Positions 1-38,832 of a stretch of 38,832 nucleotides of DNA are shown here, one piece after another. Source of the stretch: Sandaracinaceae bacterium (GTDB taxonomy: Bacteria; Myxococcota_A; Polyangia; Polyangiales; Sandaracinaceae); NCBI GenBank assembly GCA_040218145.1, contig JAVJQK010000079.1, forward strand, positions 1 to 38,832, in the 5' to 3' direction. Each line of letters begins with the position of its first letter. Positions within the stretch are counted from its first letter, which is position 1. The notes below the pieces were generated by a model. It made no database searches and was not told where the DNA came from. It worked only from the letters and a program-made list of their open reading frames with translations. The position numbers were made by a program, and so were the translations under genes.

Positions 1-495
1 CCCGTGCACATGTAGCCCGACTCCACGGTGCACGTCGCAGAGCAGCCGTCGCCGCCCATCGTGTCGCCGTCGTCGCACGCCTCCGTACCGGCCACGACGC
101 CGTCCCCGCACGTCGTCGTGCAGACCGAAGGCATCGTCCCCGTGCACATGTAGCCCGACTCCACGGTGCACGTCGCAGAGCAGCCGTCGCCGCCCATCGT
201 GTCGCCGTCGTCGCACGCCTCCGTGCCGGCCCGCACGCCGTCCCCGCACGTCGTCGTGCAGACCGAAGGCATCGTCCCCGTGCACATGAAGCCCGACTCC
301 ACGGTGCACGTCGCAGAGCAGCCGTCGCCGCCCATCGTGTCGCCGTCGTCGCACGCCTCCGTGCCGGCCCGCACGCCGTCCCCGCACGTCGTCGTACAAA
401 CCGAAGGCATCGTGCCCGTGCACATGAAGCCCGACTCCACGGTGCACGTCGCAGAGCAGCCGTCGCCGCCCATCGTGTCGCCGTCGTCGCAGCCT
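1..495. repeat. 138-bp tandem coding repeats
   Basis: A 138-bp unit (46 codons) recurs with near-identity: the same short segment begins at 25, 163, 301 and 439. Copies differ by only a few substitutions, and similarity drops sharply after about 495. These encode the DUF4215 repeats of the overlapping minus-strand gene. Identity at the DNA level, including third positions, points to recent duplication or gene conversion; it also makes copy number prone to assembly error. Confidence 0.9.
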
Positions 496-1517
496 TCACC
501 GCCCGCGACCCGCCCGTCGCCACAGATCGGGGTGCACACGGACGGCATGCCCGTGCACATGAACCCGGCCTGGACCGCGCATGTGGCCGAGCAGCCGTCC
601 ATCCCCATGGTGTTGCCGTCGTCGCACATCTCGGGCGCGATGATCATGCCGTCGCCGCACTCCGGGCTGCACATGGAGGGCGTGCCAGCGCAGACGTACC
701 CCGTCTCGATCGTGCACGTGGCGGAGCAGCCGTCGCCGGCGTCGAGAGCGCCGTCGTCACACTCCTCGGCGCCCGCCGGGACCCCGTCACCGCAGGTGGT
801 ACTGCACGTGGAGGGCATGCCCGAACACATGAAGCCCGTCTCGACCGCGCAGGCGGCCGAGCAGCCGTCGCCGTCGACGTTCGCGCCGTCGTCGCACTCC
901 TCGCCGGCGTCGACGACTCCGTCGCCGCAGTTCTCCATGCACACCGAAGGCATCATCGAGTTGTCGCAGGAGAAGCCCATCTCGATGGTCGCGCAGTCAG
1001 CCGCGCAGCCGTCGCCGGCGTCGGTGTTGCCGTCGTCGCAGGCCTCGGTCTCTTCACAGAACATGCTGTCGCCGCACACCGCCGCGACACCCACATCGGT
1101 GCAGTCGGCGTTGCAGGTTCCGCAGGCATCGGTGAACCCGTCGTCGCAGGCCTCGCTCCCGACCATCATGCCGTCGCCGCAGATCTCGGCGCACGCGCCA
1201 CCCGTCTCGGGGCAGTCCCAGCCGGTCTCCTCGGTGCACGAGTCCGTGCAGCCGTCGCCCGAGTCCATGTTCCCGTCGTCGCAGACCTCGTCACCGTCGA
1301 CCGTTCCGTCGCCGCAGAAGGGCCCAGCGTCGGTGCCCGTGTCCGGGCCTCCGTCGTCGGGCACGCCCGTGTCGCGGCCGGAGTCGACGTCGGCGTCCAT
1401 GGGGCTCTCGCCGCCGTCGAGGCGGTCGCGGTCGAAGCTCACGACGAGCTGACAGCCGGCGAGCGCCAGGGACGCGACGACGGCGATGAGGGCTCGAATC
1501 TCGCTCTTGTGGGTCAC
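1..1517 (-). CDS. DUF4215-repeat Cys-rich lipoprotein (3' end outside window)
   Basis: Predicted surface lipoprotein. I chose the GTG start because AGGAGA lies seven bases before it and because it yields a lipoprotein signal peptide ending LAGC (Cys about residue 22). An Asp/Gly-rich linker of about 45 residues follows, then tandem Cys-rich repeats of the DUF4215 kind with the pattern CGDG..., E.CDDGN, GDGCS..C and E.G..C. The early repeats are diverged; the last ones before the window edge are almost identical 46-residue copies. The reading frame is still open at base 1, so at least 505 residues are present. DUF4215 repeats are common in secreted myxobacterial proteins and are thought to be disulfide- or metal-stabilised modules; no enzymatic role is evident. 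It starts 9 bp after the TPR-PEGA protein stop, suggesting co-transcription. Family assignment is firm, function unknown. Confidence 0.88.
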
Positions 1518-1526
1518 GGGATTCTC

Positions 1527-2525
1527 CTAGAAGCGAAGCTGCGCGGCGACGCCGCCGGACTGGCCGCCCGGATGCGCGGCGACCCAAGGGGACACGTTCA
1601 GGTCGAGGTCGGCGGAGTCGGACTCCGAGGAGTCCCCGCCCGAGCGCTCGACGATGTAGAGGACGATCGAGGTGATGGCCATGGCCGCCGCGACGCCGAA
1701 GCTGATGTCCGCGACCAGGGCAAACGCCTCGCCGCGATCGGCGGTGTCGGCCTGGGGGTCGCTGTCGTAGGAGCTCTGCTCACTCAGCGCGAGGAAGCCG
1801 AAGACGGTCCCGCTGATGAGCCCGGCCGCCGCGATGCCCGCGGTGGCCCAGACGCCCGCGGACGGATCGGCCGAGCCGCCCCCGCCGCCGTCTCCGCCGC
1901 CGCTCTCCGCGCCCTCGCCGTCGCCGCCGGTGGTGCCGAACGCGTCCGCGCCGTCACCGGTCGCCTGGGTGAGGTTCATCTCGAGCCGGACGCGCGTGGC
2001 CGCCTGGGCCGCGAAGGTCTGGCTCGCCTCCTCGTAGCCCTGGAGCCGGAGCGCGACGGTGTGCTCGCCCGCGGTCATCGCCACGTCCGCGGGGGTGACC
2101 TGACCGCTGTCGGTCCCGTCGACGATGATCGCCGCCCCGGGCGGAGTGCTGGCCACCATCACCGTGGCGGGCCGGCTCTCGAGATCACGGATGCGCCCCT
2201 CGACCTCGGCGCGGTCCGCCCCGTTGGGCGCCTCCGCGAGGTAGCGACGAAGCGTCTCGAGCGAGCCGGGGATGTTCCCCTGCTGCTCCTGCGCCGCGGC
2301 GATCGCCTTCAAGACGACCGGGTTCGGCACCGCCTGGTACGCAGCGCGGAAGGACGCCTCGGCCTGGGCGTACTGCCCCGACTCGAAGAGCGCTTGCGCT
2401 TCTCCATACAGCTGCCGCGCGCGCTGGCGCTGATCCTGGGTCTGCGCCGCGCCCGTGGCGACGATCCCCACCCAAACCATGATTGCGAGACCAATGGTCC
2501 CGCCAAGCGATCGGAGAGCCCGCAT
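1527..2525 (-). CDS. TPR-PEGA domain membrane protein
   Basis: Predicted 332-residue exported protein. I set the start at the ATG preceded by a GGGAG ribosome site, which gives a clean signal peptide (cleavage near GAA|Q, residue 27). Residues about 30-100 form TPR-like helices (LYGEAQALFESGQYAQAEASF). Residues about 119-186 match a PEGA domain (STPPGAAIIVDG, then GEHTVALRLQGY). A Gly/Asp-rich linker precedes two hydrophobic segments at about 225-247 and 270-292, and the chain ends in a short polar tail finishing QLRF. PEGA domains are associated with surface structures and often sit beside Ser/Thr kinases. It lies 58 bp downstream of the zinc-ribbon kinase and 9 bp upstream of the DUF4215 lipoprotein, so it probably belongs to their operon. 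A sensor or adaptor role is inference. Confidence 0.85.
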   Translation of the reverse strand: MRALRSLGGTIGLAIMVWVGIVATGAAQTQDQRQRARQLYGEAQALFESGQYAQAEASFRAAYQAVPNPVVLKAIAAAQEQQGNIPGSLETLRRYLAEAPNGADRAEVEGRIRDLESRPATVMVASTPPGAAIIVDGTDSGQVTPADVAMTAGEHTVALRLQGYEEASQTFAAQAATRVRLEMNLTQATGDGADAFGTTGGDGEGAESGGGDGGGGGSADPSAGVWATAGIAAAGLISGTVFGFLALSEQSSYDSDPQADTADRGEAFALVADISFGVAAAMAITSIVLYIVERSGGDSSESDSADLDLNVSPWVAAHPGGQSGGVAAQLRF

Positions 2526-2583
2526 TCTCACTCCCTGTAGTGGAAAGCTCCGCCGCCACCCTAGGCGGTCATGACCTTTTTCG

Positions 2584-4557
2584 TCAACTGACGGATCCGG
2601 GTGAGGGGCCGCTTTCGGCGCCCTCGGACGGGGTCGCCGGCCACGCCGCGCGCACGTGCGCCTCGGCCTGCTCGAGGGGACGTCGCAGTCCTGCGGCCGT
2701 GCCCTCGACCCTGAGCATCTGCGCATCCAGCACCCGGACGAGCTGCGCGCGCTGGGTCTCGAACTGCTCGTTGTGGGCGTCGAGCTCCCCGGCCAGCTCC
2801 GCCCGCTGGCTCTCGAGCTCGTCGCAGCGCTGGCCCGCCCCCGACAGCTCTTCGTCGACCGCGGCCAGCTCCCAGAGCAGCGCGTCGGCCTCCCCCTCGC
2901 TGCCCTCCCCACGCCGGAGCTTCATGCGGGCCGCCTCGCGACGGGCCCGCAGGCTGTTGCGGCGCATGACCAGGGCCTCGAAGACCCCGCGCTCGGCCGA
3001 CAGCCGCCCCGCCACCTGATCCAGCGCGCGACCGAGGGTGCCGCGGAAGTCGCGGGCCCGCTCGTTCAGCGCCTCGACCGCCTCCTGATACGCCTGCGCG
3101 CTCGCGACCGCCTCCTCGAGCTCCTCGAGCGTGCGCGCCGCGAAGGCCATCGCGTGGGCGATCTCCGGCGGCGACTCCTCCAGCGCGTCCAGGTGCTGCG
3201 CGATGGCGTCGTAGCGCTGCCGCCAGCGCGTCGCGCCGAGCAGGCCGAAGCGGTTCCGGACGAGGGGCGTGGGCGTCTCGGGATCGGCCTGCACCGCCTC
3301 GATCGCGGCTGGCGCGATCGGCCCGTCCAGCGCCGGCGACTCGGGGATGGCGAGGCCCGCCGGCGACCCGCCCTTCTCCAGCGACGGATCCTCCAACGAG
3401 AGATCCTCCCGCGGGATGCCCTCCGCGATCGTGTCGCGCGAGCCAGGCAGAGGGACGCCGTACGGGGTCGTGCCCGGTCGAGGCTCGCCGAGGGCCTGCG
3501 CGATGCCGTCGAAGAGCCGCCGCTGATCGCCGTCGACGCTGGTGTCCAGGTGGACGTCCGAGCCCTCGCGCCCCCGGGGCCGCGCGTGCGTGCCCGACTT
3601 CTCGTCGAGCCCACCCCAGCTCGAGTCCGGCCCGAGCCGCTCACGGACCGCGCGCAGCTCGGCGTTGAAGTGGAACGCGTCACGGAAGCGCTCGTCCGGG
3701 TCCTTCGCGAGGCAGCGCAGGATGAACACCTCCATCGCGGGGTGGACGTCGGCGTGCCGCACGCTGGGCTTCACCGGCGCCTCGGTCACGTGCTTGACCA
3801 GCAGATCGCCCGGGTACTCGTAGTCGAAGGGCAGCGCGCCCGTGACCATCTCGTAGAGGATGCACCCCATCGAGTAGATGTCGGCGCGTCCGTCGATGTC
3901 GGTGGACTGGATGTACTCGGGCGCGATGTAGCCGGGCGTGCCGAAGATCTGCTGGCTCCCGGTCAGCGACGGCGCGTCTAGTATTTTTGCGATCCCGAAG
4001 TCGAGCAGCTTGACGTAGTCGCGGCGATCGCGGCGCTGCACGATCAGGATGTTCTCGGGCTTGAGGTCCCGATGGATCACGTTCATCTGGTGGGCGCGGC
4101 TCAGCGCGTTGCCGCACTGCTCGGCGATGTCGAGCGCCCGGAGGGGGATGAAGGGGCCGTCGGCGAGCAGCTTCAGGAGCGGCTCGCCCGGGACGTACTC
4201 CATGACGAGGTAGACGAGCCCGTCCTCGGTCTCGCCGAAGTCGCTGATCTCGACGATGTTCTCGTGGTTGATGCGATTGACCGCGCGCGCCTCGCGCAGG
4301 AAGCGGTCGCGCTGCACCGGGTCGCGCGCCAGGTCACGGCGCAGCGTCTTGATCGCCATCAGCCGATCGATGAGGACGTGGCGCGCGAGATAGACGCTGC
4401 TCATCCCGCCCGAGCCGAGCCGCTGGATGAGCCGGAAGCGCCCGCCGACCGTCTTGCCGATCAACGGATCGAGCACGGTCCGGAGGGGCGTAGCGTCCTT
4501 CGGGCACTGATCCGCGTCGTCCGGATAGAGCTCGGAGCAGCGCGGGCAGACCTTCAT
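2584..4557 (-). CDS. Ser/Thr protein kinase with N-terminal zinc ribbon and C-terminal coiled coil
   Basis: Hanks-type Ser/Thr kinase, 657 residues, predicted cytoplasmic because no membrane segment is visible. A short zinc-ribbon-like element opens the protein (C4, C7, C18, with D21 as a possible fourth ligand). The kinase domain runs about 40-310: glycine loop GSGGMSSV, Lys70 in MAIK, catalytic HRDLKPEN (Asp164), DFG at 187 and the GTPGYIAPE activation segment, so it should be active. After an acidic, Pro-rich linker (about 320-430) comes a long helical, coiled-coil-like region rich in Glu, Ala, Arg and Leu to about 630. Many myxobacterial kinases have a transmembrane helix here instead. 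It is followed by the TPR-PEGA and DUF4215 genes, plausible partners. Substrate and signal are unknown. Confidence 0.93.
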   Translation of the reverse strand: MKVCPRCSELYPDDADQCPKDATPLRTVLDPLIGKTVGGRFRLIQRLGSGGMSSVYLARHVLIDRLMAIKTLRRDLARDPVQRDRFLREARAVNRINHENIVEISDFGETEDGLVYLVMEYVPGEPLLKLLADGPFIPLRALDIAEQCGNALSRAHQMNVIHRDLKPENILIVQRRDRRDYVKLLDFGIAKILDAPSLTGSQQIFGTPGYIAPEYIQSTDIDGRADIYSMGCILYEMVTGALPFDYEYPGDLLVKHVTEAPVKPSVRHADVHPAMEVFILRCLAKDPDERFRDAFHFNAELRAVRERLGPDSSWGGLDEKSGTHARPRGREGSDVHLDTSVDGDQRRLFDGIAQALGEPRPGTTPYGVPLPGSRDTIAEGIPREDLSLEDPSLEKGGSPAGLAIPESPALDGPIAPAAIEAVQADPETPTPLVRNRFGLLGATRWRQRYDAIAQHLDALEESPPEIAHAMAFAARTLEELEEAVASAQAYQEAVEALNERARDFRGTLGRALDQVAGRLSAERGVFEALVMRRNSLRARREAARMKLRRGEGSEGEADALLWELAAVDEELSGAGQRCDELESQRAELAGELDAHNEQFETQRAQLVRVLDAQMLRVEGTAAGLRRPLEQAEAHVRAAWPATPSEGAESGPSPGSVS

Positions 4558-4628
4558 CGCCGGGGGATCGTATACGTGCGGTGCGCGCGCGGAAACACGC
4601 GCGGGTCAGATGGCGCGGATTGTGTGCG

Positions 4629-5030
4629 TCAGGCGCCCGAATCGACCGGTCCAGCGTCGTCCGGCCCGGCATCGATCGGCCCCGCGTCGGCCGGTCCGGC
4701 GTCGGCCGGCCCCGCGTCCACGCCCGAGTCGGTCGGGCCCGCGTCCTCGTCGGGTCCGCCGTCTTCTTCCGGCCCGGCGTCCGAGGGTCCCGCGTCGTCC
4801 AGCGCCGCGTCGGTCCCTGGACCCGCGTCCGTGGGCGACACGCCGGTGCAGGCGGTCTGGCAGATCCCGCGCTGGTCCCCGGACAGGTTCGGCGGACAGC
4901 AGGTGAGGCCCTCGCCGCACTCCAGCGTGTCCTGACAGACCTCTCCCTCCTGCTGCTTGCAGCCCACCGCGCACAGCGTGAGCGCGGCGAAGATCAGAGC
5001 AGAGCGGATCGGGTTCGCGGTCTGAAGCAA
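4629..5030 (-). CDS. Small Cys-containing lipoprotein with Asp-Ala-Gly-Pro repeat tail
   Basis: Predicted 133-residue lipoprotein. I prefer the TTG start at 5030: GGAGG lies seven bases upstream and the resulting signal peptide ends CAVGC (lipid-attached Cys about residue 24). An in-frame ATG at 5117 would add 29 residues with no signal-like character and would overlap the upstream gene. The mature part has a compact Cys-rich block (about 30-65, including ECGEGLTCC) and then a low-complexity tail of five-residue steps of the DAGP type, encoded by GC-rich 15-base repeats. Such tails probably act as cell-wall or outer-surface spacers. It follows the SUMF1-like gene by 40 bp and precedes the zinc-ribbon kinase by 71 bp. 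Function unknown. Confidence 0.8.
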   Translation of the reverse strand: MLQTANPIRSALIFAALTLCAVGCKQQEGEVCQDTLECGEGLTCCPPNLSGDQRGICQTACTGVSPTDAGPGTDAALDDAGPSDAGPEEDGGPDEDAGPTDSGVDAGPADAGPADAGPIDAGPDDAGPVDSGA

Positions 5031-5070
5031 GGGGATACCTCCGAGGGAGGCGGAGGATAGCCGAGGAGCC

Positions 5071-5940
5071 TCACGGGGCAACCGGGGGATCGTAGGCGCA
5101 TCGAAAACCGAGATCACTGCGGCTCTCGCTCGTCGGGAGCCAGACCCGGTGGGTGACGCGCATCAGCTCGGGGGGGTGCGCCCAGCTGCCGCCCCGGACG
5201 ACCCGATAGACGTCCGGGTCGGCGCCGAGCCCGACGTCGTCGTCGGTCGGCGCGCTGGCCGTCCACTCCCAGGCGTTGCCCGCCATGTCGAGCACGCCGT
5301 AGCTGCTCGCGCCGTCCGGGAAGCTGCCCACCGGCGAGGCCAGCGCCCAGCCGTCTTCGGCGTCGGGACCCCGCGGCGAGCGGCCGTGGTTGGCGAGCCG
5401 CGAGTTGTAGTGCCGCCCCCACGGGAATCGGTGGCGGGCGGTGCCCCGCGCCGCCCGCTCCCACTCGGCCTCGGTCGGGAGCCGGCCTCCTCGCCACGCG
5501 CAGAAGGCCATCGCCTCGGGGTGGGTGATGCCCGTGACGGGCATGTCGGCCGCGGCCAGCCGCGCGTCCTCGTCCGGGATCCGGCTGGGAGCGCAGCGCC
5601 CCGCGATCACGCAGGCGCGCCACTGGCGGTGCGTGACCTCGGTCCGATCGAGGCCGTAGGCCGGCGTCCAGACCCAGCGGCGCGGCGACTCCTGGATGAA
5701 GCGGCGGGGCGAGCACGCTCCGTCGGTCTCCGGCACGAGCGAGCGGATCGGCACCGGGCGCGAGCGCGCGCAGAGCTCCACGCCGTAGGCGATCTCCCCG
5801 TCGCTCGCGCCCATCACGAAGCGGCCGGGCTCGATCCAGACCACGGGCGAGGCCTCGAGCGTCACGCGCGCCTCTCGCGCCTGCGGGAGGATCCCGAGGC
5901 CCACCGCGCCGAGCGCGAACGCGAGCAGTGCGCGCATCAT
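5071..5940 (-). CDS. SUMF1/formylglycine-generating-enzyme fold protein lacking the catalytic cysteines
   Basis: Exported protein of 289 residues (hydrophobic N-terminus, residues 3-20) with the FGE-sulfatase/SUMF1 fold. Visible family motifs are GRFVMG near 39, DRTEVTHRQW, GGRLPTEAEWERAARG, AGNAWEWT, VVRGGSW and LGFRCA. In genuine formylglycine-generating enzymes two cysteines sit shortly after the GGSW motif; here that stretch (GGSWAHPPELMRVTHR) has none. I therefore do not predict sulfatase maturation. The fold is also used by EgtB- and PvdO-type proteins and by many proteins of unknown role next to bacterial kinases. Two adjacent ATG codons make the start 5940 or 5937. It sits 37 bp after the Lgt-like gene and 40 bp before a lipoprotein. 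Confidence 0.87.
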   Translation of the reverse strand: MMRALLAFALGAVGLGILPQAREARVTLEASPVVWIEPGRFVMGASDGEIAYGVELCARSRPVPIRSLVPETDGACSPRRFIQESPRRWVWTPAYGLDRTEVTHRQWRACVIAGRCAPSRIPDEDARLAAADMPVTGITHPEAMAFCAWRGGRLPTEAEWERAARGTARHRFPWGRHYNSRLANHGRSPRGPDAEDGWALASPVGSFPDGASSYGVLDMAGNAWEWTASAPTDDDVGLGADPDVYRVVRGGSWAHPPELMRVTHRVWLPTSESRSDLGFRCAYDPPVAP

Positions 5941-5977
5941 GCCCCCGTGTAACGCCTGCGCCGACGGGGCGAAAGTC

Positions 5978-6727
5978 TCATGCCGCGAGGCGACGGCCGC
6001 GCGCGAGGAGCAGCGCCGCGATCAGGCCCACGAGCGCCGCGAGCTGGGAGGTGGAGACGCCCGCCCACACCCCGCGGATGGCGTCGCCGCGGAAGACCTC
6101 GACGCCGAGTCGAAGCGCACAGTAGCCCCCGAGGTAGAGCGCGGCGCGGCGCCCGGAGCCGGGCCGCATCGGCGCCCACAGCGCGAAGACGAGCGCGAGG
6201 GCGAGCAGGCCGAGCGCTTCGTAGATCGGCGCGGGGTGGCGCAGGACCGGTGGGTGCGCGCCCGGCGCGAAGGGGTGGGTGTAGCGGACGGCCCACGCGC
6301 CCTCGAACGGTCGGCCGTAGCAGCAGCCGCCGAAGAAGCAGCCCAGCCGGCCGAGCGCGTGCCCGATCCCGAGCGCGGGGAGCGAGCGCTCGAGCACGCG
6401 CAGCACGTCGAGCCCGAGCCAGCGCCCCGCGGCCAGCATGGCGAGAACGCCTCCAGGCACCGCGCCGAAGAAGACGATGCCCGAGAACGAAGGCGCGCCG
6501 GTGCGGACCCACTCCACCGCGAGGTGCAGGAGCCAGGCGCCGAGGAACCCGCCGCCGACCGTGCACGCGAGCGCGGCCATCGTCAGCCCGACGTCCTGCC
6601 GGTCCCGCGCCGCCGCGCGCACCACCAGCGCGCCGGAGACGAAGAGCGCGAGCGCCACGAAGGCGCCGTAGGTCCCGATCGGGCGCGAGACGCCGTAGAG
6701 CTCGAGCTCGCCGAGGAACGGGTGCAC
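5978..6727 (-). CDS. Lgt-like prolipoprotein diacylglyceryl transferase family membrane protein (divergent)
   Basis: Polytopic inner-membrane protein of 249 residues with a GTG start. The motif GRLGCFFGGCCYGRP, the segment HPAPIYEAL and the late Arg in LRLGVEVFRGD align with the Lgt signature and with its essential Arg regions. Canonical Lgt has an HGG motif upstream and GN...NGE within the signature; here the corresponding positions read FFGA and GC...GGCC, so this belongs to the divergent Cys-containing Lgt-like subgroup and may not be the housekeeping enzyme. If active, it would transfer diacylglycerol from phosphatidylglycerol to the lipobox Cys of preprolipoproteins. Two predicted lipoproteins lie downstream in the same run of genes, which fits. 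Family call firm, exact activity uncertain. Confidence 0.82.
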   Translation of the reverse strand: MHPFLGELELYGVSRPIGTYGAFVALALFVSGALVVRAAARDRQDVGLTMAALACTVGGGFLGAWLLHLAVEWVRTGAPSFSGIVFFGAVPGGVLAMLAAGRWLGLDVLRVLERSLPALGIGHALGRLGCFFGGCCYGRPFEGAWAVRYTHPFAPGAHPPVLRHPAPIYEALGLLALALVFALWAPMRPGSGRRAALYLGGYCALRLGVEVFRGDAIRGVWAGVSTSQLAALVGLIAALLLARGRRLAA

Positions 6728-6761
6728 GCGACGAGGCTACCGCGCCGCGCACGCCGCGGTA

Positions 6762-8009
6762 CTACACCGCGGCCTTGACCTGCGCTTCCGCTTCGGCCGC
6801 GGCGACGCGGGAGTCGAGGTGGCGGCTGACCTCCTCGATGAGCTGCTCTTTCACCACCGGCTTCAAGAGGCAGGCGTCGGCGCCCAGCTCGCGCAGGTGC
6901 GCCCAGTCCTGGGCCGAGCCGCGACCGGTGACCGCGATGACCGGCAGGCGCGCCCGGTCGGCGCGGTTGCGGAGGGCGGCGGTCAGCTCCTTGCCGTCGA
7001 GCTGCGGCATGTCGAGGTCGACCAGGATCACGTCGGGCAGCTGATCCTGGGCCGCCCGCAAGGCCGCCACCGGGTCCGTCCAGCGCACCGTGCGCACGGG
7101 CAACGCCCGCTCGAGCATCAGCCCGAGCAGCTCGGCGTGATCGGCGTCGTCGTCGACCACCCAGATGAGACGGCGCGGCGTCGCGGCGAGCGTGAACGCC
7201 TCCGCGAAGCTGAGCGCGTCCGGCCAGCGATCTTTGGGGAGCTTCGCCATGCCGCGCAGCACCACGCGGTCGAGCTCCATGGGGAGCGTGAGGATGGTGC
7301 GGCTGGGAGCGGGGGGCGGGCTCTCGAGGTGCTGGCGCAGGATCTCCTCGCGGCTGCTGCCGCGGAACGGGCGCGCGCCCGTCAGCATCTGGTGGGCGAC
7401 CACGGTCAACGCGTAGACGTCCTGGGAGCGCTGGGCCTCGGCCGGGAGCGCGTCGCCCCGAATGCGCTCGGGCGCCATGTAGCCCGGCGTGCCGCGGACG
7501 ATCTCCGCGTCGATGGCGCCGAGGCGGTGGCTCAGGCCGAGATCGGTCAGGCTCGCGCGGCCGTTCTCGTCCAGCAGGACGTTCGCGGGCTTGACGTCGC
7601 CGTGCACGCGGCCGGCGCGGTGGAGCACGTCCAGACCCGCCGCCATGTCATGCACGATCTGCGCGGCGCGCACGGGTGGCACCGGCTGATGCTCGAGGAT
7701 GTATCGCTCGAGGCTCGGCCCGCCGACGAGCTTCATGACGAGGAAGCTGCGGCCGTCTTCATGGCCGAACGCGTAGACCGGCACGATGCGCGGGTCGTCG
7801 AGCTCCGCCATGGCGCGCGCCTCGTCGAGGAAGGCGTCGCGGAACTGCCGGTGCTTGGTCAGCTCGGCGTGGGCGACCTTGAGAGCGACGCGGCGCTCGA
7901 GCTTGGCGTCCCAGGCGTCGTAGACCGAGCCCATCCCTCCGCGGCCCAGCAGCCCGCGGATTTCGTAGCCGCCGAGGTGATCGCCGACGTTGAGCTCGTT
8001 TTCTCTCAT
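6762..8009 (-). CDS. Ser/Thr kinase fused to a C-terminal response-regulator receiver domain
   Basis: Single 415-residue polypeptide combining eukaryotic-type and two-component signalling. Kinase domain about 10-275: glycine loop GRGGMGSV, invariant Lys in VALKVAH (about 44), catalytic loop HGDVKPAN in place of HRD, and DLG in place of DFG; the GTPGYMAPE segment is intact. HGD and DLG variants occur in active bacterial kinases, so I predict activity. Receiver domain about 282-405: acidic pair in VVDDDADH, phosphoacceptor Asp in LVDLDMP, Thr in AVTGRG and Lys in LLKPV, all conserved. I favour the ATG at 8009, with GAGGG eight bases upstream; an in-frame start at 8069 would add 20 residues. It heads the minus-strand run and precedes the Lgt-like gene by 34 bp. 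Confidence 0.9.
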   Translation of the reverse strand: MRENELNVGDHLGGYEIRGLLGRGGMGSVYDAWDAKLERRVALKVAHAELTKHRQFRDAFLDEARAMAELDDPRIVPVYAFGHEDGRSFLVMKLVGGPSLERYILEHQPVPPVRAAQIVHDMAAGLDVLHRAGRVHGDVKPANVLLDENGRASLTDLGLSHRLGAIDAEIVRGTPGYMAPERIRGDALPAEAQRSQDVYALTVVAHQMLTGARPFRGSSREEILRQHLESPPPAPSRTILTLPMELDRVVLRGMAKLPKDRWPDALSFAEAFTLAATPRRLIWVVDDDADHAELLGLMLERALPVRTVRWTDPVAALRAAQDQLPDVILVDLDMPQLDGKELTAALRNRADRARLPVIAVTGRGSAQDWAHLRELGADACLLKPVVKEQLIEEVSRHLDSRVAAAEAEAQVKAAV

Positions 8010-8212
8010 GATGCTCGCCCTCGACGTAGACGCATCCTCGCGGGAGGCCAGCGACATCGCGACACGCATGGCAGCTCGCCACGTGGGCGAGTTCCCCCGG
8101 CGCCCGCGAGAGCCTTGGCGCGGGTTATGCGTTCCATCACTGCGGGTCGACCGCGGCGGACCGCGGTTGGGCTCGAGGAGACTCGGGGGAGGCTCGGGGG
8201 AGGGAGGTGTCG

Positions 8213-8413
8213 ATGACGATGAAGAAGTGGTCTTGGATTTTCGGAGCCCTGGCGGTGCTCTCGGCCGTGTTGTGGCTCGCGCGCATCGTGCCCGACGAGG
8301 GCGTGCGTGCGGTCCAGCTGAGCTTCTTCGCCTTCGTGACTCTCGCCCCGCTCGGTGTGCTGCACCGGGCGTGGGTGCGCGGTCCCTACGGGGGTGGAGG
8401 CGGCGGGAACTGA
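8213..8413 (+). CDS. Small two-helix membrane protein
   Basis: Predicted protein of 66 residues from the ATG at 8213, five bases after GGAGG. A GTG at 8207 lies too close to that site to be the start. Two hydrophobic stretches are visible (about 7-22 and 32-47) separated by a short polar loop, ending in a Gly-rich tail. It does not resemble a family I know. Its 3' end overlaps the convergent gene at 8386-8922 by 28 bp, so at least one of the two ends is unusual; the strong ribosome site supports this being real. Confidence 0.55.
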   Translation: MTMKKWSWIFGALAVLSAVLWLARIVPDEGVRAVQLSFFAFVTLAPLGVLHRAWVRGPYGGGGGGN

Positions 8414-8922
8414 TCGGGCGCGGCCGGCTGCGGATCCGACGGTGGCGCCGCCGGGTCCGCGGCGGTCGGATCGATCGCCGGATCGATCGTCGGCGCCGGA
8501 CTCGTGGGCGCCGGGTTCGTGGGCGCCGGGGCTGGCGCCGGGATGGGGCCGGGACCGAGCCCCGGGCTGCCGGTCGTGCCCGCGTCGACCATCCAGAACG
8601 GGGTCCCGCTCGGCGAGCTCGAGCGTGGGGACAGCGACGCAGCCGAGCAGACGCTGTTGCAGAGCCCGCAGACGAGCGCGACGAAGAACGCGGGGAAGAA
8701 CGCCACCACGGAGACCACCAGACCGGCCGTCGGGAGGCCCGTCTCGGTCCCGTCGGTCCGCGCGCGCGACAGGCTCACCCCACCGAGCACGATGCCGAGC
8801 AGCGCGCAGACCGGGGCGCCGAAGGAGAAGAGCGATCCGACGAAGGGGATCGGCGTCAGCAAGAACCCGGCGAAGGTGAAGATGAGCGCCAGCACCCCCA
8901 GCGCGATGGACGCGATCCCCAT
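8386..8922 (-). CDS. DUF4190-like membrane protein with Pro/Ala-rich tail
   Basis: Predicted 178-residue membrane protein. The N-terminal half has three hydrophobic segments (about 3-24, 27-50 and 66-90) with the spacing and small-residue pattern of DUF4190-type proteins (ASIALGVLALI, then GIVLGGVSLSRAR). A Cys-containing turn (GLCNSVC) follows. The C-terminal half is a disordered Pro/Ala/Asp tail ending in six prolines. The tail runs 28 bp into the convergent small membrane gene. It is divergent from era, with 71 bp between the start codons. Function unknown; the DUF4190 likeness is moderate. Confidence 0.72.
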   Translation of the reverse strand: MGIASIALGVLALIFTFAGFLLTPIPFVGSLFSFGAPVCALLGIVLGGVSLSRARTDGTETGLPTAGLVVSVVAFFPAFFVALVCGLCNSVCSAASLSPRSSSPSGTPFWMVDAGTTGSPGLGPGPIPAPAPAPTNPAPTSPAPTIDPAIDPTAADPAAPPSDPQPAAPDQFPPPPPP

Positions 8923-8926
8923 GGAG

Positions 8927-8955
8927 CGCCAGGGTCCTTCCCTCGCCTCCTGGCG
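8927..8955. promoter_or_regulatory. Inverted repeat between divergent starts upstream of era
   Basis: CGCCAGG at 8927-8933 and CCTGGCG at 8949-8955 form a seven-base inverted repeat with a 15-base spacer, within the 71-bp region between the DUF4190-like gene and era. It could be an operator or a transcript hairpin. No convincing -35/-10 pair was found nearby. Confidence 0.3.
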
Positions 8956-8993
8956 TCAAGCCGCGCTCTGGCGCATACCACCCGACCCCCGCC

Positions 8994-9926
8994 ATGTCTG
9001 AATCAGAGTCCGAAGCAGAGCCCCGCGCCGGTCGCGTCGCGATCGTCGGCCGACCGAACGTCGGCAAGAGCACGCTCCTCAACGCGCTGCTCGGCCAGAA
9101 GCTCGCGATCACGACGCCGCGGCCGGGCACCACGCGCGCCTGCCTCCTGGGCGTGCACTGGTCCGACGACCCGCCGACCCAGATCGCCTTCGTCGACACG
9201 CCGGGCCTCGAGCGGCCGCGCTCGGTGCTGGGCCGGGTCCTCGTGGAGGAGGCCCAGGGGGCGCTCGAGGGGGCCGACGCCATCCTCGTCCTCGTGGACG
9301 CCACGCACCGCGGGCCGGGCGACGACCCGCTGCCCGAGGAGGACGTCGCCATCGTCGAGCAGGCCAAGGAGATCGGCCGGCCGATCGTGCTCGGCCTGAA
9401 CAAGGTCGACAAGGTCAAGGACAAGGGCCGCCTGCTCCCCAAGCTCGCCGCGTGGTCGGAGCGCTTCGACTTCGCCTCCATCGTGCCGATCTCGGCGCTG
9501 CGAGAGGACAACCTCGCGCCGCTGCTGAAGGAGCTCCGCGCGCTGCTGCCCGAGGGCCTGCTCTACGCGCCCGACATGCTGACCGACCGGCCGGAGCGCT
9601 TCTTCGCGGCCGAGCTGGTGCGCGAGTCGATCATCGTCAAGACGCGGCAGGAGATCCCGTACTCGGTCGCGGTGCAGGTCGACGAGTACAGCGAGGACGG
9701 GAACCTCGTGCGGATCGGCGCCACCATCTTCGTCGACCGGAAGACCCACAAGGGCATCCTGATCGGCAAGGGCGGTCAGATGCTCAAGGACATCGGCACC
9801 CGGGCGCGCCTCGCGATGGAGGACCACCTGCAGCGCAAGGTCTTCCTGCAGCTCTTCGTCCGCGTCGAGGAGGGCTGGACGCGAGACCCGCAGAAGGTCC
9901 GCACGCTCACCAAGGAAGCCGACTGA
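8994..9926 (+). CDS. era: GTPase Era (ribosome assembly)
   Basis: Era binds the 3' end of 16S rRNA and acts in 30S subunit maturation in the cytoplasm. The 310-residue protein has normal family length. The G domain carries GRPNVGKST (G1, about 18-26), PGTTR (G2), DTPG (G3), NKVD (G4) and SAL (G5). A C-terminal KH RNA-binding domain contains GKGGQMLKDIG. No Shine-Dalgarno sequence is apparent before the ATG (the preceding bases are C-rich), so a leaderless or weakly initiated transcript is possible. Its stop is one base before the der start, so the two GTPases are translationally linked. Confidence 0.97.
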   Translation: MSESESEAEPRAGRVAIVGRPNVGKSTLLNALLGQKLAITTPRPGTTRACLLGVHWSDDPPTQIAFVDTPGLERPRSVLGRVLVEEAQGALEGADAILVLVDATHRGPGDDPLPEEDVAIVEQAKEIGRPIVLGLNKVDKVKDKGRLLPKLAAWSERFDFASIVPISALREDNLAPLLKELRALLPEGLLYAPDMLTDRPERFFAAELVRESIIVKTRQEIPYSVAVQVDEYSEDGNLVRIGATIFVDRKTHKGILIGKGGQMLKDIGTRARLAMEDHLQRKVFLQLFVRVEEGWTRDPQKVRTLTKEAD

Positions 9927-9927
9927 C

Positions 9928-11340
9928 ATGGCCAAGCAGCGCACGGCCGGGCACAAAGGCGGGGCGGACAAGAAGAAGCCGCAGCCGCTGCCGGGCAACG
10001 CGCTCGGCGCGCTCCCCGTGGTCGCGATCGTGGGGCGGCCCAACGTCGGCAAGAGCACGCTCTTCAACCGGCTGATCGGGCAGCGCCTCGCCATCGTCGA
10101 GGACGTGCCGGGCGTCACGCGCGACCGCCACTACGCGGACGCGTTCCTGCTGGGGCGCGACTGCGTCATCGTCGACACCGGCGGCTTCGATCCCGAGAGC
10201 GACGACCCGATGAAGGAGGGCATCGCCCGGCACGTGCGCATGGCGCTCGCCGAGGCCGACGTGGTGGTCGCGGTGCTCGACGCCACCGCCGCGCCGATGC
10301 CCGCCGACCGCGAGGCGATCCGGCTGCTGCGTGAGGCGGACAAGCCCGTCATCTACATCGCCAACAAGGCCGATTCTCCGTCCCGCGAGCAGGAGGCCAT
10401 GGCGCTGTACGAGCTCGGCATGGAGCAGCTCCTGCTGGTCAGCGCCCAGCACGCGCTCGGGCTGGGCGAGCTCGAAGAGGCCATCGTCAACGCGCTGCCG
10501 CCCATCGTGGAGGCGCCCGAGGTCGAGCATCAGGGCGTGCCGCGGCTCGCCATCGTCGGCCGGCCCAACGCGGGCAAGTCGTCGCTGACCAACCGCCTCC
10601 TCGGCGAGGAGCGGCAGCTGGTCGACGACCGCCCCGGCACCACCATCGACACCATCGACACCCTGGTCGAGGTCTCGGGCGAGCCGATCGTGCTGATCGA
10701 CACGGCCGGCATCCGGCGCAAGCGCGCGGTCCGCAAGGAGCGCGGCGTCGAGGGCCTGAGCGTGATGAAGGCCATCCGCGCCATGGAGCGGAGCGACGCG
10801 GTGGTGCTGATGATCGACGCGTTCGACGGCGTCGCCGAGCAGGACGCGCGCCTGTGCGGGCTCGCGATCGAGCGCGGGCGCGCCCTCGTCATCGGGCTCA
10901 ACAAGATGGACCTGATGAACGCGGAGGAGCGCAAGAAGGCGATCCAGCGGACGCGCGAGATCCTGTCGTTCGCGCCCTGGGCGCCGATCGTTCCCGTCTC
11001 GGCCAAGACGGGCCGGGGCACGCGCAAGCTCATCGGCGCGGTGCGCGACGCGCTCGTCGAGCACCAGAAGCGCATCGGCACCGCGCAGATCAACCGGTTC
11101 TTCGAGGAGGTGCTCGAGCACCACCCGCCGCCCGTTCACAAGAACAAGGCGGTGCGGCTCTTCTACGTGACCCAGGCGTCGGCGCAGCCGCCCACCTTCA
11201 TCGCGGTGACGAACGAGCCGCAGGCGGTGCACTTCAGCTACCAGCGCTACGTGGTCAACGCGATCCGCAAGCGCTTCGGGTTCGAGGGCACGCCGGTCCG
11301 CGTCTTCTATCGCCGCCGCAAGCGGCGCGAGAAGACGTAG
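9928..11340 (+). CDS. der: GTPase Der (EngA), 50S ribosome assembly
   Basis: Der has two tandem GTPase domains and acts in late 50S subunit assembly. In this 470-residue protein the first G domain shows GRPNVGKST, DTGG and NKAD; the second shows GRPNAGKSS, DTAG and NKMD; a KH-like domain ends in a basic tail (RRRKRREKT). A Lys-rich N-terminal extension of about 25 residues precedes the first domain. AAGGAAG, inside the era 3' end, is well placed as the ribosome site, and only one base separates the genes. Pairing of era and der is a compact ribosome-biogenesis unit. Confidence 0.97.
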   Translation: MAKQRTAGHKGGADKKKPQPLPGNALGALPVVAIVGRPNVGKSTLFNRLIGQRLAIVEDVPGVTRDRHYADAFLLGRDCVIVDTGGFDPESDDPMKEGIARHVRMALAEADVVVAVLDATAAPMPADREAIRLLREADKPVIYIANKADSPSREQEAMALYELGMEQLLLVSAQHALGLGELEEAIVNALPPIVEAPEVEHQGVPRLAIVGRPNAGKSSLTNRLLGEERQLVDDRPGTTIDTIDTLVEVSGEPIVLIDTAGIRRKRAVRKERGVEGLSVMKAIRAMERSDAVVLMIDAFDGVAEQDARLCGLAIERGRALVIGLNKMDLMNAEERKKAIQRTREILSFAPWAPIVPVSAKTGRGTRKLIGAVRDALVEHQKRIGTAQINRFFEEVLEHHPPPVHKNKAVRLFYVTQASAQPPTFIAVTNEPQAVHFSYQRYVVNAIRKRFGFEGTPVRVFYRRRKRREKT

Positions 11341-11341
11341 A

Positions 11342-11381
11342 CGAAAAAGAGAAAAGGGAGGCGCCCGTCTGGGAGCCTCCC
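11342..11381 (-). terminator. Intrinsic terminator for the minus-strand lipoprotein gene
   Basis: GGGAGGC (11356-11362) pairs with GCCTCCC (11375-11381), with an inner CCC/GGG and a GTCT loop. Read on the minus strand, the hairpin is followed by a T-rich tract (complement of the A-rich run 11342-11355), the layout of a Rho-independent terminator. It sits between the convergent ends of der and the lipoprotein gene; in the plus direction only a short pyrimidine tract follows, so it may work weakly for der too. Confidence 0.7.
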
Positions 11382-11405
11382 CTTCCTCCGTACGGCTGCG
11401 GTCTC

Positions 11406-11834
11406 TCAGTCCTGCGCGGAGCAGCTGTCGGGGACGTCCGCGCTCATCGCGGTGAGCGACGCGCGCCATCCATCGATGGCGCTCTGGCAGGCCGCCTCGG
11501 CCGCCGCGCCTTGCAGGTTCTGCACGCCAGCGCAGGCCGTCTCCGCCGACACCGCGCCCGGCGTCGCGGCGTTGGACGCCTCGACGAACGCGGTGCAGCA
11601 AGCGCGGGCGCGGGAGCAGGCGTCGTCGCCGCCCTCCGCGGCCTCGTCGGCCATCTCCTCGGCCGCCTCGGCCATCTCTTCGGCCTCTTCGGCCAGCTCC
11701 TCGGCCGCCTCCTCAGCCTCCGGGGGCGCCTCGGTGCTCGGCGTCTCGGTGCTCTCCGCCTCTTCTTCGCAGGCGGTGACGAACCCGAGCATGGCGATCA
11801 TCGCGATCACGGTGGTCCAGTGCGTGAGCTTCAT
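11406..11834 (-). CDS. Glu/Ala-rich lipoprotein with Cys-rich C-terminal domain
   Basis: Predicted 142-residue lipoprotein with signal peptide ending VTAC (Cys22). After it comes about 45 residues of Glu/Ala heptad-like sequence (EEAEEAAEELAEEAEEMAEA) expected to form a long helix, comparable in design to small helical outer-membrane lipoproteins. The C-terminal 75 residues contain several cysteines (CSRARACC, TAC, AAC, SC) likely to form disulfides. I placed the start at 11834 because it gives the signal peptide; upstream in-frame sequence is not signal-like. It has its own terminator hairpin downstream and appears monocistronic. Function unknown. Confidence 0.8.
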   Translation of the reverse strand: MKLTHWTTVIAMIAMLGFVTACEEEAESTETPSTEAPPEAEEAAEELAEEAEEMAEAAEEMADEAAEGGDDACSRARACCTAFVEASNAATPGAVSAETACAGVQNLQGAAAEAACQSAIDGWRASLTAMSADVPDSCSAQD

Positions 11835-11958
11835 CGTCTCGTTTCCCTTCCGCGCCACGGGACGGAGGTGCTGCGAACGCGCCCCCCAGCGCTGTCGATC
11901 GGAGCCTGCCACGCGAATTGTCAACGAAACGTAATACCTCGTACTCTTTCGTAGATTC

Positions 11959-11988
11959 GTCCTCAAACGCAGTCCTCAGCATGAGGAC
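11959..11988. promoter_or_regulatory. Three-copy GTCCTCA motif upstream of the LigD-type gene
   Basis: GTCCTCA occurs at 11959-11965 and again at 11972-11978, 13 bases apart, and its exact reverse complement TGAGGAC lies at 11982-11988 with a three-base spacer. The result is a perfect 7-3-7 dyad plus an extra direct half-site in the divergent region before the polymerase gene. This resembles a repressor operator; the regulator is unknown. Confidence 0.45.
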
Positions 11989-12030
11989 ATCAGACGTTGC
12001 GTGAGGCGCTTCGGGGTCTCCATTCGAGGC

Positions 12031-12897
12031 ATGACGATCACCGTCGCGGGTGTCTCGATCACGCATCCCGAGCGGGTCCTCTTCCCCGCGCAGGGGCTGA
12101 CGAAGGGCGACCTGGCCGCGCACTTCGAGCGGGTGGCGCCCCACATGCTGCCGCACGTCGAGCGGCGCCCCCTCGCGCTGGTACGCTGCCCGCGCGGCGC
12201 GGACAACGCGTGTTTCTTCCAGAAGCACCCGCAGGGCTCCGAGCCCGAGGGCGTGCTCGGCGTCGAGGTGCCCGAGGGAGGCGGGCGCGCGACGCACTTC
12301 GCGGTCGAGGGCGCGCGGGGTCTCGTCGGGATGGCGCAGCTGGGTGTGCTCGAGGTGCACGTGTGGGGCAGCCGCGTCGACGCGGTGGAGCGGCCCGACC
12401 GGTTGGTCTTCGACCTCGACCCGGACGAGGCGCTCTCCTTCGACGCGGTGAAGGACGCCGCGAAGGCGCTGAGGCGGCGCTGCGAGGACGACGGCCTGCG
12501 CCCGTTCGTGATGACGACGGGGGGCAAGGGGCTGCACGTGGTGGCGCCGCTGGAGCCGCGCGCGTCCTTCGATGACGCCCGGGCCTACGCGCGCGAGGTC
12601 GCGGAGGCGCTGGTCGCCGACGCGCCGGAGCGCTTCGTCGCCACCGCGAGCAAGGAGGCGCGCGCCGGGAAGATCTACATCGACACCCTCCGCAACGGGC
12701 TCGGCGCGACGGCCATCGCGCCCTACTCCACCCGCGCGCGACGAGGCGCGCCGGTCGCGACGCCCCTCCGCTGGGACGAGCTGTCGCGGGTCGAGGGCGG
12801 AGACGCGTACGACGCGCGCACCATCGCGAGGCGCCTGGCCGCGCTCGGCTCCGACCCGTGGGAAGGATACGCCGACGCGCGCCGGCGGCTGCCCTGA
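12031..12897 (+). CDS. Stand-alone LigD-type polymerase/primase domain protein
   Basis: Member of the archaeo-eukaryotic primase superfamily corresponding to the polymerase domain of LigD, the end-processing enzyme of bacterial non-homologous end joining. It is 288 residues from the ATG at 12031, which matches the family N-terminus (THPERVLFP about ten residues in); a GTG at 12001 would add ten residues, and neither has a well-spaced ribosome site. Visible motifs are FDLDPDE with catalytic Asp residues, TTGGKGLHV and IYIDTLRN with the third acidic residue, followed by APYSTRARRG. No ligase or phosphoesterase domain is fused and no Ku gene is in the window. It would extend or fill DNA ends with nucleotides. 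Its stop abuts the convergent MopE-like gene with no gap. Confidence 0.9.
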   Translation: MTITVAGVSITHPERVLFPAQGLTKGDLAAHFERVAPHMLPHVERRPLALVRCPRGADNACFFQKHPQGSEPEGVLGVEVPEGGGRATHFAVEGARGLVGMAQLGVLEVHVWGSRVDAVERPDRLVFDLDPDEALSFDAVKDAAKALRRRCEDDGLRPFVMTTGGKGLHVVAPLEPRASFDDARAYAREVAEALVADAPERFVATASKEARAGKIYIDTLRNGLGATAIAPYSTRARRGAPVATPLRWDELSRVEGGDAYDARTIARRLAALGSDPWEGYADARRRLP

Positions 12898-14763
12898 CTA
12901 CGGGGCGCCGACCCCGACGCACATGCCGCTGTCCGGCTCGATGCACGAGCCGCCATCGCAACACCCGCTGCAGCACTCGACGCTGTCCATGCAGAACTCG
13001 CTCAGGAGCGCGCACGCGCTGCCGTCGCCCCCGTCGAACCCGGCGTCGATGGGATCGCAGATGCCCACGTTGCAGGTCTCGTCCATCGCGCAGCACATGC
13101 CGTCGCAGCACGTCTGGCCCGTCAGGCAGCAGGTGCCTCCGCCCGCGAAGTCGGAGCAGAAGAACTCCCCGGAGCCGCAGGAGCCGCCGTCGACGCCGCC
13201 GTCGTCGGGCACACACACGCCGGCCCCCATGCACACGTCGCCGCTCGGGCAGCAGATCCCGTCACAGCACGTCTCGATCGCCGTACAGCACGCGCTCCCC
13301 GCCGCACCCGAGCACGAGGTCGAGCCGCCGGGGCACGAGACGCCACCGTCGGTGCCCGCGTCCGGGAAGTCGCAGAACGATCCTCCCACGCACACCTGAC
13401 CCATATCGCAGCAACTCGAATTGCAGCAGACACCGTCGCAACAGTCCGCCGCCCGACCACAGGAGGCCATCGGGCCGCCGCACGTTCCTCCGTCGGTCCC
13501 GCCTCCCGCGTCCATGCCGCAGGGCGTGCCGCGGCACATCATGGCCGCGCATCGGTCCGAGCAGGTGGTGGGATCCCCGTCGTCGCAGGTCGCGCCGTCG
13601 TTCGGTACGAACCCGCAGCTCCCCGCCGTGCAGGACCGGCTCCGGCAGGGGGAGCCCGAGCTCGGGCACATCCTGCCGCAAGCGCCGCAGTTCAAGACAT
13701 CGTCGCTCACGCTCTGCTCGCAGCCGTTGCCGACCGCGCCGAGGTCCGCGTCGCAGTCGTCGAAGTTCTCGTCACAGGCATATCGACAGGCGCCGCCTTC
13801 GCACGCCGCGGAGGCGTTGGGCGGGCTCCCGCACGCTTCGCCGCAGGCGCCGCAGTGCCCCTCGTCCGTGGCGAGATCCACGCAGCTGCCGTCGCACTCG
13901 ACGGTGCCGCCGGTGCACTCGGAGACGCAGCTCGCGGTGCCGCCGCTCGCCTGACAGAGCTGGCCGCTCGGACACGCGTTGCCGCAACCGCCGCAGTGAC
14001 TCCGACTCGACACCTGCGTCTCGCAGCCGGGATCCGGCGTGCAGTCGAGCCAACCGGTCTCGCAGGTCCGCTCGCAGCGCGCGTCCACGCACTCGCTCGT
14101 GGCGTTCGGCGCGTCGCAGCTGTTGCCGCAACCGCCGCAGTGGCGTGCATCGGTCCTGAACGCGGTGCCCTCGTCGACGCGACCGTCGCAGTCGTCGTCG
14201 CTCCGGTTGCACACCTCGTCGCCCGGATCGGTGCAGGTGGGGCGCCCCGCGTCGGGCAGGCCCGCGTCGGGATCGAAGCGGGTGCCGCCGCCCTCCGCGC
14301 TCTCACATCGACCGTTCCGACACGTCTGATCGAGGCTCTCGTCGCAGAGCTCGCCGATGCACGAGTCCTGGAGCAGCACGTAGATGTAGAGGACCTCGCC
14401 CTCGACGTAGCTGCTCGTGACGCGGGCGCGCGCGATGGCCGCGCCGCCGGCGTCCAGGTTCCCGGGGTCGAACTCGCCCGCGTACGCGGTGGCTTCCACC
14501 CGGAAGATCCGGGCCGCGTCATCTTCGCGAGGACGCAGCGCGACGTTCCAGGGGTAGCGGTCGGCGACCTCCTCGAGGAAGACCTCGTCGTCGAAGCGCG
14601 TCTCGGCGGGACCGCGACCCCAGATGCGAATCCAGGTCGAGCGGGAGAGGTTCGCGACGCCCGGCTCGGCGTCGACGGTGACGATCACCTGGGTCAGCTC
14701 CCGGCGCGCGCACGACGTGAGAAGGAGCAGCGCGCCGAGCGCGAACGAGACGGTGCGCGCCAT
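12898..14763 (-). CDS. MopE-like Cys-rich lipoprotein
   Basis: Predicted 621-residue surface lipoprotein. The start at 14763 gives a signal peptide ending LTSC (Cys18) and overlaps the upstream stop by one base (TGATG), indicating translational coupling; GAGG lies five bases before it. Residues about 20-145 look like a beta-rich domain. From about 150 onward the chain is Cys-rich: an Asp-rich MopE-type segment (DPGDEVCNRSDDDCDGRVDEG) and repeated HCGGCGNxC or CGACGxxC units, then further repeats of CCDGxCC type. MopE-type proteins are secreted or surface, metal-binding in the best-known case. It pairs with the upstream TPR-PEGA-like gene. Its stop touches the stop of the LigD-type gene. Confidence 0.85.
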   Translation of the reverse strand: MARTVSFALGALLLLTSCARRELTQVIVTVDAEPGVANLSRSTWIRIWGRGPAETRFDDEVFLEEVADRYPWNVALRPREDDAARIFRVEATAYAGEFDPGNLDAGGAAIARARVTSSYVEGEVLYIYVLLQDSCIGELCDESLDQTCRNGRCESAEGGGTRFDPDAGLPDAGRPTCTDPGDEVCNRSDDDCDGRVDEGTAFRTDARHCGGCGNSCDAPNATSECVDARCERTCETGWLDCTPDPGCETQVSSRSHCGGCGNACPSGQLCQASGGTASCVSECTGGTVECDGSCVDLATDEGHCGACGEACGSPPNASAACEGGACRYACDENFDDCDADLGAVGNGCEQSVSDDVLNCGACGRMCPSSGSPCRSRSCTAGSCGFVPNDGATCDDGDPTTCSDRCAAMMCRGTPCGMDAGGGTDGGTCGGPMASCGRAADCCDGVCCNSSCCDMGQVCVGGSFCDFPDAGTDGGVSCPGGSTSCSGAAGSACCTAIETCCDGICCPSGDVCMGAGVCVPDDGGVDGGSCGSGEFFCSDFAGGGTCCLTGQTCCDGMCCAMDETCNVGICDPIDAGFDGGDGSACALLSEFCMDSVECCSGCCDGGSCIEPDSGMCVGVGAP

Positions 14764-15629
14764 CAGAACCTCACCTGCAACCCAACGGTGGGCGCCTCGA
14801 CGAGCGTGGAATGTACGGCGCCGCTGTCGCCGCGGATCACCTCTGCCTGTCCAGGATCCGAGGCCAGGACCGCGACCGCGATCCCGACGCCGGCGCCGAC
14901 CACGAGCACCCCGACGAGCGTCCAGAACCACCACTGCTCCTCGACGCCCCCGCCGTCCGCGGGGATCGGATCGGTGACAGCGTCGCCCGCGGCCGCCTCG
15001 GCTGCCGCGAGCTCCTCCGCGGTGGGCGGAGGCGCGTCGAGGGCCACGCTCGCGCGGCCGCCTTCGGTCACCGTGACCTCGCGGGTCACGAGCGCGGGCC
15101 CACTCCGATGCAGGGTGACGGTGTGCACGCCCGGATCCGCGGGCTGAGCCACGCCCAGCAGGGCGTCGGGGACGTCGTGGCCGTCGAGCCGGACGGTCAC
15201 CCCGGCGCGCGCGCCCGCGACCTCGATGCGCAGGCGGCCGAGCCGCGGGGTCACGAGCGCGAGCCGCTCGGAGGCGATGCGGTGAGGCGGCGAGCCCTCC
15301 TCCGCCTCTCGCTGCACGCGCCGCAGGTGCTCGCTCGCCTCCACCAGGCGCCCCAGCTCGCTCAGCGCGAGGGCCAGGTTCACGCGGACGACGACGGAGT
15401 CGCGCAGCTCCAGAGACCGCGACAGCCGGTCGGCGGCGGTCGGGTAGTCCGCCGCGTCCACCGCGTCCATGCCCTGCTCGAAGAGCGCGCGCGCGGCGGC
15501 GGTGGTCGCCTCGTCATCCTGCGCCGACGCGGGCCGGGCCCACACCGTCGCGAAGACGAGGAGGGTCGCGAACGCGATTTCCCCCAGCTTCTGCATCCAA
15601 GCCATCTCAGGCGCTATGCTTCGAAGCAT
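14763..15629 (-). CDS. TPR and PEGA-like single-pass membrane protein
   Basis: Predicted exported protein of 288 residues. The signal peptide ends near ASAQ. Residues about 38-120 are TPR-like (ARALFEQGMDAVDAADYPTAADRLSRS; then NLALALSELGRLVEASEHL). Residues about 130-200 resemble a PEGA domain (VTVRLDGHDV, then PGVHTVTLHRSG). A linker leads to one transmembrane helix (about 232-255) and a short tail ending LQVRF, recalling the QLRF end of the protein at 1527-2525. The ATG at 15629 has GGAGG six bases upstream, but an internal ATG at 15605 is also possible and would leave room for a promoter. It is head-to-head with the transmembrane kinase and coupled to the MopE-like lipoprotein downstream. 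Confidence 0.82.
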   Translation of the reverse strand: MLRSIAPEMAWMQKLGEIAFATLLVFATVWARPASAQDDEATTAAARALFEQGMDAVDAADYPTAADRLSRSLELRDSVVVRVNLALALSELGRLVEASEHLRRVQREAEEGSPPHRIASERLALVTPRLGRLRIEVAGARAGVTVRLDGHDVPDALLGVAQPADPGVHTVTLHRSGPALVTREVTVTEGGRASVALDAPPPTAEELAAAEAAAGDAVTDPIPADGGGVEEQWWFWTLVGVLVVGAGVGIAVAVLASDPGQAEVIRGDSGAVHSTLVEAPTVGLQVRF

Positions 15630-15630
15630 A
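15615..15630. promoter_or_regulatory. Perfect 16-bp palindrome between divergent starts
   Basis: TATGCTTCGAAGCATA is a perfect dyad sitting immediately before the kinase start codon at 15632 and across the possible starts of the opposite gene. Each arm reads TATGCT, a passable -10 hexamer in both directions. It is a candidate shared operator or bidirectional promoter core for the kinase and its TPR-PEGA partner. Confidence 0.45.
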
Positions 15631-15631
15631 C

Positions 15632-17221
15632 ATGGCCTCCGTTGGACCTGGAACCGTCGTCGGCGGGAAGTACGAGCTCGTCGAGCCCATCGGGCAGGGC
15701 GGCATGGCGAGCGTATGGCGCGCGAGGCACACGACCCTCGAGAGCCCCGTGGCCGTGAAGTTCCTCGAGACGTACGGCACGGCGCGCGAGAAGATGGCCA
15801 AGCGCTTCCTCCGCGAAGCGAAGCTCGCCGCGCACCTCAAGCACCGGAACGTCGTGCACATCCTCGACTACGGGATGCTCGACGACGGCCAGCCCTTCAT
15901 GATCATGGAGCTGCTGCGCGGGAAGTCGCTCGGCGACCTGATCGAAGGAGACACGCCGCCCACGCCGCTCGAGATCCTCGAGATCATGGCGCAGGTACTC
16001 GGTGGGCTGGCGGCGGTGCACGACGAGGGGATCGTCCACCGGGACGTGAAGCCGGACAACATCTTCATGGTGAAGGACGCCGACGGCACCTATCCGAAGC
16101 TGCTCGACTTCGGCATCAGCCGGGACACCGAAGGCACCAGCGGCGACACGCGCATGACGAACACGGGCGCGGTGGTCGGCACCCCGCTCTACATGTCGCC
16201 CGAGCAGGCGCGCGGCATGACGGACCTCGATCGGCGCACCGACATCTGGTCGGTCGGCATGATCCTCTACGAGGCGCTGGCGGGCGAGCTGCCGTTCGAG
16301 TCGCCGCACATGGGCGACGTGCTCATCAAGGTGGCCACGGAGGACGTCCCGCCGCTCGGGGTGGCGCGCCCGGATCTGCCCAGGTCGGTCGTCGAGGCGG
16401 TGATGAAGTCGCTCGAGAAGGACCGCGCCGCGCGCTTCGACACCGCTCGGGAGATGCGCGAGGCCCTCCTCGAGGGCGCGGACGAGGTCGCGCGCGGCAT
16501 GATCTCACCGAGCCGATCGCGCCCGAGCCGGCGCCTTCCGTCCCAGCGCTTCGACACGGCGTCGGCGTGGGAGGAGGGCGCCACCGAGGTCGACCCCTCC
16601 GCCCTCGCGACACCGTCCGTCGAGCTCGACGAGCCTCCGGCGCCGCCGCCCCAGCAGACTCGCAAGTGGCCTTTCGCCGTCGCGGGCGGGCTGCTGGGTC
16701 TCGTCCTGCTCTCGGTGCTGGCCGTCTACGGGCTCGGGCTCGAGGTGCGCTTCCAGTCCGCGGCGGCCGACGGAGACCTGGCTGACGGAGACCTGGCCGA
16801 CGGAGACCTGGCGGTGGAGGTGGCCGCGCCTCCCGCCGCGGAAGCGGAGGCCCCCGTCGAGGCCGCGCGGCCCGATGCGCCGCCCGATGAGGCAGACGAG
16901 GAAGAGGCGGCCGAAGCGGGCGAAGCCGAGGAGGCGACCGAGCTCGCGCAGGCGGCCGCCCTCGAGGAGGAGCCTGCAGAAGCCCCGGACGAAGAGCAGG
17001 TCGACTCGCCAGAGGAGAGCGCCGCCGCGTCTGCCGGATCCGAAGGCCGGCGCGCCGCGAGGAGGGGGCGCGGGCGAGCGGCGCGCGGGACCGCGGCCCA
17101 GCGCACCGCGCCGCGGCCCGACTCCACCGAGACCGCGCCGCGACGTGAGACGCGCGAAGAGCCGCCCCCCACCCAGCGTGGCGGGCGCGGACGCGGCTTC
17201 CTGCGCGATCTGGACTACTGA
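15632..17221 (+). CDS. Transmembrane Ser/Thr protein kinase
   Basis: Hanks-type receptor-like kinase, 529 residues. The cytoplasmic kinase domain (about 12-280) has GQGGMASV, Lys43 in VAVK, HRDVKPDN (Asp138), DFG at 159 and GTPLYMSPEQA, so all catalytic elements are present. A basic, Ser-rich juxtamembrane linker leads to one transmembrane helix (about 346-370). The presumed extracytoplasmic part is unusual: three five-residue ADGDL repeats, about 110 residues very rich in Glu and Ala, then an Arg-rich tail (RRAARRGRGRAARG) and FLRDLDY at the end. No sensor domain such as PASTA is seen. No Shine-Dalgarno is apparent before the ATG. It is divergent from the TPR-PEGA/MopE gene pair, a likely functional partner. 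Confidence 0.93.
   Translation: MASVGPGTVVGGKYELVEPIGQGGMASVWRARHTTLESPVAVKFLETYGTAREKMAKRFLREAKLAAHLKHRNVVHILDYGMLDDGQPFMIMELLRGKSLGDLIEGDTPPTPLEILEIMAQVLGGLAAVHDEGIVHRDVKPDNIFMVKDADGTYPKLLDFGISRDTEGTSGDTRMTNTGAVVGTPLYMSPEQARGMTDLDRRTDIWSVGMILYEALAGELPFESPHMGDVLIKVATEDVPPLGVARPDLPRSVVEAVMKSLEKDRAARFDTAREMREALLEGADEVARGMISPSRSRPSRRLPSQRFDTASAWEEGATEVDPSALATPSVELDEPPAPPPQQTRKWPFAVAGGLLGLVLLSVLAVYGLGLEVRFQSAAADGDLADGDLADGDLAVEVAAPPAAEAEAPVEAARPDAPPDEADEEEAAEAGEAEEATELAQAAALEEEPAEAPDEEQVDSPEESAAASAGSEGRRAARRGRGRAARGTAAQRTAPRPDSTETAPRRETREEPPPTQRGGRGRGFLRDLDY
16769..16813 (+). repeat. Three 15-bp tandem repeats inside the kinase gene
   Basis: Three copies of GACGGAGACCTGGCN, nearly identical at the DNA level, encode the ADGDL repeats just after the transmembrane helix. 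Such in-frame repeats can vary in number by slippage; here they sit in a non-catalytic linker. Confidence 0.85.
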
Positions 17222-17307
17222 CGGAACGCGAAGAGGCAGGAGCGCGCGCCGTCCGTCGAATCGGAGCGGCCCGCGACGCCCGCCTCTCTCGTGTCAGGTC
17301 GCGAGGC

Positions 17308-17853
17308 TCAGTCGCCAGGACCCGCGGGCATCGGCCCCGGCGTCCCGCCCTCGCGCGGCGCGGGGGTCGGAGGCATGCCGTCGCGGCCGTCGTCGCTCGG
17401 CGGGCGCGGGCCGGCGAGCGGCGGCACGGGCACCTCGGTCACGTCCATGCGGTCCATCCGCGGGCTGCGGTGGTAGTCCTCCGCGGTGCAACAGTCGGGG
17501 CAGCTCTCGGGCACGCACTCCATCGTGTTGTGGCAACACACGTAGCCGTCCGCGCAGACGTCGTCGCTCTCGTTCTGGCAGCGCATGGGCAAGCGCTCGT
17601 TGAACGATCCGTAGGGCACGTCACCGACCTCGGTCCGGTCGTCGTCGCGACCGGGGATGTCGTTGCGCGCGCCGGCGTCGACGCCCGCGTCATAGATGAA
17701 GATGGGCGGCACCTCGCCGAAGGGGTCGAGCCCGTCGGCGAGCCTGTCGTCGAGCGGCGCGGCGCTCGCGCCCGTCTCCGCGGCGCATCCGGCGAGCGCG
17801 ACGCACGCAAACAAACTTACAATCACTCGGCTCATGGGGTGTGGGATGGTCAT
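17308..17853 (-). CDS. Small Cys-rich lipoprotein
   Basis: Predicted 181-residue lipoprotein. The ATG at 17853 has AAGGAGAGGAG directly upstream and gives a signal peptide ending LAGC (Cys23); a second in-frame ATG six codons later is possible. The mature chain starts with about 60 polar residues, then has a Cys cluster (DVCADGYVCCHNTMECVP, then CPDCC) and a Pro/Gly/Asp-rich tail. No known family was recognised, though the Cys cluster resembles small disulfide-rich modules of other proteins in this window. It is convergent with the transmembrane kinase (86 bp between stops) and divergent from the MscS gene (278 bp between starts). Confidence 0.75.
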   Translation of the reverse strand: MTIPHPMSRVIVSLFACVALAGCAAETGASAAPLDDRLADGLDPFGEVPPIFIYDAGVDAGARNDIPGRDDDRTEVGDVPYGSFNERLPMRCQNESDDVCADGYVCCHNTMECVPESCPDCCTAEDYHRSPRMDRMDVTEVPVPPLAGPRPPSDDGRDGMPPTPAPREGGTPGPMPAGPGD

Positions 17854-18101
17854 CTCCTCTCCTTCGAGCCGGGAGGCTGCATGGAGCGATCCAGACTCCG
17901 TCTCGGGGGCGTGCCGATGGAGACGTGGCGAGACGGGACACCGGCGTGGCGACGGGTCACGTCACACCTCGGGGCGGCGCACCCACGGAGCGGACGGCGC
18001 GCGGCCGCTCCATACGGGACCGCGAGAATGACCGTGTCAGATCCCCTCGCCCGAGGCGGAGGCGCACGGGGTGTGCATGCGACGCGTACGGCCACAGTCC
18101 T

Positions 18102-18117
18102 TGGCACGCACCTTCCA
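18102..18117 (+). promoter_or_regulatory. Possible sigma-54-type element upstream of mscS-like gene
   Basis: TGGCACGCACCTTCCA matches the sigma-54 consensus at TGGCACG and TT, but the conserved GC of the -12 element reads CC. The predicted start would lie about four bases before the ATG at 18132, leaving no room for a ribosome site. Weak candidate. Confidence 0.25.
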
Positions 18118-18131
18118 GACAGGTCGCTTCG

Positions 18132-19052
18132 ATGAATGAAGCAATCGCGCAAGTGACGGACAAGCTGTCCGGGTGGTGGACCGGGTTCCTCGAGATGCTG
18201 CCCAACCTCGGCGTCGCCCTGCTCGTGATCGGGCTCTTCTGGGGCCTGTCTCGGCTGGTGAAGAACCTGATGGACAAGGTGCTGCACCGCTCCCCGGTGC
18301 ACGACACCGCGGTGCCGATCGTCAGCCGCACGCTCTCGTTCATCGTGCTCGCGGTCGGCTTGGTGATCGCGCTCGGCATCCTGCAGCTCCAGGAGGCGGC
18401 GACCTCGCTGCTCGCCGGCGCCGGCATCATCGGTCTCGCCCTCGGTCTGGCGTTCCAGGACATCGCGGCGAACTACTTCGCCGGCTTCATGCTCTCGTTC
18501 CGACGCCCGATCGTCGTGGGCGACCTCGTCGAGACCAACGGCGTCTTCGGCACCGTCTCCGAGATCGAGCTGCGCTCGACCTACATCCTCACCCCGCAGG
18601 GGCAGCGCGTGATGATCCCGAACCGGAAGATCTTCAACGAGGTGCTGACCAACTTCAGCACGAACGGCGAGCGCCGCGTCGACGTCGCGGTCGGCGTCTC
18701 CTACGGCGACGACCTCGAGAAGGCCGAGAAGGTGGCCATCGCGGCCGTCGAGGGCCTCGACGGCCGCATGCAGGACAAGCCCGTGCAGCTCTTCTACGAG
18801 GGCTTCGGCGGCAGCTCCATCGACTTCCAGCTGCGCTTCTGGGTGAAGTTCCACAAGAACACGGACTTCCTCGCCGCGCGCTCCCACGCCATCAAGGCGA
18901 TCAAGCGAGCCTTCGACGAGAACGAGATCACCATCCCGTTCCCCATCCGCACGCTGGACTTCGGCATCGAGGGTGGCGCGACGCTGGCCGAGATGCTCCC
19001 CCGCTCGAGCGAGAGCCGCGAGGCCAGCGGGAACGGCGCGCGCCATCACTGA
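18132..19052 (+). CDS. MscS-family small-conductance mechanosensitive channel
   Basis: Inner-membrane homoheptameric channel that opens under membrane tension and releases solutes during osmotic downshock. The 306-residue protein is close to the classical MscS length. Transmembrane helices lie at about 24-44 and 66-86; the pore helix (about 89-122) is Gly/Ala-rich ([16 protein letters not shown]) and runs into [14 protein letters not shown] and the beta domain ([17 protein letters not shown], then [14 protein letters not shown]). The cytosolic alpha/beta vestibule follows. I chose the ATG at 18132, with AGGT seven bases upstream. It lies 147 bp before the stressosome operon on the same strand, suggesting a shared stress theme, though a dyad and promoter separate them. 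Confidence 0.93.
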
Positions 19053-19103
19053 GCGCGGCGTCCCGCGTCAAATTCACTCACCCGTGGCCATGCGCCACAC
19101 CGA

Positions 19104-19134
19104 CACGCTCCCTGGGCACCGCCCTGGGAGCGTG
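19104..19134. promoter_or_regulatory. Long dyad between mscS-like gene and rsbR
   Basis: CACGCTCCC (19104-19112) is an exact inverted match to GGGAGCGTG (19126-19134); inside it, GGGC and GCCC pair as well, with one T/T mismatch and a three-base centre. It could be an operator overlapping the -24 element of the promoter that follows, or a hairpin ending the channel transcript. No T-tract follows, which disfavours an intrinsic terminator. Confidence 0.45.
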
Positions 19135-19148
19135 GCACGTCGCGTGCT
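19133..19148 (+). promoter_or_regulatory. Sigma-54-type promoter upstream of rsbR
   Basis: TGGCACGTCGCGTGCT matches the sigma-54 consensus (TGGCACG, four bases, TTGCW) with a single difference, and the GG and GC dinucleotides are correctly spaced. The expected transcription start, near 19159, leaves a leader of about 41 bases containing GGGAG before the rsbR ATG at 19200. No enhancer-binding protein gene is in the window. Confidence 0.6.
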
Positions 19149-19199
19149 GCCCCAGGTGGGCGCATCGCCGACATCACCTCACGGGAGACACACTTCGAA

Positions 19200-20021
19200 A
19201 TGACCGACGGCCCCAACACCTTGACCGAAGCCCTGCAGAGCCGCGAAGCGCTCTTGCAGGAGTGGCTCGACGCGCTCTCCGCGACCGCGATGCGCAGCCA
19301 GGTCTCCGACGCCGAGCTGCGCGAGGAGGCGGAGACGCTGCTGGACCAGATGGCCGCCGTCTCTCGGGGGGGCGAGGAGGAGTGGGAGGATCTCCTCGAG
19401 GCCATGGACGGGCTGGCGCGCGCCCGGGTCGAGCAGGGCTTCGACTCGACGGACACCACGACCTTCGTCCAGACGCTCCGCGCCCCGCTGCTGAGGCGGA
19501 TCCACGCCGCGGCGGGCGGCGACGACGCGCTCGAAGAGGTGCTCAAGGCGTCGCGCCTGCTCGATCACGTGCTGCGGCGCATGATGGACGCCTACGTCAA
19601 GGCGCGGGACGCGGTGATCGCACAGCAGCAAGAGGACCTGCTCGAGCTGTCCACTCCGGTCGTGAGCCTCTGGGACGGCGTGCTCGCGCTCCCCCTGGTG
19701 GGCACGCTCGACAGCCGGCGCGCGATGGTGGTGATGGAGTCGCTCCTCGAGCGCATCGCGGAGACGGGGGCGCAGATCACCATCCTCGACATCACGGGCG
19801 TGCCGACGGTGGACACCCTCGTCGCGCAGCACCTGATGAAGACCGTCACCGCGGCGCGGCTGATGGGCGCCGACTGCATCGTCAGCGGGATCCGACCGCA
19901 GATCGCGCAGACCCTCGTGCAGCTCGGGGTCAACCTCGGGGACATCGACACTCGCGCCACCCTCGCGGACGCCTTCGGGCACGCGCTCGAGCGGCTCGGG
20001 CGCGGGGTGGGGCCGTCGTGA
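19200..20021 (+). CDS. rsbR: Stressosome protein RsbR (STAS co-antagonist)
   Basis: Sensor and scaffold subunit of the stressosome, a large cytoplasmic complex built from RsbR and RsbS. The 273 residues split into a helical N-terminal sensory domain (about 1-140, dimeric and globin-like in the family) and a C-terminal STAS domain (about 150-265). The two RsbT phosphorylation positions of B. subtilis RsbRA (Thr171 and Thr205) fall at Ser172 (GTLDSRRA) and Thr206 ([12 protein letters not shown]), so the first site is Ser rather than Thr. The N-terminal domain contains no conserved haem ligand I can identify. First gene of a tightly overlapping five-gene operon behind a sigma-54-type promoter; its stop overlaps the rsbS GTG start (GTGA). 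Confidence 0.93.
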
Positions 20022-20422
20022 GCGACTACGGGCCCGAGACGATCCGCATCCCCATCATGAAGATGGGGCAGACCCTGATGGTCAGCGTGCAGGTCGAGCT
20101 GAGCGACGACGTCGTGATGCGCCTCAGCGAGGAGCTGACCGAGCGCATCGCGGGGGAGAGCGCCCGCGGGGTCCTGATCGAGATCTCGGCCCTCGACATC
20201 GTCGACTCGTTCGTCGGGCGCGTGCTCAGCGATCTGGCCAGCGCGGCGCGCCTGCTCGGCGCGCGCGTGGTGGTCGTCGGCATGCAGCCCGCGGTGGCGA
20301 TCACCCTGGTGGAGCTGGGTCTTTCGCTGCCGGGGGTGGAGACCGCCCTCAGCATCGAGCAGGGGCTCGAGAAGCTCGAGGTCGAGCGGCACTGGGGGAC
20401 GCATGGCGGCGCAGGAGCCTGA
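20018..20422 (+). CDS. rsbS: Stressosome protein RsbS (STAS antagonist)
   Basis: Minimal STAS-domain protein of 134 residues that co-assembles with RsbR and sequesters RsbT in unstressed cells. The GTG start overlaps the rsbR stop by four bases. The body aligns well with B. subtilis RsbS: IPIMKMG near the start, the phosphorylation motif IVDSF with Ser64 equivalent to Ser59, then [23 protein letters not shown] and a final EQGLEKLE. The phosphorylatable Ser is intact, so switching by RsbT is expected. The 3' end overlaps rsbT by 20 bases. Confidence 0.94.
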
Positions 20423-20807
20423 GCGTATCCCGATCGCGCAGGAGTCCGACGTGGTGCTCGTTCGGCGCGCGGTGCGCGAGCGCGCGCGCACGCTGAAGCT
20501 CTCGCTCGTGGAGCAGACCAAGCTCGTCACCGCCGCGAGCGAGCTGGCGCGGAACGCGCTCGAGCACGCGGGCGGCGGCCAGGCCACGGTGACCACCGTC
20601 GTCCACGGGACGCGCAGCGGCGTGGAGCTGATCTTCGAGGACGACGGCCCCGGCATCGCCGACGTGGAGACCGCGCTCCGCGACGGCTTCACGACCGGCC
20701 GCGGCCTGGGTCTGGGCCTCGGCGGCGCCAGGCGGCTCGTGCACGAGTTCGATCTCGAGGGGCGCGACGGAGGCGGGACCCGCATCCGTATCGTGCGATG
20801 GAGCTGA
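20403..20807 (+). CDS. rsbT: Serine/threonine kinase RsbT (switch kinase)
   Basis: GHKL-type protein kinase of 134 residues that phosphorylates RsbR and RsbS, leaves the stressosome and activates the downstream partner. Motifs are the N box [11 protein letters not shown] (Asn51), G1 DDGPGI and G2 [14 protein letters not shown], all intact, and the length matches B. subtilis RsbT. The ATG lies inside rsbS (20-base overlap) and the 3' end overlaps the next gene by ten bases, so synthesis should be tightly balanced. In B. subtilis RsbT activates the phosphatase RsbU; no RsbU with an RsbT-binding domain is visible here, so the target is probably encoded downstream. Confidence 0.94.
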
Positions 20808-21814
20808 GCACGTCGGGAGATCTCGGAGCTGGCTTCGTCCGGGTCCGCGACGGCTCGCACGTGGGGCGGGCGCGGCGGCTCGTGCGCGAGATGGTCGAGA
20901 AGGCGGAGCTGGGGACGGAGCTCGCCGAACGGGCCGCGCTGGTGGCCACGGAGCTGAGCACCAACCTCTCCACGCACGCCCGGGGCGGTGAGCTGCACGT
21001 GCGCGTGCGCGACGAGGGCGTGGATCTCGTCAGCGTCGACCTGGGGCCGGGAATGCGGGACCTGGAGCGGGCCTTCCGCGACGGCTACAGCACGGCGGGC
21101 ACGGGGGGCACGGGGCTCGGCGCGGTGCGGCGCCTGAGCGACGCGTGCGACTGCGAGAGCGCTGACGGCGGCACCGTCCTGGTCGCCTCGCTGGTGCGAC
21201 ACCGCACCGGGGAGACCCCCACCGTCACGCTCGCGCGCAGCGCCGGGCTCGTCTCGCCCCACCCGGGCGAGGTCAGCTCCGGCGACGGGTTCTTCGTGCG
21301 GCGTGAGCGAGGGCGAACCGTCGGCGCCGTGGTCGACGGTCTGGGCCACGGCGCGCTGGCGTCGAGTGAGCGCGAGCGGGCGCTGGAGGTCATGAGCGCG
21401 CTCGAAGAGAGCCTGTCGCCGAGCGATCACCTGCGAGCCATTCACGGCGAGACGACGCGCAGCGGAGGGCTGGCGGCTTCGGTCGTGGCGATCGAGCCCG
21501 AGCGCGAGCGCCTCGTGTTCGCGGGGGTCGGCAACGTCTCCGGGCGCGTCCTCTACCCCGACGGCGAGAGCGCGAGCCTCGTGACGCTGGGCGGCATCCT
21601 CGGGCGCGCGCCCTTCCACGTGAAGGAGATGGAGCGGCCGTGGCGGCCCGGCGCCGTGGTCGTGCTCCACTCCGACGGCATCACCACCCGCTGGCAGCCC
21701 AAGGACTACCGCTGGAGCGCGCGACGCGACCCGGCGGTGCTGGCCGGAGTGCTGATGCGGGACTACCGTCGCCCGCGAGACGACGCGAGCGTCCTGGTGC
21801 TCCGTGACGCATGA
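20798..21814 (+). CDS. HATPase-PP2C fusion phosphatase (RsbX-like position)
   Basis: Two-domain regulator of 338 residues. Residues about 20-135 form an RsbT/RsbW-type HATPase domain (N box ATELSTN with Asn56, G1 DLGPGM, G2 GTGGTGLGAVRRL). Residues about 145-338 form a PP2C/SpoIIE-type phosphatase domain with metal-binding Asp in GDGF (163), VVDGLGHG (180), HSDGI and RDDAS near the end. In other stressosomes the stand-alone phosphatase RsbX dephosphorylates RsbR and RsbS to reset the complex; this gene sits exactly where rsbX would, but carries an additional kinase-like domain. It could hold opposing kinase and phosphatase activities in one chain. It overlaps rsbT by ten bases and the next gene by eleven. 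Confidence 0.9.
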   Translation: MELSTSGDLGAGFVRVRDGSHVGRARRLVREMVEKAELGTELAERAALVATELSTNLSTHARGGELHVRVRDEGVDLVSVDLGPGMRDLERAFRDGYSTAGTGGTGLGAVRRLSDACDCESADGGTVLVASLVRHRTGETPTVTLARSAGLVSPHPGEVSSGDGFFVRRERGRTVGAVVDGLGHGALASSERERALEVMSALEESLSPSDHLRAIHGETTRSGGLAASVVAIEPERERLVFAGVGNVSGRVLYPDGESASLVTLGGILGRAPFHVKEMERPWRPGAVVVLHSDGITTRWQPKDYRWSARRDPAVLAGVLMRDYRRPRDDASVLVLRDA

Positions 21815-23351
21815 GACCCAAACGATCCCGCTCGGCTCCGGCCACACCTCGGAGGCGCTGCAGCGCGCGCGGGCCTGGCTGGAGGCGCGCGGCGTCGAGC
21901 CGGCCGAGGCGCTCGCGCTCCTGGTCACCGTGGAGCTGCTCGCCCCCGACGCGACCTCCCTCGAGCTCGACGCCGAGGGGGCGCGCGTGTGGACCGACGC
22001 GCCGAACGAGCCCGCGCTGGCGCGATACGCGCGGCTGCTCGAGGTGACGCGCGGCGAGGGCTGGGTCGCGCTGCGCCCGCGCTCGGAGCCGGTCGCGCCG
22101 CCCGCGCTCGACGCCCCGCGGCGCTCGATCGAGGCCTCGGTGCTCGACCGCCTGCTCGGCCGCGAGGCGGACATCGATCGGCTGCAGCGCGAGCTGGACG
22201 AGACGAACCGCGGCGTCGTCGCGCTCTACGCGGAGCTGGACGAGCACTCCCGGGATCTGGAGCGCGCGGATCGTCGCAAGGACGAGTTCCTGGCCATGCT
22301 GGCGCACGAGCTGCGGAACCCGCTCGCGGCCCTGCGGATCGCGGCGGAGGATCTCGAGGACGGCGGCGGGCCGCGCGCGGTCGCGGTGATCCAGCGCCAG
22401 ATGCAGCACCTCGGCCGCATGGTGGACGATCTGCTGGACGTCTCGCGCATCACGCGCGGCAAGATCGAGGTCAGCCTGCGCCGCATCGAGCTGAGTCAGG
22501 CGGTGCATCAGGCGGTCGAGCCGCGACGACGCATCGCCGCCGCCTCGCGCATGAACCTCGTCGTGGAGGAGGCGCCCGCGCCGCTCTGGATCGACGGCGA
22601 CCCGACGCGGGTCGAGCAGGTGATCGTCAACCTCGTCGACAACGCCATCAAGTACGGCGTGCCCGGCGGCACGGTCACGGTCTCGCTGGGGCTCCAGGAC
22701 AACCAGGCGGAGCTCGCCGTGAAGGATGACGGCCGCGGCATGACCGACGAGCAGCTCCGCGACGCGTTCGAGCTCTTCGTGCAGCACGCGCTCGACGGGC
22801 TGGACCGACCGCGCGGCGGGCTCGGGCTCGGCCTGACGCTGGTGCGCGAGATCGTGACGCTCCACGGCGGCAGCGTGTCGGCCGACAGCGACGGCCCCGG
22901 CGAGGGCTCGGTCTTCCGGGTGTGCTTCCCGGTGGTGGACGCCCCCGCGACGACGCGAGAGCCGGTGAGCGAGGCGAGCGAAGACAACGACGGCGCGATG
23001 CGCCTCCTGCTCGTGGAGGACAACGAAGATTTCCGGGAGCTGCTGGCCTCGCGCCTGCGCCGCCGCGGGCTCGAGGTGCTCGAAGCCGGCGACGGCGCCC
23101 AGGCGCTCGCGCACCTCCGGGCGGCCCCGCTGCCGGACGCCGTGGTGACCGACGTGGGGCTGCCGGGCATGGACGGCTACGCCCTCGCGCGCGCCATCCG
23201 GAGCGACCAGCGCCTCGAGCCGCTGAAGCTGATCGCGCTGACCGGCTACGGCGGCCAGGACGCGCTCGAGCGGACCCGGCTCGCGGGCTTCGACGACCAC
23301 CTGGTCAAGCCGGTCCCCGTCGAGGAGCTGCTCGCGGCCCTCCGCAGCTGA
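21804..23351 (+). CDS. Histidine kinase-receiver hybrid, probable stressosome output
   Basis: Cytoplasmic hybrid kinase of 515 residues with a GTG start inside the previous gene. A non-canonical N-terminal domain (about 1-95) is followed by a coiled stretch (about 118-158, ETNRGVVALYAELDEH), a HisKA domain (His168 in LAHELRNPLAAL), a HATPase domain (NLVDNAIKYG; DDGRGM; GGLGLGLTLV) and a receiver domain from about 399 (VEDN, phosphoacceptor about Asp450 in VTDVGLPGMDG, ALTGYG, LVKPV). There is no membrane segment. As the last gene of the operon it is the likely recipient of the RsbT signal, with phosphotransfer replacing the partner-switch to a sigma factor seen in Bacillus. The downstream transcription factor, if any, is not in this window. 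Confidence 0.92.
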   Translation: MTHETQTIPLGSGHTSEALQRARAWLEARGVEPAEALALLVTVELLAPDATSLELDAEGARVWTDAPNEPALARYARLLEVTRGEGWVALRPRSEPVAPPALDAPRRSIEASVLDRLLGREADIDRLQRELDETNRGVVALYAELDEHSRDLERADRRKDEFLAMLAHELRNPLAALRIAAEDLEDGGGPRAVAVIQRQMQHLGRMVDDLLDVSRITRGKIEVSLRRIELSQAVHQAVEPRRRIAAASRMNLVVEEAPAPLWIDGDPTRVEQVIVNLVDNAIKYGVPGGTVTVSLGLQDNQAELAVKDDGRGMTDEQLRDAFELFVQHALDGLDRPRGGLGLGLTLVREIVTLHGGSVSADSDGPGEGSVFRVCFPVVDAPATTREPVSEASEDNDGAMRLLLVEDNEDFRELLASRLRRRGLEVLEAGDGAQALAHLRAAPLPDAVVTDVGLPGMDGYALARAIRSDQRLEPLKLIALTGYGGQDALERTRLAGFDDHLVKPVPVEELLAALRS

Positions 23352-23374
23352 GGTCATCGAGCCCGCGGGCGAGG

Positions 23375-23394
23375 CGTCGCGGCCTGTCGCGACG
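23375..23394 (+). terminator. GC hairpin after the stressosome operon
   Basis: CGTCGCG (23375-23381) and CGCGACG (23388-23394) form a seven-base stem with a six-base loop, 23 bases after the stop of the hybrid kinase. No T-tract follows, so it is at best a pause or Rho-assisted end. Confidence 0.3.
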
Positions 23395-23440
23395 CGGCGA
23401 GCTGCCACGGCGTGGGCGGGCGCAGACGCCCGGTCCACCC

Positions 23441-23456
23441 TGGCACAGGCGTCGCT
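23441..23456 (+). promoter_or_regulatory. Possible sigma-54-type promoter before lipoprotein gene
   Basis: TGGCACAGGCGTCGCT keeps TGGCAC, the T at the third-last consensus block and the GC of the -12 element with correct spacing. The expected start near 23467 is only about three bases before the ATG at 23470, so the message would be nearly leaderless; this weakens the call. Confidence 0.35.
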
Positions 23457-23469
23457 GGAAGATCGGCGC

Positions 23470-24057
23470 ATGAAGACGACAGGAATGCTCATGCTCTCCC
23501 TGCTGGTCGCGGGCTGCGCGACCTCGCAGACGAACCCCGGCCCCTCGACGGCGCGCGCGCCCTCTCACGAGCCTGGCCATCACGACGCGCGCGAGGCGCG
23601 CCCCGACGACCTGCAGCTCGTCGTGTCCGCGCCATCGCCCACCGGGATCGTGCCGGCCGACCACACCGACGAGTTCCCCGTGCACCTCGATGTGACGAAC
23701 GAGAGCGACGACACCGTGGTGCTCGACGACGCGATCGCGCGCGTCGCGGTGGAGCTCGAGGGTGAGGTCCCGAGCGGCTGCGAGGCGCCCGAGGTCGGCG
23801 CCGTGACGCTCGCCGAGGACGCCGGCATCCGCCTCGAGGCGGGCGCGACGACCCGCTTCCAGGTCCCGCTCCCCTGCGCGCTGACGGACCTCGGCCGCTA
23901 CGACCTCCTGGTGAGCGTGCTCCTCGCGGGCGAAGGCGAGGACTTCGGCGCCATCGCGCCGACGGACCCTCACCTCGCCGCGTCGACCCGCGTCGACATC
24001 ACGGAGCACGATCCGCCCTTCGGCGCGCATCGCCCCGCGGTGGCCGAAGTGCCCTGA
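23470..24057 (+). CDS. Predicted lipoprotein with beta-sandwich-like domain
   Basis: Predicted 195-residue lipoprotein with a short signal peptide ending VAGC (Cys16). After a polar His/Pro/Asp-rich segment (about 20-45) the chain from about 48 to 180 has alternating hydrophobic strands (LQLVVSAPSPTGIVP, FPVHLDVTNESDDTVVL, TRFQVPLPCAL), as in immunoglobulin-like folds; two Cys (GCEAPE and PCAL) could form one disulfide. I do not recognise a specific family. It follows the stressosome operon by 118 bp and is convergent with the giant gene, with only seven bases between the stops. Confidence 0.72.
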   Translation: MKTTGMLMLSLLVAGCATSQTNPGPSTARAPSHEPGHHDAREARPDDLQLVVSAPSPTGIVPADHTDEFPVHLDVTNESDDTVVLDDAIARVAVELEGEVPSGCEAPEVGAVTLAEDAGIRLEAGATTRFQVPLPCALTDLGRYDLLVSVLLAGEGEDFGAIAPTDPHLAASTRVDITEHDPPFGAHRPAVAEVP

Positions 24058-24064
24058 GCGCGTC

Positions 24065-27000
24065 TCACGCGAGCAGATCGATCAGCAGCGCCATCTCGCC
24101 GCCCTGACCGAAGCGCGCCGCGTCTCGATGCAGGGTCCCGAGGACCCGCGCCGCGAGCAGCCTGACCAGCTCGTCCGACCGCGGGTCGTCCGCGGCGAGC
24201 GCGCGGGCGACCTCCTGGACCGCGCGGTGGCGCCCCGCCATCTGCACGACGTGTCCGAGCGCCTCGGCGAGCGGGCGCTTCTTGCGGCCGTCCACGAAGA
24301 CGGCGCCGACCGCGGCGACCTCCATCGCCGCGAAGCGCGCCTCGAGCGCGGCCTCGAGCGGCGTCGACGCGCGCTTGGGCGGCGCCGGGGTAGGACGGCC
24401 TTCTTCTCCCGCGGGCGCCGTCGACGGAACCACGACCGGCGCCGGGGGCGGCTCCGGAGGCGCGTCGCCGAGCACCTGCTCGCGCAACCAGAGCGACCAG
24501 GGCAGCGCGTGGTCCCCGAGGAACGCCGCGACGAGGCGCGCGGTCTCGCCGCCGTCGTCGACGAACAAGGGCCGCGGCGTGGCGGCGTCCTCCGCCGCGT
24601 CGACCTCTGCCGGCGTGCAGCGGATCACGCGCTGACCGGTTCCCAAGTGCTCCACCAGCGACGCGAGGGTCGTGGTGGGTGGGCGAAAGCACGCGAGCAT
24701 CACGGACGGGAACCCCTCCGCGTCCAGATCGACCCCGCGCGCCGCGCCGCCGAGCACGTGCCCGAGCATGCGCTCGTCTCCGCGCTCCGCGACGGCCCGG
24801 GCCGCCTTCGCGATCGACGCCGCGTAGAGCGCGGTCACGAGCGACCCGACGCGGTGGGCGTCGAGGATCCCGGCCGCCCAGAGCTGGCCGCAGAGCGGCA
24901 GGGATCGGCCGCGGCCGTCCTCCGCGAACAGGGTGTGCTCGCCGCGGCCGTCGCGCAGCGTGATCGTCGTCGCCGGCGCCGACCCCGGCTCGCTCTCCTC
25001 GAGCCAGATCACGCCCTCGACGGCAGGGAAGCCCTCGAGCCCGAGCGAGGGAAGGAGGCCCGCGTGGACACGAAGAGACAGCGAGACACCTTGCGGCTCC
25101 GCGATGAGCTGCGCCAGCGCCGCGTCCACGCGCTCGCGAAGGTGACCTCGGAGCAGCGCGAGCTGGACGCCGCTCTCGCTCGGACCGTCGTGGGTGCGGT
25201 TGACCTCGAGCTCGGGGTGATCGATGCGGGCGAGCCAGGGCCAGCCCGTCCCGTCCGCGTGGGTCCCCATCGGCAGCATCGCGCGAGAGAGGTGCAGCCC
25301 GCGCAGGTGCTCGAAGCCGGGGCGGAGCACCGCGACGAGGCCGTGCGCGGCGCCGAAGCCCTCCACGCGCTCGATGACCGCCGCGCCGAGCGCCTCCGCC
25401 TCGGTGAGCTCCAGCGACTCGAGCCGCGGCCGGGCCTGGTTCTCGCGTGCGACGGCGTCGAGCTGGAGCTCCTCGGTGCCGTCCACGACAGGCACGAAGC
25501 TCTCCAGTCGCGCCGCCTCGGCCGACGTGATCTGGAGCACGACGCGCCCCGGCTCGAGCGGCTCGGCGCGGATCGGGTAGGGGGTGAACCAGACCTCGCC
25601 GAAGCGCGCGGTTTGCTCCTTCAGCTCGTCCGGGGTCACCCATCGCTCGCTCGTGGTGAGGAAGAGCGGCACGTCGTTCAGCCGCTCGTAGTGCAGCCCG
25701 TCCCCGGCGAGGCAGCTGTCGCGCAGCGCCTCGCGCACCCACGGCGGCAGCTGATCGCGCGGGACCTCGTCCACCACGTGACGGATCACGTGACTGACGA
25801 TGAGCTTCAGGGCGTCCATGAGCTGGTTGCGCGCGGTCGTCTGGAGGGACGCCATGCCCGCCTCGTCGACGAGCGGAGAGGTCATCGCCACGACGACGCT
25901 GGGGATCACGTTGGCCTCGATGGACCGGGTGTGCTCGCCGCGATCGAAGAGCAACAGGCGGCTCGGAGCCTCCCGCACCAGGGCCACCTCGCCCACGCCG
26001 ATGACCTCGGCGCGAGGATCGGTGACATTCGCGAGCAACACCTCGAGCGGGACGCAGAAGCGCGGGTCGGGCGGCGCGATGACCGCAGGCCGGCGCTCGA
26101 TCCCACGCGCCACCCGGCGCTTCGACTGGAGCTTCGCGAGCGCCCCGCCCACGTCTCGTGTGCTCCCCTTTCCCCAGAGCGCGCCGAGCAGCTCGCGCAG
26201 CGCGCCGCGCTTCTCTTCCTGCGCGGGCAAGGCGATCACCGGGGCGTCGAGGGCGCTCCGCCGCTCCCCTTCGTCCGGCTCGAGCCAGTGGCCCTCCCAG
26301 GCCCCGACGCGGAGATCGCCGCTCCCCCCCGCCGCGTCCGCGAGCGACGTTCGCCCGCCTTGCACGGTGCGCCACGCGGGGACCTCTCCCAGGAGTGTCC
26401 GGAGCTTCTGATCCGCGGAGGCCTTCGACCCCTTCGCCACCCACGCGCGGAGGAGCGCGAAGGTGCGCGGCGCGTCCGCCAACGAGGTCGGCTCGGACTC
26501 GGCGATCGCCCTCAGCAGCACGCGCGCCCCGCGCCACGAGACGCGGCGCACCATCCTCTCGGCCGCGTCGGTCAGACCTCGCAGCTCCTCGTCCGCGCAG
26601 TCTTCGTCGAGATCGATCGCGAGCCAGACCGGCGGCCCGTCCGGGACCCGGAGCTCCACGAACGAGCGGCCCTCGATCTGCGCGTGGATGAGGGTGCCTC
26701 CATCCTCGATGGACGCGGGCGCGGCGACGGCGGAACGATACGTGCGACCCTTCACGGGCACGCGGGGTCGCGCCCACGTCACCGTCGGATCGCTCTGTCG
26801 CTGACGGCGGTGGAGCTCGAGCGCCCGCGCACGCCGCGCGCGACGACGGAGGCCCTCGAGCTGGTCGCGCCCGTCCGCGAACGCGCGCCCCGTCCAGCGC
26901 TCGAGCGCCTTCACCATCGACGACGAGGCGAGCACGGGGTGCCAGCCGTCGAGCTCGACCCCGGCCGCCTCGCCGAGCGGCACGAAGGGGATGGGGTCGG

Positions 27001-29668
27001 CGCGAAACGCCTCCATGATCTGGTCGACGCTGTGCCGCTCGGGCGCTCCGAGGCGCTCGAAGAGGGGGACGCCCGAGAGCGCGCGGAGGCGTGACGACGT
27101 GAGCACTCGCTCGAGCGAGCCCTCGGCGTGCTGCATCAGATCGAAGAGCGCGTGGCGGGCGCCGTGGGCGTCGAAGGGATCCTCTGGACCGACGGCGAGC
27201 GCGGGCGGCGGCTTGCCAGTGAGCGCGTCGACGAACGCGCGCGCGAGCTCTCCCTCCCAGCGCGCGAGCGGGTAGCCCTCCGCGCGCGGCGACGCGACGC
27301 TGCGCCAGCCCTCCCCCGGCACCACCAGGCCATCCTCCACCACGACCCGACACGGGGTGGTCGTCTCGTCGACGACCCTCGTCTCGAGCTCGTGCCCCCA
27401 GTGCCGGACGACCAGCTCGCGCCGCTCGCCCCCCCAGACCACCGCGGCCCGGAGGTGCGGACCCTCGATCTCGAGCCCCACCCCGTGCGGAGGCGTCTCT
27501 CTTCGCGCGAGCCCGGTCGGCTCCGGCTCGGTTCTCTCGCGGATGAGCACCGGTCGGTAGTCCACCATCGGGCCGAAGAGGGACAGCGCGTCGTCGCGCT
27601 CTTCTCGGTCGAGCACCAGGACGAGCCGGCCCGAGGGCGCGGGCCCGCCCGGCGCGGCGCCGAAGCACACGCCGAGTGGCCTCGGGGTGCGCAGCACGTC
27701 GCGCGCGGTGTGGAGCGAGCCGTCCACCGTCGGCCAGATCGCGGCGCGCAGCAGAGGGCTGTTCGAGCTCGCGAGCTGCGCGCGCAGCGCGTCCGGGTCT
27801 CGTCCATCCGCGAGGAGCTGCGCCGCCAGGTAGACGCCACGCCGGAGGACGCCCGCAACGAGATGCGCAGCCTCCGGCGCGTCGATCCACTCGACCCGGG
27901 CCTCGCTCCGATCGCCCTGCTTGCGCTTGCCCGAGACGCGGAGCGCGAGCCCCTCGCAGGCGACGACGGCCGCGGCGTCGAGGGCGCGACACATGGACAC
28001 GTAGCCGGGGTCACGGCGAACGCTGCGAAAGTCGACGTGGGGGACGAGGCCAGCGCGCGTGACGACGGCCTCGTAGAGGAGGCTCCGGTCCGGCTGCAGC
28101 AGCTCGATCTCGCGCCCGCCGAGGCGAACGCTCACCGCGCCCGCGCGCGCTCGCCGCGGATCGAGGAGCGCCAGCTCGCCCTCGAGGCCGGGCACGTCGA
28201 ACAGCTCCGTCGGCGCGATGCTCTTCAGAGAGCGGCCTGGCGCCTTCAGCGGCACCGCGAGGAGTTGCACGTCCGACGCCTGCAGGGTGTTGGGCCGCGG
28301 CGCCTCGTTCTGGAAGCGCGCGCGCGCCTTGCGATGCTTTCGAGCAAGCTTCGCGAGCTCCGACGCCCGCGCCGGCACCCAGTCGCCGAGCAGCGCGCGC
28401 GCGTGATCTCCCGGCGGCACCCACAGCACGTGGCCGAGCCAGGGCTCGAGCTCCGCCTCGTACGGGGCGTCGGCGAAGCTCACGCGCTCATCGCCCTCGC
28501 CCAGGGGAAAGCTCGCGGGGCTCCGAGGCCGGCCCAGCGCGTCGCGCAGGAGCGGCAGCGCGAGGAGCGGCGCGAGGGCCGAGGCCGCGTCCTCCTCCTG
28601 TTCGACGCCGCGCAGCGCGGCGCGCCAGAGTCGCCCGCTGGCCCGCGCCGCCAGGAGCTGCACAGCCGCGGCGCGGAGGCGCTCCCGCTGCGACTCGGTC
28701 CAGCTGCGCGAGGGCCCCTCCTCGAGCTCGCTGGCCAGACGCGCCACGACCGCGGGGAGCAGCTCTCGCCCGCGTTCGAGCGCGTCACGGACGGGTGGAT
28801 CGGTGAGCCGAACGGCGGAGCGCGACGCGTTCGTGGGCAGCCGGTTCGCGTCGAGATAGAGGCGGAGCGGCAACCCGGTGAGCTCGGGGTGGAAGCCGGT
28901 CAGCGGCCACGTGTAGCGCACGAGCAGCACGCCGAGCTCCGCCAGCTCGAGGCTCGCGGGCCCTCGCGCCGAGGCTGGGTCGAGCACGGCCAGGAACCCA
29001 TCGAGCCCCTCCCCGAGCGAGACGCGGAGCAGGTCGCGGTGCGAGCGCTCCCGCCCGAGCGTCGCGCCCCCCACCGCGATCGGCACCGCGAGGTCGTCGC
29101 AGCAGCGCCTCGCCACCGCGAGCTCCGCCGGCTCGCCGATCCCGATCAGGATCGGCACCGCGTTCCACTGCGGCAGCCGCTTGAGGTGCACCACGACGCC
29201 GGGTCCCAGCGCCTCGGGTGGGGGCACGGTCGGCTCGGGCGTCAGGCGGCGCAGCCCCTCCGCCACGCCCTCCTCCACCTTCAGCAGACCGGGCGTGAAC
29301 CGAACGCGCTGCGCGTCCTCGCCCATGCTGATCACGTCGAGCCAGCGCGGCTCCATGCCGAGCGCCGTGTTGACGCCCGTCGCGAGGAGGCGGAGGTGGC
29401 GATGGTCGGCCTTGGGCGCCGGATCCACCAGCTCGTCGAAGAGCGTGGCGACGCGCGCGGCCGGGATCGGAGGCCCTCGCCAGGCCACCCGCACGTCGTC
29501 GCCGTCCCCCGTCACCGCGATGCGCTCGGCGCCCGCGAGGACGGCCGCGCGGATCACCTCGAGGACCCACATCGTCGGATCGGGCAGCTGGTAGTCCCGC
29601 AGCTTGTCCACCGCGCGCGCCGCGTCCACGCGGAGGCGGCCCGCGGCCACGCGCGTCCCCGCGCTCAC
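24065..29668 (-). CDS. Very large protein of unknown function with degenerate Hsp90-like N-terminal domain
   Basis: Predicted cytoplasmic protein of 1867 residues without signal peptide or membrane segment. I use the GTG start at 29668 because it overlaps the preceding stop by four bases (GTGA) and has GGGGAGGGG just upstream; an ATG 13 codons earlier is less likely. Residues about 15-160 resemble the Hsp90/GHKL fold (DPTMWVLEVIRAAVLAGAERI, then VRVAWRGPPI), but the Mg-binding Asn of the ExxxN motif is Ala and the DxGxG motif is absent, so ATP hydrolysis is not expected. The remaining 1700 residues match no domain I can name; a Pro-rich linker (about 1715-1750) precedes a helical C-terminal part. 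Codon use is like the neighbours. It must work with the coupled ATPase upstream. Confidence 0.85.
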   Translation of the reverse strand: MSAGTRVAAGRLRVDAARAVDKLRDYQLPDPTMWVLEVIRAAVLAGAERIAVTGDGDDVRVAWRGPPIPAARVATLFDELVDPAPKADHRHLRLLATGVNTALGMEPRWLDVISMGEDAQRVRFTPGLLKVEEGVAEGLRRLTPEPTVPPPEALGPGVVVHLKRLPQWNAVPILIGIGEPAELAVARRCCDDLAVPIAVGGATLGRERSHRDLLRVSLGEGLDGFLAVLDPASARGPASLELAELGVLLVRYTWPLTGFHPELTGLPLRLYLDANRLPTNASRSAVRLTDPPVRDALERGRELLPAVVARLASELEEGPSRSWTESQRERLRAAAVQLLAARASGRLWRAALRGVEQEEDAASALAPLLALPLLRDALGRPRSPASFPLGEGDERVSFADAPYEAELEPWLGHVLWVPPGDHARALLGDWVPARASELAKLARKHRKARARFQNEAPRPNTLQASDVQLLAVPLKAPGRSLKSIAPTELFDVPGLEGELALLDPRRARAGAVSVRLGGREIELLQPDRSLLYEAVVTRAGLVPHVDFRSVRRDPGYVSMCRALDAAAVVACEGLALRVSGKRKQGDRSEARVEWIDAPEAAHLVAGVLRRGVYLAAQLLADGRDPDALRAQLASSNSPLLRAAIWPTVDGSLHTARDVLRTPRPLGVCFGAAPGGPAPSGRLVLVLDREERDDALSLFGPMVDYRPVLIRERTEPEPTGLARRETPPHGVGLEIEGPHLRAAVVWGGERRELVVRHWGHELETRVVDETTTPCRVVVEDGLVVPGEGWRSVASPRAEGYPLARWEGELARAFVDALTGKPPPALAVGPEDPFDAHGARHALFDLMQHAEGSLERVLTSSRLRALSGVPLFERLGAPERHSVDQIMEAFRADPIPFVPLGEAAGVELDGWHPVLASSSMVKALERWTGRAFADGRDQLEGLRRRARRARALELHRRQRQSDPTVTWARPRVPVKGRTYRSAVAAPASIEDGGTLIHAQIEGRSFVELRVPDGPPVWLAIDLDEDCADEELRGLTDAAERMVRRVSWRGARVLLRAIAESEPTSLADAPRTFALLRAWVAKGSKASADQKLRTLLGEVPAWRTVQGGRTSLADAAGGSGDLRVGAWEGHWLEPDEGERRSALDAPVIALPAQEEKRGALRELLGALWGKGSTRDVGGALAKLQSKRRVARGIERRPAVIAPPDPRFCVPLEVLLANVTDPRAEVIGVGEVALVREAPSRLLLFDRGEHTRSIEANVIPSVVVAMTSPLVDEAGMASLQTTARNQLMDALKLIVSHVIRHVVDEVPRDQLPPWVREALRDSCLAGDGLHYERLNDVPLFLTTSERWVTPDELKEQTARFGEVWFTPYPIRAEPLEPGRVVLQITSAEAARLESFVPVVDGTEELQLDAVARENQARPRLESLELTEAEALGAAVIERVEGFGAAHGLVAVLRPGFEHLRGLHLSRAMLPMGTHADGTGWPWLARIDHPELEVNRTHDGPSESGVQLALLRGHLRERVDAALAQLIAEPQGVSLSLRVHAGLLPSLGLEGFPAVEGVIWLEESEPGSAPATTITLRDGRGEHTLFAEDGRGRSLPLCGQLWAAGILDAHRVGSLVTALYAASIAKAARAVAERGDERMLGHVLGGAARGVDLDAEGFPSVMLACFRPPTTTLASLVEHLGTGQRVIRCTPAEVDAAEDAATPRPLFVDDGGETARLVAAFLGDHALPWSLWLREQVLGDAPPEPPPAPVVVPSTAPAGEEGRPTPAPPKRASTPLEAALEARFAAMEVAAVGAVFVDGRKKRPLAEALGHVVQMAGRHRAVQEVARALAADDPRSDELVRLLAARVLGTLHRDAARFGQGGEMALLIDLLA

Positions 29669-31293
29669 GGCCCCTCCCCTACGCGCTCGATGGCGGCCTC
29701 GAGCCACTCGTCGTCGCGGTCGTCGTCGAGGAGGCCCCGGTCGAGGAGGATGCCCCGCGCGAGGACCGCGGCCGCGAGCGACGGACGCGACGTCGCCGCC
29801 GCCCGCGCGGCGTACACGAGGGGATCCGTGACGTCGAGCCAGAGCGGGGGGCGACGGATGAGCGCGAAGATGTTCTCCGTCGCCTCTTCGCGCGTCAGCA
29901 CGCGCGGCGGGGCGTCGACGCCGGACACGAGCCGAGCGCCCGACAGCGCGCCTTCGAGCGTCACCAGGCGAATCTCCGAAGGGGCGCGGTGGACCTCGCC
30001 GAGCAGCTCGCGGACGCCGTCGAGGAGCGCCAGGTCACTCCCGCTCTCGATCACGGGCGAGGCGAGGGTGAGCGCCGCCTCCACCGACGGCGGCGCGGCC
30101 CCGAGGAGCTCGGCGATCGCGGCCAGGTAGCGCGCCGGGTCGGCGGCCACCGAGAGATCGAGGATCGCCACCTGCGCCGCGCTCGCGGCCTCGGAGAGCG
30201 GCGACGGTGCGGTGGCTGCGAAGACCGCGTCCCGCCGCCGCAGCCGCTGGACGCTCTCCGACGCGCCGCTCATCAGCGCCAGCTCGATCCGCTCGGGGTC
30301 GAGCGCGAGGCCCGCGGCGAGCGCCGTGGCGAGCACGCGATCGGGCGCGACGCTCGTCGGCAGCGCCTCGTGCACCGCACGGGTCAGGTCGCGATCGATC
30401 ACGCGCCGCGCGAGCTTCATGGCGTTGGCGTAGTGCGCGTCGCGCCTGACGCTGTCGCGGCTGAGCGTGTGCTCGAGGCGGCCGTCCTGGATCGACACGC
30501 GCACGTGGTCCCCCAGCACCGCCTCGGTCGTCTCGTGCAGGAGCAGCCCACGATTGAAGAACGCGAGCTGGGGCGACCCATGCTCGATGACGCCGGCCAC
30601 CACCGTCGTGCCCCCCTCCTCCACCCGCACCGAGATGCTGGCCTCGACCGAGAGCGGCGTGTCGACGCGCGCCTCGCGGAGCGGCTCCCCTTCTCCCACC
30701 AGGTGCGCCACGAAGTGGATGGGGAGCTCCGCGTGGCGACACCACTTCCGGAGCGCGCGGAGGCTGCCGTCGACGAACCGATCGACCTCGTCCCGCGCCA
30801 GAGGCACGTGCAGCGTCACGGTGGTCCCGCTCGACCCGCCCCCGGGCGCCTGGAACAGCTCGTAGCTCTGGTCGCTCCGCAGCTCGAGCGTCCACAGGTC
30901 CGTGTCCCCGGTGGTCGTGCGCACGACGACCTTCTCGGGCACCAGCGCGAGCACCGACACGAAGCCGATGCCGAACTTCCCGATCTTGCCCTCCTGCCCC
31001 TCCTTGCCCGAGCGGAAGAGCACGGTCAGCTGGTTCTCGAGCACCTGGCGGCTCATGCCGCAGCCGTCGTCGCGGACCGAGACGACCATCGTGCCGGCCC
31101 CGGGCTCGGCGCTCGCCTCCCAGCTCGCGCCGATCGAGACGCGCGTCGCGCCCGCGTCGATGGCGTTCTGGACGAGCTCCCGATAGAAGGCCAGCGGATC
31201 GGCGAACTGCTGGATCAGCGCGTCGACGAGGCCGTCGTCCCCCCCGGCGACGCTCGGCGCGGTAGCCCGTCCGCTGCGATAGGGCGACGCCAC
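29665..31293 (-). CDS. Hsp90-like (GHKL) ATPase
   Basis: Protein of 542 residues with an intact Hsp90-type ATP-binding domain in its first 200 residues: RELVQNAIDAGAT with catalytic Glu39 and Mg-binding Asn43, VRDDGCGM (Asp75), GKIGKFGIGF (about 102-111) and GTTVTLHVP (about 156). The next 150 residues continue the Hsp90-like pattern (a middle-domain-like segment near VEHTLSRD-type sequence), while the last 200 residues are unlike HtpG, which is about 620 residues long. So it is an Hsp90-family relative, not the housekeeping chaperone. GTG start. The stop overlaps the start of the giant gene by four bases, which implies a stoichiometric partnership. It lies 42 bp after the AKR fusion gene. 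A chaperone, remodeler or defence role is inference. Confidence 0.88.
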   Translation of the reverse strand: MASPYRSGRATAPSVAGGDDGLVDALIQQFADPLAFYRELVQNAIDAGATRVSIGASWEASAEPGAGTMVVSVRDDGCGMSRQVLENQLTVLFRSGKEGQEGKIGKFGIGFVSVLALVPEKVVVRTTTGDTDLWTLELRSDQSYELFQAPGGGSSGTTVTLHVPLARDEVDRFVDGSLRALRKWCRHAELPIHFVAHLVGEGEPLREARVDTPLSVEASISVRVEEGGTTVVAGVIEHGSPQLAFFNRGLLLHETTEAVLGDHVRVSIQDGRLEHTLSRDSVRRDAHYANAMKLARRVIDRDLTRAVHEALPTSVAPDRVLATALAAGLALDPERIELALMSGASESVQRLRRRDAVFAATAPSPLSEAASAAQVAILDLSVAADPARYLAAIAELLGAAPPSVEAALTLASPVIESGSDLALLDGVRELLGEVHRAPSEIRLVTLEGALSGARLVSGVDAPPRVLTREEATENIFALIRRPPLWLDVTDPLVYAARAAATSRPSLAAAVLARGILLDRGLLDDDRDDEWLEAAIERVGEGP

Positions 31294-31335
31294 GGCGGCG
31301 ACGATACCACCGGGCCCGCGCGCGGAGTCGGTCGT

Positions 31336-33108
31336 TCAGCCGGGGTCGAAGTAGGCGTCTGCGTCCACGTAGGGCACGCCGAGGCGGCTCGCGATCCCTC
31401 GGTCCGCGGCCGAGGTGCCCACCCAGAGGCAGCGCGCCGGGTCGAGCGCGTGCTCGAGGATCAACGCCACCCCGAGGCCGGGCAGGGGCTTGCGGCACCA
31501 GCAGATCGGCGGCCCGGCGGCGTGGCGACAGAAGCGCGCGTCCAGGTCTCGCCCGAGCCCCGCCTCGAGGCGCGCGACGCGCCGCGCGACCGCCTCCGGG
31601 CTCGCCTTCGGGGCCCAGCCCGTGGCGCAGAGCGTCCGGGGCTCCTCTCGCAGCCGCGCCGCGCGCTCCGGCGCGAGCGTCACCGCCTCGCCCTCGAACG
31701 AGGCGAAGCTCTCGACGCTGACGATCACCGCCTCGCCGTCGCCACCCCACGGCGCGCGCTCGAACGCGCGCCGCTCCAGCGCCGAGAAGCCCTCGTCCTC
31801 GGTGGGTGGCTCGAACGCGGCGCGATAGCGGAGCTGCACGCGGGGGTCGAAGAGGTTCGGATCGTCCTTGCCGGCCCGCTTCATCTCGTCCGGCTCGAGG
31901 AGCCGGCCCGTCCGCTCGATCATGCGCACGCACGCGTTGACCTGCGCGTCCTCGAGCGCCGTGTCGACGAGCACGCAGCGCACGGGCAGATCGTGCTTCC
32001 AGGCGATCTCGAGGACCTGGTCGCGCAGCGCGCGGGTCGCGTAGGTGTTGTCGAGCACGACGCGGCGGGGGCCCGTGTTCGTGAGCGTGCTCAGGAGCGC
32101 GCCCAGCCGACCGTGCAGCGCCTTCAGCGTCCCCCCGGTCGCGTCGCGGTTGAGCCGCGCGTAGCCCGCCTCGACCAGCGCTCGGGCGTGCGTGCTCTTG
32201 CCGGCGCCCGGGATCCCCATCAGCAAGACGACTTCATCCTGTCCGCCGTCCCTCGGCGGAGTGGGCGGGCACCTGAGCCGCGCGCCGAGCGGAAACCGGG
32301 CGTCGAGCGCCTCGCGCGCCCCGTCGTCGAGGGAGAGCGGCGCCAGCGCGTCCCGCGCGGTCTCGGGCCGCGTGCAGCCGGGCAGCGGCGTGGCGCCGAG
32401 GTCGCGGAGCCACGCGAGCGTCATCGCCCACGGCGAGACGCCGCGCGCCTCGGCCAGCGCTCCGAGCGCGCGGTCCCGGCCGATCTTCGCCGCCCTCTTC
32501 GGCCCGCCGAGGGGCGAGTGCGCGAGCAGCGCGATGCCCTCGTCGAGGCAGTAGCGCGGCACGCCTCCGCGGAGGCCGCTCTCCTCGAAGGGCGACAGCC
32601 CGATCTGCACCGCGTCGACGTCCATGTGCGCGCGCGCCTCCCGGAGCTGCGCGACGCCCACGTTGCAGAGACCCAGCCGCGCCACGAGGCCATCGGCCTT
32701 CAGCTTCGCGAGCGCGCGGCACGTCGTCTTCCAGCTGACGCGCGGGTCGGGGGCGTGCAGCAGGTAGAGATCGATCGTCTCGACCCCGAGCGCCTCGAGC
32801 GAGCCTTCGCACGCCTGACGGATCGCCTTGGCCCTTCCGTCCGGCACCCACCGTCCACCCGGGCGTGTCAGGCCGCCCTTCGTCGCGACGCGCGGTCGCG
32901 GCCCGCTCCACGCGTCGAGGGCCCGCACCAGCCACCGCTCGTTGATCCCGAACACGCCGTCGTCGGGCCCGTAGACGTTGGCCGTGTCGAGCAAGGTCAC
33001 CCCCGCCTCGAGCGCCGCGCCGACCACCTCGTGCGCCGCCGCTTCGGTCTCGAAGCGCATGCAGCCGAGGGCGCGCTCGACGCGTCCGAGCGGGGCTCCG
33101 GGCGTCAT
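31336..33108 (-). CDS. Aldo-keto reductase / polynucleotide kinase-like / degenerate HAD fusion
   Basis: Three-domain protein of 590 residues. Residues 1-275 are an aldo-keto reductase with the full tetrad: Asp41 and Tyr46 (LLDTANVYG), Lys77 (VATKGG) and His118 (YLLHAPDP). Residues about 290-430 are a P-loop kinase of the polynucleotide kinase type: GIPGAGKST (298-306), LNRD and LDNTYAT, as in the kinase half of PNKP and T4 Pnk. Residues about 458-590 resemble a GmhB/PNKP-type HAD phosphatase: Zn-loop ligands Cys527, His529, Cys536, Cys538 and the CRKPLPG Lys are kept, but the nucleophile Asp is missing (VIVSVES) and the last acidic motif reads GTSAADRG, so phosphatase activity is doubtful. 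Starts three bases after the upstream stop. A nucleic acid repair link is plausible. Confidence 0.9.
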   Translation of the reverse strand: MTPGAPLGRVERALGCMRFETEAAAHEVVGAALEAGVTLLDTANVYGPDDGVFGINERWLVRALDAWSGPRPRVATKGGLTRPGGRWVPDGRAKAIRQACEGSLEALGVETIDLYLLHAPDPRVSWKTTCRALAKLKADGLVARLGLCNVGVAQLREARAHMDVDAVQIGLSPFEESGLRGGVPRYCLDEGIALLAHSPLGGPKRAAKIGRDRALGALAEARGVSPWAMTLAWLRDLGATPLPGCTRPETARDALAPLSLDDGAREALDARFPLGARLRCPPTPPRDGGQDEVVLLMGIPGAGKSTHARALVEAGYARLNRDATGGTLKALHGRLGALLSTLTNTGPRRVVLDNTYATRALRDQVLEIAWKHDLPVRCVLVDTALEDAQVNACVRMIERTGRLLEPDEMKRAGKDDPNLFDPRVQLRYRAAFEPPTEDEGFSALERRAFERAPWGGDGEAVIVSVESFASFEGEAVTLAPERAARLREEPRTLCATGWAPKASPEAVARRVARLEAGLGRDLDARFCRHAAGPPICWCRKPLPGLGVALILEHALDPARCLWVGTSAADRGIASRLGVPYVDADAYFDPG

Positions 33109-33111
33109 CGC

Positions 33112-33768
33112 TCAGATGGGGGTGCGGCCGCGGGCGATGGCGCGCTCGAGGGCGCGGCGGTCGAAGCCGGTGATGATCTCGCCGCGGAAGTCGATGACCG
33201 GGATCCCGTTCGTCTGCACGCCCGCCGCGCGCGCCGCCTCGAGCATCGCCTGCCGCGCGCCGGGGTCTCGCTCGATGTCTCGCTCCACGAACGGCACGTT
33301 GCGCTCGCGCAGGAACGCCTCGGTGGAGCGACAGGCCGAGCACCACGAGGCGCCGTAGACGATGACGTCGGCGTCTCCCTCGGCGGCCTCGCCCTCCGAC
33401 GGCTCCGGGGTGGTGGCCGCCGCGAGGTGCGCCTCGAGCTCGTCCCGCGGCATGGCGCGCACGGCGTAGCGGCCGTCCTCGCCCGCCTCGCGGAGATCCG
33501 CCACCCACACCTGTGACGGGTCGAGGCGCTCCTCCGGGGCGAGATCGAGGTCGTCGACCCGCACCAGCTCGCGCCGCGCCTCCGGGATCTCGTCGCGGCT
33601 CGCGGCGGTGTGCTGCCCCTCCTCGTCGAACCACACGAGCAGCAGCCCGCTCGCGTCACCGCGCACCTCGAAGGGGGCCTGCGTCGCCCCCTCGACGGCG
33701 GCTCCGCTCGCCTCGTTGCAGCCGAGCAGGAGGACGAAGGCCAGTGCCACGCGAGTCATGCCGCGCAT
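33112..33768 (-). CDS. Lipoprotein with C-terminal glutaredoxin-like domain
   Basis: Predicted 218-residue exported protein with a signal peptide ending LLGC (Cys17), probably a lipoprotein. Residues about 30-115 form a small domain with strands (GLLLVWFDEEGQHT) of unknown type. After an acidic linker, residues about 133-215 are glutaredoxin/thioredoxin-like: VIVYGASWCSACRSTEAFL with redox motif CSAC, VPFVERDIERDP, the cis-Pro in GIPVIDFRGEIITGFD. It would act in thiol-disulfide exchange outside the cytoplasm, which fits the number of Cys-rich exported proteins here. The start is 33768 or the ATG three codons later (33759); neither has a clear ribosome site. Three bases separate it from the AKR fusion gene. 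Confidence 0.84.
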   Translation of the reverse strand: MRGMTRVALAFVLLLGCNEASGAAVEGATQAPFEVRGDASGLLLVWFDEEGQHTAASRDEIPEARRELVRVDDLDLAPEERLDPSQVWVADLREAGEDGRYAVRAMPRDELEAHLAAATTPEPSEGEAAEGDADVIVYGASWCSACRSTEAFLRERNVPFVERDIERDPGARQAMLEAARAAGVQTNGIPVIDFRGEIITGFDRRALERAIARGRTPI

Positions 33769-33810
33769 CTTATCGAAGCAGCGCGCGCTCGCCAGTGACC
33801 AGCGCCACGA

Positions 33811-34263
33811 CTACTCGGCGCTGTTGCGACGGCGGCGGTAGCGGGTCTCGAGGCCGCGGGTCAGCCGATGGCACCGCGTGAACAGATCGCGAGAGCGCTC
33901 GATCGCGTCGTTGGACTGGCGGATGTCGCGCTCGATCCGCTGACGCTCCGTGATGGGCATCGCCTCCTCGTCGGCGCCCGCGCGCACGAGCGCTTCGCGC
34001 GCGCTCCGGTGCAGCGACTCCGCCTCGAGGATGGTCCGGTGGGCCTCGACACACGCGTCGCGCGCGCGCTGCACCTCCTCCGACGTGAGCGGCAGCGAGG
34101 CGAGGGACGCGACCAGCCGCTCGCGCTCCTGGATCGGCGCGTCGAGGTCGAGCTGCTGCACGCGGTCGAGGAAGAGCACGGCGTCGTTCCGCGCGTCGTT
34201 GCCGCAGGCAGAGGAGGCGAGCCCGCACAGGGCGAAGAAGAGGATGTGGAGCCGGGACGTCAC
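33811..34263 (-). CDS. Helical lipoprotein of unknown function
   Basis: Predicted 150-residue lipoprotein with a signal peptide ending SSAC (Cys20). The mature part is almost entirely predicted helix with charged heptad-like patterning (AVLFLDRVQQL; ERERLVASLASL; ERQRIERDIRQSNDAIERS), one Cys pair that could bridge (DACVEAH and FTRCHRL), and a basic tail (RYRRRR). No family recognised. It is 42 bp upstream of the glutaredoxin-like gene and 16 bp downstream of the small helical gene, so probably co-transcribed. Confidence 0.72.
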   Translation of the reverse strand: MTSRLHILFFALCGLASSACGNDARNDAVLFLDRVQQLDLDAPIQERERLVASLASLPLTSEEVQRARDACVEAHRTILEAESLHRSAREALVRAGADEEAMPITERQRIERDIRQSNDAIERSRDLFTRCHRLTRGLETRYRRRRNSAE

Positions 34264-34279
34264 GCCGCGGGAGGCTACG

Positions 34280-34588
34280 CTATGCGGCGCGGATGTCGAG
34301 CGCGGGGCCGAGGCGGTGCAGCGCCTCGAAGAGCTCGCGATCGAGCCGCTCGAGCGCCGCCTCCTCCACCTCGAGGTACTGCCGCGTGGCGCGGCCGGCC
34401 GCGTCGCGGCTGTCGAGATCGATCAGCACGGCCTCGTCCAGGAGGCGCATCAGCTGCGGAGCGCCGACGCGCTCGAGCGCCACGCGAAGCGGGGCCAGCT
34501 CAGCGATGGCGATGCGGGCGAGGAAGCCCTCGTGCCCCACCTCGTTGACGAGGCGGAAGTACTCTCGAGCGCGGTCGACGTCGGTCAT
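34280..34588 (-). CDS. Small helical cytoplasmic protein
   Basis: Predicted 102-residue soluble protein from the ATG at 34588, with GGAG just upstream. It is mostly helical, Leu/Ala/Glu/Arg-rich, without Cys, signal or membrane segment (MTDVDRAREYFRLVNEVG; LIDLDSRDAAGRATRQYL). I do not recognise a family. It lies between the UspA-type gene (59 bp upstream) and a lipoprotein gene (16 bp downstream) in the long minus-strand run. Confidence 0.65.
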   Translation of the reverse strand: MTDVDRAREYFRLVNEVGHEGFLARIAIAELAPLRVALERVGAPQLMRLLDEAVLIDLDSRDAAGRATRQYLEVEEAALERLDRELFEALHRLGPALDIRAA

Positions 34589-34647
34589 GGCTCCAGCATG
34601 ACGCTCCCGCTGCGTCACCCGAGATCCAGGTCTGCGACGAGGGCGAG

Positions 34648-35121
34648 TCAGAGCTCGTCGAGATCGACCGGATCGCGCTCGCGCACCGCGAGCACGTCGG
34701 CGCGGGCCATCTGCACGACACGCTCCGCCACGCTCCCCATGATCCAGCGCTGCCAGCCGCGGCGCCCGTGCGTGGCGAGCACGATGAGGTCGGGAGCGAG
34801 GCGCACGTCGAGGGTGAGGATCTCCGTCGCGGGATCGCCGAGCACCACCCGGTAGTCGATCTCGACGTCGGCGTTCTTCACGTCGGCCGGGATGCGCTCC
34901 TCGAGCGCGGCGGCCGCTCCCTGCTTGGCCGCCTCGAGCTTGCCGGCGTCGCGCGTGACCTCGTAGTGCGCGAACAGCGGGCTCGGCGCGTCGGGCTCGG
35001 GGAGCACGTGCACGGCGGTGAGCTTCGCGCCCGAGTCGGCCGCGAGCTGCGCGCCTCGGGAGAGCGCGAGGTCTCCGAGCGTCGAGAAGTCGGTGGCGGC
35101 GAGCACGTGCTTGTACTTCAC
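34648..35121 (-). CDS. Universal stress protein (UspA family)
   Basis: Usp-fold protein of 157 residues, the usual single-domain length. The N-terminus KHVLAATDFSTLGDLAL is the family strand-helix start with the adenine-contacting Asp; the ATP-binding signature G-x2-G-x9-G-S is seen in THGRRGWQRWIMGSVAERV, so this is probably the ATP-binding kind. Family members respond to growth arrest and other stress; partners vary. It lies 35 bp downstream of the HEAT-repeat lipoprotein gene. Confidence 0.93.
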   Translation of the reverse strand: MKYKHVLAATDFSTLGDLALSRGAQLAADSGAKLTAVHVLPEPDAPSPLFAHYEVTRDAGKLEAAKQGAAAALEERIPADVKNADVEIDYRVVLGDPATEILTLDVRLAPDLIVLATHGRRGWQRWIMGSVAERVVQMARADVLAVRERDPVDLDEL

Positions 35122-35156
35122 GGTTCGAATCTCCTGCGGTGATGAGGCGCGCGGCC

Positions 35157-36461
35157 TCAGCTGGCGGCCGCGGCGGCGAGGATGCCACCGGCGGCGTAGA
35201 TACGCACGAGCGCGTCCTCGTCACCGAGGTGGCGCCGCGCGCGATCGGGCTGCATCGCCTCGCGTGCGAGGGCGCGGGCCGCGGTCCGCCTCAGCACGCT
35301 GACGCCGTCTCCGCGCGCCACCTCGTCGAGCTTCGAGACGGCCGCCTCGTGCGCCTCGGCGGCGAGCAGCGCCGCGGCCTGCACGCCGGGCATCCCCTCG
35401 TCCGCGAGCAGCTCCTCGAGCGCACGCGACGCCGTGGCGCGATCGCGGCGCCAGAGCGCCCGCGCGAACGACAGCCGGACCTCGGGCTCGGTCTCCGTGG
35501 CGAGGGCCGCGCGCACCGCGTCGATCGGCGCGTCGGCCGTGCTGGGGAGCCCGGTCAGCGCGACCCCGGCCTGGGAGCGGAGCCCCGCGTCGCGCGCCTC
35601 GAGGGCCCCGCGGAGGTACGCGCGCGCCGCCGACGCCCCCGTCGGAGAGCCGTCGTCGTCGAGCTGCGCGAGCACCCGCGCCGCCTCGATCCCGGCCGGG
35701 CTGGGCGCCATCTCGAGCAACGCCCCGAGCGCGACGCGCGCCTGCGCCTCGTCGGCGCGGACGAGGGCGCCGACCGCGGCGAGGCGCACGCTCGACATCG
35801 GATCGCCCAGCCGCTCGCGCAGCGCGTCGACCCCCGCGGGTCCGGCGAGGGCCAGCGAGCCCACGGCCGCCGCGCGCACCGCCGGATCCGGATCGACCCG
35901 CGCCGCCTCGGCGAGCGCGCGGAGCACGTCCGCGTCATCGCGGGGAGACAACGCCCTCGCCGCCGCGCGCCGCACCTCGGCGCTGGGCGCCCGGAGGTGC
36001 TCGAGCAGGAGATCGCGATCGAGCGCCGGATCCATCCCCAGGATCGCGGCCGCGAGCACCGCCGGGTCCTCGTGGTCGGCGAGCGCGCGGAGCGACAGGC
36101 GCGCGCTCTCACTCCCACGCCGGGCCAGCACCTCGAGCGCGGCGAGCCGCGAAGGCCCCACGCCCTCGGCCTCGGCGAGCCGGATCAACCCCGGCTCCCC
36201 CGCGGTCCCGGCCAGCGAGAGCTGCAAGATCGCCGCGCGTCGTCGCTCGCCGTCGTCGCTCCGCGCCTCGCGCTCCAGGAGCAAGCCGGCGACCCGTCCG
36301 AGCACGTCGGCGTCCGCGCCTTCGCTCCGGCGGTAGTCCTCGTAGGCGGCGATCGCGCCGTCCAGATCGTCCGCCTCCACCGCGGTGGCCACCCTCCCCC
36401 GTGGCCCGCCTCCGCAGGCGGTGAACAGGAGGATCGCCATGGCCGTTCGCGCGCACTTCAT
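35157..36461 (-). CDS. HEAT-repeat lipoprotein
   Basis: Predicted 434-residue lipoprotein. The ATG at 36461 gives a signal peptide ending FTAC (Cys16); an ATG at 36440 would shorten it too much. A TPR-like helix pair (about 25-50) is followed from about 65 to the end by at least eight HEAT/PBS-lyase-type repeats of about 30 residues (DPAVLAAAILGMDPALDRDLLLEHL; AEVRRAAARALS; PAVRAAAVGSLALAG; SSVRLAAVGALVRA). Such solenoids are protein-interaction platforms. It starts the long minus-strand gene run and is divergent from the DUF4062-GAF gene with 37 bp between starts. Function unknown. Confidence 0.84.
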   Translation of the reverse strand: MKCARTAMAILLFTACGGGPRGRVATAVEADDLDGAIAAYEDYRRSEGADADVLGRVAGLLLEREARSDDGERRRAAILQLSLAGTAGEPGLIRLAEAEGVGPSRLAALEVLARRGSESARLSLRALADHEDPAVLAAAILGMDPALDRDLLLEHLRAPSAEVRRAAARALSPRDDADVLRALAEAARVDPDPAVRAAAVGSLALAGPAGVDALRERLGDPMSSVRLAAVGALVRADEAQARVALGALLEMAPSPAGIEAARVLAQLDDDGSPTGASAARAYLRGALEARDAGLRSQAGVALTGLPSTADAPIDAVRAALATETEPEVRLSFARALWRRDRATASRALEELLADEGMPGVQAAALLAAEAHEAAVSKLDEVARGDGVSVLRRTAARALAREAMQPDRARRHLGDEDALVRIYAAGGILAAAAAS

Positions 36462-36498
36462 GCGCGGCGAGCTTCGCACGTGTGGTAACGCTTTGCCC

Positions 36499-37683
36499 AT
36501 GAGCCAGCGGCTCGTGGTCTTCCTCAGCTCGACCGTCGAGGATCTCGACGGCGTGCGGCGAGACGTGCGCGCGGCGCTCGAGGCGCGCGGCATCGAGGTG
36601 CGCACCAGCGAGGATCCCGACTTCCCCGTCGAGCCCGGCGTGACCTCGCACGACGCGTGTCTCCGGGCGGTCCGCGAGGCGCACGTCTTCGTCCTGCTGG
36701 TCGCCTCCCGCTTCGGCGGCGAGTACCAGCGACAGAACAAGTCGATCACGTGGCGCGAGTGGGAGGAGGCGATGGACGCCGGCCTGCTCCCGATCGTGCT
36801 CGTGCAGCAGGAGACGAACGCGCTCGCGAAGCAGATCTTCAAGGCGCGGCGCGAGCTCGTCGCGCGCCACCCCGACGAGCAGGTGGTCGAGATCGACGCG
36901 CGCCTCCGCGAGGTGCCCGAGTTCTCCGATCGCAAGCCCGACCGCCACAACCTCCCGGGCGTGCAGCGCTTCATCGACGCGCTCCGCAAGGGTCACGTCG
37001 ACAACTGGATGCACGGCGACTGGGACGGCGGCGCGCCCGCGGCGATCGCGCGGGTCGACGCGCGCCTGCACGCAGCCCTCGCCGTGGCCCGCAGCCGGGT
37101 TCGCCCCGCGCGCGAGGCGGCCGAGCGGGAGCGCCTGCGCACCGACGCCATCCACCAGATCTCGTCGGTGGCCGCCCACCTCTCGATCCAGATCCGCGGC
37201 GGCTCACGGACGCGCGCCGACGCGGTCGATCTCCTGCTGCGCTTGTGGAAGGGCCACCGCGGGGCGCTGCTCGGCTACACCGAGCGAGACCGCCACAACT
37301 TCGTCGTCTATCTGCTCGAGGGAGATCGCCTCCGCCCCGTGCACCGCGAGGCCCACCCGGCGATCCCCGTGCACGGTCGGAGCTGGAAGGTCGGCCAGGG
37401 CCACGTCGGGAAGTGCGTGGCCGAGAACCAGCTCCTCGTCAGCGGCGACATCCGGCACACGCAGGCCTGGGTGCCCTCCGAGGCCCGCCCCACCGACGTC
37501 CAGCACTACGTCAGCGCGGTCAGCGTGCCCTTCTCGTACCGCACGCCCACCGACGAGCCGGAGGGCGCGCTCATCGTGACCAGCTCGCGGCTCGACCACT
37601 TTCGCAGCCCGGATCAAGTCGAAGTGTTGACGATCGGCACGCTCGTCAACATCTTGACCATGACCCTGAACGTGGGAGCGTAA
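36499..37683 (+). CDS. DUF4062 (TIR-like) and GAF domain protein
   Basis: Cytoplasmic protein of 394 residues. Residues about 3-85 match DUF4062, a TIR/SEFIR-like fold: RLVVFLSSTVEDLDGVRRDV, EPGVTSHDACLRAVREAHVFVLLVASRFGGEY and SITWREWEEA. A helical linker (about 150-225) leads to a GAF-type sensory domain (about 235-390: GYTERDRHNFVVYLLEGD, SWKVGQGHVGKCVAENQLL, AVSVPFSY, ALIVTSS). DUF4062 commonly acts as an N-terminal effector or adaptor module in NTPase and signalling proteins; here a GAF sensor replaces the NTPase. The start at 36499 is preferred over upstream in-frame codons because it begins the conserved fold. A small gene follows four bases later. Signal and output unknown. Confidence 0.87.
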   Translation: MSQRLVVFLSSTVEDLDGVRRDVRAALEARGIEVRTSEDPDFPVEPGVTSHDACLRAVREAHVFVLLVASRFGGEYQRQNKSITWREWEEAMDAGLLPIVLVQQETNALAKQIFKARRELVARHPDEQVVEIDARLREVPEFSDRKPDRHNLPGVQRFIDALRKGHVDNWMHGDWDGGAPAAIARVDARLHAALAVARSRVRPAREAAERERLRTDAIHQISSVAAHLSIQIRGGSRTRADAVDLLLRLWKGHRGALLGYTERDRHNFVVYLLEGDRLRPVHREAHPAIPVHGRSWKVGQGHVGKCVAENQLLVSGDIRHTQAWVPSEARPTDVQHYVSAVSVPFSYRTPTDEPEGALIVTSSRLDHFRSPDQVEVLTIGTLVNILTMTLNVGA

Positions 37684-37687
37684 GGCC

Positions 37688-37879
37688 GTGGATCACGAGA
37701 GCTACCCGATCGTCGGAGGCATGTTGGCCGCCGACACGCCGCAGAGCGCGGCGAGCCGCATCCTCGACCTGCTCGAGCGCGGCGAGACCGAGCGGGTCCG
37801 CGAGCTCATCGCCGAGCGCGCCGCCCGCACCGCCGCCGCGATGGCCCGCGAGCTCGCCGCGGCCGAAGACGACCTGTAG
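37688..37879 (+). CDS. Small helical partner of the DUF4062-GAF gene
   Basis: Predicted 63-residue protein with GTG start; GGGAG lies nine bases upstream inside the end of the preceding gene. Sequence is Ala/Glu/Arg-rich and helical (SAASRILDLLERGETERVRELIAERAARTAAAMAR split over two helices). No family recognised. Four bases separate it from the DUF4062-GAF stop, so the pair is likely co-expressed. Confidence 0.6.
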   Translation: MDHESYPIVGGMLAADTPQSAASRILDLLERGETERVRELIAERAARTAAAMARELAAAEDDL

Positions 37880-37993
37880 CCCTCGAGGGGGCTCCGTCTC
37901 GATTCTCCGTCGGCGCCGCCGTCGTGCGATTATTCCGCCCATCGGGTACTCTCGCCGTTGGTGCGCGAGTCAGAGCGAGTCGATGGGAGTCCG

Positions 37994-38832
37994 ATGATCG
38001 AGCGTAGGTCCTGGGTGTTCGGCTTGGTGGTCGCCGCCTTCATCGCGAGCGCCACTCCCACGGCGAGCCTGGCGCAGTCCGTCCCCGCGCTCGAACGCAC
38101 CGCCGGGGCCTGCACGTCGTGCGCCCCCGATGGCTGGACAATCAGCACGCCCTCGCCCGACGTCATCGTCGGGAACGGCCCCTGGCCGGGCGGGACCTGG
38201 GTCGTGAGCGACCTGGCCGGGGGGCCCCGGGAGGGCTCGACCCTCCTCATGACGCTCGCCGGCGGGTCCACCCGAGAGGCCGTGACCGCGACGATCACCG
38301 GGCTCACGCCGGGGGGCTCCTACGAGCTGTCGGTCTACTACCAAGGTGCCACGCTCAGCTCGAGCGCCGGGACCTACGTCAACGGCGACTTCCGCGTCAC
38401 CGTCGCCGGGACGACGGCCGACTTCCCCACCAGCAGTGGAGACGCGTGGAGCGAAGCCGTGGTCCCGTTCACGGCCTCGGGGACGACCGCGTCGGTGATC
38501 CTGTCCATCCGTGACCTCGGGACGGGCACCTTCGGCGGATTCGTCGCCGCCGACGACATCAGCGTGCGGAGCACGATTCCCGACGCGGACGGGGACGGAG
38601 ATCCGGACGCGACCGATTGCGCGCCCGGTGACCCGACCATCTTCACGGGGGCACCGGAGGTCGCCGACGACGGAGTCGACCAGGACTGCAACGGCGCCGA
38701 CACGATCACGTGCTTCGTCGACGCCGACATGGACGGCTTCGGCACCGTCGCGGGGACCACCACCCTCGCCGCCGACGGCTCCTGCGACACCGCCGACATG
38801 GAGGCCACCACCGCCACCGACTGCGACGACAT
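37994..38832 (+). CDS. Secreted MopE-type metal-binding-motif protein (3' end outside window)
   Basis: N-terminal 279 residues of an exported protein; the frame is open at the right edge. The ATG has GGGAG four bases upstream. Signal peptide ends ASLAQ (about residue 28). Residues about 40-190 look like a beta-sandwich domain of the carbohydrate-binding or jelly-roll type (GWTISTPSPDVIVGNGPWP; REAVTATITGLTPGGSYELSVYY cut short here). From about 195 there are MopE-type Asp-rich repeats (DADGDGDPDATDCAPGDP; DDGVDQDCNGAD; CFVDADMDGFG; TDCDDD). Surface localisation and calcium or copper binding are family-level expectations. The 114 bp before it hold no promoter I could identify. Confidence 0.85.
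   Translation, partial: MIERRSWVFGLVVAAFIASATPTASLAQSVPALERTAGACTSCAPDGWTISTPSPDVIVGNGPWPGGTWVVSDLAGGPREGSTLLMTLAGGSTREAVTATITGLTPGGSYELSVYYQGATLSSSAGTYVNGDFRVTVAGTTADFPTSSGDAWSEAVVPFTASGTTASVILSIRDLGTGTFGGFVAADDISVRSTIPDADGDGDPDATDCAPGDPTIFTGAPEVADDGVDQDCNGADTITCFVDADMDGFGTVAGTTTLAADGSCDTADMEATTATDCDD

Follow-up and report, generated by a model that had tools for sequence, protein, structure and literature searches.

An Hsp90-family ATPase and its giant pseudo-Hsp90 neighbour form a candidate two-subunit machine in Myxococcota

In a Sandaracinaceae bacterium (Myxococcota_A), we find a short Hsp90-family ATPase encoded together with a giant protein that is built largely from Hsp90-like modules and has lost its own ATP site. 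We consider it probable (roughly 0.6) that these proteins work as an obligate machine of the Hsp90 type, either a chaperone or a remodeller, in which a catalytic subunit is partnered by a pseudo-Hsp90 subunit with several clamps; its client and role we infer. The broader reading, which we hold at slightly better than even odds, is of a phylum-wide bacterial Hsp90 system that pairs a catalytic Hsp90 with an obligate pseudo-Hsp90 carrying tandem client-binding middle domains, as an independently arisen, split counterpart of sacsin. The window, that is, the whole stretch analysed, comprises 38,832 nucleotides of contig JAVJQK010000079.1 (assembly GCA_040218145.1).

The original prediction, made from the DNA letters, described two real open reading frames joined by a GTGA overlap. 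Both are present on the minus strand, and they share GTGA at 29668-29665:

29665..31293, minus strand: small subunit, an Hsp90-family GHKL ATPase of 542 amino acids with a GTG start
24065..29668, minus strand: large subunit, the pseudo-Hsp90 giant of 1867 amino acids with a GTG start
29665..29668, minus strand: GTGA overlap of the giant's GTG start and the ATPase's TGA stop, read from the sequence
29671..29680, minus strand: Shine-Dalgarno-like AGGGGAGGGG ahead of the giant's GTG, within the end of the ATPase gene, read from the sequence

Codon-position GC is coding-like in both frames (0.76/0.50/0.94 for the ATPase and 0.80/0.52/0.92 for the giant). A four-base overlap (GTGA, ATGA or TTGA) is retained in the orthologous loci L005, L007, L008 and L009 and is therefore not a product of chance; the start codon lies at -4 in 27 of 35 further ATPase-partner pairs. 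The locus is single-copy in the source genome, which separately encodes a canonical HtpG. Two weak matches elsewhere in this genome were rejected as paralogues, being histidine kinase-like by sequence.

Comparison shows the small subunit to be an Hsp90-family protein, predicted to be ATP-competent, with an N-domain, a middle domain that carries the catalytic Arg and a C-terminal tail. Residues 4-538 match HtpG at 99.7% (hhalign), and Pfam reports HATPase_c_3 (E 1.3e-11). The ATP-binding motifs are complete (RELVQNAIDAGA, VRDDGCGM, IGKFGIGF and SGTTVTL), in agreement with the initial description of a short GHKL ATPase with these motifs intact.

30694..31260, minus strand: ATPase N-domain, about residues 12-200, with a 25-residue lid and the conserved sites
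30457..30459, minus strand: ATPase R279 in a TLSRD motif, equivalent to the catalytic Arg of the Hsp90 middle domain (yeast R380) by alignment with HtpG NVSRE

Twelve positions of the ATPase (E39, N43, D46, D75, G77, G79, M80, G105, G108, G110, F111 and T157) are 100% conserved in 80-82 family ATPases and, G77 aside, correspond to Hsp90 E33, N37, D40, D79, G83, M84, G118, G121, G123, F124 and T171; the Bergerat-fold ATP-site residues (Hsp90 E33, N37, D40, D79, G83, G118, G121, G123 and T171) are complete. Arg occupies the R279 position in 99% of the 81 ATPases compared. The match to the HtpG tail is confined to the final ~65 residues (83.7%), the Hsp90 C-terminal dimerisation domain being visible in part only. 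Compared with HtpG, the protein has a shorter ATP lid (25 residues versus 35-39) and falls under the curated HtpG cut-off (44.2 bits versus 371, NF003555); it also falls under that of PF00183 (HSP90), which the Pfam search did not report.

The giant emerges from the same kind of comparison as the duplicated sister of the ATPase, having lost the nucleotide-holding residues of its N-domain. Its residues 8-432 match ATPase residues 11-398 (hhalign 98.8%, E 5e-17). The first two modules of the giant are:

29012..29644, minus strand: pseudo-GHKL N-domain of the giant, residues 9-219 (hhalign 95.8% to the ATPase N-domain)
28352..29083, minus strand: first middle-domain-like module, residues about 196-439, with an LPTNASRS motif (hhalign 94.5% to ATPase 191-408)

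The N-domain aligns with that of Grp94 (VIA-align Z 10.3, rmsd 3.0 over 118 aa), and a profile of 73 partner N-domains, from which ATPases were excluded, finds 35 ATPases at E<=1e-5. A search for a second N-like domain with the ATPase N-profile gave only 1.7% in the next-best window after residues 9-219. Conservation was scored over 81 GN domains and 16 orthologues. In the ATP site of the giant, the Mg-binding Asn is replaced by Ala in 15 of the 16 orthologues and the adenine Asp and glycine loop are absent; Glu37 is retained. Both the catalytic Glu and the Arg of the middle domain are kept in every orthologue (R283 in 16/16), and the retention of these two residues on either side of a dead ATP site suggests that N-to-middle docking of the giant may still work mechanically without nucleotide. 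Compared directly by profile, the giant and HtpG match weakly (19%); the link between the giant and Hsp90 goes via the ATPase and via structure.

Full-length HtpG, TRAP1 and Hsp90 are the top PDB matches to AlphaFold models of the giant. For residues 1-460, Foldseek retrieves HtpG at E 3.7e-8 and the best 33 matches are all Hsp90; for residues 1-1062, Hsp90 and GyrB lead, and the HtpG middle domain (2gq0) is matched with a probability of 1.0. These models are of low confidence (mean pLDDT 50.6 and 59.8, with residues 165-297 mostly <50) because only four giant sequences were usable, and we therefore limit our claims to folds that are supported by both profile and structure. At this low confidence, the giant is predicted to contain the Hsp90 N and middle folds.

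It had been thought that no domain could be named in the giant past its N-terminus; this is wrong, as Hsp90-like modules make up most of the protein. Self-comparison reveals about six tandem middle-domain-like repeats with a period of about 237 aa (hhalign up to 98%, versus <=0.4% in 80 shuffled controls). Beyond the first module, the giant is laid out as follows:

27491..28216, minus strand: middle-like repeat 2, residues about 485-726, from self-comparison with approximate boundaries
26792..27490, minus strand: middle-like repeat 3, residues about 727-959 (ATPase 209-408 versus giant 719-937, 76%)
26087..26791, minus strand: middle-like repeat 4, residues about 960-1194, from self-comparison
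25376..26086, minus strand: middle-like repeat 5, residues about 1195-1431 (ATPase 243-436 versus giant 1239-1440, 60%)
24659..25375, minus strand: middle-like repeat 6, residues about 1432-1670 (485-580 versus 1432-1527, 97%)
24068..24658, minus strand: C-terminal region, residues about 1671-1867, the last ~90 weakly Hsp90 C-tail-like

Repeat 4 is modelled by AlphaFold as a strand-strand-helix module with a pLDDT of about 80. The match of the last ~90 residues to the ATPase C-tail (hhalign 20%, raw score 21 versus a shuffled maximum of 10) is suggestive only of a resemblance to the Hsp90 C-terminal tail. Pfam, NCBIfam, PADLOC and PDB sequence searches with the giant were empty apart from Polyketide_cyc2 (E 0.086), a match that we dismissed as meaningless.

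The ATPase family occurs in 51 of 237 Myxococcota genomes, with up to 7 copies per genome. When loci were chosen by the ATPase alone, the partner lay directly downstream in 36 of the 39 that could be evaluated, and about 8% of ATPases are solitary. The divergence of the two subunits is correlated (Mantel r 0.878, 0/2000 permutations), also among paralogues within a genome (r 0.93), and in one genome ATPase and partner are fused into a single protein of 1908 aa (L181). Adjacency, co-variation and fusion together give good support to the dedicated two-component machine that had been proposed, and the giants that were found mostly adjoin an ATPase, the exceptions being six short orphans. An earlier scan returned 80 loci (L010-L083), most of which match only ATPase residues 33-83 or little more; the 37 that were classified proved MutL-like, and the whole group was discarded.

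Upstream of the pair lies one gene that is kept beside it in Sandaracinaceae:

33112..33768, minus strand: glutaredoxin-domain gene, co-directional with the pair

Stress-type neighbours (glutaredoxin and universal stress protein) are retained in L005 and L006; beyond Sandaracinaceae, neighbouring genes are not conserved, and there is no conserved third gene among 58 same-strand neighbours. Within the cell, the pair probably serves in stress or proteostasis, not in defence against phages. The competing idea of a biological conflict device (anti-phage, kin or predation), in which the ATPase would switch conformation, with the fast-changing giant serving as a sensor or as an effector scaffold, we regard as unlikely. 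GHKL ATPases are known in defence systems such as MzaB, and the patchy presence, the multiple paralogues (up to 7 per genome), the divergent giants, the multicellular phylum and a transglutaminase module attached to the ATPase in one sub-branch would all suit such a device. However, PADLOC profiles give only weak GHKL matches to the ATPase, the 58 neighbours include generic kinases and no defence gene set, and the source-genome locus is single-copy with stable stress-gene neighbours in Sandaracinaceae. Plasmid and phage collections contain no copy of the giant and viral contigs yield a single, partial GHKL match to the ATPase, observations on which a mobile-element origin was also rejected. 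The anti-phage role that the original prediction listed gains no positive support from profile or neighbour searches.

That the ATPase dimer clamps DNA or another polymer, with the giant as a platform, in the manner of a MORC- or MutL-like nucleoprotein or scaffold switch, seems improbable to us. The GHKL-plus-transducer fold is common to both, and MORC and MutL chains are among the structural matches, but hhalign scores the region of the ATPase from the middle domain to the C-terminus at 94.3% against HtpG and 0.7% against MutL, Pfam finds no DNA-binding domain, and no nucleic-acid genes recur nearby. We also give little credence to two Hsp90-like proteins that act independently in an operon that is merely common: unpaired ATPases (L147, L155, L174, L201, L210 and L213) and the orphan partner proteins (L175-L180) exist, yet the pairing at 36/39 loci, the four-base overlap, the gene fusion and the matched divergence of paralogues speak against it.

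Among known systems, HtpG/Hsp90 (Hsp90A) shares with the ATPase, end to end in profile, the GHKL N-domain, catalytic-Arg middle domain and C-tail, and its N and middle domains are retrieved by the giant's model; the pair differs in consisting of two unlike subunits, the partner having a dead ATP site and about six middle repeats. The suggested likeness to sacsin (SACS) stands in part. Giant size, Hsp90 N-like and middle-like modules with the catalytic Arg, repeats and a short lid are shared; the sacsin lid has 24 residues between matching positions (PMC9880540). Sacsin, however, has its N-plus-middle unit three times per chain, along with DnaJ and HEPN, whereas in the present pair two genes encode the ATPase and the giant, whose single N-domain is dead and whose repeats comprise the middle module alone, and Pfam finds neither DnaJ nor HEPN in the ATPase, the giant or three other giants scanned. 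The SACS Pfam profile (PF25794) gave 29.2 bits, short of its cut-off of 32.8. The HSP90 family protein PRK14083 (NF010683) of Streptomyces is likewise a divergent short Hsp90 beside a large partner gene (L243), but that neighbour looks TPR-like and is without a pseudo-GHKL match. MzaB and TmtA (PADLOC defence GHKL proteins) resemble the ATPase in the GHKL domain only (E 1e-7 to 2e-4), and no Mza or Tmt partner genes were seen. None of the profile libraries places the pair in a known system, and neither protein is assigned by them to a known defence family or to sacsin. No description of the pair was found in the open PMC papers searched.

For the Hsp90-type machine that we favour, we envisage that the small subunit and the giant would depend on each other in a complex joined by contacts of the Hsp90 kind and that ATP-driven closure of the small subunit would move the pseudo-Hsp90 giant. 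The middle domain is the client-binding part of Hsp90, and the row of middle modules would clamp one large client, or several sites together.

According to PMC3708813, no obligate co-chaperones of bacterial Hsp90 have been identified. If our reading is correct, the pair would represent a bacterial ATPase of the Hsp90 type to which a partner is genetically fixed, and that partner would be a dead Hsp90, standing to Hsp90 as pseudokinases do to kinases. The pair would also illustrate how the middle domain of Hsp90 can multiply to give a clamp with many sites. The size of sacsin is said to have hindered its biochemical analysis (PMC3629688); for sacsin and other giant Hsp90 proteins, the pair would provide a model that is smaller and can be separated into parts.

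The 38.8-kb contig is part of an 11-Mb genome, and a MAG of the Sandaracinaceae (Myxococcota) carries a locus 99% identical to it. An ATPase gene is followed directly by the gene for a giant protein; the bases GTGA are common to the end of one and the start of the other, AGGGGAGGGG lies immediately 5′ of the giant gene's start, and the GC content at the three codon positions is, for both, that of real genes. The pair and its surroundings are:

31293..29665, minus strand, ATPase gene (542 amino acids)
29668..24065, minus strand, giant gene (1,867 amino acids), directly downstream of the ATPase gene
19200–24057, plus strand, stressosome-type cluster, convergent with the giant gene and 8 bases from its end
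31336–33108, minus strand, fusion of aldo/keto reductase and AAA_33 P-loop kinase domains, 42 bases upstream of the ATPase gene
36385–37683, plus strand, DUF4062 (TIR-like) and weak GAF protein

The smaller of the two proteins, here called the small subunit, belongs to the Hsp90 family of ATPases. It matches HATPase_c_3 in Pfam (E = 1.3 × 10−11) and, with scores below their cut-offs, the sacsin and HtpG models. Combined with its relatives into an 82-sequence profile, the ATPase can be aligned with HtpG over its whole length (99.7%; residues 4–538 to 9–636). The checked Hsp90 ATP-site residues are 100% conserved across the family, and conservation of the middle-domain arginine that corresponds to yeast R380 is 99%. 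All 36 members in which the lid was measurable have one of 25 residues, shorter than that of HtpG (35–39 residues) and close to the corresponding 24-residue stretch of sacsin (Phe164–Gly188; PMC9880540). Because the same genome encodes a canonical HtpG elsewhere, the ATPase is distinct from the housekeeping Hsp90.

The giant, which none of the sequence libraries searched recognized, is a dead, expanded Hsp90. In profile comparisons, its residues 9–219 match the ATPase N-domain (95.8%) and residues 8–432 match ATPase residues 11–398 (98.8%); no second N-domain match was found, with every other part at ≤1.7%. A profile built from 73 partner N-domains only retrieves 35 ATPases at E ≤ 1 × 10−5. 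AlphaFold models with four giants as input were of modest confidence (mean pLDDT of 50.6 for residues 1–1062 and 59.8 for 1–460), yet the PDB matches of these predicted folds are unambiguously Hsp90 in kind: the best 33 Foldseek rows for the shorter model contain only Hsp90 proteins, with HtpG at the top (E = 3.7 × 10−8), the N-domain model superposes on Grp94 (VIA-align; Z = 10.3, r.m.s.d. of 3.0 over 118 residues), and the longer model also matches isolated HtpG and Hsp90 middle domains (probability of 1.0).

The giant has lost its ATP site. Ala stands in place of the Mg-binding Asn in 15 of 16 orthologues (and in 88% of the 80 partner domains compared), another residue replaces the adenine Asp, and neither the GxG motif nor the glycine loop remains. 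The catalytic Glu (E37) and a middle-domain Arg (R283, in LPTNASRS; HtpG counterpart, DLSLNVSRE) are invariant in all 16. The remainder is repetitive: windows around 237 amino acids apart, or multiples thereof, align with probabilities of up to 98% (maximum of 0.4% in 80 column-shuffled control profiles), and against the middle domain of the ATPase the first repeat scores 94.5% and later repeats 76% and 60%, so residues ~196 to ~1670 probably form about six middle-domain-like modules with approximate boundaries. A weak similarity to the C-terminal tail of Hsp90 is seen in the final ~90 residues.

Searched with the ATPase profile, 37 of the 96 genomes from the class and 51 of the 237 from the phylum contain the family, and a single genome can hold as many as seven copies. 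We examined 40 regions chosen by ATPase match only (L184–L223; L185 and L007 are one record). A downstream partner was detected by profile in 35 and by its aligned start in a 36th (L222); one region runs off the contig edge and three have no partner, so the partner lies directly downstream in 36 of 39 evaluable loci. Partners span about 500 to 2,000 amino acids, and 27 of the 35 profile-detected pairs have the partner start codon at −4. In one sub-branch (L173, L182 and also L214–L218), the ATPases are about 900–1,070 amino acids long and carry a transglutaminase domain (Transglut_core, E = 1.8 × 10−10 in L173, Pfam), which in L173 and L182 follows a GHKL-S5 part and hydrophobic stretches; their partners have about 490–550 amino acids and overlap mostly by 4 bases. 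Two pairs stand in tandem in L162 (2616–10246, plus strand; partners of about 620 and 706 amino acids), suggesting local duplication of whole pairs. Regions L175–L180 hold orphan proteins of 440–908 amino acids with a pseudo-GHKL domain and no adjoining ATPase, followed by an AMP-ligase in L177 and an LRR protein in L180. A Streptomyces chartreusis plasmid (L243, about 5650–10889, plus strand) likewise has a short, divergent HSP90 family protein with a large neighbour directly downstream, here TPR-like and ~1,000 amino acids long.

The stressosome-type cluster encodes an RsbR-like protein (RsbRD_N and STAS), an RsbT-like kinase, a HATPase–SpoIIE fusion, a hybrid histidine kinase and a small lipoprotein-like protein. 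The only other locus in which the aldo/keto reductase fusion adjoins the pair is L004, from the same species, and the DUF4062/GAF gene is also near the pair in L005. In Sandaracinaceae and close relatives (L005 and L006), the pair retains a gene with a glutaredoxin domain immediately upstream, and genes for a universal stress protein and a small uncharacterised protein lie nearby; outside this group, we found no recurrent neighbour.

Three other readings compete with a chaperone or remodelling role. The first is a conflict system; PADLOC profiles found generic kinases only, and the giant had no match in plasmid and phage collections. A MORC- or MutL-like clamp would share the GHKL domain, and the half of the ATPase C-terminal of that domain matches HtpG at 94.3% and MutL at 0.7%. 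The ATPase and giant might also act independently; their evolutionary distances correlate (r = 0.878, 67 pairs; reached by none of 2,000 permutations), and among paralogues inside single genomes, a comparison that excludes species history as the cause, r is 0.93 (19 comparisons, not all independent). In genome G038, the ATPase and the pseudo-Hsp90 giant are naturally fused in a single 1,908-amino-acid frame (L181, 972–6695, minus strand).

Comparison shows two translationally coupled, co-evolving subunits, fused in one case: an ATP-competent Hsp90 and an ATP-dead one bearing an array of middle-like modules. This anatomy is firm. In Hsp90, the N-domains close in response to ATP, the middle domain contributes an arginine and client binding, and the C-domain dimerizes. 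The small subunit and the giant probably assemble into a hetero-complex; the former, by turning over ATP, would drive a multi-point clamp in the latter. We put the probability that the pair has a chaperone or remodelling role at about 0.6.

What the first reader, a model, noticed from the sequence alone, without database searches (positions are those of the whole stretch)
31336..33108. Three-domain fusion: aldo-keto reductase, polynucleotide kinase and a HAD domain lacking its nucleophile
The C-terminal two thirds mirror PNKP-type kinase/phosphatase order, but the phosphatase keeps the Zn loop while losing the catalytic Asp and altering motif IV. Fusion to a fully motif-complete aldo-keto reductase is odd and could link reduction of a damaged or aldehyde-bearing end to phosphorylation.
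Basis: partly seen in the sequence, partly recalled or inferred. Interest (0 to 1): 0.65.

Follow-up and report, generated by a model that had tools for sequence, protein, structure and literature searches.

The report
Aldehyde reductase fused to polynucleotide kinase
A myxobacterial gene encodes a real, widely shared protein that joins an aldehyde-reducing enzyme to a PNKP-type DNA/RNA 5'-end kinase and a phosphatase domain that lost its catalytic residues but kept its zinc site, a combination that could repair aldehyde-capped strand breaks.

Summary
The minus-strand ORF 31336-33108 (590 aa) is one intact gene. It carries an aldo-keto reductase (AKR) with a complete D41-Y46-K77-H118 tetrad, a kinase closest to mammalian PNKP (model: Z 18.9, 34% identity over 144 residues), and a GmhB/PNK3P-type HAD fold (Z 15.5 to GmhB). 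In the HAD the nucleophile position is Ser464 and motif IV is Gly-Thr, while the C-x-H...C-x-C zinc ligands remain.

It is not an artefact. I classified 95 relatives. The AKR-kinase-HAD fusion is present in 65, all Myxococcota. Of the 95, 54 have an intact HAD, 38 are degenerate and 3 mixed. On a tree that leaves out HAD columns, intact (28) and non-intact (35) fusions are separated by one branch: a single old loss, after which the zinc ligands survived in 41 of 41. Stand-alone intact versions occur in bacteria and in large viral contigs, some beside RNA ligases.

Best mechanism (inferred): the AKR reduces a strand-end aldehyde, such as the 5'-aldehyde left by C5' oxidation, to 5'-OH; the kinase makes it 5'-phosphate; the pseudo-phosphatase is a zinc-held end-binding module. 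A 2012 review calls the fate of such ends "essentially unknown"; the fusion makes it testable.

The parts
31336..33108 (-). whole ORF, AKR - PNKP-type kinase - degenerate HAD, 590 aa
   Evidence: single full-length copy in the genome
32275..33108 (-). AKR domain, residues 1-278; tetrad D41, Y46, K77, H118
   Evidence: PF00248 E 6.9e-40; tetrad in 64 of 65 fused relatives
31759..32256 (-). PNKP-type 5'-OH kinase domain, residues 285-450; Walker A 298-306, NRD 320-322, DNT 353-355, R395
   Evidence: TIGR01663; PDB profile search 1yj5 E 2.7e-28; model Z 18.9 to 3zvn
31339..31758 (-). degenerate HAD (pseudo-3'-phosphatase), residues 451-590; S464 at the nucleophile position, W498, Zn ligands C527/H529/C536/C538, G564-T565
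   Evidence: fold Z 15.5 to GmhB 2gmw over 134 residues

Best explanation
This is a member of an old Myxococcota family of polynucleotide end-processing enzymes. Shown by sequence and model: an aldo-keto reductase fused once to a PNKP-like kinase-phosphatase whose domain order is kinase then HAD; in the branch holding this gene the phosphatase lost its catalytic residues once and kept its zinc site. Inferred mechanism: the AKR, with NAD(P)H, reduces an aldehyde at a broken strand end (most simply the nucleoside 5'-aldehyde left by C5' oxidation, e.g. by enediyne antibiotics or radiation) to a 5'-hydroxyl, and the kinase phosphorylates that hydroxyl so that a ligase can act. In the intact branch the HAD removes the accompanying 3'-phosphate, so both dirty ends of one break are cleaned by one protein. 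In this gene's branch the zinc-held pseudo-phosphatase is an end-binding or allosteric module and another enzyme (here perhaps LigD) removes the 3'-phosphate.
For: Kinase: closest solved relatives are mammalian PNKP, with the kinase motifs conserved. HAD of relatives: PF08645 PNK3P matched above its cut-off in 6 of 8 proteins scanned, all 6 with an intact HAD, and the intact profile aligns with the mouse PNKP phosphatase. AKR tetrad in 64 of 65 fusions. One fusion event: 63 fused AKRs against 8 stand-alone AKRs, support 95. One loss: 28 intact against 35 not, 1 change, SH-aLRT 100, HAD columns left out. Zn ligands in 41 of 41 degenerate or mixed. HAD omega below 1 in all four degenerate pairs computed (0.30-0.42), though higher than in the seven intact pairs (0.10-0.24). 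Nucleic-acid setting of stand-alone relatives in viral contigs: RNA_ligase genes near L135 and L138; SMC/AAA-like and metallophosphoesterase genes near L143 and L144, a PDDEXK_1 gene near L143. Chemistry from passages: neocarzinostatin breaks carry 3'-phosphate and 5'-aldehyde, and the laboratory reduces the aldehyde to 5'-OH with NaBH4 before PNKP treatment (PMC3950721); resolution of 5'-aldehyde double-strand-break ends is called 'essentially unknown' (PMC3825254).
Against: No enzymatic result; nothing in the sequence names the AKR substrate. AKRs usually take small carbonyls (recalled) and the barrel pocket would have to accept a DNA or RNA end; the full-length model is poor in the AKR (pLDDT mostly under 65), so this could not be examined. 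No conserved DNA-repair neighbour in the bacterial loci. The RNA ligase neighbours in viral contigs point as much to RNA as to DNA. If 3'-phosphate removal were central, losing the HAD would be odd; the in-genome substitute (LigD_N found) is a guess.
Confidence: 0.4

Rival explanations
1. The AKR is a redox or NADPH sensor that regulates the kinase rather than acting on the same substrate (as recalled for the Kv-beta subunits, AKRs that sense pyridine nucleotide).
For: AKRs used as cofactor sensors are known (recalled); TIGR01293 Kv_beta gives a weak hit (E 5e-4), as any AKR might; a glutaredoxin-like gene lies 3 nt upstream in this species.
Against: The catalytic tetrad is conserved in 64 of 65 fusions, which suits catalysis; the glutaredoxin neighbour is not conserved.
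Confidence: 0.2
2. Small-molecule pathway: the AKR reduces a sugar or nucleoside aldehyde and the kinase phosphorylates the alcohol; the HAD once removed a phosphate from an intermediate.
For: GmhB and HisB, the nearest solved HADs, act on small phosphates (recalled); AKRs favour small carbonyls (recalled).
Against: The kinase matches PNKP better than any small-molecule kinase; intact HADs match PNK3P; stand-alone relatives sit by RNA ligases in viral contigs; no conserved metabolic neighbour.
Confidence: 0.2
3. The AKR reduces other strand aldehydes: abasic sites, 5'-dRP or 3'-unsaturated aldehydes, turning cross-linking lesions into inert alcohols, while the kinase handles separate 5'-OH ends.
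For: These lesions carry aldehydes (PMC12564780, passages).
Against: They do not create a substrate for the fused kinase, so the fusion would be less economical; a literature search for 'abasic site' with 'aldo-keto reductase' showed no such enzyme in its 10 listed titles of 14.
Confidence: 0.15
4. Artefact: frameshift or misassembly joining two genes, or a misaligned HAD.
For: None found.
Against: Same fusion in 65 of 95 relatives; two assemblies of the species agree; no stops; register fixed by intermediates and by the modelled strand 460-464.
Confidence: 0.01

Closest known systems
Mammalian PNKP (TIGR01663; PDB 1yj5, 3zvn)
   Same: Kinase domain (34% identity, Z 18.9); the HAD of intact relatives matches PNK3P and aligns to the mouse phosphatase domain
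   Different: Domain order reversed (kinase then phosphatase); GmhB-type zinc loop; AKR at the N terminus; this gene's phosphatase lacks the nucleophile
T4 Pnkp (PDB 1ltq, 1rc8, 2ia5)
   Same: Kinase-then-HAD order; alignment of the model runs across both domains (model 6-301 on 1rc8, Z 13.4, but rmsd 12.3, so the domains are placed differently)
   Different: About 15% identity; no AKR; the T4 HAD is catalytic (recalled)
GmhB / histidinol-phosphate-phosphatase HADs (2gmw, 3l8h, 2fpr)
   Same: HAD fold (2gmw Z 15.5, rmsd 2.5, 134 residues) and, by recall, the C-x-H...C-x-C zinc loop
   Different: Catalytic Asp and motif IV lost in this gene; fused to a kinase and an AKR
Aldo-keto reductases (nearest solved by sequence: AKR13B2, 8hnq)
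   Same: PF00248, complete tetrad
   Different: Fused to a polynucleotide kinase; fused AKRs form one clade apart from the 8 stand-alone AKRs used
LigD-Ku bacterial end joining
   Same: Multi-domain bacterial break repair; the same genome has Ku (two hits) and LigD_N
   Different: No domain shared with this protein

Membership tests
PNKP-type polynucleotide kinase domain | PNKP-like P-loop kinase with Walker A, NRD, DNT motifs and the C-terminal F-E-P-P-T..E-G-F segment | tested here: met
PNKP (bifunctional 5'-kinase/3'-phosphatase) | Catalytic HAD phosphatase with D-x-D-G-T nucleophile and motif IV Asp | tested here: not met
   S464/E466 and G564-T565 in this gene; no PNK3P hit for this protein up to E 1 nor in the genome up to E 0.001; met in 54 of 95 relatives
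PNKP (mammalian architecture) | Phosphatase before kinase | tested here: not met
   kinase 285-450, HAD 451-590; in the mouse chain the phosphatase aligns at 23-124 and the kinase at 225-364
PNKP | Transfers phosphate from ATP to 5'-OH DNA or RNA | not testable with these tools
   needs an assay
Aldo-keto reductase superfamily | PF00248 barrel with D-Y-K-H tetrad (tetrad recalled) | tested here: met
   E 6.9e-40; D41 Y46 K77 H118
Aldo-keto reductase superfamily | NAD(P)H-dependent carbonyl reduction | not testable with these tools
   needs an assay
GmhB-like HAD fold with zinc loop | HAD fold and C-x-H...C-x-C ligands | tested here: met
   Z 15.5 to 2gmw; ligands C527 H529 C536 C538 by sequence; zinc itself not tested
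GmhB-like HAD phosphatase | Catalytic Asp nucleophile | tested here: not met
   Ser464

The most novel reading that the evidence does not exclude
The family is a dedicated one-protein repair enzyme for C5'-oxidised strand breaks: the AKR turns the 5'-aldehyde into 5'-OH, the kinase makes 5'-phosphate, and (in the intact branch) the HAD removes the 3'-phosphate, so the two ends left by an enediyne-type cut are both made ligatable. In the degenerate branch the old phosphatase became a zinc-bound reader of the 3' side.
Probability: 0.28. Interest if true: 0.87.

Novelty: new variant of a known kind. Interest (0 to 1): 0.64.

Why it matters
Nucleoside 5'-aldehydes are the major product of neocarzinostatin (PMC12564780, section 2.5); one review calls their resolution at double-strand breaks 'essentially unknown' (PMC3825254, passage) and the other lists only non-specific strand-displacement repair in vitro. 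A natural fusion of an aldehyde reductase to a PNKP kinase, kept in two old sister subfamilies, is a ready candidate enzyme for a direct test. The pseudo-phosphatase branch is also a clean case of an enzyme domain losing catalysis once while its metal site was kept in every copy seen.

Tried and rejected
Frameshift or misassembly: rejected. Misalignment of the HAD: the automatic alignment A3 did put the nucleophile column in the wrong register for this protein, and A3 was the alignment under the better model; but A5, the larger MAFFT alignments, the intermediates and the modelled strand 460-464 agree on Ser464. Operon partner: glutaredoxin, HATPase and 1880-aa neighbours are not next to the gene in other genomes; no recurrent neighbour beyond close relatives. 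Plasmids: no match. Defence system: no PADLOC match for this protein. dN/dS between the two assemblies of the species was uninformative (14 nucleotide differences), so wider pairs were used. L040 (Anaerolineae) looked like a junction match but lies in an unrelated gene, by its sequence a tryptophan synthase beta chain (name recalled), i.e. chance. Full-length model: AKR part too poor to use. A literature match for an AKR-PNK fusion was sought and none was seen in the listings; this covers only the held open-access library and those terms. Distribution outside Myxococcota was not properly searched: the only whole-collection genome scan used peptides of this one sequence and finds close relatives only. 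The N-terminal extension of many members gave no Pfam match in the four such proteins scanned (L104, L107, L121, L114).

Rows dropped: of 18 viral loci, 13 were classified; L141 was left out because it gave the same identity and E-value as L136, and L147-L150 match only the HAD part. From the fused rows, L162 (partial frame) and L010 (near copy of the window) were left out of the tree (63 of 65). In one search L010, L159 (broken frame, no readable kinase) and L117 were left out (38 of 41 non-intact). L117 is cut by a contig end and is an apparently separate partial loss, so 'one loss' is for the 63 fused rows only. The order, class and phylum searches overlap in genomes. Two kinase-HAD neighbour sets were scanned by choice: 10 proteins from L135, L138, L143, L144 out of nine viral loci listed.

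Full report
WHAT IS THERE. The ORF lies exactly at 31336-33108 on the minus strand, ATG to stop, 590 aa. Pfam finds an aldo-keto reductase over residues 14-261 (E 6.9e-40) and an AAA_33 kinase over 293-389. NCBIfam adds the PNK-3'Pase model over the kinase (E 3.5e-15) and weak GmhB and histidinol-phosphatase matches over the end. The gene is the only full-length copy in its 11-Mb genome; the other 11 of 12 matches cover the AKR part only. A second assembly of the same species, a named Sandaracinaceae MAG (locus L039), has it in one frame with 8 amino-acid differences. Sandaracinaceae is in Myxococcota, Polyangiales.

MOTIFS. The AKR tetrad is D41, Y46, K77, H118 (positions; tetrad identity recalled). 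The kinase has G-I-P-G-A-G-K-S-T 298-306, N-R-D 320-322, D-N-T 353-355 and the PNKP-like segment ending in E439-G-F. In the HAD, the strand A-V-I-V-S (460-464) stands where relatives have A-L-L-L-D, so the nucleophile position is Ser464 and the +2 Asp is Glu466; the D-G-T loop is shortened; S-N-Q is replaced by G-W498; C527, H529, C536, C538 and R539-K540-P541 remain; motif IV G-D is G564-T565. Both predicted models make 460-464 a strand, which supports this register.

STRUCTURE. A model of residues 285-590, from an alignment with 13 viral relatives, has mean pLDDT 89.4 and pTM 0.84. Against the PDB the kinase half matches mouse PNKP first (Foldseek; VIA-align Z 18.9, rmsd 1.7, 144 residues, 34% identity). 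The HAD half matches E. coli GmhB (2gmw, Z 15.5, rmsd 2.5, 134 residues). T4 Pnkp aligns over both domains but with rmsd above 12, so the domains are arranged differently. The full-length model is poor in the AKR and was not used.

RELATIVES. Searching residues 285-590, or a profile of them, gave matches in 47 of 183 genomes of the order at E 0.001, including weak partial hits, 58 of 317 of the class at E 1e-20 and 35 of 377 of the phylum at E 1e-20. I read 82 loci (genomes and two phage records) and 13 viral contig loci and classified all 95. 65 are AKR fusions: 28 intact, 35 degenerate, 2 mixed. 10 are intact without AKR (8 bacterial, 2 phage), 13 are viral and intact, 6 are cut by a contig end and one has a broken frame. 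In total 54 are intact, 38 degenerate and 3 mixed (both Asp of D-x-D kept but motif IV lost). The AKR tetrad is complete in 64 of 65 fusions; the exception is a partial frame. Of eight relatives scanned with Pfam, six match PNK3P above its cut-off; the two that do not are one degenerate protein and one intact protein without zinc ligands.

ONE FUSION, ONE LOSS. AKRs of the fusions form one side of a branch against 8 stand-alone AKRs (7 from this genome, one from another; support 95). In a tree of AKR plus kinase columns only, 28 intact and 35 non-intact fusions are split by one branch (SH-aLRT 100, one change). A kinase-only tree with more kinds of relatives is less resolved: it groups 27 non-intact rows (89/82) and leaves four other degenerate rows unplaced, with L117 elsewhere as a separate partial loss. 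Three genomes (G185, G242, G380) carry one intact and one degenerate copy, so the two are old sister subfamilies, not recent decay.

WHAT THE DEGENERATE BRANCH KEPT. Zinc ligands C-x-H...C-x-C are present in 38 of 38 degenerate and 3 of 3 mixed, and in 49 of 54 intact ones. So some catalytically intact relatives do without the zinc site, yet the catalytically dead branch never lost it in this sample. In 38 of the 41 non-intact rows examined closely, the Asn of S-N-Q is Trp in 35, and the loop reads G-P-P-x-C-W-C in most; 53 of 54 intact rows have Asn. HAD omega is 0.30-0.42 in four degenerate pairs against 0.10-0.24 in seven intact pairs: still constrained, but less so. The sequences are related, so these counts are not independent events.

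SETTING. The gene starts 3 nt after a glutaredoxin-like gene and ends 42 nt before a HATPase (sacsin-like) gene, itself overlapping an 1880-aa ORF, but these neighbours occur beside it only in this species, and no neighbour recurs beyond close relatives. Stand-alone intact relatives in viral contigs sit near RNA_ligase genes (L135, L138), a further PNKP-type kinase-HAD gene (L138), SMC/AAA-like and metallophosphoesterase genes (L143, L144) and a PDDEXK_1 gene (L143) (ten neighbour proteins, chosen by eye). The genome has no PNK3P match but has Ku, LigD_N and a LigD primase-polymerase in this same window.

MECHANISM. Shown: domains, motifs, families, history. Inferred: the reaction. PNKP-type kinases need a 5'-OH (recalled). 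In the laboratory the neocarzinostatin 5'-aldehyde is reduced with NaBH4 to 5'-OH and the DNA is later treated with PNKP (PMC3950721, passages); the same paper says most such breaks carry 3'-phosphate and 5'-aldehyde. An AKR fused to a 5'-kinase and, in the intact branch, to a 3'-phosphatase would do the same steps enzymatically. [quoted passage not shown] a 2025 review lists strand displacement by pol beta with FEN1 in vitro, not specific to this lesion (PMC12564780, section 2.5 read). Why this branch gave up the phosphatase is open; the LigD phosphoesterase domain could stand in (function recalled). RNA ends, other aldehydes, a redox-sensor AKR and a small-molecule pathway remain live rivals.

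VERDICT. The fusion is real, old and, so far as the searches here reach, found only in Myxococcota; other phyla were hardly searched. It is a new variant of the PNKP kind, with two subfamilies, one bifunctional by motif and one with a zinc-keeping pseudo-phosphatase. Searches of the held literature (listings only) showed no description of it.

Noticed in passing
12001-12897 (+): Stand-alone LigD primase-polymerase (PF21686 E 9.5e-88); a similar gene lies 6-8 kb from the AKR-PNK gene in G180 and G181 (L072, L073) but 18 kb away here, perhaps by chance.
   Followed up: partly
24065-31293 (-): HATPase/sacsin-like protein (542 aa, weak PADLOC TmtA match E 1e-7) overlapping an 1880-aa ORF with no Pfam or NCBIfam match; a possible two-gene system of its own, not linked to the fusion elsewhere.
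   Followed up: partly
33112-33768 (-): Glutaredoxin-like protein with an extra N-terminal part, 3 nt upstream of the fusion gene; not conserved beside it.
   Followed up: partly
L104, L105, L107, L110, L111, L114, L118, L121, L123 and others, N-terminal ~160 aa of the ORF: A conserved extra N-terminal stretch ('PPLSNAELSxGLxL...VGRFLS...') before the AKR in many intact members; no Pfam match in the four scanned.
   Followed up: partly
L121, L123, L143, L145, L146: Catalytically intact HADs that have lost the zinc ligands, the mirror image of the degenerate branch.
   Followed up: no
L143-L146: Viral stand-alone kinase-HAD genes that fall among the AKR-fused bacterial kinases on the kinase tree, as if they had lost the AKR or been a donor.
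   Followed up: no
L138:4995-9081: Two different kinase-HAD (PNKP-type) genes and an RNA ligase within about 4 kb in one large viral contig.
   Followed up: partly
5071-5940 (-): FGE-sulfatase domain protein; protein kinases at 2584-4557 and 15632-17221 nearby.
   Followed up: no
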